Translations under genes and position numbers: made by a program
Notes under the pieces: generated by a model
The model's input: only the letters and a program-made list of their open reading frames with translations
What the model was told of the DNA's origin: nothing
The model's database searches: none
From: Thermococcus sp. CX2
GTDB lineage: Archaea; Methanobacteriota_B; Thermococci; Thermococcales; Thermococcaceae
Reading direction: 5' to 3'
DNA length: 64,000 nucleotides
Assembly (NCBI RefSeq): GCF_012027555.1
Contig: NZ_SNUQ01000002.1
Span: forward strand, 434,001-498,000
In this document: in pieces, positions 1-64,000 of the stretch
How the letters are laid out: each line of letters starts with the position of its first letter
Position numbering within the stretch: the first letter of the stretch is position 1

Positions 1-89
1 ATGATGATGAGGCAGTCCCTCGAAGCCTTGTTGTTTTCGATACACCCCTCCTTGGGGACTTCAACGTAAAGCTTTGGCATCCTCTCCAT
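1..89 (-). CDS. Partial unknown protein, N-terminal 29 residues
   Basis: A minus-strand gene leaves the window at its left edge. Its first codons are MERMPKLYVEV, preceded at 94-100 by the ribosome binding site AGGTGAT with about five bases of spacing. The visible 29 residues are soluble and contain two cysteines. I do not recognise the family. It is divergent from the MoxR operon beginning at 159, so the 69-base gap holds both promoters. The frame stays open to the edge. Confidence 0.6.
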   Translation of the reverse strand, partial: MERMPKLYVEVPKEGCIENNKASRDCLII

Positions 90-158
90 ACATATCACCT
101 GACCTTTACCTAGGGGTAAAAGTTTTTAAACCTGCCTTTCATACTACACCCGATAAAA

Positions 159-1001
159 ATGTCCACCAGGGTAAAATTTCTAGCTCTCTTTGGACTGCTG
201 TTTTCATTGATGACCCTTATGCTCAACTACGGCGCTACGACCTCTGAGGTTTCTAAGGGGAATGAGGCCAAATTTACAGGCATCCTCCTCGTTCTTCTTG
301 CACTGGTGGGCCTTATAATTATCATTGAGGTTTTCTTGAGCTGGAGGGATATTCCCCAGAAGAGAAAGGACCTGTACCGCTTTAATGAAGCTCTTTACTA
401 TATCCTCTGGGCACTGAGCGCGGTTGGGGTCGTCTTTATATCCTACGGCATCGAAAACATGAGGATTCAGCCCCTTCCAATCAACGCATCCAACAACACC
501 TCCTCAGTAGGAACAGCCACCGCTCCAGCACCGGTTTACCACAACTCAACCCTTACCCCCGGAAACGAGATGTTTCCCACGACGTTTGCCCTCTATCTTG
601 CACTGCTGGTTGCCCTCGCTGGCTTTCTCTACTTCACACTGGTTTACTACCGTGAGGCCCTCAAGAAGAGGAAGAGGAAAGAGATGAAGCTCAGAGCGGA
701 GCTGTTCGATAAAAAGCTCGACGAGCTCGGCCTTGACATGTTCAGCGACTCGAGGGAGGCTGTTGTTGGCATATACAAGAACGCCGTCCTCTGGCTTGAG
801 GTTCTGGGTATTCCTTACAAGGAGAGCTGGACTCACTGGGAGCATGCCGAGCGCGTTAGGTACATGCACGACGCCTTCGTCGAGCTCACGAGGCTCTTCG
901 AAAAGGCCAAGTACGCTCCGGAGAAGGTAACCTGGGACGATGCAAAAAGAGCGCTTGATGTTTACAGGAAGATGAGGGGTGGACTGAGTGAGGCTCAATA
1001 A
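159..1001 (+). CDS. DUF4129-like membrane protein, first gene of MoxR operon
   Basis: A 280-residue membrane protein with hydrophobic segments near residues 5-25, 41-61, 82-101 and 142-164. Its soluble C-terminus (about 205-275) resembles the DUF4129 domain, including the stretch LTRLFEKAKYAPEKVT. DUF4129 proteins commonly accompany MoxR ATPases and DUF58 proteins, as here. A TATA-like element, GTTTTTAAAC at about 121-130, lies about 30 bases before the ATG, so the leader is very short or absent. It opens a five-gene run to 4101 in which most neighbours overlap. The biochemical role of the domain is unknown; a part in assembling or monitoring the cell envelope is inference. Confidence 0.8.
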   Translation: MSTRVKFLALFGLLFSLMTLMLNYGATTSEVSKGNEAKFTGILLVLLALVGLIIIIEVFLSWRDIPQKRKDLYRFNEALYYILWALSAVGVVFISYGIENMRIQPLPINASNNTSSVGTATAPAPVYHNSTLTPGNEMFPTTFALYLALLVALAGFLYFTLVYYREALKKRKRKEMKLRAELFDKKLDELGLDMFSDSREAVVGIYKNAVLWLEVLGIPYKESWTHWEHAERVRYMHDAFVELTRLFEKAKYAPEKVTWDDAKRALDVYRKMRGGLSEAQ

Positions 1002-1440
1002 ATACCTTCTTCTCCTCGCGGCGGTTCCAGCGCTTGTGGCAGCAACTGCTGGCTCTTATATGGTCAGATGGCTATCTGTGCTTTTCCTTGGGGTATTGCT
1101 GGCGCTCTTCCTCTTTGGCGTTGAGCTTCAGGTTGCAAGACCGGAGTTCAAGAGGGCCAAGAAAGTTGAGAGGAAAACGGACGTCGAGAGAACCGTTGCT
1201 CTGATAGAGAAGGCCAAGAGCGGGAAGGTGGCGCGAACCCTCATAGAAGAGAAGATAATCGAGATATACGCCACCCTTTCAGAGGAATACAATCAGACAT
1301 ACCTGAATCTTAACTCTGACCCCAACGAGGCTCTCAGGGTTCTCCGCTCTGAGGGCGACTTTCTCGATAATCTTGAGAAGGCCCTAACGATTGTGGAGGC
1401 GGATCTAAATGAAGGTAGAAGAGGTAAGCCTGAAGGGTAA
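988..1440 (+). CDS. Small membrane protein of the MoxR operon
   Basis: A 150-residue protein starting at GTG 988, inside the last codons of the preceding gene (14-base overlap). Two hydrophobic segments fill about residues 5-48. The rest is a charged, probably helical cytoplasmic tail rich in Lys, Glu and Arg. I recognise no enzyme motif. Its fixed place between the DUF4129-like gene and moxR, with overlaps on both sides, implies translational coupling and a shared complex. It is described by context only. Confidence 0.7.
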
Positions 1441-2362
1441 TCTGGTCTTGGAAGAGGTCAAGAAGGCCATAGTAGGAAAGGACGAGGTGCTCAAGTTAAT
1501 CCTGACGACCATCTTAGCCGACGGCCACATACTGCTCGAGGATCTTCCGGGTCTCGCAAAGACCCTGATGGCGAAGAGCTTCGCCAAGGCTTTGGGTGTT
1601 GACTTCAAGCGCGTCCAGTTCACTCCAGACCTGCTTCCGAGTGACATTCTTGGCGTGAGCGTCTTCAACCAGAAAACGCTCGAGTTCGAGTTCAAGAAGG
1701 GGCCGATATTCACCAACATCCTCCTCGCTGACGAGATAAACCGTGCCCCTCCAAAGACCCAGAGTGCACTCCTTGAGGCAATGCAGGAGAGACAGGTCAC
1801 AGTGGAGGGTAAGACCTACGAGCTGCCCAAGCCCTTCATAGTTATAGCCACCCAGAACCCAATAGAGCAGGAGGGAACCTACCCGCTCCCAGAGGCCCAG
1901 CTCGACAGGTTCTTGGTCAGGCTCCGCGTTGGCTACCCTAGCAGGGGAGAGGAAATAGAGATACTCCGCAGGAGAATGGCAAGGAAGAAGGAGGAGGTGG
2001 ACATAAATTCCATCCTTACTCCCGAGGATGTCGTGAAGATGCAGAGGGCAATCGAGGATGTCTACGTCAGCGACGCCATCCTTGAGTACATAACGGACAT
2101 CGTCATCGCCACCCGGGAGGACAGAAAGGAGATAGAGGTCGGTGCCTCCCCGAGGGGAAGCCTTGCTCTCCTCAAGCTCTCCCGCGCCTATGCCGCACTC
2201 GAGGGCAGGGACTACGTGATTCCAGATGATGTTAAAGCGATAGCCGTTCCTGCCCTGAGCCACAGGCTCATCCTCAAGCGCGAGCTCTGGTATACTAAGG
2301 TCAGCCAGGAGAGCATCATGGAGAAGCTCCTTGAGCGCGTTCCCGTTCCCAAGTTCGAGTGA
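1409..2362 (+). CDS. MoxR-family AAA+ ATPase
   Basis: A 317-residue MoxR-type AAA+ ATPase. The variant Walker A PGLAKT is near residues 47-52 and Walker B reads [10 protein letters not shown] near 100-110. The downstream stretch [20 protein letters not shown] is the MoxR sensor-1 region. MoxR proteins act as chaperone-like ATPases that mature or regulate partners containing von Willebrand A domains; the DUF58 protein encoded next is the obvious candidate. The ATG overlaps the preceding gene by 32 bases. The length is usual for the family. Confidence 0.93.
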
Positions 2363-2371
2363 GGTGAAAGA

Positions 2372-3679
2372 GTGGCCGAGAGCGGTGAGGTCATACTCCG
2401 GACCCCAACGGACGTCAAGGGCAGGGAAGAGCCTGCAGGACTAGCTGGGAGAATGATGCCCACCGAGAAGGCCGAGGAGATACTGATAGCCCTGTGGCTC
2501 ATCGTCCTCTTTGCCTTTCTCTTGCTCCGCTGGGAGATGGTTTACCTCGTTCTTCCAATTCTCTGGCTGCTCTTCATAGCCGTTTTCTTCTTCAAGCCCA
2601 GCCTGAACGTTGAGATAGAGCGTATCATTCCCCATGATCGCTTTCTAGAGGGCACCGAAGTCGAGATCCGGCTCAGGATAAAGTCCCATGAGAGAATCCC
2701 GAGCCTTAAGCTTGTGGAGGACATACCGCCCGGCCTTGAGCTCGTCGAGGGGAGCAGGGAGCACGTGCTCTCCCTAAAGAAGGGCGAGGAGAGAACGCTT
2801 AGATATAAGGTCCGTATAAAGCGCGGAATCCACGAGTTCAACTGGGTCGAGCTCAGCTACCGTGACCCCTTTGGCTTCTTCAAGGTTGATAAGAAGATTG
2901 AGCTCTACACGGAAATCGTTGGTGTCCCAATAATCGAGGACGTCCCCACCCCATACTCCACAAGGGGAACGAAGATAACCGTCGGTCCACTGCCGTCGCC
3001 AAGGGTCGGCGAAGGTGTCGAGTTCCACGCGATAAGGGAGTACCAGCCCGGTGACCCGCTCAAGATAATCAACTGGAAGGCCACTGCGAGGACTGGAAAG
3101 ATAATGGCCAACGAGTACGAGAGTGAGAGGAAGGTGGACGTCGTCTTCATCGTCGATTCCTCCTACACGGGAGAGCTCGTCTTTGACCATCTCGTCCGCG
3201 CTGCTGCCTCGCTCATGCTCGACGCCCTTAACAACGGCACGAGCTTCGGTTTGCTACTGGCTGAAGAAGTCCCCCTCTGGATCAGGGTGGACTACGGAAA
3301 GAGGCACTTCTTCAAGTGCGTTGACTTTCTCAGCACAGCAAAGCCGGACAAGAACAACCTGATTGCCTACCAGGTTGAGCATCTCATAAAGTCCCGCTTC
3401 CCGGCGAGGGCTCAGCTGCTATACTTCTCGCCCCTTCTGACGGAAGAGAGCAGGGAGGCGCTTAAAACCATGGCGAGGTACGGCTACAACGTTGTTATCA
3501 TAAGTCCCAACCCATACACTGCCCTCGAGCCGAAGAACAGGGAGGAGGAGCTGGCGTTAAAGCTCTTAAACCTGCAGAGAAAGGCCATGCTGAGGAAGAT
3601 GGCAGCCTATGGAATAATAATCGACTGGGACGTCAGGAAGCCCCTCAAGTCAGCGATAGCAGAGGTGATGAGCCTATGA
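2372..3679 (+). CDS. DUF58 protein with vWA-like domain
   Basis: A 435-residue protein starting at GTG, nine bases after moxR. Two hydrophobic segments occupy about residues 30-68. The DUF58 signature REYQPGDPLKIINWKATART is followed by VFIVDSSYTG, the metal-site-like start of a vWA fold. DUF58 proteins are regular MoxR partners. The protein is probably membrane-anchored, with its beta-rich and vWA parts outside the bilayer. The next gene starts in an ATGA overlap. Confidence 0.9.
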   Translation: MAESGEVILRTPTDVKGREEPAGLAGRMMPTEKAEEILIALWLIVLFAFLLLRWEMVYLVLPILWLLFIAVFFFKPSLNVEIERIIPHDRFLEGTEVEIRLRIKSHERIPSLKLVEDIPPGLELVEGSREHVLSLKKGEERTLRYKVRIKRGIHEFNWVELSYRDPFGFFKVDKKIELYTEIVGVPIIEDVPTPYSTRGTKITVGPLPSPRVGEGVEFHAIREYQPGDPLKIINWKATARTGKIMANEYESERKVDVVFIVDSSYTGELVFDHLVRAAASLMLDALNNGTSFGLLLAEEVPLWIRVDYGKRHFFKCVDFLSTAKPDKNNLIAYQVEHLIKSRFPARAQLLYFSPLLTEESREALKTMARYGYNVVIISPNPYTALEPKNREEELALKLLNLQRKAMLRKMAAYGIIIDWDVRKPLKSAIAEVMSL

Positions 3680-4101
3680 AAATAAAGAGGCGGCTCTTTT
3701 CAGTGATTCCATTGGCTCTCCTCTTTGCGCTGCTGGCGAGGATTGATGGTAGGACCCTCTTCCTAATCCCCCTTGGCCTTATGGGAATCCAGTGGTACTT
3801 CATCGGCTCCCTCTTCCTCGTGACCATTGGAGCATTCCTGATATACACGCGCACCGGCGGTCTCTACGGCCTCGCGATAATGGCCCTAACCCTTCTGGCC
3901 ATCGAGATGGGCTACCTCGACAGGGAGAGGGCTCCAAAGGAGCACTACTTCGTCGTCTTAGCTGCGGTGGTGCTGGCTTTTCCAACTTACCTCCTCATGG
4001 AGAGCATCTCCCCTGCCCTTCCGAGGCTCGAGGTTACTGCCTTGGCCGCTTTCCTGCTCATAGCCCTGTACGTCTTCGCGAAGGCCGTTGCTGAGAGCTA
4101 A
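3676..4101 (+). CDS. Four-helix membrane protein ending the MoxR operon
   Basis: A 141-residue, very hydrophobic protein with about four membrane helices. It overlaps the DUF58 gene by four bases (ATGA), which indicates translational coupling. There are no catalytic motifs and I do not recognise the family. Its 3' end overlaps the convergent PfkB kinase gene by four bases, leaving no room for a separate terminator. Confidence 0.75.
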   Translation: MKIKRRLFSVIPLALLFALLARIDGRTLFLIPLGLMGIQWYFIGSLFLVTIGAFLIYTRTGGLYGLAIMALTLLAIEMGYLDRERAPKEHYFVVLAAVVLAFPTYLLMESISPALPRLEVTALAAFLLIALYVFAKAVAES

Positions 4102-4931
4102 ACCTCTATGCTCCAGCTCCCCATCTTTTTGAGGATCTCGCGGGCTCTCTCAAGACCCGTTCTAACACACTCCTCGAGCGGTGCTCCCTTCGAGTATCTC
4201 GCCAGGAAGCCGCCCGCGAATGCATCTCCAGCCCCGGTCGGATCCACGATCTCCTCGGGGCTTATTGGGAGTGCTGGGAACTCTTTGAAGGTTCCGTCGT
4301 AGATTAAAACTCCCCTCTCGCCCCTTGTGATGACCACCAGCTTCGCGCCCCAGTCGTGGAGAGTCCTCGCGGCTTCCTCCACGGTCTCGGCTTTCGTTAT
4401 CGTTAACGCCTCCCTCTCGTTGGGGAAGATAACCTCAACGCGCGAGACTATCTCCTTCATAAGTTCGGTTTTCCTCTCGTAGTCTTCCATGTAGGTCGGG
4501 TTGAAGTCGAGGCTTATCCTTTTCCCTTCGAGCCTTTTGATGGCTTTTAGCTGCTCCTCTGGGGGAATGGGGGCTATGTGGAAGAGTTCGGCTTTGAGGT
4601 ATTCCTCGGGAATGGGCGTTTCCCCCATGGCCTGGGCAACTCCCATGTCAACGGGTGCATCCACGCTTCCGTCCTCGTGGTATATCATGTAGATGTGTAT
4701 TGTCCTTCCAGGGAGAACCTGAACGCCTCTAACGTCGAGGATCAATGAGAGCTTCTCCAGCCACTCCCTCGGGAAATCCTCTCCCACCTTGGTAACGAGG
4801 CCTACCTTAGCCCCTGCTAAGGCCGCGGAAGTCGCCACTGCCGTTGCGGCTCCTCCTGGAAGGAGTATCTCCTCCTTGCCTGGAAACCTGAGATGATCTA
4901 TTGAGACATGACCGAGCACGACGAGGTTCAT
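4098..4931 (-). CDS. PfkB-family sugar or nucleoside kinase
   Basis: A ribokinase-like PfkB kinase of about 277 residues. The C-terminal signature DPTGAGDAFAGGF supplies the catalytic Asp (GAGD) and anion hole. The N-terminal GHVSIDHL and the glycine-rich GGAATAVATSAAL are substrate-side motifs. Four in-frame start codons lie in a row (GTG ATG ATG ATG). The ribosome binding site GGTGA at 4937-4941 is best spaced for the last ATG, at 4931. The substrate cannot be read from sequence. Thermococcales encode several PfkB kinases acting on nucleosides, ribose phosphate or inositol. It is a single gene, convergent with the MoxR operon. Confidence 0.85.
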   Translation of the reverse strand: MNLVVLGHVSIDHLRFPGKEEILLPGGAATAVATSAALAGAKVGLVTKVGEDFPREWLEKLSLILDVRGVQVLPGRTIHIYMIYHEDGSVDAPVDMGVAQAMGETPIPEEYLKAELFHIAPIPPEEQLKAIKRLEGKRISLDFNPTYMEDYERKTELMKEIVSRVEVIFPNEREALTITKAETVEEAARTLHDWGAKLVVITRGERGVLIYDGTFKEFPALPISPEEIVDPTGAGDAFAGGFLARYSKGAPLEECVRTGLERAREILKKMGSWSIEV

Positions 4932-5087
4932 CATCATCACCGTCTTTTATTTTGGCCATCATTATGAACCGGTCTTTAAGCGATTTCCGGTTGAGTAATC
5001 GATTTCTACCCCTCCGTTCAGATGTTCATCGAAAAGATTAAAAGAGCCTAATTCCAATGCTGAATCAAAGACAGTGGGGTGGTTGCC

Positions 5088-6587
5088 ATGGAGGAAGTCT
5101 TCCAGAACGAAACCATCAAGCAGATTCTCGCCAAGTACAGGCGCATCTGGGCCATTAGCCACGCCCAGAGCGTTCTCGGCTGGGACATGGAGGTTAACAT
5201 GCCGAGGGAGGGCATACTCGAGCGCTCCGTTGCCCAGGGTGAGCTTTCCGTTCTTAGCCAGGAGTTCCTTCTAAGGCCTGACTTTGTCGAGCTCGTCGAG
5301 AAGGCGAAGGGAATCGAAGACCTCAACGAGTACGAGCGCGGCGTCGTTCGCGTCCTCGACCGCTCAATCAGGATAAGCAAGTCCTTCCCACCCGAGTTCC
5401 TCAGGGAGATGAGCGAGGTAACGAGCCAGGCAACGAAAGCATGGGAAGAGGCTAAAAGAACCAACGACTACTCCAAGTTCGAGCCCTGGCTCGACAGAAT
5501 CATAGACCTCGCCAAGAGGGCCGCTGACTACCTAGGCTACGAGGACGAGCCCTACGATGCCCTGCTCGACCTCTTTGAGGAGGGGACAACCACCAGAGAC
5601 GTCGAAAGGATGTTCAAAAAGCTGGAGAAGGAGCTTAAGCCGCTCCTCGAAAAGATAATGGAGGAGGGAAAGGTCCCGCAGAGCCACCCGCTCGAAAAGG
5701 AGAAGTACGAGAGGGAGCAAATGGAGCGCGTTAACCTCTGGATTTTAGAGAAGTTCGGCTTCCCGCTCGGCGTCCGCTCAAGGCTTGACGTCTCTGCCCA
5801 TCCGTTCACCACGGAGTTTGGCATAAGGGACGTCAGGATAACGACCAGATACGAGGGCTACGACTTCAGGAGGACCATACTGAGCACTGTCCACGAGTTC
5901 GGTCATGCCCTCTACGAGCTCCAGCAGGATGAGCGCTTCATGTTCAGCCCAATCGCTGGAGGCGTCTCCCTTGGAATCCACGAGAGCCAGAGTAGGTTCT
6001 GGGAGAACGTAATCGGAAGGAGCAGGGAGTTCGCCGAGCTGATTCATCCCGTGCTCAAGGAGAACCTGCCCTTCATGGCCACCTACACGCCTGAGGATGT
6101 TTACCTCTACTTCAACATGGTCAGGCCGGACTTCATCAGGACCGAGTCCGACGTTGTAACCTACAACTTCCACATACTCCTTCGCTTCAAGCTCGAGAGG
6201 ATGATGCTCAACGAGGGCGTCAAGGCGAAAGACCTCCCAGAGCTCTGGAACGAGGAGATGGAGAGGCTCCTTGGCATAAGGCCCAAGAATTACACCGAGG
6301 GAATACTTCAGGACATCCACTGGGCCCACGGCACTGTCGGCTACTTCCCAACTTACAGCATCGGAACGCTCCTTTCAGCGCAGATATACTACCACATGAA
6401 GAGGGACATTCCGGACTTCGAGGAGAAGGTTGCCAGAGCCGAGTTCGAGCCCATCAAGGCCTGGCTGAGGGAGAAGATACACCGCTGGGGCAGCATCTAC
6501 CCACCGAAGGAGCTCTTAAAGAAGGCCATCGGCGAGGAGCTGAACCCGGACTACTTCGTCCGCTGGGTGAAGGAGAGGTACCTATGA
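5088..6587 (+). CDS. Metallocarboxypeptidase, M32 (Taq) family
   Basis: A 499-residue carboxypeptidase that removes C-terminal residues from peptides using a divalent metal. The metal site is HEFGH with His269, Glu270 and His273, and the third ligand is Glu299 in GIHESQSRFWEN. The family motif ITTRY is at about 251-255. The ATG at 5088 is preferred over GTG 5079, because GGGGTGG at 5076-5082 is a well-spaced ribosome binding site for it. The resulting length equals that of the Pyrococcus furiosus enzyme as I remember it. It probably acts in intracellular peptide breakdown during peptide fermentation. It is monocistronic, ending only nine bases before the stop of the convergent AT-rich gene. 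Confidence 0.95.
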   Translation: MEEVFQNETIKQILAKYRRIWAISHAQSVLGWDMEVNMPREGILERSVAQGELSVLSQEFLLRPDFVELVEKAKGIEDLNEYERGVVRVLDRSIRISKSFPPEFLREMSEVTSQATKAWEEAKRTNDYSKFEPWLDRIIDLAKRAADYLGYEDEPYDALLDLFEEGTTTRDVERMFKKLEKELKPLLEKIMEEGKVPQSHPLEKEKYEREQMERVNLWILEKFGFPLGVRSRLDVSAHPFTTEFGIRDVRITTRYEGYDFRRTILSTVHEFGHALYELQQDERFMFSPIAGGVSLGIHESQSRFWENVIGRSREFAELIHPVLKENLPFMATYTPEDVYLYFNMVRPDFIRTESDVVTYNFHILLRFKLERMMLNEGVKAKDLPELWNEEMERLLGIRPKNYTEGILQDIHWAHGTVGYFPTYSIGTLLSAQIYYHMKRDIPDFEEKVARAEFEPIKAWLREKIHRWGSIYPPKELLKKAIGEELNPDYFVRWVKERYL

Positions 6588-6596
6588 GGTTTAGGT

Positions 6597-8555
6597 TTAG
6601 TCTTCCAATCCTAGTTCTTTTAATTGTTTGTTCTTAATCCATTCTTTTATGAATGGCTTGATTTTAGGATATCCTTTGAGAATCTCAAGTACTGTTCCAC
6701 CACCTCCTAAAATTAAACCAGCAATAGCTCCAGGTATTCCCAATAAATATATTAGGAGTGCAGATAGCGCTATTGCACTTCCGGTGCATACAATAATAGA
6801 ATATCTATTGGCTTTTTCATTTGATATCTTCTCAACACGTTTTAGTATCTGTTCCTTTTGTATTCTTTTGCCCTCTTCAATTAGTTCAGGTTCTTTTTGT
6901 TTTATCAGTGTGGTGTATTTTTTCTCTATCTCTTGTTCTTTCCTCTTTTCAATATCCTTTTCCATCTTTTTTGTAGCTTCTTCTATGGACTTAAGAACAA
7001 ACTCTTCGTTTATTTCGTCTATTTCCTCTTCTGAGAATTCCAAGAGTACTGTTTCAATGTAGTCATGATAAAATAACGTTGCAATGTCATCTTGGGAAAT
7101 CTTTCCCGACTCCTTTAGACGAAGTACTATCTGGTAAAACTTCTCCCATATTCCTCTTGCTACTAAAAGGGTATTAGAGTATGAGGCGATTATTACATGC
7201 ACGGGTAGATTTGGATTTAGTGTAGGATCCTTGAGCCATAGTATAGTAGCTAGTAGCCTGTCTGGTATAACTTCGGGTATTGTTCCTGAGATTTTGTGCC
7301 CAAAGGTTTCTAAGTTAAATTTACTTAATTTGAGGTCTGATGTCAAAAATATGTATTCTGCATTTTCAATCTTTCTGGGCGATTTTCCTCGCTTCTTTTG
7401 TATTAGGCATATAGATGCTAAATCATGATTTTGGGACTCAAAAAATGCCGTGTCTGAATTGTACATGCTTTGTGGTTTATATTTTGCCAGTTTTAACCTG
7501 ATCTCAGATGGGTTATCCACACAATCTGGGCTATATCTGTTTAGGTCTATATCGGTGTGTTCAATCTCTATTCCCAATTCTTTCACGCTGTCCTCAAGAG
7601 TTGCTATGAAGTAGTTTACTTGAGGTTCTTTCCACCCTTTCTTTCGAAGTATGTCATATAAGGAATCGACACGGATTTTGCTTGAATATTTAGATATCGC
7701 AGTTGGATAGCCCTTAACAACCCTAACCATCTCCGCTAAAGTAAAGTCAAAAACTTTTATTTTGAATTGAGAATATTTTTTTATCATGTCGAAAAGTTCC
7801 TTTGTGGCTTTATTTCTCTCTTTTGTATGAAGTTCAAATAAACTGAACAGAAAATTAGAATCTAAGTAAATAGTCAATGGTGTGAACTTCTCTTTGATAT
7901 TTTGATCTGTATGATCATAAAATAAAGCTATTGATATTATCGAGCCGAGAATTATCTCTTGAAATATCTCAAACATATCATCATTGTTTTCGTATATATG
8001 TTTGATGTATTTATAAATTTCAATGTCGAGCTTTCTCTGTTCTTTACTTTTCTCTTTTTCCTCAGGGAATGGGGAAATGTGGGACGACAAGAATCCAATT
8101 AGGAGATTGATATTGGACTCAATAAATCTGAAGAATCCCTCCTCTACTCTGTCTTTTTGATATTTTGGGGTGCTACTGGGTGAATTTCTATTAATAAATT
8201 CGGTCATGTCAAGCAAAAATTTGTTGAGTCTTCTTTTTTGTTTCTCCTCTATGTCGTCTATAGATTGTATGAATTCCAGCCCTTTTTTGGTAAGGACATA
8301 TTCGTGTTTCTTGTTATTATATTCGATATACTCGTCTTTAATTGCCCTTTTTATTATTGTTTCGAGGGCGTATCTTGGAATATCAAATCCAAATCTGAGA
8401 TTGATCATGTCCCTAATATCTTTGATCTTTGAATACGAGAAATCTTGGGGGAGAGCCCTAAGAACAAATGGGTAAAATACTTCAATATAATCATGGCCTT
8501 CCCTATGAAGGGCGTGAATTAGGGCATATGAGTATAATTTGGTTAAAGGTTGCAT
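6597..8555 (-). CDS. AT-rich orphan: winged-helix / PIN-like nuclease / coiled coil / membrane protein
   Basis: A 652-residue protein of unusual design. Residues 40-95 look like a winged helix. Residues 226-410 carry the four acidic positions of a PIN nuclease fold: Asp232 (YLDSN), Glu275 (LAEM), Asp378 (NHDLAS) and Asp407 (LTSDLKL). Residues 505-580 are a charged coiled coil. Two hydrophobic helices (about 584-620) and a basic tail end the protein. The gene is visibly richer in A+T than all its neighbours, with many AAA and ATA codons, which suggests recent acquisition. Its own promoter lies upstream (TGTATAATA near 8577-8586), with GGAGGA as ribosome binding site. No antitoxin-like partner is adjacent. 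PIN is my reading from motif spacing; the function is unknown, with RNA cleavage in defence or stress being inference. Confidence 0.75.
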   Translation of the reverse strand: MQPLTKLYSYALIHALHREGHDYIEVFYPFVLRALPQDFSYSKIKDIRDMINLRFGFDIPRYALETIIKRAIKDEYIEYNNKKHEYVLTKKGLEFIQSIDDIEEKQKRRLNKFLLDMTEFINRNSPSSTPKYQKDRVEEGFFRFIESNINLLIGFLSSHISPFPEEKEKSKEQRKLDIEIYKYIKHIYENNDDMFEIFQEIILGSIISIALFYDHTDQNIKEKFTPLTIYLDSNFLFSLFELHTKERNKATKELFDMIKKYSQFKIKVFDFTLAEMVRVVKGYPTAISKYSSKIRVDSLYDILRKKGWKEPQVNYFIATLEDSVKELGIEIEHTDIDLNRYSPDCVDNPSEIRLKLAKYKPQSMYNSDTAFFESQNHDLASICLIQKKRGKSPRKIENAEYIFLTSDLKLSKFNLETFGHKISGTIPEVIPDRLLATILWLKDPTLNPNLPVHVIIASYSNTLLVARGIWEKFYQIVLRLKESGKISQDDIATLFYHDYIETVLLEFSEEEIDEINEEFVLKSIEEATKKMEKDIEKRKEQEIEKKYTTLIKQKEPELIEEGKRIQKEQILKRVEKISNEKANRYSIIVCTGSAIALSALLIYLLGIPGAIAGLILGGGGTVLEILKGYPKIKPFIKEWIKNKQLKELGLED

Positions 8556-8670
8556 TGCTCTTCCTCCATGAAAATTGTATTATACATTCAGTCTAAAATA
8601 ATAAACAAGCTCTTAGGTACATAAGATTTACGCAATTAAAGAACACTTATACCTTTGTGTTTTCATAATG

Positions 8671-9012
8671 CTAGCCTCCAACCCACCCAACAGGCTCTAC
8701 CTCTATCGCCGCAACACCGTACTTCTTCTCCTTATCCTCGCTGTAGAACTTTCTGTAAACCTTCACGCCTTCCTCGATGCTATCTACTCCAGGCAGGACG
8801 TTCTCGAGGCCCTCTTTCTCAAGCATCTCTCTGAAGGAGGAGTAAACTCTGATGTCCTTCACGACCACCATGAGCTTGTTCTCGAAGATTATCGTATCGC
8901 CCGGCTTTATCCCCTGCCTCTTCTCGTCGTAGAGCCTTCCCTCGACCTTCTTCCTGCCCTCGGCTATTGCCTTGAGGTACTCCTCCTGAAGACCCATTCT
9001 CCACGTTGCCAT
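8671..9012 (-). CDS. ASCH-domain protein
   Basis: A 113-residue protein fitting a single ASCH domain, the PUA-like fold. The elements are an N-terminal helix with IAEGRKKVEGRLYDEKRQ, then KPGDTIIFEN, and a C-terminal strand AAIEVEP. ASCH domains are thought to bind RNA or nucleotides, and some cleave modified nucleosides. The ribosome binding site GAGGTG precedes ATG 9012. It follows the FAD reductase gene by nine bases on the same strand and is probably cotranscribed, though a functional link is not evident. Confidence 0.85.
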   Translation of the reverse strand: MATWRMGLQEEYLKAIAEGRKKVEGRLYDEKRQGIKPGDTIIFENKLMVVVKDIRVYSSFREMLEKEGLENVLPGVDSIEEGVKVYRKFYSEDKEKKYGVAAIEVEPVGWVGG

Positions 9013-9021
9013 ACTCCCACC

Positions 9022-10143
9022 TCACACGAGGTACCTGACGATGCTCGGGCTTATCCTCAGGAGCTTCGCGAGGAGCTTCGGTCTTCTAAGTATGGCTTTG
9101 GCGGTCTTAACATGGTCGTCGAAGTCGGCCTGACTCTCTATTACTTTCTTTGCCTCCTCACTTCCGAGAACCTCAAAAACCTTTTCGATGTCATCCTGAC
9201 TCAGGCCTTTGAAGACTTTCCTGAAGCGAAGCCCGAAAGATATCTGTCTCTTTATGCTCTTGCACAGCTTTTCATATTCCTCGGGCCTGCCTTCGAGAAG
9301 GGCGCTTCTGAGGGCGTGAGCGCAGATCATCCCGTACACTATTCCCCCCGCCGTCGTGGGTTTTATCTGAAGTGCAGCGTCACCGATTAAAGCGACGTTG
9401 CCCCGGATCCATGGCTTTCTCACACCAAAACCGACGCTTCCGGCCTTGAACTCGACCACAGCGTTCGGCTTGAGCATCCTGATCTTGAGGAACCTGTAGA
9501 GTGCATCGAGGCTTCCGAAGGTTCCGACCCTTGCTAGACCTTCGTTAACCGGCGCAACCCAGAAGAAGAACTCCTCGTTTATGTCCTTGTTTACCCACAC
9601 CTCAACGAAGTCCTTCCTCGGGAAGTCACCGACTACTTCAACCTCGTAGCCGCTCAGGAACTCGGCGTTTGTCTGAGCTCCAATGGCCTTCGCCACGGTG
9701 CTGCTCACGCCGTCGGCGCCGACGTAGAAGCCAGCTTCAATCTCAAGCCTCTCGCCGAACCTCTGAAGAACTGCCTTTCCGTTCTTGAAGCCTAGGAAAG
9801 TCGTGCCCATGTAATAGTCCACTCCACGCTTAGCGGCCTTCTCAGCGAGGCTCTTTTCGAGAATCTTTCTGTCCACGAGGTAGGCCTGGGGAGCCTTCCT
9901 TTCCACCTCAAAGCTCTGTATCCTTGAGTAGAAGACTGCCCCCCTCAGCCTGTTCAGGATGGCCCTCTCGGGAAGGCCGAGCCTCTCGAAGTTCTCGGCC
10001 CCTATTATGCCAGTGCAGGCTTTTCCTCCGAAGGAGCCCTTCTTCTCCACCACCGCGACGCTGAAGTCCCTTGCGAGCAGGTTAGCGAGATAATTGCCAA
10101 CGGGTCCACCACCTATTATAAGAACGTCGTACTTCATCCTCAT
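9022..10143 (-). CDS. Geranylgeranyl-reductase-family FAD oxidoreductase
   Basis: A 373-residue flavoprotein. The N-terminal dinucleotide site DVLIIGGGPVGNYLA is followed by the acidic end of strand two, VVEKKGSFGGKACTG. The second FAD motif, GNVALIGDAALQIKPTTAGG, is near residue 245. The Cys-Thr-Gly after the first motif is seen in geranylgeranyl reductase relatives, which saturate isoprenoid chains of archaeal lipids. Several paralogs exist in archaea, so lipid substrate specificity is inference. A second ATG six bases downstream is possible. It is divergent from pcp, sharing a short promoter region. Confidence 0.85.
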   Translation of the reverse strand: MRMKYDVLIIGGGPVGNYLANLLARDFSVAVVEKKGSFGGKACTGIIGAENFERLGLPERAILNRLRGAVFYSRIQSFEVERKAPQAYLVDRKILEKSLAEKAAKRGVDYYMGTTFLGFKNGKAVLQRFGERLEIEAGFYVGADGVSSTVAKAIGAQTNAEFLSGYEVEVVGDFPRKDFVEVWVNKDINEEFFFWVAPVNEGLARVGTFGSLDALYRFLKIRMLKPNAVVEFKAGSVGFGVRKPWIRGNVALIGDAALQIKPTTAGGIVYGMICAHALRSALLEGRPEEYEKLCKSIKRQISFGLRFRKVFKGLSQDDIEKVFEVLGSEEAKKVIESQADFDDHVKTAKAILRRPKLLAKLLRISPSIVRYLV

Positions 10144-10198
10144 CCCTCACACTGGGTGCGTTTTTAAACCTAAAAACCTAACCTTTTCGGTGGTCATC

Positions 10199-10801
10199 AT
10201 GAAGGTGCTGATTACTGGTTTCGAGCCCTTCGGTGGGGAGAAGATAAACCCCTCTTGGGAGGCCGTCAAGAGGTTGCCGGACGAGATCGCCGGTGCAGAG
10301 CTGATAAAGCGCCAGCTTCCAGTTACTTTCAGGGGCGTTAGAGAGCTCTTGCCGAGGCTCATAGTGGAGACAAAGCCGGATCTGGTCATTCTGACCGGGC
10401 AGGCCGGCGGGAGACCGAACATCACGGTGGAGCGCGTTGCCATAAACGTAATGGACTCGACGATGCCCGATAACGAGGGTTTTGTTCCGGAGGACGAGCC
10501 GATTTTCGAGGGGGCACCGGATGCATACTTCGCCACCTTGCCGGTAAAAGCCATCGTTAAGGCCTTGAGGGAAGCAAAGATACCCGCGGCCGTTTCAAAC
10601 ACCGCCGGAACCTACGTCTGCAACACGGCTATGTACACTGCCCTCCATACGATAGCCGTCGCGGGAATGGAAACCAAAGCCGGCTTCATCCATGTTCCCT
10701 TCATCTATGAGCAGGCCCTCGACAAACCTAGGCCCTCCATGGCCTTAGAAACGATAGTGAAGGCCTACGAGGTCGCTATTAGAACCTCGCTGAAGGGCTA
10801 A
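10199..10801 (+). CDS. pcp: Pyrrolidone-carboxylate (pyroglutamyl) peptidase
   Basis: A 200-residue cysteine peptidase (family C15) that removes N-terminal pyroglutamate from peptides. The catalytic residues are visible: Glu79 (TVERVAIN), Cys141 (NTAGTYVCNT) and His165 (AGFIHVPF). The start is the ATG at 10199. Earlier in-frame codons would run through the promoter, where GTTTTTAAACC lies at about 10158-10168. It opens with MKVLITGFEPFGG, typical of the family. It fits a peptide-fermenting life style together with the carboxypeptidase at 5088. Confidence 0.97.
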   Translation: MKVLITGFEPFGGEKINPSWEAVKRLPDEIAGAELIKRQLPVTFRGVRELLPRLIVETKPDLVILTGQAGGRPNITVERVAINVMDSTMPDNEGFVPEDEPIFEGAPDAYFATLPVKAIVKALREAKIPAAVSNTAGTYVCNTAMYTALHTIAVAGMETKAGFIHVPFIYEQALDKPRPSMALETIVKAYEVAIRTSLKG

Positions 10802-10848
10802 CAATCTTTTTAAAGCCCTTTCCCAACTTTTTATAAATCCCCCTGAGG

Positions 10849-12846
10849 GTGATGCCTATTCTAATCCTCGGAATTGACATAATAAGCGAGCACCCCAAGA
10901 GGTTTGCCGTCGTGAGCTGGTTCAACGGCAAACTCGAGAGAAAGGGTGAGTTCACTCTATACCGCTTAATCCGCTTCATCCAGAGCAAGAGGCCGGATAT
11001 AGTCGCTATGGACAGCGTAACCGAGCTGGGTGATGACCTGAGAAAGTTCCTCCGGGCACTACCCAATGAGACAAAGCTCGTTCAGGTAACCGGAAGGCCT
11101 GGCGAGCAGCGCTCCCTCTGGAGCTTGGCTAAAGAGCACGGGATAAGGGCTGGCGATAAGTTCGATCCCTACGAGGAGGCCAAGGTATGCGCCCTCCTCG
11201 CTGCCAGGGGAGTTGGCTATGAAGTTCTGGCCTTCGAGGATGAGGTCGTAATCAAGGTAACACGCGGTAGGAGCCATGGGAAAGGCGGCTGGAGCCAGGA
11301 CCGCTATAGGAAGCGCGTCCACAACCTGGTTAGAGACAAGGTGAGGGAGATAGAGGACAGGCTGAGGAGGGCCGACGTTCCCTTCGATTTAGAAGTTGAA
11401 GAGAAGGACTACGGCCTGGCGAAGGGCGAGTTTAAGGTCTACGCGAGCAGGGAAGAGTTGGCTGGCTTAATAAGACCCATGCGCGGCGGCGACGTCGAGG
11501 TCAGGATTTACCCCGTCGAGAGGGCCGAGCTGGGTTTTGCTCCGCTGAAGAGCGAGAGGGCCATAGAGGAGCGCAGAAGCATAATAGTCGGCATAGATCC
11601 GGGAATAACCGTTGGAATAGCGGCTATAGATTTAAGCGGAAACATAGTGGCGCTCCACAGTGAGAGGAACATGCCCGTCGGCGAGGTCTTCCGCTTCATA
11701 AGCGACGTCGGTCATCCGGTGATAGTGGCAACCGACGTTAATCCTGCCCCTGGTTTCGTCGAGAAGATAGCTCGATCCTTCAAGGCCCAGCTCTTCGTCC
11801 CGAGGGAGAGCCTCCGCGTGGAGGAGAAAAACGAGCTTTTGAGAAACCTTAGTGTAAGCGTTGAGGACGATCACCAGCGCGACGCCTTGGCTGCAGCCTA
11901 CAAGGCCTACCTTCGCCTGAAGCCCAAGCTGGAGCACGTTGAGGCCAAGCTCCGGGAGGCAGGGCTGACCAAAAAGGCGGATGAGGTCAAGGCCCTTGTG
12001 ATTCAGGGCTACAACCTCGGCGAGGCCATGCAGCGTGTAACCCTCCGTGAGAGGCCGAAGAGGGAAGAGGAGAAGCCTGAGGAAAAGCCGAGCGTTGATC
12101 TTGGGCCCTATCTCAGGAGAATCCGTGAGCTTGAGAAGAGGATTGAGCTCCTCGAGAGGGAAAACGAAGAACTGAGGGGAATCATAAGGGAGCAGAGGAA
12201 GACGATAGGAAGGCTCGAGAGGAGGCTCGTGGATTACGACGAGGAGGTCAGGAAGAAGGTTCTCCGCGAGAGGGAGCTTGAGGCCAAGGTCAAGCGCATA
12301 GAGAGGCTTGAGAGAGAACTTAGAGAGGCGAAGGCGATAATCGAGCGTTTGAGCAGAGACCTGGCTCAAGTTAAGCGGATGAACGTCATTGAGATACGGG
12401 GAAGTGCAGTTCCGCTCAAGGTCATGGAGGTTCTCAGCTGGCGCGAGCTTGAGAGGCTTGAGCGGGAGATAGGAATCAGGAAGGGTGACGTCCTCTTCGT
12501 GGTTAATCCCGCTGGAGCTGGAAAAGCCATAGCGGAGACCCTCGTGGCTAAGGGGATACGCGCTTTGATAACCGAGAAGCCCCTGCCTTTAGCCGTTGCC
12601 GAGGTTCTCAGGGAGGCCCACGTGCCCTTCTTCACCTCCGAAGAGCTCGACGTCAAGAGGGTTGACGAGTTTGCCGTCGTGGAGAGGGAAACACTGGAGA
12701 AGGCCATCGAGAAACTCTTGGCGAAGTGGGCGGAGGAAGACCGCGAGAGGGAAACTGAAAAGTTCCTCCGCCTTATCGAGGAGTACCGCATCGAGCGCGT
12801 TAAGGAGCTAATGAGAAAAGCTGAGGACGAGTCTAAATCTCGCTGA
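10849..12846 (+). CDS. DUF460 protein, RNase H-like fold with coiled coil (COG2433 type)
   Basis: A 665-residue archaeal protein of the DUF460/COG2433 type. Two RNase H-like parts are suggested by ILGIDIISE at the N-terminus and IIVGIDPGITVGIAAID near residue 245. DDHQRDALAAAYKAY near 345 is the usual C-terminal acidic motif of RuvC/YqgF-like folds. A long charged coiled coil covers about 400-515, followed by a small alpha/beta domain with VVNPAGAGKAIAETLV. A nuclease role is predicted from the fold, not shown. GTG 10849 or the adjacent ATG 10852 can start it. TATA-like TTTTTAAAG lies near 10807-10815. It overlaps the convergent HTH gene by 14 bases. Confidence 0.85.
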   Translation: MMPILILGIDIISEHPKRFAVVSWFNGKLERKGEFTLYRLIRFIQSKRPDIVAMDSVTELGDDLRKFLRALPNETKLVQVTGRPGEQRSLWSLAKEHGIRAGDKFDPYEEAKVCALLAARGVGYEVLAFEDEVVIKVTRGRSHGKGGWSQDRYRKRVHNLVRDKVREIEDRLRRADVPFDLEVEEKDYGLAKGEFKVYASREELAGLIRPMRGGDVEVRIYPVERAELGFAPLKSERAIEERRSIIVGIDPGITVGIAAIDLSGNIVALHSERNMPVGEVFRFISDVGHPVIVATDVNPAPGFVEKIARSFKAQLFVPRESLRVEEKNELLRNLSVSVEDDHQRDALAAAYKAYLRLKPKLEHVEAKLREAGLTKKADEVKALVIQGYNLGEAMQRVTLRERPKREEEKPEEKPSVDLGPYLRRIRELEKRIELLERENEELRGIIREQRKTIGRLERRLVDYDEEVRKKVLRERELEAKVKRIERLERELREAKAIIERLSRDLAQVKRMNVIEIRGSAVPLKVMEVLSWRELERLEREIGIRKGDVLFVVNPAGAGKAIAETLVAKGIRALITEKPLPLAVAEVLREAHVPFFTSEELDVKRVDEFAVVERETLEKAIEKLLAKWAEEDRERETEKFLRLIEEYRIERVKELMRKAEDESKSR

Positions 12847-13129
12847 GGATCTTCTTCAGCGTCGCTAGGTACTCTGCCATTTCCTTTGCTCCTTTCTCCG
12901 TTATTTTAACTGCAGTCCTAGGTCTATCGGCGATTACCTTGTAGATCTCAACGTAGCCGGCTTTTTCAAGGGCCTTTAAATGTGAGTCAAGGTTTCCGGG
13001 AGTTATCTCGAGGACTTCGAGCAGATCTCGGAACAGGACCTTTTCTCTGGGCAGAAGAAAGAGCATAATGCCCAACCGAATCGGATTTCCGAGGACGTGG
13101 TTCTTCGTCAGCTCCCGCAGGGACTCCAT
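12833..13129 (-). CDS. Winged-helix transcriptional regulator (ArsR-like)
   Basis: A 98-residue single-domain winged helix. It opens with NPIRLGIMLFLL, has a recognition-helix region GNLDSHLKALEKAGYVEIYK, and a basic wing RPRTAVKITEKGAKEM. It follows the membrane protein at 13139 by nine bases with ribosome binding site GGTGAT. Pairs of a small winged-helix protein and a membrane protein are common in archaea, where the regulator often represses its own operon. That is inference here. Confidence 0.88.
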   Translation of the reverse strand: MESLRELTKNHVLGNPIRLGIMLFLLPREKVLFRDLLEVLEITPGNLDSHLKALEKAGYVEIYKVIADRPRTAVKITEKGAKEMAEYLATLKKILSEI

Positions 13130-13138
13130 TCTATCACC

Positions 13139-13750
13139 CTACTCGATGGCCTTGAAGGCGTTGTGGATGTAGAGGAGTACCGTGACCGCGAAGCCTAAGG
13201 CCACGACGAAGCCGGCCAGAATCATGGCTCCGTTCTCCATGTTCCAGACTACAGGAATGTGTATTCCTGGAATGAGGAACGCAGGAATCATCTCCTTCTC
13301 AGTTCCGCTGAACTTGGCTATGACCAGGAACATGCCGAGTATGGAGAGCGTTATGAAGCTCAGGAAGCCGACCGCGAGCCTCGCTTCTGCGTTAACTGCT
13401 ATTGAGGTCTGAGGGATTACTCCCCATCCTATCACGATTCCGAGAATCCACGAGAGGGCAATGAGCATTCCCTCCCTTTTTGAGGACTCCACCTCTCTGC
13501 CAGTTGCCTTTGCTATCTCGACGAACCTCTTCCACACCCTTCCTGTGAACGTTATCGCCACGATAAAGGCAATCGGCCAGTAGACGAGGTTGAACTGCCA
13601 CGGTATATCAAGGAGTGCCAGGATGTCGTAGTAGAGGAGCATTATTGCCAGCCATACCGCGAAGTTCAATGCCCCGTAGAGCTTGCCGGCAGCGATAAGT
13701 TTTCTCTCAACCCTCTCCAACACACTCTTAAGCTCCCTAACTTCCTCCAT
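13139..13750 (-). CDS. Membrane protein paired with winged-helix regulator
   Basis: A 203-residue protein with an N-terminal helix of about 20 residues followed by four or five hydrophobic segments (about 25-45, 50-70, 95-115, 125-145, 165-190). I recognise no transport or enzyme motif. The ribosome binding site GAGGTGA precedes ATG 13750, and the TATA-like GTTATAAATAG lies near 13785-13796. It is first gene of a two-gene operon with the regulator at 12833. A role in sensing or transport is inference. Confidence 0.75.
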   Translation of the reverse strand: MEEVRELKSVLERVERKLIAAGKLYGALNFAVWLAIMLLYYDILALLDIPWQFNLVYWPIAFIVAITFTGRVWKRFVEIAKATGREVESSKREGMLIALSWILGIVIGWGVIPQTSIAVNAEARLAVGFLSFITLSILGMFLVIAKFSGTEKEMIPAFLIPGIHIPVVWNMENGAMILAGFVVALGFAVTVLLYIHNAFKAIE

Positions 13751-13823
13751 GCTTTCACCTCAATTAAAGATACGCGGTAAAGCTATTTATAACCCGGTGA
13801 AACTCTGGAATGCAGAAAAAACT

Positions 13824-13952
13824 TCAGTCACCGGCTCTCGTGAGCCTGAGCCTCTCCATGAACTTCTCGACTTCCTGTGATTTCGATCCCCCATCGGGGG
13901 ACGCCGTAGAAGTTACTCCAGTCCCTTGAGAAGTGGCTGTGGTGATGAGCTT
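13824..13952 (-). other. In-frame coding-like extension after the stop of the TtuA-like gene
   Basis: Directly after the TGA of the TtuA-like gene (13953-13955), the same frame stays open for 42 codons before TGA at 13824-13826. The first half is Thr/Ser-rich and linker-like; the second half reads SKSQEVEKFMERLRLTRAGD, with normal codon use for this genome. It could be a former C-terminal extension cut off by a stop, a remnant of another gene, or chance. It also contains the hairpin CCCCCATCGGGGG at about 13887-13900. No ribosome binding site for independent translation is seen. Confidence 0.3.
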
Positions 13953-14924
13953 TCATTCCACCCTAAAGGTTAAGCCCCTCTCCCTAGCTTTCTTCTCCAC
14001 CTGTAACCTGAACTGGCAGGCCTTGCATATCTCGCCCGTCGTCGGCTGGCCACATATCTTGCAGCGGTTAAGCTCGCTCGTCTTCTTCGTGTAGGTCTTC
14101 GCTATGAGCGGGAAGAGCTTGTCGTAGCTCCTGAGAATCTGGTACTTCGTTCCAGGATGCTTCTCCTCCATCTCGTTAAGCCAGTCCCTTATCTCGGCGC
14201 GGAAGGCTTCGACAGCGTAGGGGCACTCGCTCAAATCGACTTCAATCTCGTTCAGCACCGCGTAGAGTATTATCTCCTTCTCGGGAATCTCGCGGAGGGG
14301 CTTTATCCTTGGAACCAGCTCGGGGTGAATCTCCTCGTAGTAAGGCCCGGTCCTGCCCAAGCGGGCAATGTCTCCCCTCAATATGTTCATTATGAACATC
14401 TGAACCTCATCGTCGAGGTTGTGGCCTACAGCCAGCTTATCGGCCTCCACATCTTTGGCCGCGTAGTTGAGGAGCCATCTTCTCCAGACGCCGCAGTAGG
14501 AGCAGGCTCCGACCCTTTCACCCCTCTCAAAGCTCCCCATGATTTGAACCGTCTCGTCGAGGGTGAAGCCTATGTACTCCTTGAAGGAATAGATTCTATG
14601 CTCTATTCCGAGCTTCTTGGCGTTTCTCTTGGCTATCTCCACGCTCGGTGGACGGTAGCCGGCTATTCCCTCGTCTATCGTTACCGCCACCAGCTCGAAG
14701 GGGAACTTTTTCTGGAGCTTAGCTAAGAGATGGAGCAGAACGACGCTGTCCTTCCCGCCGCTCACACCAACGGCTATCCTCTCACCCTTTTCTATGAGCC
14801 TGTACTTCTTAACGGTCTCCTTGAACTTCTTCTCCACCATCTCGTTGAAGTGTTTCCTACAGTAGTATCTCCCGGTGTAGCGTGCATGATAGACCGCCTC
14901 GCGGTTGCACTTGGAGCACTTCAT
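13953..14924 (-). CDS. TtuA/Ncs6-family tRNA 2-thiolation protein
   Basis: A 323-residue PP-loop ATPase that activates a tRNA uridine for 2-thiolation. The N-terminal zinc site uses Cys3, Cys6, Cys22 and His25. The PP-loop SGGKDS is at 55-60. CSYC near 142-145 and the Cys in SECPYA near 235 are the candidate iron-sulfur ligands. A C-terminal zinc finger, CKIC...CKAC, ends the protein. A paralog lies at 39845. Thermococcales carry two such proteins, and which one thiolates position 54 and which 34 cannot be told from sequence. A TATA-like CTTTTTAAACGG sits near 14953-14965. Confidence 0.9.
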   Translation of the reverse strand: MKCSKCNREAVYHARYTGRYYCRKHFNEMVEKKFKETVKKYRLIEKGERIAVGVSGGKDSVVLLHLLAKLQKKFPFELVAVTIDEGIAGYRPPSVEIAKRNAKKLGIEHRIYSFKEYIGFTLDETVQIMGSFERGERVGACSYCGVWRRWLLNYAAKDVEADKLAVGHNLDDEVQMFIMNILRGDIARLGRTGPYYEEIHPELVPRIKPLREIPEKEIILYAVLNEIEVDLSECPYAVEAFRAEIRDWLNEMEEKHPGTKYQILRSYDKLFPLIAKTYTKKTSELNRCKICGQPTTGEICKACQFRLQVEKKARERGLTFRVE

Positions 14925-14998
14925 GTCCTCACCGGTGGAGCAAATGTAATACCGTTTAAAAAGATTAGTTCACGACGGGGTCATGAAGTTTTGAAGTT

Positions 14999-15076
14999 GG
15001 TCTGGTATTTCATTTTCTAACCTCCCTTCAGCCCCGAAGGTTATTGACGGCTGTCAAAGTTTGGGCTGTCCAGACT
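14999..15076. other. Structured intergenic segment, possible RNA or terminator
   Basis: Three nested or adjacent inverted repeats fill the 200-base gap between two minus-strand genes. The outer arms are GTCTGG (15000-15005) and CCAGAC (15070-15075). Inside lie AACC...GGTT (15019-15042, with inner TTC/GAA) and a five-base hairpin TTGAC-GGCT-GTCAA (15044-15057). The arrangement is cloverleaf-like on either strand, but there is no tRNA consensus and no C/D or kink-turn motif. It may be the 3' end of the protease transcript. Confidence is low. Confidence 0.25.
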
Positions 15077-15125
15077 TTTGTGGGGAGAGAAAAGATAATA
15101 TTGGGGGCGCGTGAGGTTAAACTGA

Positions 15126-16265
15126 TCACCCAACAAGGCTCCTCAAAGCCGGCCACAGGTTCAAGGCCAGCAGGAACAGCCCTACCCCGATTGTGAAATA
15201 CCTTACGGGTTTAGCAACGTTCTCCGGCAGGTATGCATTAACTATATCGTCGAGCATTCTGCCGCCGTCGAGGGGGATCAATGGGAAGAGGTTCATCAAA
15301 CCTATTCCGAGGTTGAGAACGTATATCCAGTAGAACGTGAAGAACAGCGGAAAGATTATGTTGTTGTGTCCTACCTTTGAGACGTAGTATGGGGCTGGGT
15401 AGATTCCGATGTATCCCTTCTCTGGGTTCTCTGGATGCGCTCCGAGCTTCAGCTGGACGTTCATCTCCTCCCCGTCCCTCAGTATCGTCAGCGTTACGAC
15501 TTGGCCGGGCTTGGTGGTGTTCATGAAGCTGATGAACTTCTCCATGTCCTTTATCTGCTGGCCGTCCATCGCGATTATTACGTCCCCTTGGTGGAGGACG
15601 CCGTAGGCCGGGCCGTCATCTAGAACCCCTGTCACGAGTATTCCAGAGGACTGGAGAACTGGCGTTATGGCGAAGTTGATTATGAGAACCGCTATCAGCG
15701 CCGTCACTATGTTGGCGAGCGAACCGGCGCCGTAGACCCTCAGTCTCGAACGTAAGGGAGCTTTCTTAAGGGCTTCTTCGTCGGGCTCAACGAAGGCACC
15801 GGGGATTACTGCAAGAAGGACTAGGCCGACCGACTTGAGGGGCAATCCGTCGGCTCTCGCAACTATGCCATGGCTCAGCTCGTGGACGACCATAACAACT
15901 ACAAGGGCTATCAGGCCATATGAGAGAGGGATTGTGATGCCTGGTATCACAAGCTGGACTCCGGCCTGCTCGCCTCCGTTCTGTATCGTATTCATTGCGG
16001 TCCTTAGAAGGGCATAGAAGACGTAAGCCATGCCAAGGAATCCGAGAACTATACCAACGTCTCCATAAATCCTCCAGAAGCGCTTCCACCTATGGGCGAG
16101 ATTGTCGATGAGGCCCAGCAGCTTTTTTGTCCGCCACATTGCAATAAAAAGATCAACTGCTAGGCCCTCTTCATGCTCTTCGTCGTATTTTCTTCCGAAG
16201 AGGGCGTAGAGCACGGCCCAAAATGCTAGGATGCCAATGATTATCATGATGAGCGTGCTGTTCAT
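15126..16265 (-). CDS. Site-2-type membrane metalloprotease (M50) with PDZ domain
   Basis: A 379-residue intramembrane zinc protease. HELSH at residues 128-132 in a hydrophobic helix supplies two zinc ligands and the catalytic Glu. The third ligand is the Asp in LIPLDGGRM near 340. Between them is a PDZ domain with DGPAYGVLHQGDVIIAMDGQ (about 215-270). The ATG at 16265 is chosen over GTG 16274 because AGGTGA is spaced five bases before it. Site-2 proteases cleave membrane-bound regulators or leftover signal peptides; the substrate is unknown. It has its own promoter near 16297-16305. Confidence 0.93.
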   Translation of the reverse strand: MNSTLIMIIIGILAFWAVLYALFGRKYDEEHEEGLAVDLFIAMWRTKKLLGLIDNLAHRWKRFWRIYGDVGIVLGFLGMAYVFYALLRTAMNTIQNGGEQAGVQLVIPGITIPLSYGLIALVVVMVVHELSHGIVARADGLPLKSVGLVLLAVIPGAFVEPDEEALKKAPLRSRLRVYGAGSLANIVTALIAVLIINFAITPVLQSSGILVTGVLDDGPAYGVLHQGDVIIAMDGQQIKDMEKFISFMNTTKPGQVVTLTILRDGEEMNVQLKLGAHPENPEKGYIGIYPAPYYVSKVGHNNIIFPLFFTFYWIYVLNLGIGLMNLFPLIPLDGGRMLDDIVNAYLPENVAKPVRYFTIGVGLFLLALNLWPALRSLVG

Positions 16266-16316
16266 TTGAGTCACCTAATAAAGCGTTTTTGAGCTGAGTT
16301 TAAAAAGTAATCGCAC

Positions 16317-17201
16317 TCACAGTCTGCCCAGGAACTTCAGGATGTATATCTTTGTTCTCACGTCGAAAATAGAGCCGAGGACATCTTGGAGGTTGCCTCT
16401 CATTGTGGGGTTGAGCTTGAAGGCCCGGAGTACATCAGTTCCACCCGTTCTGTCACCGCTGAACAGCTTTAGAATGCCTATCTGGAGAAGGTGATAACTC
16501 AAAACTTGAGGGTCATGCCTTATGTCCCCATGCGCCTCTATCATCCTGTACCTGCCGGCCAGATATCTGGAGAAAGAGAACTGTCCAGAATGGATTGAGT
16601 AGTTCACCAGGGGGCTGTCTATTGCCTCGAAAAGACATATCCGCGACATCCTGAGCCACATATCCCAGTCCTCGCACGTAACGAAGTTTTCCCTAAAGAG
16701 CCCCGCCCTTTTGAAGCACTCCCTTCTCACCATAATCGTCGATGTCCCCGTTATATTGTCCTTCAGCAGGTGGCGGTAAACGTTGCCCCTGGCCTTTGGC
16801 CTTTTGGTTCCAAGGATTTTGTTTCTCTCGAGATAGTAGTAGTTGAAGGCAGTGTATATGAGGCCGTATGCGATGGGTAGGCTCTTAAAAAGCTCTACCT
16901 GAAGTTCGAGCTTCCCTGGGAGCCACTGGTCGTCGTCATCCAGGAAAGCTATGTACTCTCCCCGGGCTTTCTTAACACCGAGGTTCCTCGCGTCGGCTAT
17001 TCCCTTCCCTCTCTGCGGGATGTAGCGAAGCCTTCCGTCCCCGTACGAGCGCACGAGTTCCCTCGTTGAATCACTTCGCGCACCGTCTATTACGAGAACC
17101 TCGAAGTCGTCGAATTCTTGGCTTAAAACGCTTTCAACGGCCCTCGTTAGGAGCTCGTTTCGGTTGTATGTGGGAATAACGACGGAAACGGCCGGCCTCA
17201 C
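16317..17201 (-). CDS. Family 2 glycosyltransferase
   Basis: A 294-residue GT-A fold enzyme. The nucleotide-sugar site is SVVIPTYNRNELLTRAVESV, and the metal-binding DXD-type motif is AFLDDDDQWLPGK near residue 92. No membrane helix is obvious, so it acts on the cytoplasmic face. It starts at GTG inside a GTGA overlap with the preceding sulfatase-like gene and is the last gene of the 21279-16317 run. Donor and acceptor sugars are unknown. Confidence 0.92.
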   Translation of the reverse strand: MRPAVSVVIPTYNRNELLTRAVESVLSQEFDDFEVLVIDGARSDSTRELVRSYGDGRLRYIPQRGKGIADARNLGVKKARGEYIAFLDDDDQWLPGKLELQVELFKSLPIAYGLIYTAFNYYYLERNKILGTKRPKARGNVYRHLLKDNITGTSTIMVRRECFKRAGLFRENFVTCEDWDMWLRMSRICLFEAIDSPLVNYSIHSGQFSFSRYLAGRYRMIEAHGDIRHDPQVLSYHLLQIGILKLFSGDRTGGTDVLRAFKLNPTMRGNLQDVLGSIFDVRTKIYILKFLGRL

Positions 17202-18478
17202 TTGGCCACCCCCTTGCCTGCGAAGAGGCTTAGATGTTTGACTATGAGCTTTTTGGCCAGGGTCTTGAATTCATCCTCTTTCTCAGCTTTTATCTCTTCA
17301 AAGCGCCAGTCCTCAACGTTGAAGACTGCCGTGCCGTCCCTGTGGTAGAGCTTCAGCCTGTACTTCTCAAGCTCTTGGACGAGCTCCTTTTTATCCTCCG
17401 CCAGGTTTGGATACGGATAGTGAGTGCCAAAGCTCTCCGCCATGGCGTACTCAGAAGTAAGGCTGAATTCCTCGCCCCGAATGGTGCTTAAAATTAGGGG
17501 CTTTATCCTTGCGAGGCTGATGTATCCGTTTTCTCCCTCGCGAGGCTCTCCATCGGGCCATCTGATGAGGAGCGGGACCCTGAGGAGCTCGTCATAGAGG
17601 AAAACGCCGTGCCCGAGTTTTTCCCCGTATTCCCCGAGCAGCTGACCGTGGTCGCTGGTCACTATGGTTATGGAGTTCTCGAGTACCCCCTTCTCCTGAA
17701 GGATGTTGAGCATCTCCACGAGTCTCTTTTCAAGGTATTTGACCTGTTCTGGATACCCTTTCCTCCACTTCTCCACCAGCTCGGGCTCTTCTCCGAGGAG
17801 TCTGTTGACCACCGGAGCGTCCGTGAATCCTTCAAAAAGGGAATATGGCTCGTGGACTTCCATCAGGTTGATGAAGATGTAGGATGGAGCCTCAAAGTTG
17901 AGTTCCCTGAGGAGTTCGTTCGTAACTTTTGCGCCCTTGTCCTTTGGCCACCCTTCACCATACCTGCTTAGAATTCTCCAGAGGACTTTGAAAGGCAGGA
18001 CGAACTTCTTCTCTTTCATCAAGGCTTTGACAAGCTCCAGCCCATTTTTGGGCTGATACTTTTTGAGCACCCTGTTGAGCTCCTCTCTGTCCCGGTCCTC
18101 GATGAGGGGCTTTAGCGTGTCGTGGAATTCGGAAAAGCCCTTTATCCCGAAGTCTGGCCCGATAAAGAAGTTTGCAGTGAAGAGGTAGGTTGTATATCCG
18201 AGGGAAGCTAAAACCTCGTGCAGATACGTCCCGTCTTCCCTGAACCTCACGTCCGGCACTTTTCTCTTTTTGCCCTCGTGCACGCCGTGATAGAGGGGGT
18301 AGAGGCCAGTGAACATCGATGCATGACTCGGGATAGTCCATGGAGACGGGACTACGGCGTTTTCATAGCTCGTAAAGCCGAAATTCTCCACTAACATTCG
18401 CTCTATATCTTTGCTGTAGTCTTTTCTGAGGGTATCGAGGACTATGAGAATTACGTTCGGCCTATCCACGGACACCAC
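17198..18478 (-). CDS. Sulfatase-like alkaline-phosphatase-superfamily protein, Thr nucleophile
   Basis: A 426-residue protein of the sulfatase/phosphodiesterase branch of the alkaline phosphatase superfamily. Metal motifs are VLDTLRKD (Asp15) and TIVTSDHGQLLGEYG. The position equivalent to the sulfatase Cys/Ser (C/S-X-P-X-R) reads T-I-P-S-H, with Thr48, so a formylglycine-dependent sulfatase is unlikely. Thr nucleophiles occur in phosphodiesterases and phosphotransferases of the superfamily. No signal peptide is visible. It overlaps both neighbouring glycosyltransferase genes. Several GTG codons could start it. A role in cleaving or moving a phosphodiester or lipid-linked group during glycan assembly is inference. 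Confidence 0.85.
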   Translation of the reverse strand: MVSVDRPNVILIVLDTLRKDYSKDIERMLVENFGFTSYENAVVPSPWTIPSHASMFTGLYPLYHGVHEGKKRKVPDVRFREDGTYLHEVLASLGYTTYLFTANFFIGPDFGIKGFSEFHDTLKPLIEDRDREELNRVLKKYQPKNGLELVKALMKEKKFVLPFKVLWRILSRYGEGWPKDKGAKVTNELLRELNFEAPSYIFINLMEVHEPYSLFEGFTDAPVVNRLLGEEPELVEKWRKGYPEQVKYLEKRLVEMLNILQEKGVLENSITIVTSDHGQLLGEYGEKLGHGVFLYDELLRVPLLIRWPDGEPREGENGYISLARIKPLILSTIRGEEFSLTSEYAMAESFGTHYPYPNLAEDKKELVQELEKYRLKLYHRDGTAVFNVEDWRFEEIKAEKEDEFKTLAKKLIVKHLSLFAGKGVAK

Positions 18479-19412
18479 TCTCCTTAACTGGAACGGTTCT
18501 CGCCGCGGCTTTTATCCTTTTCAGCTTCTCCACGTTGCTCCGGAACGAGAGGTCGCGTCTTATCATCTCCCTGAGGTCTCCGTTCTCAATTCTCATCTCC
18601 CGGGCTTTAAACGCTTTTAAGTACCCCGCAATGAGGCCGTAGGTTTTGACTGGGTTGTCCAGCATGAGGAACGCTGCCCTTGCGAGTATCGAAGTGAAGG
18701 CCGCTCCGAGCTTGTAGTTCGACCACCCGAGCATCTCATAACCCCTCAAAAAGCCGAACCTGCCCTCTGTTTCCCTGAGCTGAACTGCTATGGCGTCCAC
18801 GATCTGCCCAGTCTCCCATCCAAGGAACCTAGCAAGGTAATGGGATACCGTATCTGGACTTGGGCCTTCTCGGTATCCCCCGACCTCTCTGAAGCACTCC
18901 CTCCTGAATAGCCTCGGGCTTCCTTTTGGTCTCTTGGGATCGGTGCCCTCCCATACCAAGCGGCCGTTTCTGATGTAGTATCCTCCCCCGCTCGCTATTC
19001 CAAGTCTGTTGTTTTTGTGGAACGCGTCAATTAGCTCCTCAAAAAACCTTCTCTCGAGGATGAAGTCCGCGTCGAGAACACCTATGTATCCGAAGACCAA
19101 ACTCCGCTCGAGCGCTATTTCGAGGGCCCTTTTAAAGCCCCGCCTCACGACATCGGAATAGCGGTATTTGAGGTCGTAGCCGGTGACCTCGTCCCTGAGG
19201 TGGAGGACTTCAATCCAGTCGAACTCTCTTGAGAGCTCTTCCGCTATCTCTCCCGTCCTGTCTGTACTGTTGTCATCCACAATGAGCCACAGCTTCGGCT
19301 TAATGCTTTGGTTGATGACGCTCTTGGCTAACAGAGGCAGATTTTTTTCCTCGTTTTTTGCGGGAGTTACGATAATGTAGCCCTTTGTTCGGGAACTTCT
19401 TGGCTTTCTCAC
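18462..19412 (-). CDS. Family 2 glycosyltransferase
   Basis: A 316-residue GT-A enzyme. The donor site is IIVTPAKNEEKNLPLLAKSV with LWLIVDDNSTDRTGE, and the DXD-like motif is GVLDADFILERRFFEELI. A hydrophobic stretch near 235-260 may contact the membrane. It starts at GTG in a four-base overlap with the phosphatase-superfamily gene upstream and runs 17 bases into the next gene, so translation is coupled. Sugar specificity is unknown. Confidence 0.9.
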   Translation of the reverse strand: MRKPRSSRTKGYIIVTPAKNEEKNLPLLAKSVINQSIKPKLWLIVDDNSTDRTGEIAEELSREFDWIEVLHLRDEVTGYDLKYRYSDVVRRGFKRALEIALERSLVFGYIGVLDADFILERRFFEELIDAFHKNNRLGIASGGGYYIRNGRLVWEGTDPKRPKGSPRLFRRECFREVGGYREGPSPDTVSHYLARFLGWETGQIVDAIAVQLRETEGRFGFLRGYEMLGWSNYKLGAAFTSILARAAFLMLDNPVKTYGLIAGYLKAFKAREMRIENGDLREMIRRDLSFRSNVEKLKRIKAAARTVPVKESGVRG

Positions 19413-20275
19413 TTCCTCCCCTCCGCCTTCTCAACGACCAGTTTAAACAAATCTTGGGGCCTCTCTATAAGCTCCCCCGTGTTGCTGCTGAAAAAACCAT
19501 GGTCGGAGTGGTCACCCCCACGTGGATCGCCAGGAATGGGCTCCATGCCGTGGTCGGAGATTATGTAGAGCACGTCGCCTTCGTCCAGCTTTTCCGAAAC
19601 CCTCTTGACAAGCCTGTTCACGTCGAGATACAGGTTCATCAGCTTTAGCTTTTTCCTGATGTAGAAGTGTGAAATCTCGTCGAGGAAGGGGGTGTACCAG
19701 AAGATAAGCTCGTAGTCTCCGTTAAGTGCTTCGAAGAGGGCTTTTCTGTCCTGCTCGTAAGTCCTCATCGCGTATTCCACGAGGGGCTTTAGGTTGCCCT
19801 TAACGGCTTCCGCCATAGCTGCCTTTACCTCTGGGTTTGAGACGTTTCTCCCATAGGATGGGACGCCGTTGGTCCAGGTTTTGTCGAAGTAGTCGAAGAT
19901 TGTTTTGTACTTCTTCGTTCTGAGGAGGTAATCGTAGGTGTGTTCAAATGGGTTGGGAGCTATCCTGTTGCCGATTATCTTTCTTACTACCCTGGGCAAG
20001 ATTTTAGCTCCAAATTTAACGTAAAATGGCTTTTTAATGTCCTTTGCTATGTTGGTTTCTTGTGCCAAGAACTTCTGCCGTTTTACGAAGGGCTCTTCTA
20101 TCTCGGGAACTTTTCGGCCAGTGAGCATTGCGGCCCATATTGGTGGGGTTACTATGACCTTGAAGTCTGAGAGGTCGGTCTTTGTGTATGCCTTCTGTTT
20201 AAGATGCTTAAGATTCCACTCTTCAATGAGGTTGTATTCGAGTCCGTCTATCCCGAGTATGATTATCTTTCCCAT
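19409..20275 (-). CDS. Phosphodiesterase/nucleotide-pyrophosphatase-like protein
   Basis: A 288-residue alkaline-phosphatase-superfamily protein, short for the family. Asp10 is in IILGIDGLEYN. The predicted nucleophile is Thr43 in VTPPIWAAMLTGR, and ISDHGMEPIPGDPRGGDHSDHG supplies the C-terminal metal ligands. It has no signal peptide, so it probably acts in the cytoplasm. It sits between two glycosyltransferases with a two-base gap and a four-base overlap. It could hydrolyse a nucleotide sugar, a pyrophosphate or a lipid-linked intermediate; sequence does not decide. Confidence 0.85.
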   Translation of the reverse strand: MGKIIILGIDGLEYNLIEEWNLKHLKQKAYTKTDLSDFKVIVTPPIWAAMLTGRKVPEIEEPFVKRQKFLAQETNIAKDIKKPFYVKFGAKILPRVVRKIIGNRIAPNPFEHTYDYLLRTKKYKTIFDYFDKTWTNGVPSYGRNVSNPEVKAAMAEAVKGNLKPLVEYAMRTYEQDRKALFEALNGDYELIFWYTPFLDEISHFYIRKKLKLMNLYLDVNRLVKRVSEKLDEGDVLYIISDHGMEPIPGDPRGGDHSDHGFFSSNTGELIERPQDLFKLVVEKAEGRK

Positions 20276-20277
20276 CG

Positions 20278-21279
20278 TCAGCTCCCCCTGTTCATCCAGA
20301 AGTTTATGTCTCCCTTCTTAATCCTGTTGCGGTTGGCTAGGGCTAGCCACATTGCCTCAAGCATGTAAACAATTTTGAGAGCTTTTTCCTTTTTAAAGCC
20401 GGAAGTTACGAACAGAATGGAATGGAGCATGAGGTCGCCGATTCTACCGAGTATGTAGGAGGTTTTGTTCCTTGGGTTTTGCTCGAAGAGCTTGTAGAAA
20501 AGGTAGAGGTGGTATACCTGCTTCATCGTTTCAAACTGCTTGGAGGGAAGCCTACCAGCTGGGGCCTCTTGGTGTATCAGCCTTGCATGTGGGGTTTGAT
20601 AGAGAGAATTGGGAAAAATCTTGTGAACCCGATATGAGAAGTCCTTGTCCTCTCCGATTGCGTACCGCTTGAGACGCTCGTCGAACTCCATGTGTTCAAA
20701 AATTTCCTTTCTGTAGGACATGTTCGTTCCGCTAAAGCTTTCTCTATTTATTACCTTCGTGACCTTGTAGGGGAGAATTTCAAAGAATGAAGGGAGCTGT
20801 TTGTGAAGGTCTACCTCGTAGTAACCCCTCTGCAGGAGCCACCAGAGGAACTTGAGGAATTTAAACCTGATTAGGGGATTGTGCATGTTGATTCTATTGG
20901 TTATGAATCCTTGAACCCCCATAGCAGTTGGATACGTTTCATAAACTTCAACGAGCTTTTTCAGGTAGTCGTCTTCAAGTACAACGTCATCATCGAGGAA
21001 CAGCACTATATCTCCCTTTGAGGACTTTACTCCTATGTTCCTTGCGTGGGGTAAACTCGCTCCCGGGACGCTAATATGCTTTACGACTATTCCCTTGTTT
21101 TTCATTTTTTTGAAGATGCCTTCAAACTCATGCCTAACCCTTTCCCACGAGCCATCGAAGCTACCATTAATGATGATAACCTCTATTGGGGGGAAGGTCT
21201 GGGAGATTATAGACTCGAGGCACTCCCTAAACTCCCTGGGACGTTTGTAGAGCGTTGAGATAACAATTGATACTAGCAT
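20278..21279 (-). CDS. Family 2 glycosyltransferase, first gene of the glycan run
   Basis: A 333-residue GT-A enzyme starting MLVSIVISTLYKRP. The DXD-type motif is VLFLDDDVVLEDDYLKKLVE, and the acceptor-side HARLIHQEAPAGR is near residue 245. A further upstream ATG at 21312 would fall in the promoter: the TATA element lies at 21311-21322, so transcription should begin near 21290. ATG 21279 also has GTGAT before it. The gene is moderately AT-rich. It is divergent from the sulfotransferase gene. Confidence 0.9.
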   Translation of the reverse strand: MLVSIVISTLYKRPREFRECLESIISQTFPPIEVIIINGSFDGSWERVRHEFEGIFKKMKNKGIVVKHISVPGASLPHARNIGVKSSKGDIVLFLDDDVVLEDDYLKKLVEVYETYPTAMGVQGFITNRINMHNPLIRFKFLKFLWWLLQRGYYEVDLHKQLPSFFEILPYKVTKVINRESFSGTNMSYRKEIFEHMEFDERLKRYAIGEDKDFSYRVHKIFPNSLYQTPHARLIHQEAPAGRLPSKQFETMKQVYHLYLFYKLFEQNPRNKTSYILGRIGDLMLHSILFVTSGFKKEKALKIVYMLEAMWLALANRNRIKKGDINFWMNRGS

Positions 21280-21400
21280 GGGTATCACTATCAAAAACAA
21301 AACTCTAGACAATATAAAAAGGTAGCTAAATGAAGATGTCGCAAACTATTTAATGGCCTTTTTCAACCACTTGTTGATTGCTGTTGGGGGGAGAAAGTCG

Positions 21401-22387
21401 ATGAACTTGTTCTCATTTCCAATCTCCAGAACTAACTACGCCATAGATTTAATCAGCGCACGTATGCACGATTTCAAAATCATGGAGACAATAGTCATAT
21501 CCGGAACACCTCGCTCGGGCTCCACATGGCTCATGGAGATTCTTGAGTCCCTGCCAGACTATAAGTCTGTCTTTGAGCCATTTCATCCAAACTGGTATCC
21601 CGAGTTCAGAAAACTCGGCATCCACTACGATCCCTACATCCCAACTCCTGAAGACTATCCAAAGCTCCGGGAGTACCTTGGGCGTGTTTTCACTGGAAAG
21701 GCCTATGGGATGTTTCCCTACAAGCACTATCTTGCACCTGGTAGAGTCCTGAAAAGGCTCACTGCAAATAAGCTCCTCGTGAAGTTCGTGAGGGCCAACA
21801 CGATGCTTCCTTGGGTTGCAAATACCTTCGATTTAAGGGCTGTTTATTTCATAATCCGTCATCCCTGTGCAACGATAGCCTCCCAGCTTGTGACTGGATA
21901 CTTCTCGCGGATAACCAAGGAACAGTTCTTGGACGAGGTTAGGAAGGTTTCTGAGCTGGCCGGGAGTGAGTGGCTAATGGACAAGCTTTCGGGCATTAGC
22001 TCCCAGATAGAACTCTTGGCGGCCATCTGGGCTTTTGAGAACTACATCCCGCTGGCCTCCGAGAGGCCGTATCCATGGTACACCGTGATATACGAGCGTC
22101 TGATCACCGACCCCGAAGAGGAGCTGGATTCTATTTTTGGCTATATCAATGAGGACGTGCCTGAAGGGGCAAGAAAAAGGCTCAGAACTCCGAGCAAGGT
22201 TACGCGCAAAACCTATGGAAAGACCTACATCGGCACTCCAAAACAGCTCATCAAGTGGCGTGAGAAGCTTACCGAACGGCAAATTGATGCAATTTTGGAG
22301 GTTGTCTCGTGGTTTGGGATGGACTTCTATGGTAATGAGCCCGAGCCCGACTACGATGCCCTTAAAAACTGGAGACCTCCCTTCTAG
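21401..22387 (+). CDS. Sulfotransferase-family protein
   Basis: A PAPS-dependent sulfotransferase of about 328 residues. The 5'-phosphosulfate loop is ISGTPRSGSTWLMEIL, and the 3'-phosphate motif is FIIRHPCATIASQLVTGYF with its Arg and Ser. ATG 21401 has GGGGGGA before it. The longer frame from 21353 would begin at the likely TATA box (ACTATTTAATGG, about 21342-21353). It probably moves sulfate from PAPS to a sugar of the glycan made by the flanking enzymes; the acceptor is unknown. It is the only gene of the region on the plus strand, ending in a four-base overlap with the convergent flippase gene. Confidence 0.88.
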   Translation: MNLFSFPISRTNYAIDLISARMHDFKIMETIVISGTPRSGSTWLMEILESLPDYKSVFEPFHPNWYPEFRKLGIHYDPYIPTPEDYPKLREYLGRVFTGKAYGMFPYKHYLAPGRVLKRLTANKLLVKFVRANTMLPWVANTFDLRAVYFIIRHPCATIASQLVTGYFSRITKEQFLDEVRKVSELAGSEWLMDKLSGISSQIELLAAIWAFENYIPLASERPYPWYTVIYERLITDPEEELDSIFGYINEDVPEGARKRLRTPSKVTRKTYGKTYIGTPKQLIKWREKLTERQIDAILEVVSWFGMDFYGNEPEPDYDALKNWRPPF

Positions 22388-23922
22388 AGGAACCTCTCCA
22401 ATATTCCCTTTATCCATCCCAGCCGAATTCCAAACTTTCTTTCTACCGCTGAGAGGAGTTCGACGTCCTCCAATTCCACGCTCCTCATGAGAAGTATCAG
22501 TGCAAAGTACACTGCAAAAAACGCCAGCAGGATTACTAGGGCCATCCAGATGTTTGCAACCGGCACCTTAACGAGTTTGAGAACCGCTACCATACCCAGG
22601 CCTATGAGCAGCTGCTTAACGTAGCTCTCGCTGAAGGGGTGTATCCCCGTCTTTTTGTAGAGCCACGTTGAGCGGAAGATGTTGGCGATTATGTACGAGA
22701 CCGCAGTGGCTGTGGCGGCGCCCTCTATTCCGTAGATGGGTATCAGGAGGACGTTTAGAAGGATGTTTGCGGTGGCTGCGAAGAGGTTTCCGACTAAGTT
22801 AGCCCTCGTCTCCCCGATTATAGTGAGGCTCATCCCGTTGAGCCCCAGGAAAGTATGAAACATGAAACCAATCGCTAGGATCTCAAGGGCTAGACTTGCT
22901 TCGGTGTATTTGGGGCCAAAGAGAGCGCCGATGGTAGCCTCGGGAAAAACTAATATCAAGACGAAGGCTGGGAATGTAAGGAGGAAAATCCATCTCGTTA
23001 TGACTTGATAGATTCTCTTCATCTCGAGTAGCTTTCCTTGAGCAAAAAAGGCCGTTGCTGTTGGGATGTATAAAAATCCGGCTGAGTTGAGGAATACTGG
23101 GAGCATTCTGGCTATTGGTGCGGCCGCGTTGTAGAGGCCCACCACCTCGGAGGTCATGTAGTAGCCGAGCATGAGGGTATCAGTCCAGCTCATAACGTAG
23201 TCCAAGATTCCCGTAAGCATCAGTGGAAGGCTAAAGGTGAGGAGCTCTATCCCAAGCTTGACGTTGAAGCGAAGTTCGGAGGGCAGCAGTTTAAGTTTGA
23301 ACAGATTGATAAATAAGGTAATGAACCCAAGGAACTGTGAGAGGACGTAAGCTACAAAAACGAATGTAAACCCAAAACCCCCCAGGATTCCGAGAATTGT
23401 AAATGCCAGAAACGTGACTGGGTACACAATGTTCTGGTAGTAGACCTTTTCCTTAACCCGGCCAAATCCCCGTGAGACGGTCACGAGGATCGCCATCATG
23501 ACCGCGAAGGGAAGCGAAGGGGCGAGTATCCTCAAAGTTGACGATAAGGACTCTTCCTGAAATATGGCTGCTATCCACCTGGAGCCGAGAGCAATGAGGA
23601 GGGCCGCGGTGATAGACGTGGCCGTGACCAGAAGGACGGCAGTTGAAACGAGCTCTGGAACCTTTTCAGGATCCCGTTTTCTGTAGAGAGAAATCTCCCT
23701 AGATAGGCCGCTTTGAAGACCCAAAAGTGCGAGGAGGACTCCGATGTTTAAAACAGTTAGGGCGAGAGAAAAGAGGCCGTACTGATCCGTTTCAAAATAT
23801 CTCGCTATTATTGCGCGCGTCAGGAAGCCCAAGATGGTCGCTATGATTGTGCCAGCAAATACGATCCCGGTGCCCTTCGCTATCTTGTGGAGTGCCTGGT
23901 TGACTTCATCCACGCCCGTCAC
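22384..23922 (-). CDS. Polysaccharide flippase (Wzx/MVF type)
   Basis: A 512-residue protein with about 14 membrane helices and the general pattern of the polysaccharide-exporter (MATE/MVF) superfamily, including ARYFETDQYGLFSLALTVLN near the start. Such proteins flip lipid-linked oligosaccharides across the membrane. Its start is a GTGA overlap with the TSUP gene; GTG 23913 is an alternative. It is the last gene of the sulfate-activation operon, which links sulfation to glycan export. Confidence 0.9.
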   Translation of the reverse strand: MTGVDEVNQALHKIAKGTGIVFAGTIIATILGFLTRAIIARYFETDQYGLFSLALTVLNIGVLLALLGLQSGLSREISLYRKRDPEKVPELVSTAVLLVTATSITAALLIALGSRWIAAIFQEESLSSTLRILAPSLPFAVMMAILVTVSRGFGRVKEKVYYQNIVYPVTFLAFTILGILGGFGFTFVFVAYVLSQFLGFITLFINLFKLKLLPSELRFNVKLGIELLTFSLPLMLTGILDYVMSWTDTLMLGYYMTSEVVGLYNAAAPIARMLPVFLNSAGFLYIPTATAFFAQGKLLEMKRIYQVITRWIFLLTFPAFVLILVFPEATIGALFGPKYTEASLALEILAIGFMFHTFLGLNGMSLTIIGETRANLVGNLFAATANILLNVLLIPIYGIEGAATATAVSYIIANIFRSTWLYKKTGIHPFSESYVKQLLIGLGMVAVLKLVKVPVANIWMALVILLAFFAVYFALILLMRSVELEDVELLSAVERKFGIRLGWIKGILERFL

Positions 23923-24662
23923 CTGTTGAGGAGGGTAATTATGCCTATCAGCAGAATTATGATGTTTATCGCCCTTTTAAGCTTCTCCTTCTCGGCCTTC
24001 ATGTTGACGTGGGTTCCCAGATAAACGCCCGGCAAAGTGCCCGCGATTAAAGCTACCGCAAGGTGGTAGTCAACGCTCCCAAGGAGGGCGTAGTTGAGGA
24101 AGCTGAAGGCCGAGAGGGCCAGGCCGTAGACTATCGTAACGCCGACAACTTCTTTCGGGTCGAGCTTCGCCACGTTCATCAGCGTGAAGCTCACTATGAC
24201 ACCAGCTCCGACGGAGGTGAACTGCACGGTAAGTCCAACGATGAAACCGAGGAGATAAACGTAAGCCCACCTCGGCTTTATCGGAACGTGGAGCTCACCC
24301 TTGAGAAGGCTCAGAACCGCGCTGATGACCAGAATAAGGCCGAGGAGGAGTGTGAGATAGTCGTTGAGGACCTCCTTGTTTATCTCCCTGAGTATTAGCC
24401 CACCAAGGGCTATCGCTGGCAGACTTCCTGCGAAAAGCCTCAGTGCTATGTCGTACCTTATCCTGCCCCTCCTGTGATGGAAGAACACTCCAAAAACCCT
24501 CGTTACAGTAGCGTAGAGCAGGTCGGTTCCGACTGCTATCAGTGGCTCGACGCCAAGGAAGATAAGGGAGGGGGTCATTAGGGCTCCTCCACCCACACCG
24601 GTAAGACCGACGAGGAACCCCACGAAGAAGCCAAGACCGATAAAAACCAATGCTTCTTCCAT
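23919..24662 (-). CDS. TSUP (TauE/SafE) anion transporter
   Basis: A 247-residue carrier with about eight helices. Two related halves each hold a glycine-rich motif: GFLVGLTGVGGGALMTPSLI near residue 15 and FTSVGAGVIVSF near 155. TSUP proteins move sulfite, sulfate or organosulfonates. Its place between APS kinase and the flippase suggests sulfate or sulfite transport; direction and substrate are inference. The ribosome binding site GGGAGG precedes the ATG. Confidence 0.9.
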   Translation of the reverse strand: MEEALVFIGLGFFVGFLVGLTGVGGGALMTPSLIFLGVEPLIAVGTDLLYATVTRVFGVFFHHRRGRIRYDIALRLFAGSLPAIALGGLILREINKEVLNDYLTLLLGLILVISAVLSLLKGELHVPIKPRWAYVYLLGFIVGLTVQFTSVGAGVIVSFTLMNVAKLDPKEVVGVTIVYGLALSAFSFLNYALLGSVDYHLAVALIAGTLPGVYLGTHVNMKAEKEKLKRAINIIILLIGIITLLNR

Positions 24663-24683
24663 TGGCCCCCTCCCCCGTTAGCG

Positions 24684-25226
24684 TTACGGTAGGTACCCAA
24701 GTTCCTTGGCCTTCTGAATGACGAGTTCAACTTCTTCCTCAGGCGTCATCTTTGAGCTGTCCACCTTTACCTCCGGGTTCTCGGGTTCTTCGTAAACGCC
24801 ATCGTAGCCGGTGAGACCCTTTATCTCGCCGCGCAGGGCTTTCGCATAGAGACCCTTCGGGTCGCGCTGGATCCTGACTTCCAGCGGGGCGTAGACGTAG
24901 ACCTCTATGAAGTTTCCTATTTCCTTCCTTGCGTGCTCTCTAACCGCTCTATACGGAGAAATCAGCGAGACTATCGCTATAACGCCGTTCCTACTGAGGA
25001 GCTTGGCCATGTGGATGACGATTCTGTTGTGCATTTCCCTTGCCTCTTTGCTGAAACCGAGCTCGGGATAGAGGGTCTTCCTTATCGTGTCGCCGTCGAG
25101 TATCTCCACGCGGTAGCCCATCTCCCTGAGCCTCTTGGCGAGCTTTACAGCTAAAGTCGTCTTTCCAGCCCCGCTCGGCCCTGTAAGCCATACCGTAAAG
25201 CCCTTCTCAAGGTTTCTCTGCTCCAT
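24684..25226 (-). CDS. cysC: Adenylylsulfate (APS) kinase
   Basis: A 180-residue kinase making PAPS from APS and ATP. The Walker A is GPSGAGKT at 16-23, with DGDTIRKTLYPELGFSKEAR after strand two. The motif FIEVYVYAPLEVRIQRDPKG marks the APS-binding side. ATG 25226 follows GGGTGGT with four bases of spacing and is preferred to GTG 25235. It has no APS reductase neighbour, so PAPS is probably used for sulfation, not reduction. It is in one operon with sat. Confidence 0.95.
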   Translation of the reverse strand: MEQRNLEKGFTVWLTGPSGAGKTTLAVKLAKRLREMGYRVEILDGDTIRKTLYPELGFSKEAREMHNRIVIHMAKLLSRNGVIAIVSLISPYRAVREHARKEIGNFIEVYVYAPLEVRIQRDPKGLYAKALRGEIKGLTGYDGVYEEPENPEVKVDSSKMTPEEEVELVIQKAKELGYLP

Positions 25227-25238
25227 GCTTACCACCCG

Positions 25239-26660
25239 TCAAACGATGCTCTTTCCGTTGAGCAACTTTCTCATACCGAAGAGCCTGAGCACGGTTGGGG
25301 CAAAGTCGTAGATTGTGAGCTGGGTCTGTTTCGACTCGTCCATGCCGGGGAGATACAGCGAGAACACGCCGTATTCTGCGTGAACTGCATCGTCTGGGCC
25401 CAAGTCGTTCTCGAGGAGGTATGGTGTCTCGTATCCAAGGGTTCCCGCTGCTCTCCAGTTCAAGTCATCCAGATAAACCATCATGTCCGGCTTGTCTCCC
25501 TTGGCGATGGGATAGATGTCCTCTGGATAGAACACCTTGGTGTCCCACTTCTCGCCGTTCGGGCCGCGTATGTTCTTTATAAGCTCTGCGACTTCGTCCC
25601 TAACCGGGTGGAACTTCTCGGGCGGGATTATTCCCTGGGGCTCCCTTCCCTTCACGTTGAGAAAGACCCTCGAGTAGTAGCCGCCCCAGGCCCAAGCGGT
25701 AGTTTTGCTCCAGTCAACCTTGAGCTCGTTGAATCTAACCTGTCTGCCGTCTTTCAGTATCTCAGGGTTCTTGATCTTGAGAAGGCCCTCCTCGATGAGC
25801 CACTGGTTTATGGCGAAAGCTCCCTTCATGGCCTTTATTCCGTGGTCTGAAACTATGAGTACAGCCGTCTCGTCGAGGTCGAGGAGCTTCAGGGTCTTGC
25901 CTATCTCTTTATCTAGGAGCTTATAGTAATCGGGGATGACGTTCCGGTAGGGGTTGTCGTCGCCAGGATAAAGGTGGTGATTCTCGTCGAAGTACTTCCA
26001 GAATGCATGGTGAACCCTGTCGAGGCCTATCTCCACGAACTGGAAGTAGTCCCAGTCCTTCTCCTCGATTAGGTACCTTATCACTTCGAACCTCTTCTCC
26101 GTCATCTCCCAGAGTTGCTCCTTGACTTCGTCGCGGTTCTCTTTTCTGAAGACAACGTCGAAGATGTATTCACCGACGAGGCTCTCAATCTCGCCCTTGA
26201 GCTCCTTTGGATAGGTGTAGTCCACGCTGGCATCGGGGGTTATGAAACACGACACGAGCCAGCCGTTTATCGGCTTCGGCGGGTAGCTCGGCGGAATTCC
26301 AACGAGAATCGATTTCTTGCCCTTCTCGGCTATGTAGTGCCACACAGCCTTCTCCTTCACCATAAGGCTGTGAGCAATCCAGATGTCGTTGTAGGTGCCC
26401 TTCTTCCTGTGCCTGAAGCCGTACAGACCCAGCTCTCCTGGCGTTTTTCCAGTCGCCATCACCATCCAGGCTGGAATGGTGATGGCTGGAATGGTGCTCT
26501 GCATCGGGCCATAGATTGACCTCTCGACGAGCCATTTTATGTTTGGTAGGTCATCCAAAAAGCGGCTGAACAAAAGCTCGGGTGGAGCGGAGTCGAGGCC
26601 AATGACGAAGACCTTCTTAACGTTCTCCAACCCGTTCTTAACCTTCTCATCAAAGCTCAT
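25239..26660 (-). CDS. Alkaline-phosphatase-superfamily phosphodiesterase
   Basis: A 473-residue protein related to nucleotide pyrophosphatases. Asp23 is in VIGLDSAPPE. The predicted nucleophile is Thr61 in IPAITIPAWMVMATGKTPGE, and VLIVSDHGIKAMKGAFAIN and DAVHAEYGVF complete the metal site. The ATG at 26660, with GGGTGATG before it, is chosen because a longer frame to 26783 would run back into the upstream DHH gene. It lies four bases after that gene and 12 bases before cysC. The substrate is unknown; a PAPS, APS or sulfated-intermediate phosphodiester is possible. Confidence 0.85.
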   Translation of the reverse strand: MSFDEKVKNGLENVKKVFVIGLDSAPPELLFSRFLDDLPNIKWLVERSIYGPMQSTIPAITIPAWMVMATGKTPGELGLYGFRHRKKGTYNDIWIAHSLMVKEKAVWHYIAEKGKKSILVGIPPSYPPKPINGWLVSCFITPDASVDYTYPKELKGEIESLVGEYIFDVVFRKENRDEVKEQLWEMTEKRFEVIRYLIEEKDWDYFQFVEIGLDRVHHAFWKYFDENHHLYPGDDNPYRNVIPDYYKLLDKEIGKTLKLLDLDETAVLIVSDHGIKAMKGAFAINQWLIEEGLLKIKNPEILKDGRQVRFNELKVDWSKTTAWAWGGYYSRVFLNVKGREPQGIIPPEKFHPVRDEVAELIKNIRGPNGEKWDTKVFYPEDIYPIAKGDKPDMMVYLDDLNWRAAGTLGYETPYLLENDLGPDDAVHAEYGVFSLYLPGMDESKQTQLTIYDFAPTVLRLFGMRKLLNGKSIV

Positions 26661-26664
26661 AACA

Positions 26665-27600
26665 TCACCCCAGGTACTCCTCAACAATCTTGAATGCCTC
26701 ATCAACCTTCTTCCTCTCACAGACGCATCCCAAAACTTCCCTCTTGCCGCCTGCGTTTGTTCCGAGGATGCGGAGCCTCTCAATGACTTCTGCCATGTTT
26801 ATCCTTTCGGCTTCCTCCTTCGAGACCCTGAAGTAGAGCTGAGCCTTCCCGTGGAAGTTCTTATTGACAACGACGGCACCTCTAAAGCCCATTTCCCAGA
26901 CGAGCCTCCTTGCAACCTTGGAGATTATGTTGAACGGACTCTCGAACTCGACTATCGCGAAGCCGTTCCTCTCAGTCACGCTTGAGAGGGCTTCCTCTAT
27001 TGTGCGTCTTATCTCATCCGCTCGCTTCACCCACGGCTCATATTCAAGGAGTTCTTTAGTTTCTTGACTGAGCAGAACTGCAACGGCATCTTCAACGGCT
27101 TCTCTGTCCACGGCTATGTAGTTCGAGTCCATTAGCTCGACGAGCCTTAAAGCCTCCTCCCTTGATAGGCCCTCCCTATCGAGGAGCTCATTAACGCGAG
27201 GAATCTCAAATGCCCTCTCGCCGATGTCACCGATTACTCCAAGGGCACTCCAAGTGTTCCAGAGGCCGAAGTACTCGGAAACCACCAGCGAGGCCGATGG
27301 ATAGTATTTACCGTCGAGCAAGGGGTTAATCTGCTTGACCTTCGGGTTCCTTATCCTCGGCTGCGTGTGATGGTCTATGAAGAGTGTTTCGACATTTACC
27401 CTCTCCACCTCACCCGGAACGTTGAAGTCCATCACGTAGAGCTTTTTAGCCTGCCCTATTGCCTTCCAGATCCTCTCATCGAAGCGGAACTCGCCTATTG
27501 GTGCTGTCATGTTTGTGAAGTCTTCTAAACAGAGTGCTCTGACGAGCAAAGCCGCTGAAGTTATCCCGTCCGTGTCCCAGTGGTGGACTATTAGGTGCAC
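26665..27600 (-). CDS. DHH phosphoesterase, candidate PAP phosphatase
   Basis: A 311-residue DHH/DHHA1 protein. Metal ligands are visible: Asp9 and Asp11 (HHWDTDG), Asp58 (VMDFN), and Asp76-His77-His78 (FIDHHTQP). A C-terminal glycine motif, NAGGKREVLG, is DHHA1-like. The family includes NrnA-type enzymes that cleave nano-RNA and adenosine 3',5'-bisphosphate. Placed between ATP sulfurylase and APS kinase, removal of the PAP left by sulfotransferase is the best guess. That is inference from context. It starts at GTG 27600. Confidence 0.85.
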   Translation of the reverse strand: MHLIVHHWDTDGITSAALLVRALCLEDFTNMTAPIGEFRFDERIWKAIGQAKKLYVMDFNVPGEVERVNVETLFIDHHTQPRIRNPKVKQINPLLDGKYYPSASLVVSEYFGLWNTWSALGVIGDIGERAFEIPRVNELLDREGLSREEALRLVELMDSNYIAVDREAVEDAVAVLLSQETKELLEYEPWVKRADEIRRTIEEALSSVTERNGFAIVEFESPFNIISKVARRLVWEMGFRGAVVVNKNFHGKAQLYFRVSKEEAERINMAEVIERLRILGTNAGGKREVLGCVCERKKVDEAFKIVEEYLG

Positions 27601-27626
27601 CTAAACCACCCCGCAAAAATAAAAAG

Positions 27627-28766
27627 TCACTCGACGAAGGGCTTCTCAAAGCTCCTTATGACCTCGTAGACCTCTGGCCTCATCATGTATTCTGGCGGCT
27701 GCTCGCCGGCCATTATCATCTTCCTGAGCTTTGTGCCGCTTATCCTGACGTGGAACTCCTCCGGGTGCGGGCATATCTTGGCGTTAACCATTCCGCCGCA
27801 CTTCCTGCAGTAGAAGGCCTCCCTGATGAACATCGGTGTTATGCCGAGGTCGGGGAAGTTGTCGAACATGTCCCAGGCCTCGTAGGGCCCGTAGTAGTCG
27901 CCGACACCCGCGTGGTCTCTGCCGACGATGAAGTGCGTCGCCCCGAAGTTCTTCCTCATTATAGCATGGTGCACTGCTTCCCTCGGTCCGGCGTAGCGCA
28001 TCTCGTAGCGCACCGTCGCCAAAGTCGCTGCATCTTTTGGATAGTAGTGCTCGAAGAGTGTCTCGTAGGCCTTTATGATGACCTCGTCCTTATAATCGCC
28101 CTTCTTTTTCTTTCCGAGGACTGGGTTTATGAAGAGGCCGTCGACGAAGGTGAGTGCCGCCTTCTGGACGTATTCATGGCCGAGGTGTGGGACGTTTCTC
28201 GTCTGGAACGCAACGATGGTCTTCCATCCGCGCTCCTTGAAGAGGACCCTCGTCTCGACGGGCCTCAGAGTATACTTGGCAAAGGGATTCGGAACCTCGT
28301 TGAGGAGCTCAATCTCGCCGCCGACGAGGTATTTGCCCATGGAATAGACCTTAGCAACGCCCGGGTGAGCGCTGTCAGTCGTCTTGAATACCTTCTTCGC
28401 GAACTCTTCCTTATCGTAGGTGTAGATCTCCTCAACGTGCATCCTCGCTATGGGTAAATCGCCGTAGTAGAGGAGAACTGCATCTCCCTCGTCAAAGGTC
28501 CTCTCATTGATATCGAGCACTATGGGGATGGTCCAGGGAGTGTCGTCACTCAATCTCATATGGTCGAGAACGCTCTGGAAGTCATCGCTCGTGAGGAACC
28601 CCTTGAGGGGGGAGTAGACGCCGTGGGCGATATTCTCCAGATCTATGGCCCTGCCGTGGTCGATTTTTATGGCGGGATACTCCTTCTGCTCACTCAGAAT
28701 CCTTTCCCTCGTCCTGTCGGCAACGAGTCTCCTGACTAACCTGCCCCCGTGGGGCTTTGAGACCAT
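27627..28766 (-). CDS. sat: Sulfate adenylyltransferase (ATP sulfurylase)
   Basis: A 379-residue monofunctional ATP sulfurylase forming APS from sulfate and ATP. The active-site motifs are FQTRNVPHLGHE (187-198) and GRDHAGVGDYYG (282-293). A zinc site typical of prokaryotic enzymes uses Cys320, Cys323, Cys332 and His334. The ribosome binding site GAGGTGAT stands before the ATG. It lies 26 bases after the RHH regulator gene, which makes it the first enzyme of the operon. No dissimilatory sulfate reduction genes are in the window. Confidence 0.96.
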   Translation of the reverse strand: MVSKPHGGRLVRRLVADRTRERILSEQKEYPAIKIDHGRAIDLENIAHGVYSPLKGFLTSDDFQSVLDHMRLSDDTPWTIPIVLDINERTFDEGDAVLLYYGDLPIARMHVEEIYTYDKEEFAKKVFKTTDSAHPGVAKVYSMGKYLVGGEIELLNEVPNPFAKYTLRPVETRVLFKERGWKTIVAFQTRNVPHLGHEYVQKAALTFVDGLFINPVLGKKKKGDYKDEVIIKAYETLFEHYYPKDAATLATVRYEMRYAGPREAVHHAIMRKNFGATHFIVGRDHAGVGDYYGPYEAWDMFDNFPDLGITPMFIREAFYCRKCGGMVNAKICPHPEEFHVRISGTKLRKMIMAGEQPPEYMMRPEVYEVIRSFEKPFVE

Positions 28767-28792
28767 GCTATCACCTCAAAAAGTTTTGAAAA

Positions 28793-29020
28793 TCAGTCGA
28801 GGTAGCCAAGGGCCCTGAGGCGCTCCTTGACCTTCTCCTCTTCCTCTTCGGTGAAGACTTCCTCTTTCTCTTCCTCTTCGAGGCTCGCCAGAACCTCGCG
28901 GAGGACGTAGGTAACGTAGTCTGAGACGGAAGTGAATCCGGTGCCCTCTATCCTCTTCTTGATCTTGTCGTAGAGGGGCTTTGGTATGGAAACGGTTGTG
29001 TACTTCTTTTCGTCAGCCAT
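28793..29020 (-). CDS. Ribbon-helix-helix regulator
   Basis: A 75-residue CopG/Arc-type protein. The DNA-binding strand is KKYTTVSIPKPLYDKIKKRI, followed by FTSVSDYVTYVLREVLASL and a very acidic C-terminal tail. ATG 29020 is preferred to GTG 29029, because GGAGGTG overlaps the GTG and is well spaced for the ATG. It is first in the sulfate-activation operon and faces a set of 10-base-spaced repeats at 29038-29076, so it probably represses its own operon. No toxin partner is adjacent. Confidence 0.88.
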   Translation of the reverse strand: MADEKKYTTVSIPKPLYDKIKKRIEGTGFTSVSDYVTYVLREVLASLEEEEKEEVFTEEEEEKVKERLRALGYLD

Positions 29021-29037
29021 CCGATACACCTCCAGTC

Positions 29038-29076
29038 TTTAATGATATTTAATGACATTTAATTAAATTTCATTAA
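29038..29076. promoter_or_regulatory. Phased-repeat operator and promoter of the sulfate-activation operon
   Basis: TTTAATGA occurs at 29038-29045 and 29048-29055, TTTAATTA at 29058-29065, and the inverse TCATTAA at 29070-29076. The direct copies start exactly 10 bases apart, one helical turn. Just upstream for the minus strand, GAAAGTTTTATAC (about 29079-29091) is a good BRE/TATA, placing the start of transcription near 29055, inside the repeats. Ribbon-helix-helix proteins often bind such tandem sites, and the next gene encodes one. Repression is inferred. Confidence 0.65.
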
Positions 29077-29136
29077 GGCGTATAAAACTTTCGGTGAGGG
29101 AGGGGTATCTTTAAAACCCCCCGGACGTATGTTATG

Positions 29137-29196
29137 CTGCGATGATGAATGATGGGCGAACCGAGTGGTGAGGAAGGAAAGGTGATCGCTGAGCAT
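29137..29196 (+). ncRNA. Candidate C/D box sRNA (first of two in tandem)
   Basis: Box C ATGATGA is at 29142-29148. After a 12-base guide comes a D' variant CCGA (29161-29164), three bases, C' GTGAGGA (29168-29174), a 14-base guide and box D CTGA (29189-29192). ATGC before and GCAT after could form a terminal stem. TATA-like TATCTTTAAAACC (29106-29118) sits about 25 bases before the expected 5' end, and a T-run follows the 3' end. The D' box is imperfect and the targets are unknown. Confidence 0.65.
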
Positions 29197-29227
29197 ACCT
29201 TTTTAAGGCCCATCCTTCCACTTTTTC

Positions 29228-29286
29228 TGGGATGATGATTTCAGCCTTGCCTGAGGCTTGTGATGAGGGAGTGACGGACTGACCGT
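29228..29286 (+). ncRNA. C/D box sRNA with a 16S rRNA-matching guide
   Basis: All four boxes match consensus: C ATGATGA (29232-29238), D' CTGA (29251-29254), C' GTGATGA (29260-29266) and D CTGA (29279-29282). Both guides are 12 bases and the D'-C' spacer is five. The D' guide is the complement of GCAAGGCTGAAA, a stretch I recall as conserved in archaeal 16S rRNA just before AAACTTAAAGG. The fifth-base rule would then direct 2'-O-methylation of a G near E. coli position 902. The D guide target is not recognised. CCTTTTTAAGG at 29198-29208 is a fitting TATA element. Confidence 0.88.
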
Positions 29287-29387
29287 TGACCTTATTTTTA
29301 TGGCAGTTTAATTAGGAGGCCCGAATAAAATTGGAAAACCTAATAAAGTTTGGCGGAAATTCTATGCACGGTAACGTTTAAGTATTG

Positions 29388-29401
29388 TGTGCATATGCAC
29401 A
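29388..29401. promoter_or_regulatory. Palindromic operator of the CDF transporter gene
   Basis: TGTGCATATGCACA is a perfect 14-base palindrome, with further matching T/A pairs outside it. It lies between TATA-like CGTTTAAGTA (29375-29384) and the ATG at 29417, about where transcription should begin. A repressor bound here would block the cation transporter gene. A metal-responsive regulator is a natural guess, but none is encoded next to it. The rest of 29287-29387 holds no gene that I can see. Confidence 0.6.
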
Positions 29402-29416
29402 AAAATAGGTGATACG

Positions 29417-30277
29417 ATGAGGGATGTCTATAAGCCCATCTGGGTTAGCATCGTCGGCAACGTCCTGTTAGCGCTCATCAAAATCATCGTGGGTCTCTGG
29501 TACTCTAGTATAGCACTTATATCGGACGGCGTTCACTCGCTCTCGGACGTTGTGACGAGCGTCATCGGCTACTTCGGCATAAGGATATCCTCAAAGCCAC
29601 CGGACGAGAGTCACCCCTTTGGTCATTCCCGCTTTGAACCCTTGGTGGCGTTTCTCATCGGTGAAGGCCTTGTTATAGTTGCCTATGAGATTGGTAGAGA
29701 GGCTTTTTTTAGAATGCTTTACGGAAGCATTGTGGAGGTAAATTCCATTATGCTTGCCATCACGATTCTTTCAATCCTTGCGAAGGAGGCCATGGCGCGC
29801 TATTCCCTCCACGTCGGCAAGAAGCTCAACAGCCAGATTTTAATAGCCGATGCCTACCACCACAGGAGCGACGCACTGAGCAGCATCGCAGTCTTCATTG
29901 GACTGGGAACTCAAAAGCTGGGCTTCGAATATGGTGATGCCCTGGCTGGTCTGGTGGTTGCGGCTTTCCTGGTTAAGGTTTCCTTTGATATCCTTCTTGA
30001 GAATATCGGCTATCTCACCGGTCAGGCGCCCCCCTTCGAGCTCTGCGAAGAGATAAAGCGCAGAGCGCTGAGCGTTCCTAACGTCCTTGGTGTTCACGAT
30101 TTGAGGGCCCATTACGTTGGGAACAGGCTCCACGTCGAGCTGCACATAGAAGTCCCGCCCGAGCTGACACTAAAGGAAGCCCACGACATAAGTGAAGAGG
30201 TGAAGAGGCGCATAGAGGAGATAAAGGATGTGGATAGGGTCTTCGTGCATGTTGATATCAAAGGGGTTACGGAGTGA
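29417..30277 (+). CDS. Cation diffusion facilitator (CDF) family exporter
   Basis: A 286-residue, six-helix divalent-cation/proton antiporter. Metal-site motifs are SDGVHSLSDVVTS in helix 2 and YHHRSDALSS in helix 5, with HPFGHSRFEPLV in the connecting loop. The C-terminal ferredoxin-like cytoplasmic domain (about 205-285) includes GVHDLRAHYVGNRLHVELHI. ATG 29417 has GGTGAT before it. The metal (zinc, iron or manganese) cannot be told. A palindromic operator lies directly upstream. It overlaps the convergent decarboxylase gene by 11 bases. Confidence 0.93.
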   Translation: MRDVYKPIWVSIVGNVLLALIKIIVGLWYSSIALISDGVHSLSDVVTSVIGYFGIRISSKPPDESHPFGHSRFEPLVAFLIGEGLVIVAYEIGREAFFRMLYGSIVEVNSIMLAITILSILAKEAMARYSLHVGKKLNSQILIADAYHHRSDALSSIAVFIGLGTQKLGFEYGDALAGLVVAAFLVKVSFDILLENIGYLTGQAPPFELCEEIKRRALSVPNVLGVHDLRAHYVGNRLHVELHIEVPPELTLKEAHDISEEVKRRIEEIKDVDRVFVHVDIKGVTE

Positions 30278-31418
30278 GTATTTCCCCTAAATCCTTCAAG
30301 AACTCCTCTAGGTACTCCCTCCTGACGTGGGGCATCATGACTATTCTTATGTAGCCGCGGTGGGCGCTGATTCCCCAGCCACGTCTCTTCAGCTCCTTCT
30401 CGACCTCTTCGAGGTTCTTCGTTCCGAAGGAGACTATGTTGAGCATAGGCTCCCTTATCAGGTAAACCCCCGGTATCTTCTTTATCTCGGCCGCGAACCA
30501 CCTGCTCAGCTCCATCGCGCGCTTCACTACCTCCTTGTATCCCTCAAAGCCGAGGTGCTTTATCAGGGCCCACACTGCCAAAGCGCTCGCCCCTGGCCGT
30601 GTTCCCGTTATCGTCGCCTGCCACACCTTTCCCCCAGCCAGATAGGGCGCGGGCACGCTTATCGCCTCTAGGAACTTCTTTTTTCTGAAGATTATTCCAC
30701 CAGCGGGAATCGGGGCCATCCCCATCTTGTGGGGATCTATGGTTATGCTCTGAACGCCTTTAAGCCTGAAGTCGAAGTCGGGGAGATCGTAACCCAGGGC
30801 CTTGGCGAAGGGAATCACGAAGCCGCCAAAGGCTGCATCAACGTGGAGGGGGATTCCGTAATCGAGGGCCAGGTCGCTCAAAGCTGGGATGTCATCAACA
30901 ACGCCCAGTCCGGTGGTTCCTGCTATCCCGACTATCCCGATAGTGCCCTCGGTTATTTTAGCTTCGACGTCCTTAACATCAACCGAGTAATCATCCTTCA
31001 ACTCGGCCCAGACAAGCTTGACGCCGAGCATCTCGCTTGCCTTGAGGAAGGAGAAGTGGGCGCTCCTTGGGAGGATAAGCTCCGGCTTTTCGACGTCGGC
31101 GAGGTTGCGGAAGGCCCTCACGGCCAGGATGTTTGCCTCTGTTCCTCCAGAGACGATGTTCCCGTAGCCCTTCTCGAGTCCCAGGAGACTGGAGAGCATC
31201 TCCACGGCTTCTTCTTCTATTTTCTGGCTTCCGACGTGAAGGCCCGGGTCGCCGAGGTTCCTGTCGATGTACTTCATGACAATTTTCTGGGCGAAGGGAT
31301 GGGGATACGTGCACATTGAGCCGAGAATCCGCCCAGAACCAAAGGTTAAATCTTTCGCCGTTTTCTTCTCCAGCTCTGCCAGGACCTCTTCTTCACTCGC
31401 GCCTATTTTTGGGAACAT
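30267..31418 (-). CDS. mfnA: Aspartate/tyrosine decarboxylase (MfnA family)
   Basis: A 383-residue PLP enzyme of the group II decarboxylases. The PLP lysine is Lys231 in TIDPHKMGMAP, with HVDAAFGGFVIPFA at 192-205 and GGTEANILA near 91. In methanogens MfnA makes tyramine. In Thermococcus the ortholog is reported to work mainly on aspartate, giving beta-alanine for coenzyme A, and that is the likely role here. It is a single gene, followed upstream by the antiporter gene on the same strand. Confidence 0.93.
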   Translation of the reverse strand: MFPKIGASEEEVLAELEKKTAKDLTFGSGRILGSMCTYPHPFAQKIVMKYIDRNLGDPGLHVGSQKIEEEAVEMLSSLLGLEKGYGNIVSGGTEANILAVRAFRNLADVEKPELILPRSAHFSFLKASEMLGVKLVWAELKDDYSVDVKDVEAKITEGTIGIVGIAGTTGLGVVDDIPALSDLALDYGIPLHVDAAFGGFVIPFAKALGYDLPDFDFRLKGVQSITIDPHKMGMAPIPAGGIIFRKKKFLEAISVPAPYLAGGKVWQATITGTRPGASALAVWALIKHLGFEGYKEVVKRAMELSRWFAAEIKKIPGVYLIREPMLNIVSFGTKNLEEVEKELKRRGWGISAHRGYIRIVMMPHVRREYLEEFLKDLGEILTP

Positions 31419-31455
31419 GCTCTCACCAGCCCGGAACTACTTTAATCAATTCAAT

Positions 31456-32631
31456 TTAAGCTTTTGCCTTTTTGATGTAGGTCTTAAAGAACAGGGGCGT
31501 CGTCAGTGCAGTGAGCATCGAGACGACTATGACGCTCGCGAAGATGGTCTGATCGATGAGCCCTGTGTTGAGGCCGAAGGTGAGTATCGCCAGCTCTAGG
31601 CTTCCCCTTCCGCCCATACCAATACCAACGAGGATTGAATCCTTCCAGCTCAGGCCGAAGAGTCTGCTCCCCAGCCCACAGCCGATGAGCTTTCCAAGGA
31701 CCGCCGCCAGGTAAAGCGTTCCTATCAAGGCCAGGCTGATGCCCGCTAACGGCGGGTTGAACATCAGTCCGACGTAGATGAAGAACAGCGGTATGAAAAA
31801 CTCCGTGAGGACAACTTGCAAGTCCTCTATCAGCTCATTGAGCTTTATTCTCGTAACGACAAGGGGGTCCTTCCTCTCGCGAAGTCTGCTTATCGTGAGT
31901 CCCGCTAGGTATGCTCCTATTATTTGGTTAAGACCGACCTTCTCGGCTATTATCGCCAGAGCGAACGTCAGTATGAGTGTGAATGTGAAAAATACGTTGA
32001 GGTTCTTGACTATCGAGTAGAACCAGTGGGAGCGTTTGAAAACGAGTTCGGAGATTAGGAGTATTATTGCTATGAACAGGAATATCTTGATGGTCAGTAT
32101 CCCGAGGGAACGGGCGTCCAAGCTACCCTTGGTCATCGCTGTGATGATGCCTATGAGGTAAACCGCGAGTATGTCATCGACGAAGGCTGCACCCATGAGG
32201 ATGGACGAGATCTCTCGTTTAACGCGCTCTTTGACGAGGATACCGCTTGTGACTTCTATAGCAGTGTTTCCGAGAGTGACTCCAACGAAAATCGCCGCTG
32301 AGGTGCCCTTCTCGAAGAACTCCACCGTAGCGAAGCCGAGGATGAAGGAGAAAGCCACGCCAAGGACTGCAACTATTACAGCTTTTTTGGTGTTCTGGGC
32401 TATCGCCGAGAAGTTGCTGGTGAGACCCATGTAGAGCATCATCATTATCAGCCCGAACTCCGCCAGAACGCTGAGCTCGGAAGTCGGCTCTATGAGTCCG
32501 AGGACGAATGGCCCCAGCATTATTCCGGTCAGGACGTGGGCTATGATGGGATGTATCTCCACCCTCTCAAAGAGCCACTCGATGCTCTTTGCTGTGACGA
32601 GTAGAATGGCAAGGGCCGCCAGAAAGTCCAC
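31456..32631 (-). CDS. Na+/H+ antiporter, NapA/Kef (CPA2) type
   Basis: A 391-residue protein with about 12 membrane helices. IIAHVLTGIMLGPFVLGLI begins the transport core, and AAFVDDILAVYLIG near 160 contains the paired Asp residues of CPA2 proton antiporters. It starts at GTG 32631, with GGAGGGG before it; the upstream small gene ends one base earlier. It has no TrkA-like tail. A paralog, with a CBS protein partner, is at 42990. Confidence 0.9.
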   Translation of the reverse strand: MDFLAALAILLVTAKSIEWLFERVEIHPIIAHVLTGIMLGPFVLGLIEPTSELSVLAEFGLIMMMLYMGLTSNFSAIAQNTKKAVIVAVLGVAFSFILGFATVEFFEKGTSAAIFVGVTLGNTAIEVTSGILVKERVKREISSILMGAAFVDDILAVYLIGIITAMTKGSLDARSLGILTIKIFLFIAIILLISELVFKRSHWFYSIVKNLNVFFTFTLILTFALAIIAEKVGLNQIIGAYLAGLTISRLRERKDPLVVTRIKLNELIEDLQVVLTEFFIPLFFIYVGLMFNPPLAGISLALIGTLYLAAVLGKLIGCGLGSRLFGLSWKDSILVGIGMGGRGSLELAILTFGLNTGLIDQTIFASVIVVSMLTALTTPLFFKTYIKKAKA

Positions 32632-32632
32632 A

Positions 32633-32878
32633 TCATCCCCTCCTTGCAATCAGGGCGCCTATTATCCAGAGAACCATCAGGACTACTGCGAGAACCATCG
32701 CAAGTGTTGCCCCTCTGCCAGTGCCGAAGACTATCGGAATCGGGCCTATCATTATAACTCCGCCGCCCTCGACCTCGGCCTCTCCACCTACGCTCAGCAG
32801 GGTTCCAATAAAGACTAGGAAGAAGCCTAGGAATATCATGCCCATTCCAAGAGCTATGAGCAGGGTTCCCTTCTCCAT
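32633..32878 (-). CDS. DUF131/TIGR00304-type small membrane protein
   Basis: An 81-residue protein with two membrane helices around the signature GGGVIMIGPIPIVFG, which marks a small archaeal family of unknown function. It precedes the antiporter gene with one base between stop and start, so the two are translationally coupled. A role as a small accessory subunit of the antiporter is possible but only inferred. Confidence 0.85.
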   Translation of the reverse strand: MEKGTLLIALGMGMIFLGFFLVFIGTLLSVGGEAEVEGGGVIMIGPIPIVFGTGRGATLAMVLAVVLMVLWIIGALIARRG

Positions 32879-32953
32879 ACATTAGGGGCTTCTCCTTTGG
32901 CTTTTTAAAGCTTTAACCCAAAGAATTAAAATGGAGCCCTCCAATCATTTAAC

Positions 32954-33652
32954 ATGCTCGTGCTTGTTGACCTCGACGACACTCTCTGCAACACCTGGGA
33001 TGCTGGAAAGTACACACTCATTCGCCTGATACCTTTCCTTCTTAAACGGAGGAAGTTCAAGTCTTTCTTCTACATAATCACCGCCCGCTATAGGGAGCTC
33101 GAGCAGTCGCGGGAGTTTCACATGATGGACCTCGATAAAATTCTAGAGAAGCTCCTCGGAAAGGTCTACGCGAGCATAACCCCCGAAGAGTTCGAGGAGA
33201 TAATGAGCCTCGTCGATAGAGTCTTCTTTTCGAACCTTAAGCTCTATCCCGATGCCCTCCCCTTTCTTCAGGGGCTCAGAGATATGGGAGCCAAAATAGT
33301 GCTCATAACGGACTCCTCGAGCTACTGGCAAAGAAAGAAGCTCGAGTACCTCGGCATAAAGGACTACTTCGATGCCCTCATAATCAGCGGCGAGACCGGC
33401 CACAGCAAGCTCGACCCTCACAACTTCCGTTTGGCTAGGAGCAAGTTCCCCCGCGAAGAGGAGGTCTACATGGTCGGCGACAGGGACGACACCGACATGA
33501 GGGGCGGTAAGGACATTGGTGCAGTTACTATACTCGTAAAGAGAGGCTACTTCAAGGGAAGACATCACAAACACGCAGATTACGTTGTTAACGACCTAAT
33601 CGAGGCTCTAAGGGTGATCAAGGATGAGCATGAAAAGCGAGCTGAAGCGTAA
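32954..33652 (+). CDS. HAD-family phosphatase
   Basis: A 232-residue haloacid dehalogenase-like hydrolase. Motif I is LVDLDDTLCNTW with the nucleophile Asp, motif II is VLITDSSSY, motif III is the Lys in HSKLDPHNF, and motif IV is MVGDRDDTDMRGG. The substrate is unknown. The palindrome-like GCTTTTTAAAGC near 32898-32909 can serve as TATA for this gene and for the divergent small membrane gene. It overlaps the next gene by 29 bases. Confidence 0.9.
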   Translation: MLVLVDLDDTLCNTWDAGKYTLIRLIPFLLKRRKFKSFFYIITARYRELEQSREFHMMDLDKILEKLLGKVYASITPEEFEEIMSLVDRVFFSNLKLYPDALPFLQGLRDMGAKIVLITDSSSYWQRKKLEYLGIKDYFDALIISGETGHSKLDPHNFRLARSKFPREEEVYMVGDRDDTDMRGGKDIGAVTILVKRGYFKGRHHKHADYVVNDLIEALRVIKDEHEKRAEA

Positions 33653-34253
33653 GTCCCTTCACCTCACTGGCGTGTTAGTTCCGGTTTCGTATCTGCTTTT
33701 TGGAAAGGACGTGACGCTCACTTTGATTGGGGTAGCCTTTTTCGTATTCGTCGTCCTTGAGCCATTCAGGATAATCGAGGCGCTCAGGGACAGAATCAAA
33801 GAGCGGCTCAGGCTCTATGTCTACGACGACGTCATTGAGCGCGTGGAGAAGCTTGAGAGGCAGATAGAAGAGATAACGCGTGAGCACGAGCGATACCGCG
33901 TCGCGGCGCACATATACTTCGCGGCGGCCGCCTTTATAGTGGTCTATTTCTTCCCAAAAAACATAGCCATCGGGGCTATAGCCGTGGCTACCATCGGCGA
34001 TGCCCTTGCAGCCATAATTGGGAAGTCCTTTGGAAGACACCGCTTTAAAAATGGCAAGAGCGTTGAGGGAAGCCTTGCCTACTTCCTCTCCGGCGTGTTC
34101 ATCCTTTGGCCGCTCGTTGGTCTCCCGCTGGCAGTTGTTGGTTCGCTCGCGGGGATGGTTGCTGAGTTCTATAACCTGCTACCCGATGACAACTTCTCGA
34201 ACCAGCTGGCGATAGCTGTGGTGCTCTATCTCGCGGACGCTCTTGTCCTTTGA
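33624..34253 (+). CDS. Dolichol kinase / phosphatidate cytidylyltransferase-like membrane protein
   Basis: A 209-residue membrane protein of the SEC59/DGK1/VTE5 group. It opens with ELKRKSLHLTGVLVPVSYLL, and the catalytic-side motif is ATIGDALAAIIGKSFGRHR with KSVEGSLAYFLSG. Relatives phosphorylate dolichol, diacylglycerol or phytol with CTP. In archaea a polyprenol or lipid kinase role is plausible and would fit glycan carrier metabolism. GGGTGATC precedes ATG 33624. It is cotranscribed with the HAD phosphatase. Confidence 0.85.
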   Translation: MSMKSELKRKSLHLTGVLVPVSYLLFGKDVTLTLIGVAFFVFVVLEPFRIIEALRDRIKERLRLYVYDDVIERVEKLERQIEEITREHERYRVAAHIYFAAAAFIVVYFFPKNIAIGAIAVATIGDALAAIIGKSFGRHRFKNGKSVEGSLAYFLSGVFILWPLVGLPLAVVGSLAGMVAEFYNLLPDDNFSNQLAIAVVLYLADALVL

Positions 34254-34292
34254 AGCTCCAATAGATAAAGAAGAACAGAAAAGGGGAAAGGT

Positions 34293-37200
34293 TCACTCTA
34301 TCGCAACCTTCGCGAAGGTGGTGAAGTTATCTGCGTCGGTCCACTCCTCTCCAGGCGCTCTGTCATGAATGCTCGGGTCGTCTGGGAGGCTGTCAACTGC
34401 TGAGTCCCCAGCCCCCTGACCGGTCACGTAGGCTACAATGTATATCTCGGAGGGCTTTCCTCCAAGGGCCTTCCACGGAATGGCTATCTCGAGAGTCTGT
34501 AGTCCGTTCTCAGCGCCGCCGGTGTAAGCGTAGAAGCCCGTCCACTTGAGGTCGTTGTATATCCAGGAGCTTCCGTTCCAGAGGACGAGCTGGGCGCTGG
34601 TTATGTTGCTGGTTCCCCTGTCGCCGAAGAACTCTCCGTTCCAGAAGAAGTACAGCTGGGCGTCGATGCCCCTGCTGAAGCTCATCTTCTTGGCCCATGA
34701 ATCCTGACCGGTCGTGTAGCCGCCCTCCTTATAGTCCAGCGAGATGCCATAGGCGACTCTCCAGGAGGCCTTGTTCTCCGTGGTGAGCGCTATGTAGAGG
34801 AACTGGTCGTCGTAGTCCACGTAGAGCGCCTTGAGGTTCGCACCGTCCTGGCCGAAGCCGGTAGTGTCCTCCGCAACTGGCTCGACGCTCCAGTCGTCGA
34901 GGTTGCCGTCTATGGTCTTGGTGAGGTTCTTGGCGAGCTCTTCCATCTCTCCCTGCTTCTCCAGCTCGCCGCTCTTTGCCTTTTCGAGCATGGCCTCGAG
35001 GTCCCTCACCATTTTCTTGAGGCCCGTGTAAGAGCGGTATATCTTGAGCGAGGCGCTGAAGGCGTAGTTCGGCAGGTCTATCGTGGACTTGCCCTCATTG
35101 TAAAGCTTCAACAGGTCCATCAGCTCGGAATCGTACTGCTCGAGCTTCTTCCGCATGTCATCCGTTAGCGGCATGTTCCTGAGCTCGTTGGCGAGCTCCT
35201 GGTAGCGGGCGTAGTCCCTCTCGAAATTCCTTATGCCATAGAACTTGTTGATCATGACGAAGGTGTTCTGGTACTGGATGAGCCTCTGCACCTTGACACT
35301 AACAAGGCCAGCGCTCTCGATGATGTTATCCATGGTTATGCGGACGAAGTAGTCCGGGATGTTGTCCACCAGCTCCTGGGTGGTGGTTGGCTCGAGGGTA
35401 ATGGTGTCAACGATATCGCTGTTGCCGTCGTTGGCGAATGGGTCTCCGAAGTTCCAGACGGCCGGGCCATAGCTGAAGCCGGTGGCAACCTGGAAGTTGA
35501 AGTTCCTCGCACCCTCAAAGACGCTCAGGGGAACTCTCACTTCTACGGTGTTCTTGGTGAGGTCAACTCCAACAAGAGCCCCGTCCACGGGGATAACGTT
35601 TCCTTCGGGGTCAACGAAGTAGAGCAGCGAAGTAACGCTGTTGCCGGCTGAAGCCACGGCCTGCTCCTGGCCAACGTATTCGCTTCCGCCAAGGTTCACC
35701 GCCATCTGGATGTCCCATGCTATGACAGTGTTGGTGTCCATCTCACCGGCGAACCAGTATGCACCGCCGTCCTTGTAGTCTATCGGAACCGCTATGAAGG
35801 TCGCGCCGTTGTCTCCTATCTTGATGTTGCTCATGTCCGCGAACTTGAAGAGGAAGTAAACGTACCTGTCGTCTTTGGTTACGCCAACCTCTGTGAGATC
35901 GGCGTGCGATGAGCTTCCTCCCGGCAGGTATGGGTCCTTATCATGCCTCTGGTCATCGACGGGGTCACTCCAGATGAAGAATCCGTTCTGGACGGTGTAT
36001 GAATTGGGTTCAAGGGTAACCGCCAGCCAGTCATTGGGGTTTCCGTCAACGTCGATGTTGCCGACCCATACAACGTCAACGCTCATGGTGAACTCGTTGT
36101 TGTCCTCGTTTGCCTCGGCTATGGCGTTCTCCTCGTCAACGACGGCCCTTATGGTGTAAGTTCCGGTAGCGTTGGGCGTCCAGTTGAAGAGGAACCACTT
36201 CTCCTCTCCTGCTCCGAGGTCGGTCGTCCAGTTGGCGTAGAGGTTTCCGTCGATGTAGACCTTGACCGTCGCTCCAGTCACGGGCAGGGAGCCCTCGTTC
36301 TTGACCGTAACGTTGTAGTTGCCCATCCTGTTGAGGCCAACCACGCCGGGTCCGGTGATGCTGACGGCCAGGTCCGGCATGAGGAACCACTCGCCGACGA
36401 GCAGGTTGGTGAAGGTGTCGGTGTCTCCCCATTCTCCTCCGATGTTGGTGTAGTCTATTGCCGGGTCAACGGGGAGGGAATCAACCGCGCTTCCACCACT
36501 TCCAGTAACCCAGGCCATTATTGCGAACTTTGAGCGCTTTCCTCCGAGGGCGCTCCACGGTATTGCTATCTCAAGCGTCTGGAGACCAGTGGAAGTGCCC
36601 CCTGTGTAAGCGAAGCTTCCACCAACGCCGCTTATGCTGTTGTAAGTCCAACCACTTCCGGTCCATGTGTTAAAGTTGTCGGTACCCATTCCAGTGTTCC
36701 AGCCCCACCAGAAGTAGATTTCGTAATCAATCGCGTACCCGGCTCCAAACTCCACGCTCCTACCCCAGGAGTCTCCACCGGTGGTGTATCCGTTTCCGGT
36801 TCCTGGATCAACGTCAATGCCAATACCGTAAGCGACGTCCCAGCTTGCAGTATTGTTGGTCTTAATGGCTATGTAGAGGTAGGTGTCATCCCAGGAAACG
36901 TACATCCTGTCAAGATTGGCTCCGGCTTGGCCGTTGTCCTGGCCAATGACCACAAGATCCGAGGGGCCCCAGTCGCTGAGGTTGCCGTCTATGGTCTTGG
37001 GGGCGACGTAGATTTCGGCGAGGTTGGTGAATGTATCTGCGTCTCCCCATTCGTTCCCGATGTTGGTGTAGTCTATCGCAGGATCCACCGGGAGGCTGTC
37101 AACTGCCGAACCGCCGCTTCCAGTCACCCAGGCGATAATTGCTACCTTGTCCGGCTTTCCTCCGAGTGCCGTCCAGGGGATTTTAATCTCGAGGATTTGG

Positions 37201-37706
37201 AGACCAGTGGAAGTGTCCCCCGTATAAGCGAAGCTTCCGCCGATGCTGCTTATGCTGTTGTAGTTCCATCCGCTTCCTGTCCAGGTGTTGAAGTTGTCCG
37301 TGCCCATGCCGCTATCCCAGCCCCACCAGAAGTAGATTTCGTAATCAATCGCGTAGCCGTTTCCGAAGCTTATACTCCTGCCCCAGGAGTCACTGGTTCC
37401 GTTGTAGCCGTTTCCGGTCCCGGGGTCAACGTCAATGCCTATTCCGTAAGCCACGTCCCAGCTCTGGGTGTTGCCCGTTTTTATAGCAATGTAGAGATAG
37501 TTCTCGTCCCAGGCAACGTACATCCTACTTAGATTTGCGCCGGCCTGGCCATTGTCTTGGCCAACGGTTATGAGGTCCGACGGCGTCCAGTCGCTTAAGT
37601 CACCGTCGATTATCTTCGTTCCGTACATGGCGCTTACCATTTTAGTTGCTGGAACTAAACTTAAAAAAAGCAAAACCACCATCAAAATTCCAAGGCCTTT
37701 CCTCAT
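34293..37706 (-). CDS. Large secreted protein with four glucodextranase/DOMON-like domains and a CARDB domain
   Basis: A 1137-residue exported protein. A signal peptide covers about residues 1-26. Two nearly identical domains of about 205 residues follow (about 30-235 and 236-440), each beginning KTIDG(D/N)LSDW. Next come a CARDB domain (about 448-550), a divergent third domain (about 555-780), a helical stretch (about 800-925) and a fourth copy at the C-terminus (about 930-1137). Similar modules sit behind the catalytic domains of Thermococcales amylopullulanases. No hydrolase domain is visible here, so it is probably a carbohydrate-binding or surface protein. GTG 37715 lies within the ribosome binding site GAGGTGA, so ATG 37706 is chosen. 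Its promoter has the glycolytic motif upstream, which predicts activation by maltodextrins. Confidence 0.88.
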   Translation of the reverse strand: MRKGLGILMVVLLFLSLVPATKMVSAMYGTKIIDGDLSDWTPSDLITVGQDNGQAGANLSRMYVAWDENYLYIAIKTGNTQSWDVAYGIGIDVDPGTGNGYNGTSDSWGRSISFGNGYAIDYEIYFWWGWDSGMGTDNFNTWTGSGWNYNSISSIGGSFAYTGDTSTGLQILEIKIPWTALGGKPDKVAIIAWVTGSGGSAVDSLPVDPAIDYTNIGNEWGDADTFTNLAEIYVAPKTIDGNLSDWGPSDLVVIGQDNGQAGANLDRMYVSWDDTYLYIAIKTNNTASWDVAYGIGIDVDPGTGNGYTTGGDSWGRSVEFGAGYAIDYEIYFWWGWNTGMGTDNFNTWTGSGWTYNSISGVGGSFAYTGGTSTGLQTLEIAIPWSALGGKRSKFAIMAWVTGSGGSAVDSLPVDPAIDYTNIGGEWGDTDTFTNLLVGEWFLMPDLAVSITGPGVVGLNRMGNYNVTVKNEGSLPVTGATVKVYIDGNLYANWTTDLGAGEEKWFLFNWTPNATGTYTIRAVVDEENAIAEANEDNNEFTMSVDVVWVGNIDVDGNPNDWLAVTLEPNSYTVQNGFFIWSDPVDDQRHDKDPYLPGGSSSHADLTEVGVTKDDRYVYFLFKFADMSNIKIGDNGATFIAVPIDYKDGGAYWFAGEMDTNTVIAWDIQMAVNLGGSEYVGQEQAVASAGNSVTSLLYFVDPEGNVIPVDGALVGVDLTKNTVEVRVPLSVFEGARNFNFQVATGFSYGPAVWNFGDPFANDGNSDIVDTITLEPTTTQELVDNIPDYFVRITMDNIIESAGLVSVKVQRLIQYQNTFVMINKFYGIRNFERDYARYQELANELRNMPLTDDMRKKLEQYDSELMDLLKLYNEGKSTIDLPNYAFSASLKIYRSYTGLKKMVRDLEAMLEKAKSGELEKQGEMEELAKNLTKTIDGNLDDWSVEPVAEDTTGFGQDGANLKALYVDYDDQFLYIALTTENKASWRVAYGISLDYKEGGYTTGQDSWAKKMSFSRGIDAQLYFFWNGEFFGDRGTSNITSAQLVLWNGSSWIYNDLKWTGFYAYTGGAENGLQTLEIAIPWKALGGKPSEIYIVAYVTGQGAGDSAVDSLPDDPSIHDRAPGEEWTDADNFTTFAKVAIE

Positions 37707-37756
37707 AGGATTCACCTCTGGTGATATCTGTTCACCATTGATGATACCTGTGCATA

Positions 37757-37796
37757 AAATATTTATATACCTTTCCCGATATCACCGGTAGTGATA
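37757..37796. promoter_or_regulatory. Divergent promoter with Thermococcales Glycolytic Motif
   Basis: TATCAC-CGGTA-GTGATA at 37780-37796 exactly matches TATCAC-N5-GTGATA, the site of the regulator TGR/TrmBL1. On the minus strand it stands directly before AAAGGTATATAAATA (BRE/TATA, about 37757-37771), the position reported to give activation. For the plus-strand gene the same AT-rich box reads as AAAATATTTATA, and the motif would lie downstream of it, a position reported to give repression. A weaker copy, TATCAT-CAATG-GTGAAC, is present on the minus strand near 37731-37747. Confidence 0.88.
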
Positions 37797-37816
37797 ATGA
37801 TTTTGGGGGTGCATCG

Positions 37817-39775
37817 ATGGTCAATTTCATCTTTGGAATACACAACCATCAGCCTCTCGGCAACTTCGGATGGGTGTTTGAGAGTGCTTACGATCGCTCC
37901 TATCGCCCGTTTATGGAGATTCTCGAGGAGTATCCAGGAATGAAAGTCGCAGTCCACATAAGCGGCCCCTTGCTGGAGTGGCTTGATAAGAACAAGCCGG
38001 AGTACATTGACCTCCTCCGCTCGCTGGTGAGGAAGGGCCAGCTTGAGATAGTCGTGGCAGGTTTTTATGAACCAGTCCTTGCTGCCATCCCGAAAGAAGA
38101 CCGTATAGAGCAGATTAAGCTCCTCAAGGACTTTGCGAAAAAGCTCGGCTACGACGCCAAGGGCGTATGGCTCACGGAAAGGGTCTGGCAGCCGGAGCTG
38201 GTTAAGAGCCTCCGCGAGGCGGGGATAGAGTACGTCATAGTTGACGACTACCACTTCATGAGCGCGGGTCTGTCGAAGGAGGAGCTCTTTTGGCCGTATT
38301 ACACAGAGGACGGTGGTGAGGTCATAGCGGTCTTCCCGATAGACGAGAAGCTCCGCTACCTCATCCCCTTCAGACCGGTGGAGAAAACGCTTGAGTACCT
38401 CCACAGCCTTGAGGACGGAGACGAGAGCAAGGTTGCGGTCTTCCACGACGACGGCGAGAAGTTCGGCGTCTGGCCTGGAACCTACGAGTGGGTCTACAAG
38501 AAGGGCTGGCTCAGGGAGTTCTTCGACAGGGTTTCGAGCGACGAGAGGATAGACCTGATGCTCTATTCAGAGTACCTCCGGCGTTTCAAGCCGAAAGGTC
38601 TGGTATACCTACCAATCGCTTCATACTTCGAGATGAGCGAGTGGTCACTTCCAGCGAAACAGGCCAAGCTCTTCGTCGAGTTTGTGGAGAGGCTGAAGGA
38701 GCGCGGCCAGTTCGAGAAGTACCGCGTCTTCGTCAGGGGTGGCATCTGGAAGAACTTCTTCTTCAAGTACCCGGAGAGCAACTACATGCACAAGAGGATG
38801 CTCATGGTTAGCAAGCTTGTTAGGGACAATCCGGAGGCGAGGAAGTTTATCTTCAAAGCTCAGTGCAACGATGCCTACTGGCACGGCATCTTCGGCGGTG
38901 TTTATCTTCCCCACCTGAGGAGGACAGTCTGGGAGAACATAATAAGGGCCCAGAGCTACGTTTCCACTGGAAACCTCGTGAAGGATATAGATTTCGATGG
39001 CAGGGAAGAGGTTCTCCTGGAGAACGATGGGTTCATAGCCGTCTTCAAGCCCCCCTACGGTGGAGCGCTCTTTGAGCTCAGCTCCAAGAGAAAAGCTGTG
39101 AACTACAACGACGTTTTGGCGAGGAGATGGGAGCACTACCACGAGGTTCCAGAGGCGGCTACGCCTGAGGAAGGGGGTGACGAAGGAGTTGCTAGCATAC
39201 ACGAGCTCGGAAAGAAGATACCCGACGAGATAAAGCGCGAGCTTGCCTACGACAGTCACCTCAGGGCCATCCTGCAGGACCACTTCCTGCCCGCTGAAAC
39301 GAGCCTCGACGACTACAGGCTCGTGCGCTACACCGAGCTTGGAGACTTCATCGATAAGCCCTACGAGTTCGAGCTTGGAGGTGGCGCAGTAAAGCTCTGG
39401 CGCGATGGAAACGTTGCCGGGAGACCTGTGAGGGTCGAGAAAACGGTAAAGCTGACCGAGGACGGCTTCGTTGCCGAGTACTACGTGAAGAGCGAGGCCA
39501 GAGCGCTGTTCGGCGTCGAGCTGAACTTGGCCGTCCACAGTGTCGTGGAGGAGCCGGATGAATTCGAGGCCAATAAGATAGAGGTGAACGACCCATACGG
39601 CATCGGAAGGGTCATCCTGGAGCTGGACAGGTCTGCTTTAGTGTGGAAGTTCCCGATAAAGACCCTTTCCCAGAGCGAGGCCGGCTGGGACTTCATCCAG
39701 CAGGGCGTCAGCTATACGGTGCTCTTCCCGGTTGATGGAGAGCTGAGGTTCAGGCTCCGCTTTAAGGAGTTGTGA
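37817..39775 (+). CDS. 4-alpha-glucanotransferase, GH57
   Basis: A 652-residue GH57 enzyme very like the T. litoralis 4-alpha-glucanotransferase. It moves maltosyl and longer segments between alpha-1,4-glucans and is central to starch and maltodextrin use. The N-terminal motif is FGIHNHQPLGNFGW. The nucleophile is Glu121 in GVWLTERVWQPE and the acid is Asp212 in VFHDDGEKFGVWP, two places before the T. litoralis numbers I recall. No signal peptide is present, so it is cytoplasmic. It shares a glycolytic-motif promoter with the divergent secreted repeat protein. Confidence 0.96.
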   Translation: MVNFIFGIHNHQPLGNFGWVFESAYDRSYRPFMEILEEYPGMKVAVHISGPLLEWLDKNKPEYIDLLRSLVRKGQLEIVVAGFYEPVLAAIPKEDRIEQIKLLKDFAKKLGYDAKGVWLTERVWQPELVKSLREAGIEYVIVDDYHFMSAGLSKEELFWPYYTEDGGEVIAVFPIDEKLRYLIPFRPVEKTLEYLHSLEDGDESKVAVFHDDGEKFGVWPGTYEWVYKKGWLREFFDRVSSDERIDLMLYSEYLRRFKPKGLVYLPIASYFEMSEWSLPAKQAKLFVEFVERLKERGQFEKYRVFVRGGIWKNFFFKYPESNYMHKRMLMVSKLVRDNPEARKFIFKAQCNDAYWHGIFGGVYLPHLRRTVWENIIRAQSYVSTGNLVKDIDFDGREEVLLENDGFIAVFKPPYGGALFELSSKRKAVNYNDVLARRWEHYHEVPEAATPEEGGDEGVASIHELGKKIPDEIKRELAYDSHLRAILQDHFLPAETSLDDYRLVRYTELGDFIDKPYEFELGGGAVKLWRDGNVAGRPVRVEKTVKLTEDGFVAEYYVKSEARALFGVELNLAVHSVVEEPDEFEANKIEVNDPYGIGRVILELDRSALVWKFPIKTLSQSEAGWDFIQQGVSYTVLFPVDGELRFRLRFKEL

Positions 39776-39776
39776 G

Positions 39777-39833
39777 AGGCCTCAGCTAGGGAGGCCCTCA
39801 TCACCCATCAGGGCCCGAAAGGCTCACCTCATC
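39777..39833 (-). ncRNA. Candidate C/D box sRNA downstream of second TtuA-like gene
   Basis: Read on the minus strand: C variant GAGGTGA (39830-39824), 12 bases, D' CTGA (39811-39808), three bases, C' GTGATGA (39804-39798), 12 bases, D CTGA (39785-39782). GGCC blocks before C and after D can pair. It begins about 15 bases after the stop of the TtuA-like gene on the same strand, so it may be processed from that mRNA. No separate promoter is seen. The C box is imperfect, and the GC-rich repeats could also be a terminator. Confidence 0.55.
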
Positions 39834-39844
39834 GGCCCTTGCCG

Positions 39845-40762
39845 TTAATCTTTTCTTACCCTGAAGTCCAGCGGCTCCTCGAGGCGCCAGAAGCGGCAGA
39901 ATGAACACACCTCACCGCTCGACGGCATGCCGCAGACCTTGCACTCCCTCAGCTCTACCTCTTCAAGCTCGGCCTCGAAGATGTGCTTTTTCCTCAGGTA
40001 GCCCTTCACGAAGTTTATCTTGGTTCCCGGTCTCTTCTCCTCCATCTCGTTGAGGACTTCCTTGAACTCAAGTGTTGTGGCTCCGCGAGCGTGCGGGCAC
40101 TCCTCAATGTGATACTCTATGCCGTTGGCAAGTGCATAGGCAACAACTTCTCTCTCGGTGAGTTCGTAAAGGGGCTTAATTTTCTTCACGAATTTGCCCT
40201 CGCCGGGGGTTAGCGGCCCCTGCTTGGCCAAATACTGCGTGTTCCAGTGCATCATGTTGGAGAATATGAAGCTCGCCTCATCGTCGAGGTTGTGGCCTGT
40301 GGCGACTGCATCGAAGCCGTTGTCGTAGGCGAACTTGTTGAAGATGTAGCGCTTCGTTAAGCCGCAGTAGGAGCATGTGGGTCTTCTCGTCCTCACTTCG
40401 CCAATTCCATGACCCAAGAGCTCCCTGACACGGACAATATGGAGGGGAGCGCCTATCATCTCGCACTGCCTTTTGGCGTACTCCTCGCTCTTCTCCGAGT
40501 ACTCGCCTATGCCGAGGTTTATATACAGACACTCTATATCGTAGCCGAGTTTTTTCAGCACGTAAGCGGTAACGGCTGAATCCTTTCCGCCGCTCACAAC
40601 GACAAGAACCCTCTCATCGGGCTTCAGCAGCTTGTACCTCTCTATGGTGCGCTTAACCTTTCTCTCGAAGTACTCGGTGAAGTGCTCCGGGCAGAGGTAC
40701 ATCTTTGGGTAGTGGAGCTTGATGAAGGCTGGCTTCTCGCAGAACTTGCATCTCATCGGCAT
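39845..40762 (-). CDS. TtuA/Ncs6-family tRNA 2-thiolation protein, second copy
   Basis: A 305-residue PP-loop protein paralogous to the one at 13953. The N-terminal zinc site uses CKFC and CPEH (Cys5, Cys8, Cys24, His27). The PP-loop SGGKDSAVTA is near 58-67. CSYCGLTKRYIF and the Cys in EECPHARGATT are candidate cluster ligands, and the C-terminal finger is CKVCGMPSSGEVCSFC. It activates uridine for sulfur transfer in tRNA. The division of labour between the two copies is unknown. GGTGAG precedes ATG 40762. Confidence 0.9.
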   Translation of the reverse strand: MPMRCKFCEKPAFIKLHYPKMYLCPEHFTEYFERKVKRTIERYKLLKPDERVLVVVSGGKDSAVTAYVLKKLGYDIECLYINLGIGEYSEKSEEYAKRQCEMIGAPLHIVRVRELLGHGIGEVRTRRPTCSYCGLTKRYIFNKFAYDNGFDAVATGHNLDDEASFIFSNMMHWNTQYLAKQGPLTPGEGKFVKKIKPLYELTEREVVAYALANGIEYHIEECPHARGATTLEFKEVLNEMEEKRPGTKINFVKGYLRKKHIFEAELEEVELRECKVCGMPSSGEVCSFCRFWRLEEPLDFRVRKD

Positions 40763-40816
40763 TCTCTCTCACCAAAGCGGGAAAAGAAGGAGGAGGTTAA
40801 AAAGCTACCTCTAATC

Positions 40817-42265
40817 CTACATGGCCTCTATCACGTGTCTCCAGTTGCCTGGCTTTCTGAAGTCCTTCTCCGTGTAGAGGCCCTCCTTCTTGAGTATGCC
40901 CCTCGCCGCCAAGAGGCCGGTCGCAGCGGCATTGACGATGTCCCTGCTCAGGCCCGCACCATCTCCAGCGGCGAATATGCCCTCGATGCTCGTCTCGAGG
41001 TTCTCATCAACCTCGGCACGCATGGCGTAGTACTTAATCTCCGGGGCGTAGAGAAGGGTGTGGTCGCTTGCGACTCCTGGAATCACCTTGTCGAGCCTGT
41101 CCAATCCTTCAAGGATGTTGGTAACGACACGATGGGGCAAAGCCATCGCTATGTCTCCGGGGGTGACGTGCTTTAATGTCGGCTCGACGTCGCTTCTCTT
41201 TATCCTGCTCCATGTGCTCCTCCTACCGCGCCTCAAGTCGCCGAGCCTCTGGAGGAGCGGCTTTCCTCCACCTATGGTCGTTGCTAACTGTGCTATGCTC
41301 TTTCCGTAGGCGGTGGTGTCCTCCACGGGTTCCGTCAGTTCAATCCTGGAGAGAAAAGCGAAGTTGGTGTTGTTGCTCTTCTTGTCGCGCATCGAGTGGC
41401 CGTTCACTCCAACGTAGCCATCGTAGCGCTCTTCGACGACGAAGCCGTTCGGGTTGGTGCAGAAGGTTCTCACGAAGTCGTCGTAGGTGTCGGTGTAGAT
41501 GTGGAACTTGGGGTCGTGGTTGATGCTCGTTATCGGCTCCATCACTATCGCCGGAACTTCAACACGAACACCGACGTCAATCGGACCGTGCTTTGCCTTC
41601 AGCCCTATTCTCTGCGCAACGTCGTGGAACCAGTCTGCACCTCCTCTTCCAGGAGCAACGATGATGTACCTGGCCTTTATTGTGAAGATGTCCCTTCCAC
41701 GCCTCACCCTGACCCAGCCCTGACCGAACTCCAATGCCTTTGTCCAGAGGAGGAATTCGACGCCCCTACCTTCAAGGTGCTTCTTTATGCTTCCGATGAC
41801 TGCTGGAGTGTGATCGGAACCGATATGTCTCTGGATTATAGGGACGAACTTAACACCGGCCTGGGCGGCTCTCCTCTCCCATGCCCTTATCTGCTCTGGG
41901 TTGCCCTTGTAGAGGTTCTTGGGTGCACCGTGTTTGAGGAAAATCTGGTCTACCTCCCAGACGAGCTGCCAGGAGTAGTTCTCATCGTTTGTTAGCTCGG
42001 TTAAATCACCGCCTATGTCCGGTCTGAGATTTATTGTTCCATCGCTTAAACCACCTGCCCCACCGATGCCGCTCATGATGTGGCAGGGCTGGCAGCCAAT
42101 GCAGTAGCCCAGCTCGTACATTGGACAGACGCGCTGGTCGATGTCACCGCCCTCGTCGATTATCAAAACCTTAAAATCACTCCTTTCAGCCAGCTCGTAG
42201 GCCGCAAAAAGGCCAGCCGGTCCGGCTCCAAGAATAACGACGTCGTACTCCTTTCCAGAAACCAT
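40817..42265 (-). CDS. FAD-dependent oxidoreductase of unknown substrate
   Basis: A 482-residue flavoprotein. The FAD motif is DVVILGAGPAGLFAAYEL with LIIDEGGDIDQRVCP. CIGCQPCHIMSGIGGAGGLSDG gives a cysteine-rich patch near 70, and IFAAGDGAGLSRDIVNAAATG closes the FAD site. It resembles uncharacterised NAD/FAD dehydrogenases widespread in anaerobes. ATG 42265 is chosen because TATA-like AAGTTTTTAAGG (42293-42305) lies just upstream; longer frames would include the promoter. It is divergent from the CBS gene across a repeat-containing gap. Confidence 0.85.
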   Translation of the reverse strand: MVSGKEYDVVILGAGPAGLFAAYELAERSDFKVLIIDEGGDIDQRVCPMYELGYCIGCQPCHIMSGIGGAGGLSDGTINLRPDIGGDLTELTNDENYSWQLVWEVDQIFLKHGAPKNLYKGNPEQIRAWERRAAQAGVKFVPIIQRHIGSDHTPAVIGSIKKHLEGRGVEFLLWTKALEFGQGWVRVRRGRDIFTIKARYIIVAPGRGGADWFHDVAQRIGLKAKHGPIDVGVRVEVPAIVMEPITSINHDPKFHIYTDTYDDFVRTFCTNPNGFVVEERYDGYVGVNGHSMRDKKSNNTNFAFLSRIELTEPVEDTTAYGKSIAQLATTIGGGKPLLQRLGDLRRGRRSTWSRIKRSDVEPTLKHVTPGDIAMALPHRVVTNILEGLDRLDKVIPGVASDHTLLYAPEIKYYAMRAEVDENLETSIEGIFAAGDGAGLSRDIVNAAATGLLAARGILKKEGLYTEKDFRKPGNWRHVIEAM

Positions 42266-42307
42266 ATTTCCCTTGTCGAGGTTTGGGACAATTTCCTTAA
42301 AAACTTT

Positions 42308-42357
42308 TTGGCAAATTTTTGGTGAGTTTTTCCAGATTATTGGCAATTTTTTGACAA
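42308..42357. promoter_or_regulatory. Three TTGNCAA sites between divergent promoters
   Basis: TTGGCAA at 42308-42314, TTGGCAA at 42340-42346 and TTGACAA at 42351-42357 are small inverted repeats in very AT-rich DNA. The spacings are 32 and 11 bases, close to three turns and one turn of the helix. They lie between the TATA box of the FAD oxidoreductase (42293-42305) and that of the CBS gene (ACCTTTAAACAC, 42380-42391). They probably bind a regulator of one or both genes; none is identified. Confidence 0.45.
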
Positions 42358-42423
42358 TTTTATTTAAAACTCTTCCCGAAACCTTTAAACACAATTGGGC
42401 AGTAGCAATATTCCAGTGAGAAT

Positions 42424-42969
42424 ATGCTTGAGGATAAATCAACCGCCGCCAAGGCGAAGAAGATTATGATAATCCACAGCAAGAGGAAGCTCCTCCACAT
42501 CAAGCGCAAGACGGAGCTGAGCCACAATATCCGCTACGTGGAGAAGGTTCCCGTCAAGATAGTTATGGACAAAGAGTTTCTCAAGGTTCATCCCAGCGAT
42601 TCCCTCATAACCCTTATTGAGAACATGGGTGAGGAGGAGAGCTCTGCCGTTGTTGTGGACGACGAGGACAGGTTAATCGGCTTCATAACCATGAAGGACA
42701 TATTACATTTTCTCCATCCGCCGAGGAGGCACTCCATAGTGGGCCTTGGATTGCTAAAGAGGTATTCCGTGAACAGAACCACCAGGGTAGAGGACATAAT
42801 GGTGACCAAGCCGATAACCGTTGATGTAAACGACAACCTCGGCCACGCGATAAGGCTGATGATTGAGACGGGCAAGCATCATTTACCGGTCGTCGATGAT
42901 GAGGGGAGAGTTCACGGCCTCCTTGAAGTCAAGGACATAATCCGGCTCATCCGCCTAGTGTCCCTGTAA
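42424..42969 (+). CDS. CBS-domain pair protein
   Basis: A 181-residue protein. A basic N-terminus (about 1-40, with AKAKKIMIIHSKRKLLHIKRK) precedes two CBS domains (about 45-105 and 120-180), each with the usual LIGFITMKDI and VHGLLEVKDI strands. CBS pairs bind adenosine ligands and regulate enzymes or transporters. The antiporter gene starts 20 bases later, so control of that transporter by a nucleotide is a reasonable inference. Confidence 0.9.
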   Translation: MLEDKSTAAKAKKIMIIHSKRKLLHIKRKTELSHNIRYVEKVPVKIVMDKEFLKVHPSDSLITLIENMGEEESSAVVVDDEDRLIGFITMKDILHFLHPPRRHSIVGLGLLKRYSVNRTTRVEDIMVTKPITVDVNDNLGHAIRLMIETGKHHLPVVDDEGRVHGLLEVKDIIRLIRLVSL

Positions 42970-42989
42970 TCGAGCGATGGGGGATTAAA

Positions 42990-44132
42990 ATGGACGTCTT
43001 CCTAGAGATCGCGGTTATACTGATAACGGCAAAGCTCTCTGGCTACCTCAGTTCACGCCTCGGCCTTCCAGCTGCATTAGGTCAGATAATCGGTGGCATA
43101 ATCCTGGGCCCATCGCTGCTGGATTTCGTTACCTACGACGAGGGCGTCAAGCTAATAGCCGATTTGGGAGTGATAATGCTTCTGTTCTTAGCGGGCCTCG
43201 AAACAGATGTTGATGAGTTCAAGAACGTTGGCTTGCCGGCTTTTCTCATAGCCTCCCTGGGCGTCGCGATTCCCTTCCTGTTCGGCTACGCTATCGCTAT
43301 TAAGTGGGGCTATCCCCAGATGCAGGCCCTCTTCCTCGGTGGAGTCATGACCGCGACGAGCGTCAGCCTAACGGCCAACGTTCTGATGGAGCTCAAAAAG
43401 CTGCGCACCCGCGTTGGTGCGGCGATTTTGGCCGCTGCCGTTGTTGACGATGTCCTGGGCATAATAATCCTGACCATCCTCGTGGCCGTCAACACAAAGG
43501 GAACCGTCTATGTCCAAGACATAGGGATAATACTCGCTGAGATAGCGGCGTTTTTTATCATAAGCGCTCTCCTTGGCCGGGAAGCGGTGAAAAGGCTCCT
43601 CAGGACGTCCCACAAGATAAATCTCCCCGAAACGGTCACCACCGTGGCGATGGCCATAATGCTCGTCTTCGCATATTTGGCCAAACACTTCCAGATAGCG
43701 GCAATAACAGGGGCCTACCTGGCTGGAATCCTCGTCGCTGGAAGTGATGACGCTAGAAAGATAACGGACAAGATAGTTACCATCGGCTACGCCTTTTTCA
43801 TCCCCATCTTCCTCGTCGGCGTCGGTGCCGAAACTAACGTCAGGGTCGTTTTCGCCGCGGGAATCTTCGCCTTCATCTACTCCTTCCTCGCAGTGTTGGG
43901 TAAGGTCCTTGGCTGCAGTGTCGGGGCGCTCCTCTCGAAGTTCAATCCGAAAGAGGCCCTCCAGATAGGAATTGGAATGATTCCGAGGATGGAGGTCGGC
44001 TTAATCATGGCCAACATAGGTCTGGCTGAGGGTGTCCTCGACAGGGGGGCATTCTCGATAGCCATAGCGATGGTCATGGCAACAACCCTCGTGACGCCAC
44101 CCCTTCTTAAATGGGCCTTCGCGAAGGATTAG
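42990..44132 (+). CDS. Na+/H+ antiporter, NapA (CPA2) type
   Basis: A 380-residue membrane protein with about 12 helices. GQIIGGIILGPSLLDF begins the core, and AAAVVDDVLGIIIL near 150 carries the conserved Asp pair of CPA2 antiporters. The near-terminal IGIGMIPRMEVGLIMANIG is also typical. It is cotranscribed with the CBS protein. A distant paralog is at 31456. Its stop is directly followed by a minus-strand sRNA candidate. Confidence 0.92.
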   Translation: MDVFLEIAVILITAKLSGYLSSRLGLPAALGQIIGGIILGPSLLDFVTYDEGVKLIADLGVIMLLFLAGLETDVDEFKNVGLPAFLIASLGVAIPFLFGYAIAIKWGYPQMQALFLGGVMTATSVSLTANVLMELKKLRTRVGAAILAAAVVDDVLGIIILTILVAVNTKGTVYVQDIGIILAEIAAFFIISALLGREAVKRLLRTSHKINLPETVTTVAMAIMLVFAYLAKHFQIAAITGAYLAGILVAGSDDARKITDKIVTIGYAFFIPIFLVGVGAETNVRVVFAAGIFAFIYSFLAVLGKVLGCSVGALLSKFNPKEALQIGIGMIPRMEVGLIMANIGLAEGVLDRGAFSIAIAMVMATTLVTPPLLKWAFAKD

Positions 44133-44187
44133 CTCAGCCAACCGAGTGCTCTTCATCCTTCCGTCAGTGCCGGTCTCATCATCGCGT
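44129..44187 (-). ncRNA. Candidate C/D box sRNA on the minus strand
   Basis: On the minus strand: C ATGATGA (44182-44176), a short eight-base guide, D' CTGA (44167-44164), seven bases, C' ATGAAGA (44156-44150), a 12-base guide and D CTGA (44137-44134). TATA-like ATTTTATAAACC (44215-44204) is about 25 bases before the expected 5' end. The D guide is full length; the D' side is irregular and may not function. The RNA would end at the stop codon of the convergent antiporter gene. Confidence 0.6.
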
Positions 44188-44235
44188 GCACACTTTAGGG
44201 CATAGGTTTATAAAATCCTTGCCGGAGGAAAGGCT

Positions 44236-44847
44236 ATGAGTGAGTTCACGGCGATACTGAGTTCGGCCCTCTTCATGCTCATCATGATAGACCCAAGCGA
44301 TAAGGTACTCCTGGTTAGTCTGCTGCGTGAAGACTTCCACATAGAGGATATAAGAGCCCTAATCGTTAGGGCCAACCTCATAGGATTTCTTCTCCTCCTC
44401 CTATTCGCGGTTTCCGGCCAGATAATCCTCCAGGAGATTTTCCACATAGACCTCAACGCTCTCCGTGTCGCTGGAGGCTTTGTTCTCTTCAAGATAGGTC
44501 TTGAGGCCCTTGAGAGCGGTGGAATGATAACCCTCAAGAAGGAGAAAAACATCCTTGCTCTGGCTGCCGTACCTGTGGCTACCCCGTTGATAGCCGGCCC
44601 AGCGGCTATAACAACGGCAATAACCCTCACAGCCGAGAAGGGAATCTACCACGCCACCGCTGCTATATTCATTGCTATACTCCTTACAGCCCTCGTGATG
44701 TTCCTTACCCTATACGTTATCAAGAACATCAGCAAAACAACGCTCGGTGTCTTCATCAGGATAATCGGTATGTTCACGATGGCCATTGGAGCGCAGATGA
44801 TGGTTCAGGGCGTGGTGGGGATATACATCATGATGACCGCCCCCTGA
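44236..44847 (+). CDS. MarC-family integral membrane protein
   Basis: A 203-residue protein with six hydrophobic helices. The family motifs are [17 protein letters not shown] at the start and [22 protein letters not shown] in the middle. MarC proteins were once tied to multiple antibiotic resistance, but their substrate is not settled; some are described as amino acid transporters. GGAGGA precedes the ATG. No operon partner is seen. Confidence 0.9.
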
Positions 44848-44924
44848 GGTTTGTCATTTAAGGGGAATTGGTAGGTAATCTTTTAACCCCCTTCCTACTT
44901 TCTCAACCAGAGGGAGGGTTTGAA

Positions 44925-46232
44925 ATGAGAATTGAGAAGGTCAAGGGGACGCGAGATCTTTTGCCAGAGGAGATGGCGAAGAGGAGATGGGTCTTTGAGA
45001 GGATAAGAGACGTCTTCGAGCGCTACAACTTTCACGAGATACTCACACCGACTTTCGAATACACCGCCCTCTTTCAGCTGAGGAGCGGTGAGGAGGTTGT
45101 GGAGCAGCTCTACGCCTTCGAGGACAAGGGCGGCAGGAACCTCTCACTGAGGCCTGACATGACGTCGAGCGTAGCGCGCTTATTCGTCAACCAGTTCCAG
45201 AACGCACCAAAGCCGGTGAAGTGGTACTACATCGCCAACATGTTCAGGTACGAAGAACCCCAGAGCGGCCGCTATAGGGAGTTCTGGCAGGCTGGAGTCG
45301 AGCTCATCGGTAGCGACAAGGTCGAGGCCGACGCTGAGGTCATAGCCCTCCTCGTCGAGAGCTACCTTGCGACAGGCCTCAGGGAGTTCACCGTCAACAT
45401 CGGCGACCGCATTCTGCTCGACGAGTTCGCGAAGATGCTCGGCGTTAGTGATGACGTTGGTTTGATGAGGCTCATCGACAAGAAGGACAAGATGAGCAGG
45501 GAAGACTTCATAGGATCTCTGAGAGAGTTCGGTCTAAGCGACGAGGGCATCGAGAAGGTTCTGGCGCTGATAGAGATAAAAGGAAAGCCTGACGAGGTTC
45601 TCCCGAAGGCGGAGGAGCTCTTCACGAGCGAGAAGGCGAGGGAGGAAATAAAGCGCCTCTACGAGCTTGTGGAGCTCCTCAAGGCTTACGGCGTCTACGA
45701 CTTCGTACTCATAGATCTCGGCATAGCCAGGGGCTTCGACTACTACACGAGCGTCGTCTTTGAGGCGATAGCGCCGAACGACCTCGGGATAGGCTCGATA
45801 GGTGGCGGCGGCCGCTACGACAACCTCATAGAGGTCTTCGGCGGAAAGCCAACTCCAGCGACGGGCTTTGCCATCGGAATAGAGCGCCTCATACCAATCC
45901 TCGAAAGCAAGGGCCTGATTCCAGAACCGAAGCTCAGGCCAGACGTCTACGTGGTTCCAATAGGCAAAGATCTTGAGCTCAGGGCGAAGGCCATCGAAAT
46001 AGCTCAGAACCTGAGGAAGAAGGGCATCACGGCCGACTACGACCTCATGGGCAGGAAGCTCAAGAAGGCTCTAGACTATGCGGGAAGGCTCGACGTGCCG
46101 ATAGTTGTCCTCGTTGGAAAGAAGGATCTCGCAGAGGGCAGGGTAACGGTCAGGGACATGGTCACGGGCGAGCAGATAGCCGTTAAAATTGAAAGGGTCT
46201 CGGAAGAGCTCTCGCGGCTTCTCAGGGGGTAA
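44925..46232 (+). CDS. hisS: Histidyl-tRNA synthetase
   Basis: A 435-residue class II synthetase charging tRNA-His. The opening is KVKGTRDLLPEE. Motif 2 is MFRYEEPQSGRYREFWQ, and the histidine motifs are GLAR-like LGIARGFDYYTS and motif 3 GFAIGIERL. A C-terminal anticodon-binding domain starts near 335. ATG 44925 follows GAGGGAGGG; the TATA-like CTTTTAACC is near 44879-44887. The longer frame from 44868 would start within the promoter. Confidence 0.97.
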   Translation: MRIEKVKGTRDLLPEEMAKRRWVFERIRDVFERYNFHEILTPTFEYTALFQLRSGEEVVEQLYAFEDKGGRNLSLRPDMTSSVARLFVNQFQNAPKPVKWYYIANMFRYEEPQSGRYREFWQAGVELIGSDKVEADAEVIALLVESYLATGLREFTVNIGDRILLDEFAKMLGVSDDVGLMRLIDKKDKMSREDFIGSLREFGLSDEGIEKVLALIEIKGKPDEVLPKAEELFTSEKAREEIKRLYELVELLKAYGVYDFVLIDLGIARGFDYYTSVVFEAIAPNDLGIGSIGGGGRYDNLIEVFGGKPTPATGFAIGIERLIPILESKGLIPEPKLRPDVYVVPIGKDLELRAKAIEIAQNLRKKGITADYDLMGRKLKKALDYAGRLDVPIVVLVGKKDLAEGRVTVRDMVTGEQIAVKIERVSEELSRLLRG

Positions 46233-46236
46233 ACCC

Positions 46237-46356
46237 TCACTTTCTCTTTACCTCGAATTTATTCGCCGTTCTCTTCATTCTCCACTCTTCGAGCTTTCTG
46301 ACGAAGGGGCAGCGGGAGCGCCACTTCCAGTAGGCCCTCTTCAGCGACTCCATCAT
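46237..46356 (-). CDS. 39-residue basic protein
   Basis: A small gene on the minus strand: MMESLKRAYWKWRSR opens a very basic, Trp-rich protein (three Trp, many Arg and Lys) ending in KFEVKRK. Codon use matches the genome, a GGTG ribosome binding site precedes ATG 46356, and a TATA-like CTTTAAAC lies about 25 bases upstream of the expected transcript start (near 46385-46393). It stops four bases after the convergent hisS. The family is not recognised; nucleic-acid binding is only suggested by charge. Confidence 0.6.
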   Translation of the reverse strand: MMESLKRAYWKWRSRCPFVRKLEEWRMKRTANKFEVKRK

Positions 46357-46394
46357 CTTCACCACGAAAATGTTGGTGGAGTGAGTTTAAAGCC

Positions 46395-46520
46395 TTAGCG
46401 GATGCTCCGGAAGTAGCTGATGAGCTCCCCTGCTAGCTCCTCGGAGACTATTTTCATGTGAACCCCATGGTTCCAGTAGATTAACCTTAAGTGTGGGCAA
46501 GTGTTAAAACCATAGAGCAC
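46395..46520 (-). CDS. Possible 41-residue protein or gene remnant
   Basis: From GTG 46520, a minus-strand frame of 41 codons reads in its last part HMKIVSEELAGELISYFRSI, which looks like ordinary protein with normal codon use. No ribosome binding site or promoter is evident for the GTG. The in-frame ATG at 46457 would leave only 20 residues. It may be the tail of a decayed gene. Its 5' part is opposite the promoter of the sRNA at 46529. Confidence 0.25.
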   Translation of the reverse strand: MLYGFNTCPHLRLIYWNHGVHMKIVSEELAGELISYFRSIR

Positions 46521-46528
46521 CAAGGGTA

Positions 46529-46587
46529 TTGGGATGATGACTCTGGAGCCCCCTGATCGGTGAGGAGGTTTCGCGGGGCTGACCGCA
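46529..46587 (+). ncRNA. C/D box sRNA in the leader of the coiled-coil gene
   Basis: Box C ATGATGA (46534-46540), 12-base guide, D' CTGA (46553-46556), three-base spacer, C' GTGAGGA (46560-46566), 12-base guide, D CTGA (46579-46582). All spacings are canonical. TATA-like TGTTAAAACC (46502-46511) sits about 25 bases before the expected 5' end. The next ORF starts at 46588, five bases after box D, so sRNA and mRNA would come from one transcript. The targets of guides CTCTGGAGCCCC and GGTTTCGCGGGG are not recognised. Confidence 0.82.
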
Positions 46588-46884
46588 ATGATAAAGCACT
46601 GGCTGTGTAAAGACCTCTACGAAGAGATATGTAGGCTGGAGCGCTCCCTTCAAGAGCTCGAGGAGCAGATAATAGAGCTCCGAATGCAACTCAACATGAA
46701 GGTGGACGAGGCCAACCGTCTGGCTGTAGAGAACGCCAGCCTGAGGCACAAGCTTGAGATGATGGAGCGCCGTGAGGAGCGCCTCAGGGAGTTTCTCAGG
46801 AAGATTAAGGTGCCCCTTGTCATAGTGGATGAGGAACAGTTCGAGGACGTTGACGTTGATTTGGAGGCTGATTTGAAGGACTAA
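46588..46884 (+). CDS. Short coiled-coil protein
   Basis: A 98-residue protein. A mostly helical body with heptad-like EELEEQIIELRMQLN and LRHKLEMMERREERLREFL covers about 15-72; the acidic C-terminus includes VIVDEEQFEDVDVDLEAD. No family is recognised. No clear ribosome binding site precedes ATG 46588, since box D of the sRNA occupies that place. Codon use is normal, which supports translation. Confidence 0.65.
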   Translation: MIKHWLCKDLYEEICRLERSLQELEEQIIELRMQLNMKVDEANRLAVENASLRHKLEMMERREERLREFLRKIKVPLVIVDEEQFEDVDVDLEADLKD

Positions 46885-46944
46885 CAAAAACCTTAATTAG
46901 CCTCCCGCTCCTTTTTACTTCAAACTTAAAAAGAGGTGATGCTC

Positions 46945-49677
46945 ATGAGCATGGACATGACCACGAGAATGTTCAAGGAAGAGGGGTGGATGAGGAAGAC
47001 CTGTAAAGTCTGCGGAAAACCCTTCTGGACGCTCGACCCCGATAGAGAAACCTGCGGAGACCCGCCGTGCGACGAGTATGAGTTCATCGGAAAGCCGGGT
47101 ATTCCGAAGAAGTACACCCTCGACGAGATGCGCGAAAAGTTCCTGAGCTTCTTCGAGAAGCACGGTCACGGCAGGGTGAAGCGCTATCCCATTCTGCCGA
47201 GATGGAGAGACGACGTTCTCCTCGTTGGTGCTTCAATTATGGACTTCCAGCCCTGGGTCATAAGCGGTGAAGCCGATCCTCCAGCCAATCCGCTCACCAT
47301 CTCACAGCCCTCAATAAGGTTTACGGACATAGACAACGTCGGAATAACCGGCAGGCACTTCACGATATTCGAAATGATGGCTCACCACGCATTCAACTAT
47401 CCCGGCAAGCCGATATACTGGATGGACGAGACTGTTGAGCTGGCCTTTGAGTTCTTCACCAAGGAGCTCGGCATGAAGGCCGAGGACATAACCTTCAAGG
47501 AGAACCCGTGGGCTGGCGGTGGAAACGCCGGACCGGCTTTCGAGGTCCTCTACCGCGGTCTTGAGGTTGCTACCCTCGTGTTCATGCAGTACAAGAAGGC
47601 CCCAGAGAACGCGGATCCGAGCCAGGTGGTCGAGATAAAGGGCGACAAGTACGTCCCCATGGAGACGAGAGTAGTTGATACCGGCTACGGCCTCGAGCGC
47701 TTAGTCTGGATGAGTCACGGTACTCCTACAGCTTATGACGCTGTCCTCGGTTACGTCGTCGAGCCTCTCAAGAGGATGGCGGGGATAGAGAGGATAGACG
47801 AGAGAATCCTGATAGAGAACTCCCGTTTAGCCGGAATGTTCGACATCGAGGATATGGGCGACCTCAAGGCCCTTCGTCAAGAGGTTGCCAAGCGCGTTGG
47901 AATAAGCATGGAAGAGCTCGAGAGATCGATAAGGCCCTACGAGCTCATCTACGCCATAGCTGATCACACTAAGGCCCTTACCTTCATGCTGGCGGATGGA
48001 GTTATTCCCTCGAACGTCAAGGCCGGCTATTTGGCCAGACTCCTCATAAGGAAGAGCATAAGGCACCTCCGCGAGCTCGGTCTGGAGGTTCCGCTGGCGG
48101 AGATAGTCGCGATGCACATAAAGGAGCTCTCCCCGACCTACCCTGAGTTCAAGGAGATGGAGGACGTCATCCTCGACATCATAAACGTCGAGGAGAAGCG
48201 CTACTTCGATACCCTCAGGCGCGGAAGCGACCTCGTGAAGAGGGAGATAGAGAAGCTCAAGAAAAAGGGAATAGAGGAGCTCCCGCTGGAGAGGCTCATA
48301 CTGTTCTACGAAAGCCACGGGCTTACGCCAGAGATAGTCGCCGAGATAGCCGAAAGAGAAGGCATCAAGGTTCACATTCCGGACAACTTCTACACCCTCG
48401 TCGCCAAAGAGGCCGAGAAGCAGACTAAGAAAGAGGAGAAGAAGGTCGAGATAGTCGACTTCGAGCTCGTTAAGGACCTCCCGGATACGAGGACGCTCTA
48501 CTACGAGGACCCCTTCATGAGGGAGTTCGAGGCGAAGGTTCTGAAGGTCATCAACGATTGGGTCATTTTGGACCAGACGGCATTCTACCCGGAGGGCGGT
48601 GGACAGCCCTACGATACGGGTGAGCTCAATGGCGTTAAGGTTCTTGATGTCCAGAAGGTCGGCAAGGTAATCCTTCACCGCGTTGAGAGGCCTGAGGAGT
48701 TCAAGGAGGGCATGACTGTCCACGGAAAGCTCGACTGGGCTAGGAGGATACAGCACATGCGCCACCACACTGGTACCCACGTTCTCATGGGCGCCCTCGT
48801 TAGAGTTCTCGGAAAGCACGTCTGGCAGAGCGGAAGCCAGCTCCACACTGATTGGGCCCGCTTGGACATAGCCCACTACAAGCGCATAACGGAGGAGGAG
48901 CTCAGGGAGATAGAGCGCCTCGCCAACAGAGTGGTCATGGAGAACAGGAAGGTCACCTGGGAGTGGCTCCCGAGGACCGAGGCCGAGATGAAGTACGGCT
49001 TCAGGCTCTATCAGGGCGGTGTCGTTCCTGGACGGGAAATCAGGGTGCTCAAAATAGAGGACTGGGACGTCCAGGCCTGTGGTGGTACGCACCTACCGAA
49101 CACCGGCTTGATAGGCCCGATTAAGATACTCCGCACTGAGAGGATACAGGATGGTGTTGAGAGAATAATCTTCGCCGCGGGAGAGGCCGCCGTAAACTGG
49201 ATGCAGGAGACTGAGAGGATACTCAAGAAGGCCAGTGAGATCTTCCGCGTTCCACCGGAGAAGCTGCCAGAGACTGCGGAGAGGTTCTTCAACGAGTGGA
49301 AGGAGGCAAGGAAGGAAGTCGAGAAGCTCAGGAAGGAGCTGGCCAAGCTCCTCGTTTACGAGCTCGAAGGAAAGGCCGAGAAGGTTGGAGAAATTGAGTT
49401 CATCGGGGCAGTTGTTGAAGGAACCATCAACGACCTGAGGGAGGCAGCGAACAAGCTCCGCAAAGAAAAGCGCGTCGTGGTTCTGATAAGCAGGGAGGGC
49501 CACTTCGTGGTTGCCGTAGGGGATGGCATCGACATCAAAGCTGGAGAGCTGGCGAAGGTGATTACCTCCGTAGCCGGCGGCGGCGGTGGAGGAAAGAAGG
49601 AGCTCGCTCAAGGCAAGATAAAGAACGTCCTTAAGGCAGAAGAGGCCATAGCCGAGGTGAAGAAGCGCCTCGGCTGA
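46945..49677 (+). CDS. alaS: Alanyl-tRNA synthetase
   Basis: A 910-residue archaeal-type class II synthetase. It has an N-terminal zinc-ribbon-like [20 protein letters not shown]. The catalytic core runs to about 410 with [13 protein letters not shown]. The editing domain contains [13 protein letters not shown] and [10 protein letters not shown], whose His and Cys bind zinc and clear mischarged Ser or Gly. The C-Ala domain ends in [19 protein letters not shown] 46945 has GAGGTGA spaced five bases before it; GTG 46936 is less likely. Confidence 0.97.
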
Positions 49678-49695
49678 TTTTTCAAACTTTTCTTG

Positions 49696-50061
49696 GTGGT
49701 CAAAATTAAAGTTAAAACCCTCCTCCGTGAGGCGGAAGCACTGTGTTCCGAGAACGGCCTCAGGGCGATAAGGGAATACCGCACTCCCGACGGGAGCAGG
49801 ATAGATTTGGCAGTTCTCGACGGTGAGAGAAAGCTTGTGGCTATTGAGATGGAGAACTCGTTCAAATGGATACGCCAGAGGGTTCTTTACAACGCGGTCA
49901 AGGCCTTCCGTGCAGGCTTTCCCGAGCTGTGGGTTGTGTATCCCTTCAAAACGCCCCCTCTTGGCTGGGTTGAGGATTATGCGCGGGAGCTTGGGGTGGA
50001 GCTGAGGGTTTTGGGACCCCAAGAGTTCATAGAAAAGGTGAAAAGCCTCAGAGACCAGTAG
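49696..50061 (+). CDS. Small protein with possible PD-(D/E)XK-like core
   Basis: A protein of about 121 residues. The stretch SRIDLAVLDGERKLVAIEME looks like the beta-hairpin core of restriction-endonuclease-like folds (an Asp, then a hydrophobic strand with acidic residues). The expected Lys of the E-X-K motif is not clear, so activity is uncertain. The following FKWIRQRVLYNAVKAFRAG and PELWVVYPF fit that fold. It starts at GTG 49696 or TTG 49693, without a clear ribosome binding site, about 18 bases after alaS. It overlaps the convergent Nif3 gene by 14 bases. Confidence 0.65.
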   Translation: MVKIKVKTLLREAEALCSENGLRAIREYRTPDGSRIDLAVLDGERKLVAIEMENSFKWIRQRVLYNAVKAFRAGFPELWVVYPFKTPPLGWVEDYARELGVELRVLGPQEFIEKVKSLRDQ

Positions 50062-50803
50062 GCTCGTCTATGAAGAAAACTTCGACGCCAAATTTTTCAC
50101 GGAGAATTGGCATGAGAGCCTTAACGCCAAGCGTCTCGGTCTTGTAGTGGCCAGCAACCGCGACGCTTATCCCTAAGTCCATCGCCGTCAAATAGTTGGC
50201 GTGTGTAAACTCTCCGAGAACGAATAGGTCGAGGTTTTTCCTCTTTGCTTCCTCCAGTGCAAAGCCGCCGGCTCCTGTTATTGCCCCGACGCGCCTTATC
50301 TCCCTCGCCCCGAACTCGTAGGTCTTAACTGTCGTGTCCAGCTTCTCTGCGAGAACCTGTGCCACTTCCTCTATCGGCTTTGGCTCGTCGAACTCGCCAA
50401 TGTATCCTATTGAAACGCCGCCGTATTCCCCGAGGGGCTCCTTCGGTTCAAGTTCGAGAAGTTTGAGGAGCTGGACGTTGTTTCCGACCTCTGGATGGGC
50501 ATCTAAAGGCACGTGGGCGACGTAGAGGTTCATGCCAGCATCGAAGAGCGCCTTAAGCCTGTGGTAGGTGATTCCGGTAACATAGTCTATTCCTCCCCAC
50601 ACGATACCATGGTGGACTATCATCATGTCGGCTCTGGCTTTGGCAGCCCTCTCTATCGTCCTGAGCGTCGTGTCGACGGTGAAGGCTATCCTCTCAACTT
50701 CCTCCTTTCCCTCCACCTGGAGACCGTTCTTTGACTTGTCCGGGAAGGCGTTAATGTTGAGGTATTCGTTGAGAAATGCGACTATCTCGTCTCGCGCGAC
50801 CAT
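50048..50803 (-). CDS. Nif3/DUF34-family dinuclear metal protein
   Basis: A 251-residue protein. Metal ligands sit in MMIVHHGIVWGG near 60-70, in NLYVAHVPLDAHPEVGNN near 95-110, and near the C-terminus in VAGHYKTETLGVKAL. Opening features are LNEYLNINAFPDKSKNGLQV. The family is widespread, binds two metal ions, and is annotated variously as GTP cyclohydrolase I type 2 or repair-related; its real function is unsettled. ATG 50803 follows GGTGGTC and is preferred over GTG 50815. Confidence 0.92.
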   Translation of the reverse strand: MVARDEIVAFLNEYLNINAFPDKSKNGLQVEGKEEVERIAFTVDTTLRTIERAAKARADMMIVHHGIVWGGIDYVTGITYHRLKALFDAGMNLYVAHVPLDAHPEVGNNVQLLKLLELEPKEPLGEYGGVSIGYIGEFDEPKPIEEVAQVLAEKLDTTVKTYEFGAREIRRVGAITGAGGFALEEAKRKNLDLFVLGEFTHANYLTAMDLGISVAVAGHYKTETLGVKALMPILREKFGVEVFFIDEPTGL

Positions 50804-50934
50804 TTCGACCACCAAACTTAATTCCCGTGAGAGCTTTTAACGTCTCCGTATTCACTAACTGAATATCTCGAGCAACATCTCCGACCAGCTAACCTTTTAA
50901 AAGGCCTGCCCAACTCGCTCCGAGAGGTGTTGGT

Positions 50935-52713
50935 ATGGGTGAGAATGACAACTTCAGGCGAGCGGTTGAAGAGATAGCGAGGGCAGTTTTGGCGGGCGAG
51001 ATTAAAGATAGAAACGAGCTGAACAGGTATAAGATAATCGTCTCGCGGAAGTATCATCTGAGCAAGATTCCCGGTAATTCTGATATTCTCAAAGCCATCC
51101 CCGAGGGGGAGCGCGACCGCTTCCGGGAGCTCCTCAAGAGGAAGCCGACCAGGACGATAAGCGGAGTTGCCATAGTTGCCATGATGACCAAGCCCTTCCC
51201 CTGCCCCCATGGGCGCTGCATCTACTGCCCGGGCGGTCCGAGCGTCGGCTCGCCGCAGAGCTACACCGGAAAAGAACCTTCCGCCCTGAGGGCCGTCCAG
51301 AGCGCTTATCACCCATATATCATCATGATGCGCAGGCTAAAGCAGCTCACTGACATAGGTCACGATGTGGACAAGGTCGAGGTCATAATCCAGGGCGGGA
51401 CTTTTCCTGCGGTTGATCTGGATTACCAGGAGTGGTTCATCAAGTGCGCCTTCAAGGCCATGAACGACTTCCCGCACTTCAGGGACGTAGAAAACCTCGA
51501 GGAGAAGCTCGTCCGCCTGATAGTCCACGGCGACGAGTCCGTCCTTGATGAGGATCCGAAGTTTAAGGAGGCCTGGGAGAAGACCCACAGAAAGCCCTAT
51601 TACTATCTCGAAGACGAGCAGAGGAAGAACGAGAAGGCTAAAGTGAGGATGGTCGGATTAACGATAGAGACGAGGCCCGACTGGGCCTTTGAGAGGCAGA
51701 TTGACAGGATGCTCAAGCTGGGAACGACGCGCGTTGAGCTCGGTGTTCAAACCATTTTCAACTTCATCCACGAGAGGACCAAGCGCGGCCACGGTGTTGA
51801 GGAGATAGTTAAGGCTACCCAGCTCCTCCGCGACGCTGGGTTGAAGATAAACTACCACATAATGCCCGGTCTGCCTGGGAGCAACTTCGAGAGGGATTTG
51901 TACACCTTCAGAGCAATATTCGAGGATGCTCGCTTCAGGCCTGACATGCTGAAGATATACCCGACGCTCGTTACCGCTGATGCTCCTCTCTACTTCTGGT
52001 GGAAGGAGGAGAAATACAGGCCATACCGCACGGAGGAGGCGGTTGAACTATTGGTTGAGGCATACAAGCTCTTCCCCAAGTGGGTTCGCGTTATGCGCAT
52101 ACAGCGCGACATCCCGGCGAAGCTCATCGTCGACGGCGTCAAGCACTCCAACCTTGGACAGCTCGTCTTCAACGAGCTGATTAAGAGAGGAATTCGCCCG
52201 AGGGAGATTCGCTTTAGGGAAGTCGGCCATATGATGCAGAAGTTCGGAATAGAGCCTGAAATAGAGCACATCGAGCTCTTAAGAGAGGACTACGACGCAG
52301 CCGGCGGGAAGGAGATATTCCTCAGCTTCGAGGACACGAAGAATGACATCCTCATAGGCTTCCTCCGCCTGAGGATTCCGAGCGAAAAAGCCCATCGGAA
52401 GGAGATAAACTGCTGTCCTTCAGCCATTGTCAGGGAGCTCCATGTCTACGGCCCTCTAGTGCCAATAGGTGGGAAGCCGAAGTACGAGTGGCAGCATCGC
52501 GGCTATGGAAGGGAACTTTTAGCGGAGGCCGAGAGGATAGCCCGCGAGGAGTTTGAGGTTAAGAAGATGCTCATCATAAGCGGCGTCGGCGTGAGGGAGT
52601 ATTACCGTAAGTTTGGCTATCGCAAGAACGGTCCGTATGTTGCCAAGAGGCTCGACAGGGGTTATGCAAACTTTGAAAAGAGTGGGAAATTTGATGCCCA
52701 CTTAAACACATGA
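50935..52713 (+). CDS. Elp3 tRNA uridine(34) carboxymethylase
   Basis: A 592-residue Elp3: a radical SAM domain with Cys90, Cys95 and Cys98 (FPCPHGRCIYCPGG) fused to a C-terminal GNAT acetyltransferase domain (about 440-590, with WQHRGYGRELLAEAERIA). It uses acetyl-CoA and SAM to begin cm5U-type modification of tRNA wobble uridine. In archaea it acts without the other Elongator subunits. It complements the TtuA-like thiolation proteins encoded in this window. TATA-like CCTTTTAAAAGG is near 50893-50904. Confidence 0.95.
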   Translation: MGENDNFRRAVEEIARAVLAGEIKDRNELNRYKIIVSRKYHLSKIPGNSDILKAIPEGERDRFRELLKRKPTRTISGVAIVAMMTKPFPCPHGRCIYCPGGPSVGSPQSYTGKEPSALRAVQSAYHPYIIMMRRLKQLTDIGHDVDKVEVIIQGGTFPAVDLDYQEWFIKCAFKAMNDFPHFRDVENLEEKLVRLIVHGDESVLDEDPKFKEAWEKTHRKPYYYLEDEQRKNEKAKVRMVGLTIETRPDWAFERQIDRMLKLGTTRVELGVQTIFNFIHERTKRGHGVEEIVKATQLLRDAGLKINYHIMPGLPGSNFERDLYTFRAIFEDARFRPDMLKIYPTLVTADAPLYFWWKEEKYRPYRTEEAVELLVEAYKLFPKWVRVMRIQRDIPAKLIVDGVKHSNLGQLVFNELIKRGIRPREIRFREVGHMMQKFGIEPEIEHIELLREDYDAAGGKEIFLSFEDTKNDILIGFLRLRIPSEKAHRKEINCCPSAIVRELHVYGPLVPIGGKPKYEWQHRGYGRELLAEAERIAREEFEVKKMLIISGVGVREYYRKFGYRKNGPYVAKRLDRGYANFEKSGKFDAHLNT

Positions 52714-52738
52714 GAGGGGCCTCAAGTAGGGGCCCCTT
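52714..52738 (+). terminator. Hairpin after elp3
   Basis: AGGGGCC (52715-52721) and GGCCCCT (52731-52737) form a seven-base GC-rich stem with a nine-base loop, starting just after the stop codon and followed by TCT. It can act as an intrinsic terminator or a 3' stabiliser. Archaeal termination relies mainly on T-runs, which are weak here. Confidence 0.45.
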
Positions 52739-52836
52739 CTCCAGTGAATTTCGCCGCCTTTCTCATCACCTCCGCTGACACTTAGCAGTAAATCTTAAGT
52801 ACTTCTTACTCCTTAGAATTAGTTAGGTGATTCCGA

Positions 52837-53412
52837 GTGAAAGAGGAATCCAAGAAGGGTCTCTCCTATGAGACTTCATTCAGAATCAAGGTTCTTTTCC
52901 TTGTCTTCGTAGTAGGTGTGGTCGTCCTTTTCGCGGTTATTTATCCTATCCTCTCTCATAACCCAAACCCCTTCGATGTTGCGGCTCCCAAGGGCCAGAT
53001 AGTCCTCGCTCAGAACTTCACTATGGGTTCCATCAACTACACCAACGCCGTGCCTATAACTTCTCAGAACAACCTTCTCGTCCTGAAGGGCAATGACAAC
53101 ATGGGTGATGGCTTGACAATAAGCGTAACAAGCCCAGGGTGGTGCCTCGATCTCTGGGTGTGGGGCGGTTCGAACAACGGCTGGCAGTTGAAGTACAACT
53201 GCTCCAATGAAATCCAAATGAGCCAGTACGCCTTTAGGAGGGTGCCCACCCATGAGGCCAAGGAGATACTCTACTGGTACCTCGAGCCTGGCTATGTGCT
53301 GGTTCTCCACAAAACTGAACCCGTTCAGAACTACGAACTCGTGAACCTGACCGTTACCTACGGAGGAATTACGGGAGAAGGCTCCCTGAAAGTAGCGATA
53401 AAGAAATCCTGA
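52837..53412 (+). CDS. Membrane-anchored protein, tandem paralog 1
   Basis: A 191-residue protein with one hydrophobic helix at about 16-37 and an outer domain rich in beta-strand-like residues. Shared landmarks with the next gene are AAPKGQIVL, a Trp-Cys-Leu-Asp motif (PGWCLDLWVWGG), YWYLEPGYVLV, and YELVNLTVTYG near the end. It starts at GTG 52837 with GGTGAT upstream. Two Cys residues in the outer part could form a disulfide. No known family is recognised. Confidence 0.75.
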   Translation: MKEESKKGLSYETSFRIKVLFLVFVVGVVVLFAVIYPILSHNPNPFDVAAPKGQIVLAQNFTMGSINYTNAVPITSQNNLLVLKGNDNMGDGLTISVTSPGWCLDLWVWGGSNNGWQLKYNCSNEIQMSQYAFRRVPTHEAKEILYWYLEPGYVLVLHKTEPVQNYELVNLTVTYGGITGEGSLKVAIKKS

Positions 53413-53456
53413 CCTTTTTATTATTCAAAATCTTAGTAAGTCCAAGAGGTGATGGT

Positions 53457-53987
53457 ATGAGAATCTCCTATGAGACTGAGTCAGCCCTTAAGATTCTTGT
53501 CGTCGTCGCAATCATTGCGATAGTAGTTCTCTACTACCTCCTCGTGCCGATAATCACTCACAAGCTCGTTCCCTACGGTGTTGCGGCTCCCAAGGGCCAG
53601 ATAATTCTGCTGGAGAACATAACCCTCGGAAATTACACTTGGAGCAACGCAGTTGACCTTCAGAAGCACCTCATTCTGAAGGGAAGCGAGGATTATGGAA
53701 ACTCCGTGGTGCTGAATCTCCAGAATCCTGACTGGTGCCTCGACGTCCTCTTCTGGGATGGACAGAAATACGTGAGGAGCGAGGAGTGCGTTAGGAAGTT
53801 GGTCATACCAAAGTATCTGTTCATGATAAGCAGTGCCTTCTACTGGTACGTGGAGAGCGGCTACCATTTGATTGCATACAAAAGGGATTCGGCCCCGGAT
53901 AATTATGAGCTGGTCAACTTCACGGTGACCTACGGAGAAAAAACCGATTGGGGAGCGTTCAAAGTAGCCTACCCTAAGGAAAGCTAA
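53457..53987 (+). CDS. Membrane-anchored protein, tandem paralog 2
   Basis: A 176-residue paralog of the preceding gene, 44 bases downstream with ribosome binding site GAGGTGATG. One helix at about 13-33 is followed by AAPKGQIILLENITLGNYTW, the PDWCLDVLFWDGQKY motif, FYWYVESGYHLIAYK and YELVNFTVTYG. The Trp-Cys-Leu-Asp core and the spacing are conserved between the two copies while the rest has diverged, so both are probably functional. The role is unknown. Confidence 0.75.
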   Translation: MRISYETESALKILVVVAIIAIVVLYYLLVPIITHKLVPYGVAAPKGQIILLENITLGNYTWSNAVDLQKHLILKGSEDYGNSVVLNLQNPDWCLDVLFWDGQKYVRSEECVRKLVIPKYLFMISSAFYWYVESGYHLIAYKRDSAPDNYELVNFTVTYGEKTDWGAFKVAYPKES

Positions 53988-54023
53988 CGGAACTCTTTTA
54001 AGACTTCTCTTTAACGTTTTTTT

Positions 54024-54536
54024 ATGAGGTTCAAGCCGAAATCTTTTCGAGAAGACGTCCACTTCAAGTGCAAGTTCTGCCTTGACTGCTGTAGGGGAAG
54101 GTTCATCTATTTAACTTTAAAGGATATTAGAGAAATAGTGAAGGCCGGCCACGATCCACAGGACTCCGTAATGCTGACCCTTGACGGCGGGAAGGTTCGC
54201 TTTGTCATGGCCTACCGTAAGTGGGATCTCGGCTGCGTCTTCCACGACCCGGAAACAGGCAAGTGCAGGATCCATGACCGGAACCCGATAATATGCCGCA
54301 TCTACCCATTCATGGTCTCCAGAAAGCCCCTGGGAGTTGAGGGGGAGGAGCCCTTCGAGTATAAAGGGGAGAAACTGTGGCTCTACTACGACGAGTCCTG
54401 CCCAGGAATAAACCCGGAGGATCCTGAGACGGTCATAACCCCAGAGGAGATAGCTGAGCTCGGCCTTGAGTTTGAGCGCGAATTAGAGAAGACGGATATG
54501 GACGGTTTTCTCAAACTACTTGAGGAACTCGACTGA
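54024..54536 (+). CDS. YkgJ-type cysteine-cluster protein
   Basis: A 170-residue protein with the pattern CKFCLDCCRG near the start and LGCVFHDPETGKCRIHDRNP...CRIYPF in the middle. This is the zinc or iron-sulfur chelating signature of the UPF0153/YkgJ family. The function is unknown; metal binding by the eight or so cysteines is the only safe statement. TTAACG-rich promoter sequence just upstream (CTTTAACG, about 54009-54016) suggests a leaderless transcript. Confidence 0.88.
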   Translation: MRFKPKSFREDVHFKCKFCLDCCRGRFIYLTLKDIREIVKAGHDPQDSVMLTLDGGKVRFVMAYRKWDLGCVFHDPETGKCRIHDRNPIICRIYPFMVSRKPLGVEGEEPFEYKGEKLWLYYDESCPGINPEDPETVITPEEIAELGLEFERELEKTDMDGFLKLLEELD

Positions 54537-54577
54537 GAAGATTAACCCTTATAAACGGCTTCCCCAACTCATGACCG

Positions 54578-55087
54578 ATGTCGATGAATGAACTCCGCTA
54601 TAGACGGGCCTCCGCGTGGGAGTACGACCTCATCCTTCGCGAGGCAGAGAAGTACGGTGAGCTTAGTCACCATACTTTTGCGGTCGTTGAGGGCAGGTTT
54701 AGAGACGTCTATGCTGTGAACGAGCGCGTTTGGGGAGAACTTGAAAACCTGAAAGTTAAGCCCTATGCCTACGGAACCTTCGTCGGCACGATTAAGGTGG
54801 ACAAAAACCTTGTCGAGAAGTTCTATCCAAACGTCGAGTTCTTCTACTTTGTGGATGTTAAGAAAAACTACGCAATCCTAAGCCCCAGGGCGGGCTTCCT
54901 CTTCACAACGGGAAAAGACGTCCCCAGGAGCGGCGTCAGGAAGTACGACTGGCAGGGAACGAAGAAGCTCGTGGTATATGACGAAAATGGCATCATACTC
55001 GGTATAGGACGTATAAATCCCGAAAGCAGAAACAAGTTCATCCTAAATGTTACTGACATAGGGGAGTTCATCAGGAGGAGGCGCTGA
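54578..55087 (+). CDS. PUA-domain protein
   Basis: A 169-residue protein. The N-terminal half ([20 protein letters not shown]) resembles the pre-PUA part of archaeal RNA-binding proteins, and the C-terminal PUA domain (about 85-165) contains [18 protein letters not shown] and [13 protein letters not shown]. It probably binds tRNA or rRNA. TATA-like CCTTATAAACG (54547-54557) places transcription near 54580, so the message is likely leaderless; ATG 54578 or 54584 may start it. Confidence 0.85.
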
Positions 55088-55242
55088 TATTCAGCTTTCT
55101 TTGACTGGCCCTGGTGAATACTCGGGTTGTCTTCTGTAACTATTTGGAGATTGTCCTTAAGGGTTCTGACTCCGACGTAACGCTTTTAAACTGAAATGTT
55201 AAATTAACTGCTGGTAACTAAAACTTCCGGGGGTGATGCCCG

Positions 55243-55989
55243 ATGATGAAGAGGGTAAAGACGGGCATCCCGGGTATGGACGGGGTTCTTCACGGGGGAA
55301 TCCCGGAGAGAAACGTGGTTTTGCTGAGCGGTGGGCCCGGAACGGGAAAGTCCATCTTCAGCCAGCAGTTTCTCTGGAACGGCCTCCAGAACGGCGAGCC
55401 TGGAATATACGTGGCTTTAGAAGAACATCCTGTTCAGGTTAGGCAGAACATGGCCAACTTCGGCTGGGACGTCAGGAAGTACGAGGAGGAAGGCCTTTTT
55501 GCCATGATTGACGCATTCACAGCCGGAATCGGCAAGAGCAAGGAGTATGAGAAATACATCGTCCACGACCTTACCGACATCCGCGAGTTTATAGACGTCC
55601 TTAGAACGGCCATCAAGGACATCGGTGCCAAGAGGGTCATTATAGACTCGGTTACAACCCTCTACATCAACAAGCCGGCTGTCGCGAGGAGTGTAGTCAT
55701 GCAGCTCAAGAGGGTTTTGGCCGGTCTCGGGGTTACGAGTATCCTTGTGAGCCAGATAAGCGTCGGCGAGCGTGGCTTCGGTGGACCGGGAGTTGAGCAC
55801 GGCGTTGACGGAATAATAAGGCTCGATTTGGACGAAATCGACGGCGAGCTCAAGCGCTCGCTGATAGTGTGGAAGATGCGCGGGACGAGCCACTCCATGA
55901 GGAGGCACCCCTTCGAGATAACTGACAAGGGAATAGTCGTCCACCCAGACAAAGTTCTCAAGAGGGGGACTGTCGTCGAGCTCGAGTGA
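55243..55989 (+). CDS. KaiC/RadA-like ATPase
   Basis: A 248-residue single KaiC domain. The Walker A is [17 protein letters not shown] (motif at 30-37). [20 protein letters not shown] follows strand two, and Walker B is [13 protein letters not shown]. The C-terminal [21 protein letters not shown] is typical of archaeal KaiC-like proteins. These proteins regulate varied processes by ATP-driven assembly. GGGGGTGAT precedes the start. The regulator gene 21 bases downstream is likely cotranscribed and may be a partner. Confidence 0.92.
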
Positions 55990-56010
55990 AAGCTGGGGGA
56001 GGTGGTGGCG

Positions 56011-56535
56011 ATGGAGGTTCCGCTGAACCCCCTTGGAAGGGAAGAAATACACAGGCTCGAAAGCATCTTGCTCTTCGCAACCCTCTTCAGGCCAGAGGTT
56101 ATTGAGCTCATAAAGGATCCGGCAGAGAGGCTCACCTGGGTTGACAGTCTGGCAGTCGCTGCTGGAGCGATAGCCAGGGAGAAGGCCGGTATGACGGTGA
56201 GGGAGATAGCGGATGAACTTGGAAGAACCGAGGCTACTATAAGGAAGCATCTCAAGGGCGAGACTAAGGCCGGCCAGCTCGTCAGGGAGACCTACGAGCT
56301 CATAAAGGCTGGAAAGCTTGATGAGCTCGTCAGGAACGTCGAGGTTTTAGCTAAAGGCGGCCAGCTGGTAGCGCTCGAGGAGTACGAGAAGCTCAAGAGG
56401 AGCCTGGCTGAGCTTAAGGCCCAGCTTGATGAGCTCAGAAAGGAAAACGAAGAACTCAAAGGCAAGCTTGAGAAGGCCAGAGAGACGATAGCAGCTATTG
56501 AGCAGAAACTTGGGGAGATAAAGAACCTGCTCTGA
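56011..56535 (+). CDS. Helix-turn-helix regulator with coiled-coil tail (COG1318-like)
   Basis: A 174-residue protein. Residues about 45-90 form a sigma-factor-like helix-turn-helix, MTVREIADELGRTEATIRKH. From about 120 a coiled coil runs to the end (LAELKAQLDELRKENEELK). ATG 56011 has GGAGGTGG well spaced before it; GTG 56002 falls inside that site. It is in the same operon as the KaiC-like ATPase, suggesting an ATPase-regulator pair. Confidence 0.85.
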   Translation: MEVPLNPLGREEIHRLESILLFATLFRPEVIELIKDPAERLTWVDSLAVAAGAIAREKAGMTVREIADELGRTEATIRKHLKGETKAGQLVRETYELIKAGKLDELVRNVEVLAKGGQLVALEEYEKLKRSLAELKAQLDELRKENEELKGKLEKARETIAAIEQKLGEIKNLL

Positions 56536-56567
56536 CGTTTTAAAAGTGGGGGAGGGAAAGGGACCTC

Positions 56568-56993
56568 TTAGCCCTGTCCGTTCCCGTTCTTTCTTTCGAG
56601 CTTCTCTTCCCAGGTCAGTATCATGTGGGTGAAGGTTCCGTCGTCCTCCTCAATACCGCGCTTTATCTCGGAAACGTGGGCGTACTGGGCCTTTATCTTG
56701 TCGAGGATGTAATCAACGGCCTTTTCTGGGTCTGCTGTGGTGCCGCAGGTGTAAACGTCCAGGGCCGCGTAGCCCTTCTCCGGCCAGGTGTGTATCGAGA
56801 TGTGGGATTCAGCCACTATGACTACACCACTCACACCGGTTGGTGAGAACTTGAAGAAATAGCTTGCTTTGACCTCCATTTTGCCTACCTTGGCCGCCTC
56901 TAGGAATATTTCCCTTATCTTGTCAGCGTTACCAAGGATTTCTGGATCGCAGCCAGCAGCCTCAACCACATAGTGAAACCCTATCGTCTCCAT
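56568..56993 (-). CDS. speD: S-adenosylmethionine decarboxylase proenzyme, archaeal class 1B
   Basis: A 141-residue SpeD/SpeH that self-cleaves before the Ser of VVAESHISIHTWPEKG to form a pyruvoyl group. The following YAALDVYTCG carries the catalytic Cys. It supplies the aminopropyl donor for the long-chain polyamines important at high temperature. TATA-like ACTTTAAAAAGGG is near 57028-57040 on the minus strand. It is convergent with the regulator gene. Confidence 0.96.
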   Translation of the reverse strand: METIGFHYVVEAAGCDPEILGNADKIREIFLEAAKVGKMEVKASYFFKFSPTGVSGVVIVAESHISIHTWPEKGYAALDVYTCGTTADPEKAVDYILDKIKAQYAHVSEIKRGIEEDDGTFTHMILTWEEKLERKNGNGQG

Positions 56994-57154
56994 GGCCTCT
57001 CACCTAAGTGAGGGGTTTGGCCTTCCCTTTTTAAAGTTAAGCCTCGCATTATCCGATGAACACTGGCCATCTTTAATCATTGAACCACTAATTTTAAAAC
57101 TCGTCCAGACCAACTAACGACAAGTTTTGCAAAAACTCAAGAAGGGGTGAAGGT

Positions 57155-58072
57155 ATGTCGAAACCTAAAACCAAGGGCGAGCCCGATGCCTGGGAAGCCG
57201 TTCGAATGAAAAAACAGAAGAAACTGAGTGTTCTCGCCAGGATGGATTATAAGAAAATGATTACCTACCCTCTGGCGGTCTTTATAGTTGCTCTGATTCT
57301 CCTCGCGGTTCACTTTCCGCACCTTGGAATAGACCTCCAGGGAGGTGTGGTTGTCACCGCTTACGGTGTCGATGCCAACCCGGATGAACTCGCCAAATAC
57401 ATCAGCGACCAGATTGGCGTTGATGTGAGAGTTGAGAGCTTCAGCGGTGTGGACACCAAGGGTGTGAGGGTTTACGCGCCCACTGGAACAGACCCGCTTG
57501 AGATAATCAAGGTCATGAAGACCAGGTATCCTGACGCGGAGTATACTCACAGCGAGGTGCAGCCGACCTTCGGTGAGATTTCTCAGCAGCAGGGTATCAG
57601 GGCTCTTATACTGGCGTTCATCGGAATGGCCGTGGTCGTGTTCCTCTTCTTCAGGAACTTAGTCCCGTCGCTCACCATAATGTTCTCTGCCCTTTCGGAT
57701 ATGGTGATAGCCGTCGCAGTAATGGGGATCTTCGGCATCCAGCTAACAACCGCAACCATAGCGGCCCTGCTGATGCTCATTGGTTACACCGTGGACAGCA
57801 ACATCCTTCTGACCACGAGGCTCCTGAAGCGTAAGGAGGACACCATCGAGGATGCCTACCTCTCGGCGGTTTCGACTGGATTCACCATGAGCACCACCAC
57901 TCTCGGTGCCCTCTTTGTGCTCTGGCTCGTCTCGACCTCTCAGACTATAGACAACATCGCAGTGGTGCTCATCTTCGGTCTCCTCGCGGACTTCATGAAC
58001 ACCTGGCTGCTCAATGCCGGGGTGCTGAAGTGGTACTTGGCCAGAGGCTCTATCAGGGGTGGTAAGGCATGA
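57155..58072 (+). CDS. secF: Protein-export membrane protein SecF
   Basis: A 305-residue RND-type subunit. The first helix ends at HFPHLGIDLQGGVVVTAYGV, a periplasm-like outer domain follows, and five helices begin near 150, including MLIGYTVDSNILLTTRLLKR with the conserved Asp. With SecD it pulls secreted proteins through the SecY channel using the ion gradient. It overlaps secD by four bases. TATA-like AATTTTAAAACTC is near 57090-57102, with GGGGTGAAGG before the ATG. Confidence 0.94.
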   Translation: MSKPKTKGEPDAWEAVRMKKQKKLSVLARMDYKKMITYPLAVFIVALILLAVHFPHLGIDLQGGVVVTAYGVDANPDELAKYISDQIGVDVRVESFSGVDTKGVRVYAPTGTDPLEIIKVMKTRYPDAEYTHSEVQPTFGEISQQQGIRALILAFIGMAVVVFLFFRNLVPSLTIMFSALSDMVIAVAVMGIFGIQLTTATIAALLMLIGYTVDSNILLTTRLLKRKEDTIEDAYLSAVSTGFTMSTTTLGALFVLWLVSTSQTIDNIAVVLIFGLLADFMNTWLLNAGVLKWYLARGSIRGGKA

Positions 58073-59592
58073 AAAGGAGAACTAAAAAGCTCCTCCTGAA
58101 CTGGAGGATCATCCTTCTCACCGTGTTCCTCATAGGCTCGGTTGTGACCCTTGCTGTTAGGCCGCTCACCTTTGGAATAGATATAAGCGGCGGTGTTGCG
58201 CTTGTCGCTCAGACTGAGCACCCCGTTGATGCCGACACGATGCAGCTCGTTGTTGATTCGCTCCAGAAGAGGCTCAACACCCTGGGATTGAGGGACATAA
58301 CTGTTGAGGCCCAGGGGGACCAGATAGTGCTCGTCAAGGTCGCCAACGTCACCACTGCTGAAGAAGCCGACGCCATTAAAAACGTCATTGAAAGCCAGGG
58401 TGTATTCTACATGGAGTTCGATGGGGTAATCTTTGGAACGGGTCAGGACGTTGAGTACGTCGGCATCTACCAGATAAAGCCCGACAACACATGGAGCGTC
58501 CCCTTCAGGATATCCAAGAGTGCCGCCGAGAAGTTCGCCGAGCTGGCGAAGGGCAAGACGGGATGGCCGGTCGACATGTTCCTTGATCCACCCGTCAACT
58601 CACTTCTCGTAGTTCCTGACAGTGTATATAAGCTCATGAACAGCTCGGAGTTCAACGCCCAGGCTCCTGAAGCCCCGACACTGCTTCAGAGGATAACCAA
58701 GGCCTTTAACATAACCGTCGTTGCTTATGCCAATCAGACCGCCGATGAGCTGGCAGAAATGGCCGAGGGCAAGGAGAAGATAGTCCTCGTTGACCTCAAC
58801 CAGGGCCTCCAGAGTGAGCTCGAGAACATGAACGTTACCGTCAGACTCGTCCAGAGGGGTCCAGGCGAGAGCGACCACGCGCTCATCATTAGAACCCTTG
58901 GTCTCTACGGCCCGTACTCTGTGGGCGAGGGCCTCGCCACCGGCCAGCCGCAGCAGGATGTTCAGATAACTGGAACCGCCCCGGACAGGCTCACCGCTGA
59001 GCAGGAAGCCAAGCAGATTTACACCGTCCTCAAGAGCGGTTCGCTTCCAGTCAAGCTCAACGTCGTTGGAATGGAATTTATCTCCCCCAGACTCGGTGAG
59101 AACTTCAAGTACCAGGCCCTGCTCGCCGGTATCGGAGCGCTTATAGCGGTCTTTGCCATAGTCTACTTCCACTACAGGAACTGGAAGATAGCCATACCAG
59201 TTGCCTCAACCAGCTTCTTCGAGGCAATAATCATCCTTGGATTCGCCGCACTCATCCAGTGGAACCTCGACCTGCCGAGCATAGCGGGTATCATAGCCGC
59301 CATCGGTACGGGCGTTGACCAGCAGATAGTAATAACCGACGAACTCCTCGGTGGGGCTAAGGAGACTAGGATAACCAGGCGCTCGGGCGTTCTCAAGAGG
59401 ATGGGAAGGGCGTTCTTCGTTATCTTCGCCTCGGCAGCGACGACGATAGTGGCCATGAGCTTCCTGCTCATATACTTCGTCGGAACCCTCAAGGGCTTCG
59501 CCTTCACGACAATACTGGGCGTGGTCATAGGAATCCTCGTTACGAGGCCTGCCTATGCTGAAATAGCCAAGTACCTGCTCGGTGAGGACTGA
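58069..59592 (+). CDS. secD: Protein-export membrane protein SecD
   Basis: A 507-residue partner of SecF. GIDISGGVALVAQTEHPVDA follows helix 1, a large outer domain spans about 45-330 with its P1 region, and the six-helix module ends with IGTGVDQQIVITDELLGG and TTIVAMSFLLIYFVGTLKGF. The order secF-secD is inverse to that of most bacteria but usual in Euryarchaeota. The stop overlaps the start of the TrkA-like gene by one base, so all three share a transcript. Confidence 0.95.
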   Translation: MKRRTKKLLLNWRIILLTVFLIGSVVTLAVRPLTFGIDISGGVALVAQTEHPVDADTMQLVVDSLQKRLNTLGLRDITVEAQGDQIVLVKVANVTTAEEADAIKNVIESQGVFYMEFDGVIFGTGQDVEYVGIYQIKPDNTWSVPFRISKSAAEKFAELAKGKTGWPVDMFLDPPVNSLLVVPDSVYKLMNSSEFNAQAPEAPTLLQRITKAFNITVVAYANQTADELAEMAEGKEKIVLVDLNQGLQSELENMNVTVRLVQRGPGESDHALIIRTLGLYGPYSVGEGLATGQPQQDVQITGTAPDRLTAEQEAKQIYTVLKSGSLPVKLNVVGMEFISPRLGENFKYQALLAGIGALIAVFAIVYFHYRNWKIAIPVASTSFFEAIIILGFAALIQWNLDLPSIAGIIAAIGTGVDQQIVITDELLGGAKETRITRRSGVLKRMGRAFFVIFASAATTIVAMSFLLIYFVGTLKGFAFTTILGVVIGILVTRPAYAEIAKYLLGED

Positions 59593-60287
59593 TGTTCGTC
59601 GTGATAATGGGCGCCGGAAGGGTTGGCTATCTCGTTGCCAAGATGCTCGAGGAAGAGGGCCACGACGTGACCATAATCGAGATGGACAAGGAGAGGGCCA
59701 AGGAGCTCTCCCTCCTTATCAACGGTCTCGTCATTGAGGGCGATGCCACCGACCCGAAGACGCTCGAGGAGGCAAACATAAAGCAGGCGGATGCATTCGC
59801 GGCTTTAACCGGCAAGGACGACGCCAACCTGCTGGCGTGCATACTGGCAAAGCACCTCAACCCGAAGATAAAGACCTCGCTCAGGATAGGCAACCCGAAG
59901 AACAGGCGCATCTTCGAAGAGGTAGGGGACCTCCGGAGGTACTTTGACTTCGTCATCTCGCCGGAGGAGATAGCGGCGGAGTACATCAGCAGGAACATCG
60001 TTACGCCGGGCTTTGACCGTGTCCTATTCCCCAAGGAGGGTGCTGAGATCGTGCGCTTCACTATAGACAAGGACAGTGAGATAGCAGGAAAGCTCGTTAA
60101 GGATCTCAGGATACCAAAAGACGCTCTCATAATAGCCGTCTACGACGAAAAAGGCAACCTGCTGATACCATCCGGCGACACGAAGCTGCCAGAGAAGGGT
60201 CAGGTAATTGTCTTTGCCAAGAACAACGTTCTCGACGATGTCAAAGAACTCCTCGAGAAGAAGAAGTCTGAGGAGACGCAGGAGTAA
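59592..60287 (+). CDS. TrkA-type potassium channel regulator
   Basis: A 231-residue protein. The RCK/TrkA-N Rossmann domain opens with VVIMGAGRVGYLVAKMLEEE (Gly-rich loop at about 7-12) and the acidic residue in VTIIEMDKE, so NAD(H) binding is expected. TrkA-C (about 140-215) follows with RIPKDALIIAVYDEKGNLLIP. It gates a Trk/Ktr potassium uptake channel, whose membrane subunit is not in this window. It overlaps secD by one base. Confidence 0.9.
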   Translation: MFVVIMGAGRVGYLVAKMLEEEGHDVTIIEMDKERAKELSLLINGLVIEGDATDPKTLEEANIKQADAFAALTGKDDANLLACILAKHLNPKIKTSLRIGNPKNRRIFEEVGDLRRYFDFVISPEEIAAEYISRNIVTPGFDRVLFPKEGAEIVRFTIDKDSEIAGKLVKDLRIPKDALIIAVYDEKGNLLIPSGDTKLPEKGQVIVFAKNNVLDDVKELLEKKKSEETQE

Positions 60288-60315
60288 GTTTGCTCCTTCC
60301 TTTTCTTTCACCATA

Positions 60316-60327
60316 AACTATTTAAAC
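60316..60327 (+). promoter_or_regulatory. Promoter of the A-type ATP synthase operon
   Basis: AACTATTTAAAC is a TATA element about 64-75 bases before the ATG of subunit H. Transcription should start near 60345, giving a leader of about 45 bases with GGGGGG as ribosome binding site. No operator-like repeat is seen in the leader. Confidence 0.55.
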
Positions 60328-60390
60328 CAATTAGGGAAGCCAAAGGTGGCGTAGAGGGAACCTGTTTTCAGGGTCATTGGGGGGCTCATC

Positions 60391-60702
60391 ATGGAGGATG
60401 TCATCAAAGAGATTGTCGATGCCGAGAAGCAGGCTGAGAAAAGGATTGAAAAGGCAAAGGAAGACGCTAAGGCCATAGTCCTCAAAGCCAAGGAAGATGC
60501 GAAGCTCATAGAGAAGGAGATAATCGAGGAAGCTGAGGAAAAGGCCAAGGCTCTCGTTGAGAAGGCCCGCCTGGAGGGCGAGGAGGAGGCGAAGAAAATC
60601 CTTGAGGAGGGCGAGAAGGAAGTCGAAGAGCTCAAGATTAAGGCCACCAACAACTTCGAGAAGGCCATATCTGCCGGCATAGAGCTCGTAAGAGGGGGCT
60701 GA
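60391..60702 (+). CDS. ahaH: A-type ATP synthase subunit H
   Basis: A 103-residue, almost wholly helical protein rich in Glu, Lys and Ala, with right-handed coiled-coil-like repeats (EKAKEDAKAIVLKAKEDAKL). It pairs with subunit E to form the peripheral stalks of the A1Ao ATP synthase. It is first gene of the operon in the order H, I, K, E, C, as in other Thermococcales, with subunit I two bases downstream. Confidence 0.92.
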   Translation: MEDVIKEIVDAEKQAEKRIEKAKEDAKAIVLKAKEDAKLIEKEIIEEAEEKAKALVEKARLEGEEEAKKILEEGEKEVEELKIKATNNFEKAISAGIELVRGG

Positions 60703-60703
60703 G

Positions 60704-62683
60704 ATGTTCAGGCCAGAAGAGATGGTTAAAATCGAGGTAATGACCCTCAACAGGTACAAGGATTCTCTCTTGACTTATCTCCACGAGCAGGGTGTCGTGG
60801 AGATCAGGGAGATAGACGTTAAAATCGCCCAGAAGGATTCTCCCAACGAGTTCCACAGAAAGGCGGCCTCATACAGCATAACCATCTCAAGACTCGTTGA
60901 TTTCCTCAAGGCTTACAGAAAGACCAAGGGCGGCGGCATAAAGGAGTTCATCTTTCCCCCCGAGAGGGAGAAGAAGACCTACAAATATGGGGGAATCGAG
61001 AAGCTCATAAAGGACGTTGAGAGCTTTCTTGAGGTTGTTGAACCAGAGATAAAGGCCGTTGAGGGTAAAATAACCGCGACCCAGACGGAAATTGAGAGGA
61101 TAAAGACCGACATCTCAATTCTTGAGCTCCTCTCCGCGCTCAACCTTGATGTCTCCTATCTCAGGTCCACCGACATGGTCGAGATAGTGGTCGGAACCAT
61201 CGATAGAAACAAGTTCCCGCCCCTCATCGAGGAGGTCAAAAAGGCCACCGAGGGGAGAGTGGCTTTTGTTTCCAAGGAGTTCAAAGATAAAGTTCTGGTG
61301 GTTTTCGCATTCATCAAGAGGGACTACGAGAAGGCCAATCCGATACTGGCAAAGTACTCTCTCGAGAGGCTGGAAGTCCCAGAGGGTGAGGGGACTCCGA
61401 GGGAGCTTATAAAAGTCTATGAGGAGAAGCTCAGGATCAAGGAGAAGGAGCTTGAAAGCGCGAAGAAGGACGCCGAGATGCTCGCCGAGAAGTACTACGA
61501 CGACGTGGTTTTCTACCAGGAGCTGATGGAGAACGAGAGGGACAAGGCCACAGTCCTGCCGATGCTCGCGAGGACAAACATGACCTTTGCCATGACGGGC
61601 TGGCTCCCGAGGAGTGAGGTTCCGAATGTTCTTGAGGGAATCAAGAGGATAACTGAGGGAAAGGCCTACATCAACATCAAGGAGCCGAGCAAGGAGGAGC
61701 TCGATGACATCCCGATCAAGCTCAAGAACCCGAGCTTCTTCAGGCCCTTTGAGATGCTCACCGAGATGTACGGTGTCCCGAAGTACAATGAGATAGACCC
61801 AACGCCGATAATAACCTTCACCTACTCGTTCTTCTTCGGCTTCATGCTCACGGACTTCATGTACGGCCTCATAATAGCCATAGTCGCTGCACTGCTCGTC
61901 AAGGGTCACAAGAAGTTCAACGACGGCACCTACAAGTTCGCCTACACCTTGCTCATCAGCGCCGCTTTCACCATGATTATGGGCGTCCTCTTCGGCAGCT
62001 ACTTCGGCAACGCCCTCGATTTGGCCGGCTTCAACGTCTGGCGCAAGTGGGACAGCATGACAGACGCGCTGGTAGTCCTCCAGATGGCATTGGCCATAGG
62101 CCTCGCCCACCTATTCACCGGCTATACTGTAGGCTTCATAGTCAAGATGAAGAACGGCGAAGTCAAAGACGCAATCTTCGACCAGCTCTCCTGGATGCTC
62201 ATAATACTCGGCGTCTCGCTCCTTGGCCTGGGAGCCATGGGTCAGCCAGGCTTCACCATGCCTGGAAAGGCTCTCTTCGGGGCTGGCCTAGTGCTCTTCA
62301 TCCTCAGCGAGTTCAGGAACGGTGCACTGGCGATACTGCTGACGATATCGGACTTCTTCGGCTTCGTCGGCAGCTGGCTCAGCTACGCCCGTCTGATGGC
62401 ACTGGCTTTGGCAACCGCTGGAATAGCCATGGTCATCAACATCCTTGTCCAGATGGTCTGGGGCATAAGCATCGGCCCCGTTCCAATAGGCATAGTCATT
62501 GGCCTCATACTGTTTGTCGGCGGCCAGCTGTTTTCGGTCGCCATCAACGCCCTCGGAGCGTTCGTCCACTCGCTCCGTCTGCAGTACGTTGAATTTTTCG
62601 GAACCTTTTACTCTGGCGAAGGTAAGCGCTTCGAGCCCTTCAGGGCAAAAAGGGAGGTCTCAAAGTTAGAGTTTGAAGCTTAA
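60704..62683 (+). CDS. atpI: A-type ATP synthase subunit I (a-subunit)
   Basis: A 659-residue protein. The N-terminal cytoplasmic half (1 to about 375) binds the peripheral stalks. The C-terminal half has about eight helices with FFFGFMLTDFMYGL at its start and DFFGFVGSWLSYARLMALAL, containing the Arg required for ion translocation, near 565. HSLRLQYVEFFGTFYSGEGK is the conserved end motif. It forms the ion channel with the K ring. It starts two bases after subunit H. Confidence 0.96.
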   Translation: MFRPEEMVKIEVMTLNRYKDSLLTYLHEQGVVEIREIDVKIAQKDSPNEFHRKAASYSITISRLVDFLKAYRKTKGGGIKEFIFPPEREKKTYKYGGIEKLIKDVESFLEVVEPEIKAVEGKITATQTEIERIKTDISILELLSALNLDVSYLRSTDMVEIVVGTIDRNKFPPLIEEVKKATEGRVAFVSKEFKDKVLVVFAFIKRDYEKANPILAKYSLERLEVPEGEGTPRELIKVYEEKLRIKEKELESAKKDAEMLAEKYYDDVVFYQELMENERDKATVLPMLARTNMTFAMTGWLPRSEVPNVLEGIKRITEGKAYINIKEPSKEELDDIPIKLKNPSFFRPFEMLTEMYGVPKYNEIDPTPIITFTYSFFFGFMLTDFMYGLIIAIVAALLVKGHKKFNDGTYKFAYTLLISAAFTMIMGVLFGSYFGNALDLAGFNVWRKWDSMTDALVVLQMALAIGLAHLFTGYTVGFIVKMKNGEVKDAIFDQLSWMLIILGVSLLGLGAMGQPGFTMPGKALFGAGLVLFILSEFRNGALAILLTISDFFGFVGSWLSYARLMALALATAGIAMVINILVQMVWGISIGPVPIGIVIGLILFVGGQLFSVAINALGAFVHSLRLQYVEFFGTFYSGEGKRFEPFRAKREVSKLEFEA

Positions 62684-62695
62684 GGAGGTGTTTGA

Positions 62696-63187
<492 letters not shown>

Positions 63188-63195
63188 GCCCTCCA

Positions 63196-63207
63196 AACTT
63201 TCTTTAT
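63196..63207 (+). promoter_or_regulatory. Possible internal promoter before subunit E
   Basis: CTTTCTTTATATATAG in the 44-base gap between K and E contains a very good TATA box (TTTATATA), placed so that transcription would begin near 63228, just before the ATG at 63232. It could raise expression of E, C and later subunits independently. GAGGAAGG also lies between, so a longer polycistronic message could be translated as well. Confidence 0.5.
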
Positions 63208-63231
63208 ATATAGCCCGACGGAGGAAGGAAG

Positions 63232-63843
63232 ATGAATGGAGCAGAGCTGATAATTCAGGAGATAAACAGGGAAGCGGAGCAGAAGATACAGTACATACTC
63301 AGCGAGGCCCAGAAGGAGGCGGAGAAGATTAAGGAGGAGGCCCGCAAGAGGGCCGAGGCCAGGGCAGAGTGGATACTCAGGAAGGCCCACACTCAGGCCG
63401 AGATAGAGAAGCAGAGGATCATAGCCAACGCCAAGCTTGAGGTCAGGAAGAAGAGGCTCGCCGTTCAGGAGGCGCTCATCCAGGAGGTCATTGCAGCCCT
63501 GCGCGAGAGGCTGGCTGAACTACCCGACGAGGAGTACTTCCCGATGCTTGTAGATTTGACGGCCCAGGCCATCGAGGAGCTCGGAAGCGAGAGCGTTGTC
63601 ATTAAGTCCAACGAGAGAACCCTTGAGCTGCTCCGCGGAAGGTTCGAGGAGTTCAAAAAGGCCCTCGAGGAGAAGTTCGGGAAGAATGTTGAGATAACCC
63701 TCGATGAGCCAATAAGCACCATAGGCGGCGTCATCGTCGAAACCATAGATAAGAGCGTTAGGGTGGACAACCGTTTTGAGGCAAGGATAGAGAGGTTTGA
63801 GAGTGACTTGAGGGCAGAGATTGCCAAGGCTCTCTTCGGGTGA
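63232..63843 (+). CDS. atpE: A-type ATP synthase subunit E
   Basis: A 203-residue peripheral-stalk protein. A long charged N-terminal helix (about 1-100, EAQKEAEKIKEEARKRAEAR) pairs with subunit H. The globular C-terminal domain (about 110-200) with TLDEPISTIGGVIVETIDKS and VDNRFEARIER holds the catalytic head. It is followed five bases later by subunit C. Confidence 0.95.
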   Translation: MNGAELIIQEINREAEQKIQYILSEAQKEAEKIKEEARKRAEARAEWILRKAHTQAEIEKQRIIANAKLEVRKKRLAVQEALIQEVIAALRERLAELPDEEYFPMLVDLTAQAIEELGSESVVIKSNERTLELLRGRFEEFKKALEEKFGKNVEITLDEPISTIGGVIVETIDKSVRVDNRFEARIERFESDLRAEIAKALFG

Positions 63844-63848
63844 GGCGA

Positions 63849-64000
63849 ATGGAAGCAGGGGCGGTAACTGGAATCCTCAACACAACATTGGCGGTGGTCT
63901 TCGTTTGGGTGGGATACAAGACGTCCAAGATAATCTGGAAGTACACCCCCTACTCCTACCCTAACGCGAGGATAAAGGCAATGGAAGCCAAGCTCCTGAC
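63849..64000 (+). CDS. atpC: A-type ATP synthase subunit C, N-terminal part
   Basis: The first 50 codons of the central-stalk connector subunit: VTGILNTTLAVVFVWVGYKT is a hydrophobic start peculiar to Thermococcales subunit C, followed by YTPYSYPNARIKAMEAKLL. Subunit C links the rotor ring to the central shaft. The gene runs off the right edge; F, A, B and D subunits are expected beyond it. Confidence 0.92.
   Translation, partial: MEAGAVTGILNTTLAVVFVWVGYKTSKIIWKYTPYSYPNARIKAMEAKLL

Follow-up and report, generated by a model that had tools for sequence, protein, structure and literature searches.

A gene inserted at a variable site of Thermococcus represents a protein family with a predicted membrane-tethered PIN nuclease and a likely role in antiviral defence

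Most of the PIN domains studied so far cut RNA, and their FEN-type relatives cut DNA. DS-3 (DefensePredictor) is a single-protein PIN system devoid of an antitoxin that defends Escherichia coli and needs its catalytic residues to do so (PMC13092281). SNIPE is a membrane-bound nuclease able to defend (PMC13190303). The fun(Z) gene of P2, found at the tail sheath/tail fibre assembly locus, blocks T5, and in a functional screen its site was named as a second locus of P2-like phages enriched in defence (PMC9519451). Here we describe a gene of Thermococcus sp. CX2 that, on balance, seems to encode a horizontally transferred, single-protein antiviral nuclease, i.e. a membrane-tethered PIN enzyme that would cut RNA without an antitoxin. 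It is part of a 64,000-nucleotide stretch of DNA, which we call the window. The gene and its surroundings are as follows.

5079–6587, plus strand: left flank, a carboxypeptidase (presumably M32-like) that is core to the genus, present in 36 of the 61 genomes searched and almost throughout the genus.
6597–8555, minus strand: gene for a 652-residue protein, with an ATG start, an open frame and purifying selection relative to the copy of a second genome of the genus (G027).
8563–8567, minus strand: GGAGG, a probable ribosome-binding site located 7 bases ahead of the ATG, read directly in the sequence.
8671–9012, minus strand: right flank, an ASCH-domain gene (ASCH match E 1.2e-18).

The gene is foreign-looking in its host genome. 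Its GC content is 0.346 and its GC3 0.338, compared with 0.51–0.56 and 0.64–0.80, respectively, in ten neighbouring genes; the AT-richness noted in a preliminary description of this DNA is thus real. The region 19409–22387 of the window is also AT-richer (GC ~0.43–0.46). It carries glycosyltransferase-like, phosphodiesterase-like and sulfotransferase-like genes and is probably a variable cell-surface polysaccharide locus.

The 3' ends of the carboxypeptidase and ASCH genes face each other, and in seven genomes without an insert they are separated by 4, 40, 72, 95, 96, 151 and 193 bases. We compared this gap (6587–8671 in the window) with loci L062, L065–L068 and L071–L081. In other genomes, it is occupied by VapB-VapC pairs, a DUF433/DUF5615 pair, an IS605-type TnpB or long repeat proteins. 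Only 2 of the 115 sampled genomes of the phylum carry the 6597–8555 gene, namely the window genome and G027, of the same genus, where it is found in the same place. The gene is an insertion at a variable site of the genus, and different PIN-type genes appear to take each other's place in this gap. Several genomes retain what look like antitoxin remnants in this gap. A search with the classical PIN family yielded only 3 matches in the window genome (G000), compared with 9–36 in eight related genomes of the genus, and hence the window genome seems poor in VapC-type genes.

Pairwise comparison of the two archaeal copies, which are 72% identical, gave dN/dS values of ~0.09 for the winged-helix part and ~0.06 for the PIN part. 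Up to residue 530, dN is 0.08–0.13, and dN/dS is 0.06–0.10 where dS can be estimated. These low ratios indicate that the gene is kept by selection. In contrast, dN reaches 0.6–0.8 over the coil and membrane part, where identity falls to 36% and 25%. Thus, the anchor evolves much faster than the body of the protein. The predicted parts of the protein, all coded on the minus strand, are listed below with what supports them.

8226–8555, minus strand: winged-helix-like N-terminus, residues 1–110 (HTH_45 E 0.0016 over residues 68–106, below the cut-off; phrog_25401, DNA-binding, E 0.0015 over residues 28–101; wing-like YVLTKKGLEFI).
7881–8225, minus strand: helical linker, residues 111–225 (low-confidence model; conserved in the alignment).
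7221–7880, minus strand: PIN-like nuclease domain, residues 226–445, with ~100 residues inserted after E275 and before D378 (profile compared with PIN sets and with their shuffles; PIN_3 matches in two relatives; fold search using the model of one relative).
7860–7862, minus strand: D232, first catalytic-type Asp, in strand 1 (present in all 14 non-redundant members; aligned with the Asp of PIN domains).
7731–7733, minus strand: E275, catalytic-type Glu (invariant; aligned with the Glu of PIN_3).
7422–7424, minus strand: D378, catalytic-type Asp (in 13 of 14 members).
7335–7343, minus strand: T405-x-D407, T-x-N in bacteria (T405 invariant; position 407 is Asn in 12 members, Asp in the archaeal copy and Ser in one).
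6801–6965, minus strand: charged, fast-evolving coiled coil, residues 531–585 (36% identity to the G027 copy compared with 76–83% upstream; dN 0.61).
6678–6800, minus strand: membrane segment or segments, residues 586–626 (hydropathy; strong at 587–605, a second, weaker one in the window protein).

The protein had initially been regarded as an orphan, which proved wrong. Fourteen distinct relatives are found in four bacterial phyla, in addition to the one in G027. Searching plasmids with tblastn revealed relatives in Sporosarcina, Enterococcus, Arthrobacter, Pantoea and Klebsiella (18–24% identity, E-values down to 9e-18), and further searches added Hymenobacter, two E. coli chromosomes, Kluyvera, Salinibius and four Pseudomonadota genomes. 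Annotated records label these relatives 'hypothetical protein' or lack a complete gene annotation for them. The family is sparse. DNA similarity detected it in 2 of 5,426 complete E. coli genomes. Among 397 Pseudomonadota genomes, it is present in 2 besides the genome used as the centre, with one very short match left out. No convincing archaeal members beyond the window genome and G027 were found in 396 sampled genomes. We did not count weak archaeal matches covering only the coil or the N-terminus (G116, G901, G906, G988, G1005 and G1031), nor a match of 56 positions in G467 (E 5e-4). Scans of genome and viral collections with the single protein gave no match, and neither did a search of phage genomes for relatives. 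Two plasmid relatives are damaged: that of Enterococcus faecium AKSZ-47 (L005, 11995–15054) is broken by an IS256-type element, and that of a Listeria plasmid (L014, 10052–10813) is a C-terminal fragment adjoining an IS6 element.

No family in Pfam, NCBIfam, PHROGs or PADLOC covers the protein, and surveys based on these resources therefore miss it. The best matches to the PADLOC 2.0 (2023) defence models are weak and scattered (LeoA 0.0031, oMTase 0.0068, LmuC 0.022), and for that reason we rejected LmuC and the other PADLOC identities. Pfam matches to AAA_11, EMC3/TMCO1 and VIT1 look like coil or membrane artefacts, and sequence searches of the PDB returned just coil and membrane-protein noise.

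Six positions are invariant in the 14 non-redundant members: F30, D232, F269, E275, T405 and W440. The preliminary description had proposed four acidic residues at PIN-type spacing, D232, E275, D378 and D407, and all four are located where it placed them. The first three hold across the family as listed above. However, the Asp at position 407 is limited to the archaeal copy, and hence the fourth acid is not a general feature. Its absence from the bacterial members counts against a nuclease and antiviral reading; variation at this position is usual in PIN domains.

The comparison with PIN profiles yielded weak but specific matches. Using hhalign, the family profile matched the PIN sets that we built with E-values of 3.5e-4 (PIN_3), 9.2e-4 (PIN_12) and 0.011 (archaeal VapC), at probabilities of only 4–38%, and none of 100 column shuffles reached the real score for any of the three sets. 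D232 pairs with the PIN Asp in these alignments, and E275 with the PIN Glu in that of PIN_3. Pfam PIN_3 also matches two relatives at exactly this position, below its cut-off. The profile match does not go beyond the first half of the domain, ending at the ~100-residue insert that precedes D378. The structure model of the full-length protein is poor (pLDDT 45). That of the domain of the Kluyvera relative has a pTM of 0.61 and a better-predicted core. A fold search with the latter gave a best PDB match at E 0.017; none of the matches is individually significant, and several are repeats of one protein. We take 19 of the first 22 to be PIN or FEN-type nucleases, including Exo1, Utp24, Utp23, VapC2, PAE0151 and archaeal PIN-ATPases. 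The half-length profile match and the weak models count against the nuclease reading. Nevertheless, we assign the central domain to the PIN nucleases as very probable.

The N-terminal winged helix and the C-terminal coiled coil of the preliminary description are both predicted here, the former by the HTH_45 match below its cut-off. As to the two membrane helices that it described, the first is strong, but the second is weak in the window protein. Hydropathy predicts membrane segments in 15 of the 16 members and two C-terminal hydrophobic segments in 13 of them. Both the membrane and the PIN assignments, as sequence-based predictions, appear well supported. The proposed architecture of winged helix, PIN-like nuclease and membrane anchor has thus gained evidence from residues, profiles and the enrichment of PIN folds in the structure search, with an error at position 407.

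The genomic surroundings of the relatives bear on function. In E. coli FDAARGOS_1337 (L012), the gene lies in a P2-like prophage, between the tail sheath and tail fibre assembly genes and on the strand opposite the late genes, which is the locus and orientation of fun(Z) in P2. The second E. coli relative also belongs to a P2-like prophage, and another one adjoins a CI-type repressor on a viral contig. The Salinibius relative is inserted in a type I restriction operon, between hsdS and hsdR. CBASS genes are found ~1.2 kb downstream of the Sporosarcina plasmid gene, and the Hymenobacter plasmid gene is surrounded by McrBC, type III restriction, TIR and CHAT genes. Other relatives are on plasmids near or between IS elements and recombinases. 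We found no partner gene common to the relatives, including a conserved small gene. The 138-residue protein encoded downstream of the Pantoea relative (L004, 11982–12398) has a weak HEPN (RiboL-PSP) match and is not conserved beside other members; it is possibly the product of another conflict gene.

Not all loci point the same way. Three relatives are alone among housekeeping genes, and the Thermococcus copy has no antitoxin or known defence gene next to it in the window, as had been noted at the outset; the lack of a defence neighbour counts against an antiviral reading. On the other side, the same insertion site holds VapBC and related pairs in other genomes. These uncharacterised relatives occur on plasmids and prophages, several of them beside virus-defence genes, which argues for a likely stand-alone antiviral protein. 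The stand-alone effector suggested earlier therefore agrees with the defence loci, the mobile elements and the absence of a conserved partner, and we infer the defence part of that proposal, for the family as a whole, from genomic context at a few loci.

At the level of sequence, the family combines homologues in archaea and four bacterial phyla, PIN-type residues, a C-terminal anchor in almost all members, mobility and the lack of a conserved partner. A mechanism consistent with these features can be proposed. The coil and membrane segments would tether the PIN nuclease at the cytoplasmic face of the membrane, and the winged-helix N-terminus and helical linker would keep it inactive and bind a trigger or nucleic acid. 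The protein would probably inhibit itself until infection, with the winged helix possibly acting as a sensor. Upon infection, the PIN domain would be released and would cut RNA, possibly tRNA or mRNA as VapC toxins do. The cell would then be arrested and the growth of the virus stopped, all without an antitoxin.

Such abortive RNA cutting is our first choice over the cleavage of incoming nucleic acid at the membrane. The latter, which we consider unlikely, would make the protein an entry-site nuclease similar to SNIPE with a different catalytic domain, cutting viral nucleic acid during injection. Its location would itself separate virus from host, so no cell arrest would be needed. The membrane segments of nearly all members and the DNA-binding-like N-terminus would suit such a role, for which SNIPE is a precedent (PMC13190303), but the DUF4041 and GIY-YIG domains of the latter are absent from the Pfam matches listed. 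The fast evolution of the membrane-proximal part would be expected if it met variable partners, although it may reflect a simple lack of constraint. RNA as the target of most studied PIN domains also argues against this role, with the reservation of the DNA-cutting FEN-type relatives. A membrane-tethered PIN family of archaea and bacteria that cleaves viral nucleic acid as it enters would mean that the SNIPE principle had been invented independently with another type of nuclease, one at work in both domains of life; we regard this as distinctly unlikely.

It is very unlikely that the protein is a PIN RNase that serves to maintain a mobile element or to restrain growth under stress and plays no virus-specific role. 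VapC-type PIN domains do act as toxins, many copies of the gene are on plasmids, and the archaeal site is also used by VapBC pairs. However, neither an antitoxin nor a conserved partner gene was found, some copies are alone in chromosomes, and the locations at fun(Z) and within the restriction operon suit defence better. Finally, a membrane-bound transcription regulator with a working winged helix and an inactive PIN-like remnant is extremely improbable: the N-terminus is winged-helix-like and membrane-bound winged-helix regulators exist, but the catalytic-type residues rank with the best-conserved positions of the family, and a remnant without activity would hardly be expected to retain them in both archaea and bacteria.

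If the antiviral reading is true, a stand-alone, membrane-anchored PIN nuclease would be added to prokaryotic immunity. Two findings are surprising: the family extends from a hyperthermophilic archaeon to prophages of E. coli, and PIN-type genes are exchanged at a single archaeal site. With homologues at both ends of this range, a single family could be studied experimentally both in tractable bacteria and in an archaeal genus.

Lastly, we compared the protein with the known systems. P2 Fun(Z) shares its prophage locus and orientation with the E. coli relative L012; homology between the two was rejected (BLASTP E 3.3; hhalign probability 0.2%). Similar to VapC of VapBC, the window protein has a predicted PIN-type nuclease, and VapBC pairs are present at the same insertion site in related genomes. 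In contrast to VapC, it is five times longer, has a winged helix and a membrane anchor, and lacks a VapBC-type adjacent antitoxin in the window. SNIPE, too, consists of one protein, a membrane-bound nuclease whose membrane part is variable. However, it has a GIY-YIG nuclease, a DUF4041 domain and an N-terminal anchor, whereas the window family has a PIN domain and a C-terminal anchor, and no DUF4041 or GIY-YIG is found among the Pfam matches listed for the 16 members. Relative to the PIN superfamily (PF13470 PIN_3, PF16289 PIN_12, PF01850 PIN), the family has the Asp-Glu-Asp pattern with T-x-D/N and the first-half profile match, but it differs by the ~100-residue insert between the Glu and the third acid, and no Pfam PIN family reaches its cut-off. 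DS-3 also consists of one protein with a PIN domain, has no antitoxin and is presumed to be self-inhibited (PMC13092281). Compared by description only, the PIN domain of DS-3 is split between the N- and C-termini, whereas that of the window family is central and followed by the coil and membrane segments. Overall, the protein family is new but of a known functional kind, and its domain arrangement is its own.

Follow-up and report, generated by a model that had tools for sequence, protein, structure and literature searches.

The closest described counterparts of this locus are the sulfate-activation clusters of two archaea. In T. onnurineus, a string of four genes is assigned to APS kinase (TON_1704), pyrophosphatase (TON_1705), PAP phosphatase (TON_1706) and ATP sulfurylase (TON_1707) (PMC4463584), TON_1705 being reported as an inorganic pyrophosphatase (PMC4463584, PMC9653972) in work cited as Lee et al. 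2009, J Bacteriol (in PMC4463584, PMC9653972, PMC8268124). The tabulated constants of TON_1705 on PPi are a kcat of 2.1 and a Km of 18.8e-6, and the same strain possesses a second enzyme, Ton1914, with a kcat of 2.995e4 per second (PMC9653972). The same four-gene string is named for P. yayanosii, where PYCH_17550 of the sulfate cluster is annotated as a type I phosphodiesterase/NPP and speculated to degrade PPi, and the cluster is shown for Euryarchaeota and Crenarchaeota (PMC8268124). PAP phosphatase activity has moreover been assayed for the archaeal enzyme with PDB entry 8a8k (PMC10322725), and the exopolysaccharide of T. litoralis is described in a review as containing sulfate and phosphorus (PMC4189415). 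Literature searches on COG3379, and on ATP sulfurylase and APS kinase together with the label "alkaline phosphatase superfamily", returned nothing relevant, and one on Thermococcus N-glycan and sulfate returned nothing on this locus among the matches listed.

Results

The window, the whole stretch of 64,000 nucleotides from Thermococcus sp. CX2 that was analysed, carries on its minus strand, from 28766 to 24684, the order Sat, DHH-family PAP phosphatase, AlkP3 and ApsK. Sat (27627..28766), the ATP sulfurylase that converts sulfate and ATP to APS and PPi, matches NCBIfam PRK04149 (4.2e-165) and TIGR00339 (1.4e-120) as well as PF01747 (2.7e-92). The DHH protein (26665..27600) takes the same place as TON_1706, and its residues 3-310 match 8a8k, the PAP phosphatase of Methanothermococcus thermolithotrophicus, with an E value of 2e-122. 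Then follow AlkP3 (25239..26660; PF01663, 4.5e-45), a Sat-linked protein of the NPP fold with Thr61 as nucleophile and a gene order as in TON_1704-1707, ApsK (24684..25235; TIGR00455, 5.3e-68; PF01583, 5.2e-59), the APS kinase that converts APS to PAPS, and a TauE/SafE anion transporter (23919..24662, minus strand; PF01925, 4.3e-47).

Adjoining these genes are a polysaccharide flippase of the Polysacc_synt/MatE type (22384..23922, minus strand; PF01943, 5.1e-28) and, on the plus strand, a P-loop sulfotransferase (21353..22387) matching PF13469 (5.9e-9) and PF00685 (1.2e-5), both above cut-off, for which a direct PDB search gave two chance-level matches only. Next, again on the minus strand, three family 2 glycosyltransferases (20278..21312, 18462..19412 and 16317..17201; PF00535, 1.5e-18, 4.7e-17 and 2.4e-34) alternate with AlkP2 (19409..20275; PF01663, 6.7e-10) and AlkP1 (17198..18478; PF00884, 6.9e-24); at three of the four junctions the genes overlap, by 4, 17 and 4 bases, and at the other 2 bases separate them. 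The Pfam matches of all three AlkP proteins exceed their cut-offs. The strict alternation described in an earlier note on this DNA thus holds for AlkP1 and AlkP2. The same note had however treated all three AlkP proteins as one glycan set, and AlkP3 instead belongs to the sulfate-activation string with Sat, DHH and ApsK; its span 17198-26660 is two different modules joined. None of AlkP2, AlkP3 and the sulfotransferase matched an NCBIfam family, and tandem repeats were absent from 15000-29500.

The Thr nucleophiles were placed correctly by that note, at T48 in AlkP1, T43 in AlkP2 and T61 in AlkP3, and are invariant among the aligned relatives (16/16, 14/14 and 63/63, respectively). Formylglycine sulfatases display the nucleophile signature C/S-x-P-x-R, which is present in none of the three, as had also been claimed. 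A single sulfatase label for all three proteins is thereby ruled out.

In AlkP3, the motif is Thr61-Ile-Pro, numbered from the ATG at 26660; a longer TTG open reading frame reaching 26783 overlaps the next gene. Of this T-x-P and a second one five residues upstream, only T61 is invariant, and the single cysteine, residue 138 in the same numbering, is distant in sequence. The metal ligands D23, D214, H218, D272, H273 and H427 are likewise kept in 63/63, completing the D, T, D, H, D, H, H catalytic and metal set of the NPP family; the alignment comprises the window copy, 57 of the best 80 loci and five other loci, with L159 left out for an in-frame stop. A direct PDB search with AlkP3 alone found no match. 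The AF2 model (pLDDT 95.8) adopts the NPP fold, with Z scores of 26-29 to solved structures, nucleotide-cleaving ENPPs being among the nearest; towards XaNPP (2gsn) the VIA Z score is 29.2 and the rmsd 3.3 across 342 aligned residues at 15% identity. Absent from AlkP3 is the conserved NPP asparagine some 21 residues past the threonine, which we take to be N111 in XaNPP numbering; Gly81 (63/63), Phe82 (62/63) and Arg83 (63/63) occupy the site. Six arginines, R83, R172, R215, R331, R339 and R403, are present in 63/63 members of the clade against at most 4/15 paralogs, fitting a very anionic ligand, and W317, W323, Y328, Y329 and W402 are invariant too. Judged from the sequences, the six arginines together with several Trp and Tyr residues suggest room for more than PPi.

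Across the family, AlkP3 and the DHH PAP phosphatase are co-present or co-absent in 73/73 genomes, both occurring in the same 50. Strong ApsK matches are found in 46 of the 73 genomes, and AlkP3 accompanies them every time; four genomes have AlkP3 but no ApsK, their AlkP3 genes are on fragmented assemblies, and we take the absence to reflect contig ends. All four genes sit together in 28 Thermococcaceae loci, with Sat and DHH reversed in one genome (G066). Among the best 80 of at least 549 relatives, ranked by similarity and including many Aminicenantes, the available flanks contain Sat and/or ApsK in 71/80, both in 46/80 and DHH in 22/80, and the pairing with sulfate-activation genes extends to Asgard archaea and bacteria; 13 of 15 searched genomes without a nearby ApsK carry one elsewhere. 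Bathyarchaeal loci have AlkP3 adjoining Sat with ApsK not nearby. In seven Archaeoglobaceae loci, AlkP3 accompanies DHH and ApsK without Sat, which is awkward for a role in pulling the Sat reaction. The allele in the window matches the type seen in other genera, and its identity to almost every copy compared from its own genus is no more than 73-77%; by this sequence comparison, AlkP3 alone has been exchanged within the operon of Thermococcus sp. CX2 for an allele of other genera.

AlkP1 carries the motif Thr48-Ile-Pro, within T-I-P-S-H, with T48, P50 and H52 as well as D15, D276, H277, H209 and H290 invariant in 16/16 relatives, and T48 aligns with the sulfatase nucleophile position. Its PF00884 match spans 7-331 with 85.1 bits against a cut-off of 25, the same Pfam family is matched in 16/16 relatives, and a profile search reached solved sulfatases at up to 5.1e-15. 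The shorter AlkP2 has the motif Thr43-Pro-Pro and a full ligand set, D10, D199, H203, D241, H242 and H256, kept in 14/14, and its profile matches AlkP3 at 95.6%. Its predicted structure is poor (mean pLDDT 62.7), and a direct PDB search with it gave four chance-level matches only. AlkP1 and AlkP2 are cysteine-free. Hydropathy detected no hydrophobic stretch in AlkP1, AlkP2 or AlkP3; specifically, AlkP1 shows no membrane anchor, with a highest 19-residue value of 1.17 and no window above 1.6.

AlkP1 and AlkP2 sit in a variable glycan locus with the sulfotransferase, and AlkP2 and a sulfotransferase of the window type occur together in 9 of the 12 genomes with AlkP2. AlkP1-like proteins, counted with a protein query (E ≤0.001; 24 of 33 at ≤1e-30) rather than the PF00884 model, are present in 33/50 AlkP3-positive versus 0/23 AlkP3-negative genomes (Fisher 1.7e-8). 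This association weakens once kinship is allowed for: on a species tree built from one protein, 4.9 of 7 independent pairs point the same way and 0 the opposite (median p 0.06). The occurrence of AlkP1-like proteins exclusively in AlkP3-positive genomes, among the 73 searched, thus ties them, directly or indirectly, to PAPS production. Sulfotransferases follow the same division, 17/43 versus 0/13 good genomes, a count that is the union of several searches and includes one fragment (G023) and PF13469 matches below cut-off (G000, G013). In the remaining 26 of 43 good AlkP3-positive genomes no P-loop sulfotransferase was seen; 17 of these carry an AlkP1-like protein and 9 neither. PAPS reductase (PF01507) was considered as a PAPS consumer as well, and was uninformative, matching 56/56 genomes with or without ApsK.

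Discussion

We consider it probable that the locus consists of two side-by-side modules, one making and recycling PAPS with AlkP3 as PPi-splitter, the other building a surface glycan with AlkP1 and AlkP2. In the first (Sat, DHH, AlkP3, ApsK and TauE), Sat would form APS and PPi, AlkP3 would split the PPi using Thr61 and a two-metal site, thereby pulling the unfavourable Sat step, ApsK would form PAPS from APS, and the DHH enzyme would remove the PAP remaining after sulfo transfer. From gene order we infer that AlkP3 is the counterpart of TON_1705 and, by this analogy, it is probably a pyrophosphate-splitting enzyme. The second module (the alternating glycosyltransferases, AlkP1 and AlkP2, with sulfotransferase and flippase) would build a glycan that probably bears sulfate and may bear phosphate as well. 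Since hydropathy shows no membrane segment in AlkP1 or AlkP2, both would act in the cytoplasm, and we favour putative phospho-transfer or phosphodiester cleavage on a probably sulfated surface glycan, with AlkP1 a putative Thr-type phosphotransferase and AlkP2 a putative phosphodiesterase. Their likely substrates are the glycan as it grows or the activated precursors of that glycan.

Alternatively, AlkP3 could serve the PAPS pathway as a nucleotide phosphodiesterase. Thr61 would then attack APS or PAPS at the alpha phosphorus and release sulfate, with PPi activity secondary, a role that would control or clean up these labile nucleotides. The NPP fold with nucleotide-cleaving ENPPs as structural neighbours, the clade-invariant arginines and aromatic residues and the Sat-less Archaeoglobaceae loci are congruent with such a function, as is the slow turnover of TON_1705 (kcat 2.1 against 2.995e4 per second for Ton1914), which hints that PPi is perhaps not the real substrate. 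We nonetheless regard it as unlikely: AlkP3 would be consuming what its own operon makes, a pyrophosphatase activity of micromolar Km is reported for TON_1705, and the Bathyarchaeal protein adjoins Sat with no ApsK nearby. Far more doubtful is the notion that all three proteins have lipid-linked or nucleotide-sugar intermediates as substrates. The AlkP1 and AlkP2 genes do overlap or abut glycosyltransferase genes; AlkP3 however stays with Sat, DHH and ApsK where glycan genes differ or sit elsewhere. The pyrophosphatase activity proposed by the earlier note for such intermediates is indeed reported for TON_1705, but with inorganic PPi as substrate; on gene context and this prior report we reject a purely glycan-linked AlkP3.

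The warning that a sulfatase label would mislead is justified for the chemistry, yet AlkP3 does have to do with sulfate, and among the 73 genomes searched AlkP1-like proteins were confined to those carrying the PAPS module. The latter association, the sulfatase Pfam family in all aligned relatives and the 17 of 26 genomes with an AlkP1-like protein and no P-loop sulfotransferase would agree with AlkP1 being a Thr-type sulfotransferase or sulfatase of the glycan pathway, moving or removing sulfate. This we hold to be improbable, considering that 9 of the 26 genomes have neither protein and that the linkage to sulfation may be indirect; moreover, we know of no Thr enzyme of this fold with sulfate as main substrate. 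We give a smaller chance still to the specific case that AlkP1-type proteins are the missing sulfation enzyme of Thermococcaceae, in which a cytoplasmic Thr places sulfo groups on the glycan or moves them; this would account for both their restriction to PAPS-module genomes and the 26 of 43 good genomes without P-loop sulfotransferase. In such genomes a PAPS-using enzyme is to be sought, with AlkP1 as a candidate.

Comparison with known systems

AlkP1 resembles S1 sulfatases (PF00884) in profile along 7-331, but Thr replaces their modified Cys/Ser and His the Arg of the signature. Thr is the nucleophile of LtaS and EptA, and these membrane proteins, EptA (YjdB) and LtaS together with YejM, give weaker profile matches to AlkP1 (1.4e-5 to 4e-4). 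The LtaS/EptA type has a membrane anchor and an extracytoplasmic domain, whereas AlkP1, without membrane segments by hydropathy, would act inside the cell.

AlkP3 shares its fold and metal-ligand pattern with the NPPs (XaNPP 2gsn, ENPP1-7), with Gly-Phe-Arg in the region of the XaNPP asparagine at the 15% identity given above. Like AlkP3, TON_1705 of T. onnurineus NA1 lies between APS kinase and PAP phosphatase with ATP sulfurylase near, its reported substrate being PPi, and PYCH_17550 has the same neighbours, TauE included. The Sat-DHH-AlkP3-ApsK string itself is already published. The present analysis adds the co-occurrence with DHH in 73/73 genomes, the clade arginine replacing asparagine and the allele exchange. 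It corrects the three-gene grouping and makes a little-noticed pyrophosphatase type easy to find by its sulfate-activation company. Finally, the P. yayanosii-type cluster is depicted in print for Euryarchaeota and Crenarchaeota, and is traced here beyond the archaea where we found this AlkP-fold partner of sulfate activation described, to Asgard archaea and bacteria.

Results

Three alkaline-phosphatase-superfamily proteins with a Thr nucleophile, as claimed in the earlier note, are genuine open frames on the minus strand: AlkP1 (17198-18478, T48), AlkP2 (19409-20275, T43) and AlkP3 (25239-26660, T61). In Pfam, AlkP1 matches PF00884 (Sulfatase, 6.9e-24), while AlkP2 and AlkP3 match PF01663 (Phosphodiest, 6.7e-10 and 4.5e-45), and profile-profile comparison with AlkP3 yielded probabilities of 95.6% for AlkP2 and 93.9% for AlkP1. 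Thr and metal ligands are conserved without exception in the relatives of AlkP1 (16/16), AlkP2 (14/14) and AlkP3 (63/63). Hydropathy revealed no membrane segment in the three proteins, and AlkP1 and AlkP2 should therefore be cytoplasmic. The genome holds one PF00884 and four PF01663 places, one of the latter outside the window (L032, contig C1 553697-554647, 384-residue frame).

AlkP3 is surrounded by ATP sulfurylase (Sat, 27627-28766), a DHH phosphoesterase (26665-27600) with an E value of 2e-122 to the PAP phosphatase structure 8a8k, APS kinase (ApsK, 24684-25235) and TauE (23919-24662). Among 73 Thermococcaceae genomes, 50 carry AlkP3 and these same 50 also carry the DHH gene, while 46 have a strong APS kinase, which never occurs without AlkP3. 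The AlkP3-positive genomes devoid of APS kinase (G031, G039, G040 and G058) are each fragmented into at least 140 contigs, and we take the missing genes to reflect contig ends. Sat, DHH, AlkP3 and ApsK occur together at 28 family loci; separately, a broken second operon copy in G070 (L079, 10521-11717) combines, within one frame, part of DHH with a C-terminal portion of AlkP3. The earlier note placed all three proteins among glycan genes and proposed phosphotransferase or pyrophosphatase activity, with lipid-linked or nucleotide-sugar intermediates as the substrates. AlkP3 sits in a sulfate-activation module and its Thermococcus onnurineus NA1 counterpart, TON_1705, is listed as a pyrophosphatase, which speaks against such intermediates as substrates of AlkP3.

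The predicted AlkP3 model is confident (pLDDT 95.8, pTM 0.93), and the closest solved folds in structure comparison, Foldseek included, are NPPs (XaNPP, 2gsn, Z 29.2; ENPPs approximately 26 to 29). In the profile alignment, Gly81-Phe82-Arg83 falls where XaNPP and phosphonoacetate hydrolase have their Asn region. Six arginines, R83, R172, R215, R331, R339 and R403, are present in 63/63 AlkP3 proteins versus at most 4/15 paralogs, as would suit a strongly anionic ligand, PPi and a nucleotide equally.

The AlkP3 of the window shares 97% identity with that of G051 and 88-92% with those of five other-genus genomes. With G048, G046 and G027 it shares 76%, whereas Sat, DHH and ApsK of these three genomes match the window counterparts at 91-98% identity. 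Starred branches group the window and G051 with other genera in the AlkP3 tree, and with G048, G046 and G027 in the DHH tree. At the DNA level, G048 and the window are about 98% identical towards the end of DHH and 64-82% identical across AlkP3, and identity returns to 95% within ApsK. Judged from these sequences, AlkP3 alone looks to have been replaced within the operon.

Genome contigs were also scanned for more distant AlkP3 relatives. The best 80 loci, ranked by similarity among at least 549 relatives, span Archaeoglobi, Asgard lineages, Bathyarchaeota, Thermoplasmatota, Aminicenantes and other bacteria, and their examined flanks hold Sat and/or APS kinase at 71/80, both at 46/80 and DHH at 22/80. 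Within this set, Archaeoglobaceae display DHH-AlkP3-ApsK without Sat (7 loci), and Bathyarchaea Sat-AlkP3 without nearby ApsK (6 loci). When 15 genomes without an adjoining APS kinase were searched, 13 carried one elsewhere and two only weak P-loop matches. In Aminicenantes, the string often leads into sugar-nucleotide genes, an NAD-dependent epimerase among them. At Bathyarchaeota L144, L151, L154, L156 and L160, two PhoU/TrkA-C proteins (Pfam for the L151 pair) replace APS kinase after Sat-AlkP3. Nine loci (L080, L082, L085, L088, L098, L102, L110, L111 and L112) have a two-gene insert between AlkP3 and ApsK, DUF4258 plus DUF2283 (Pfam for the L085 pair, likeness for the remainder), of toxin-antitoxin-like layout; the window has none there.

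AlkP1 and AlkP2 form, with three family 2 glycosyltransferases (GT), a compact GT-AlkP1-GT-AlkP2-GT run with overlapping gene ends, neighboured by a P-loop sulfotransferase and a flippase. AlkP1-like proteins (E <= 0.001) occur in 33/50 AlkP3-positive versus 0/23 AlkP3-negative genomes (Fisher 1.7e-8), AlkP2 in 12/50 versus 0/23, and P-loop sulfotransferases in 17/43 versus 0/13 good genomes. The window-type sulfotransferase and AlkP2 are each found in 12 AlkP3-positive genomes, nine common to both. Linkage alone is insufficient to explain the co-occurrence of these proteins with AlkP3, since no fewer than four genomes (G047, G035, G044 and G025) have the glycan genes and the sulfate module at separate sites. 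Kinship among genomes weakens the association: on a tree built from one gene and covering 56 genomes, where AlkP3 changes at least 8 times, seven independent pairs were on average concordant in 4.9 cases for AlkP1-like proteins (opposite never, median p 0.06) and in 1.8 for the sulfotransferase. For AlkP1 and AlkP2, putative enzymes of a sulfated-glycan locus, phospho-transfer or phosphodiester chemistry is the probable role, with direct involvement in sulfation a less likely candidate.

A second AlkP1-like protein, 38-41% identical and absent from the window, is located close to sulfotransferase and flippase in relatives (L084 9081-10373, L088 10347-11573, L089 9554-10858). In many relatives, fixed flanks (13953-16274 and 29387-31418 in the window; TtuA and M50 peptidase, cation efflux protein and decarboxylase-like gene) bound the glycan genes, and the variable content between them is like a surface-glycan island.

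Discussion

Prior reports already cover most of the role of AlkP3. The sulfate cluster was shown for P. yayanosii and some further archaea, with the DHH enzyme assayed and PPi degradation by an NPP-like protein only speculated (PMC8268124). TON_1704 is given as APS kinase, TON_1705 as pyrophosphatase, TON_1706 as PAP phosphatase and TON_1707 as ATP sulfurylase (PMC4463584). For TON_1705, a kcat of 2.1 and a Km of 18.8e-6 are quoted from Lee et al. 2009, and a much higher activity is stated for Ton1914 from that strain (PMC9653972). A methanogen DHH PAP phosphatase, occurring in 168 archaea, has been described, and the pyrophosphatase step limited the coupled Sat assay (PMC10322725). Excerpts of the literature on the cluster contained no description of the reach of AlkP3 into bacteria and Asgard lineages. 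AlkP3 is probably of this known kind, a TON_1705-type pyrophosphatase of sulfate activation. As to the glycan genes, an excerpted review states that T. litoralis exopolysaccharide contains sulfate and phosphorus (PMC4189415), a composition that would, by analogy, suit a locus like that of the window.
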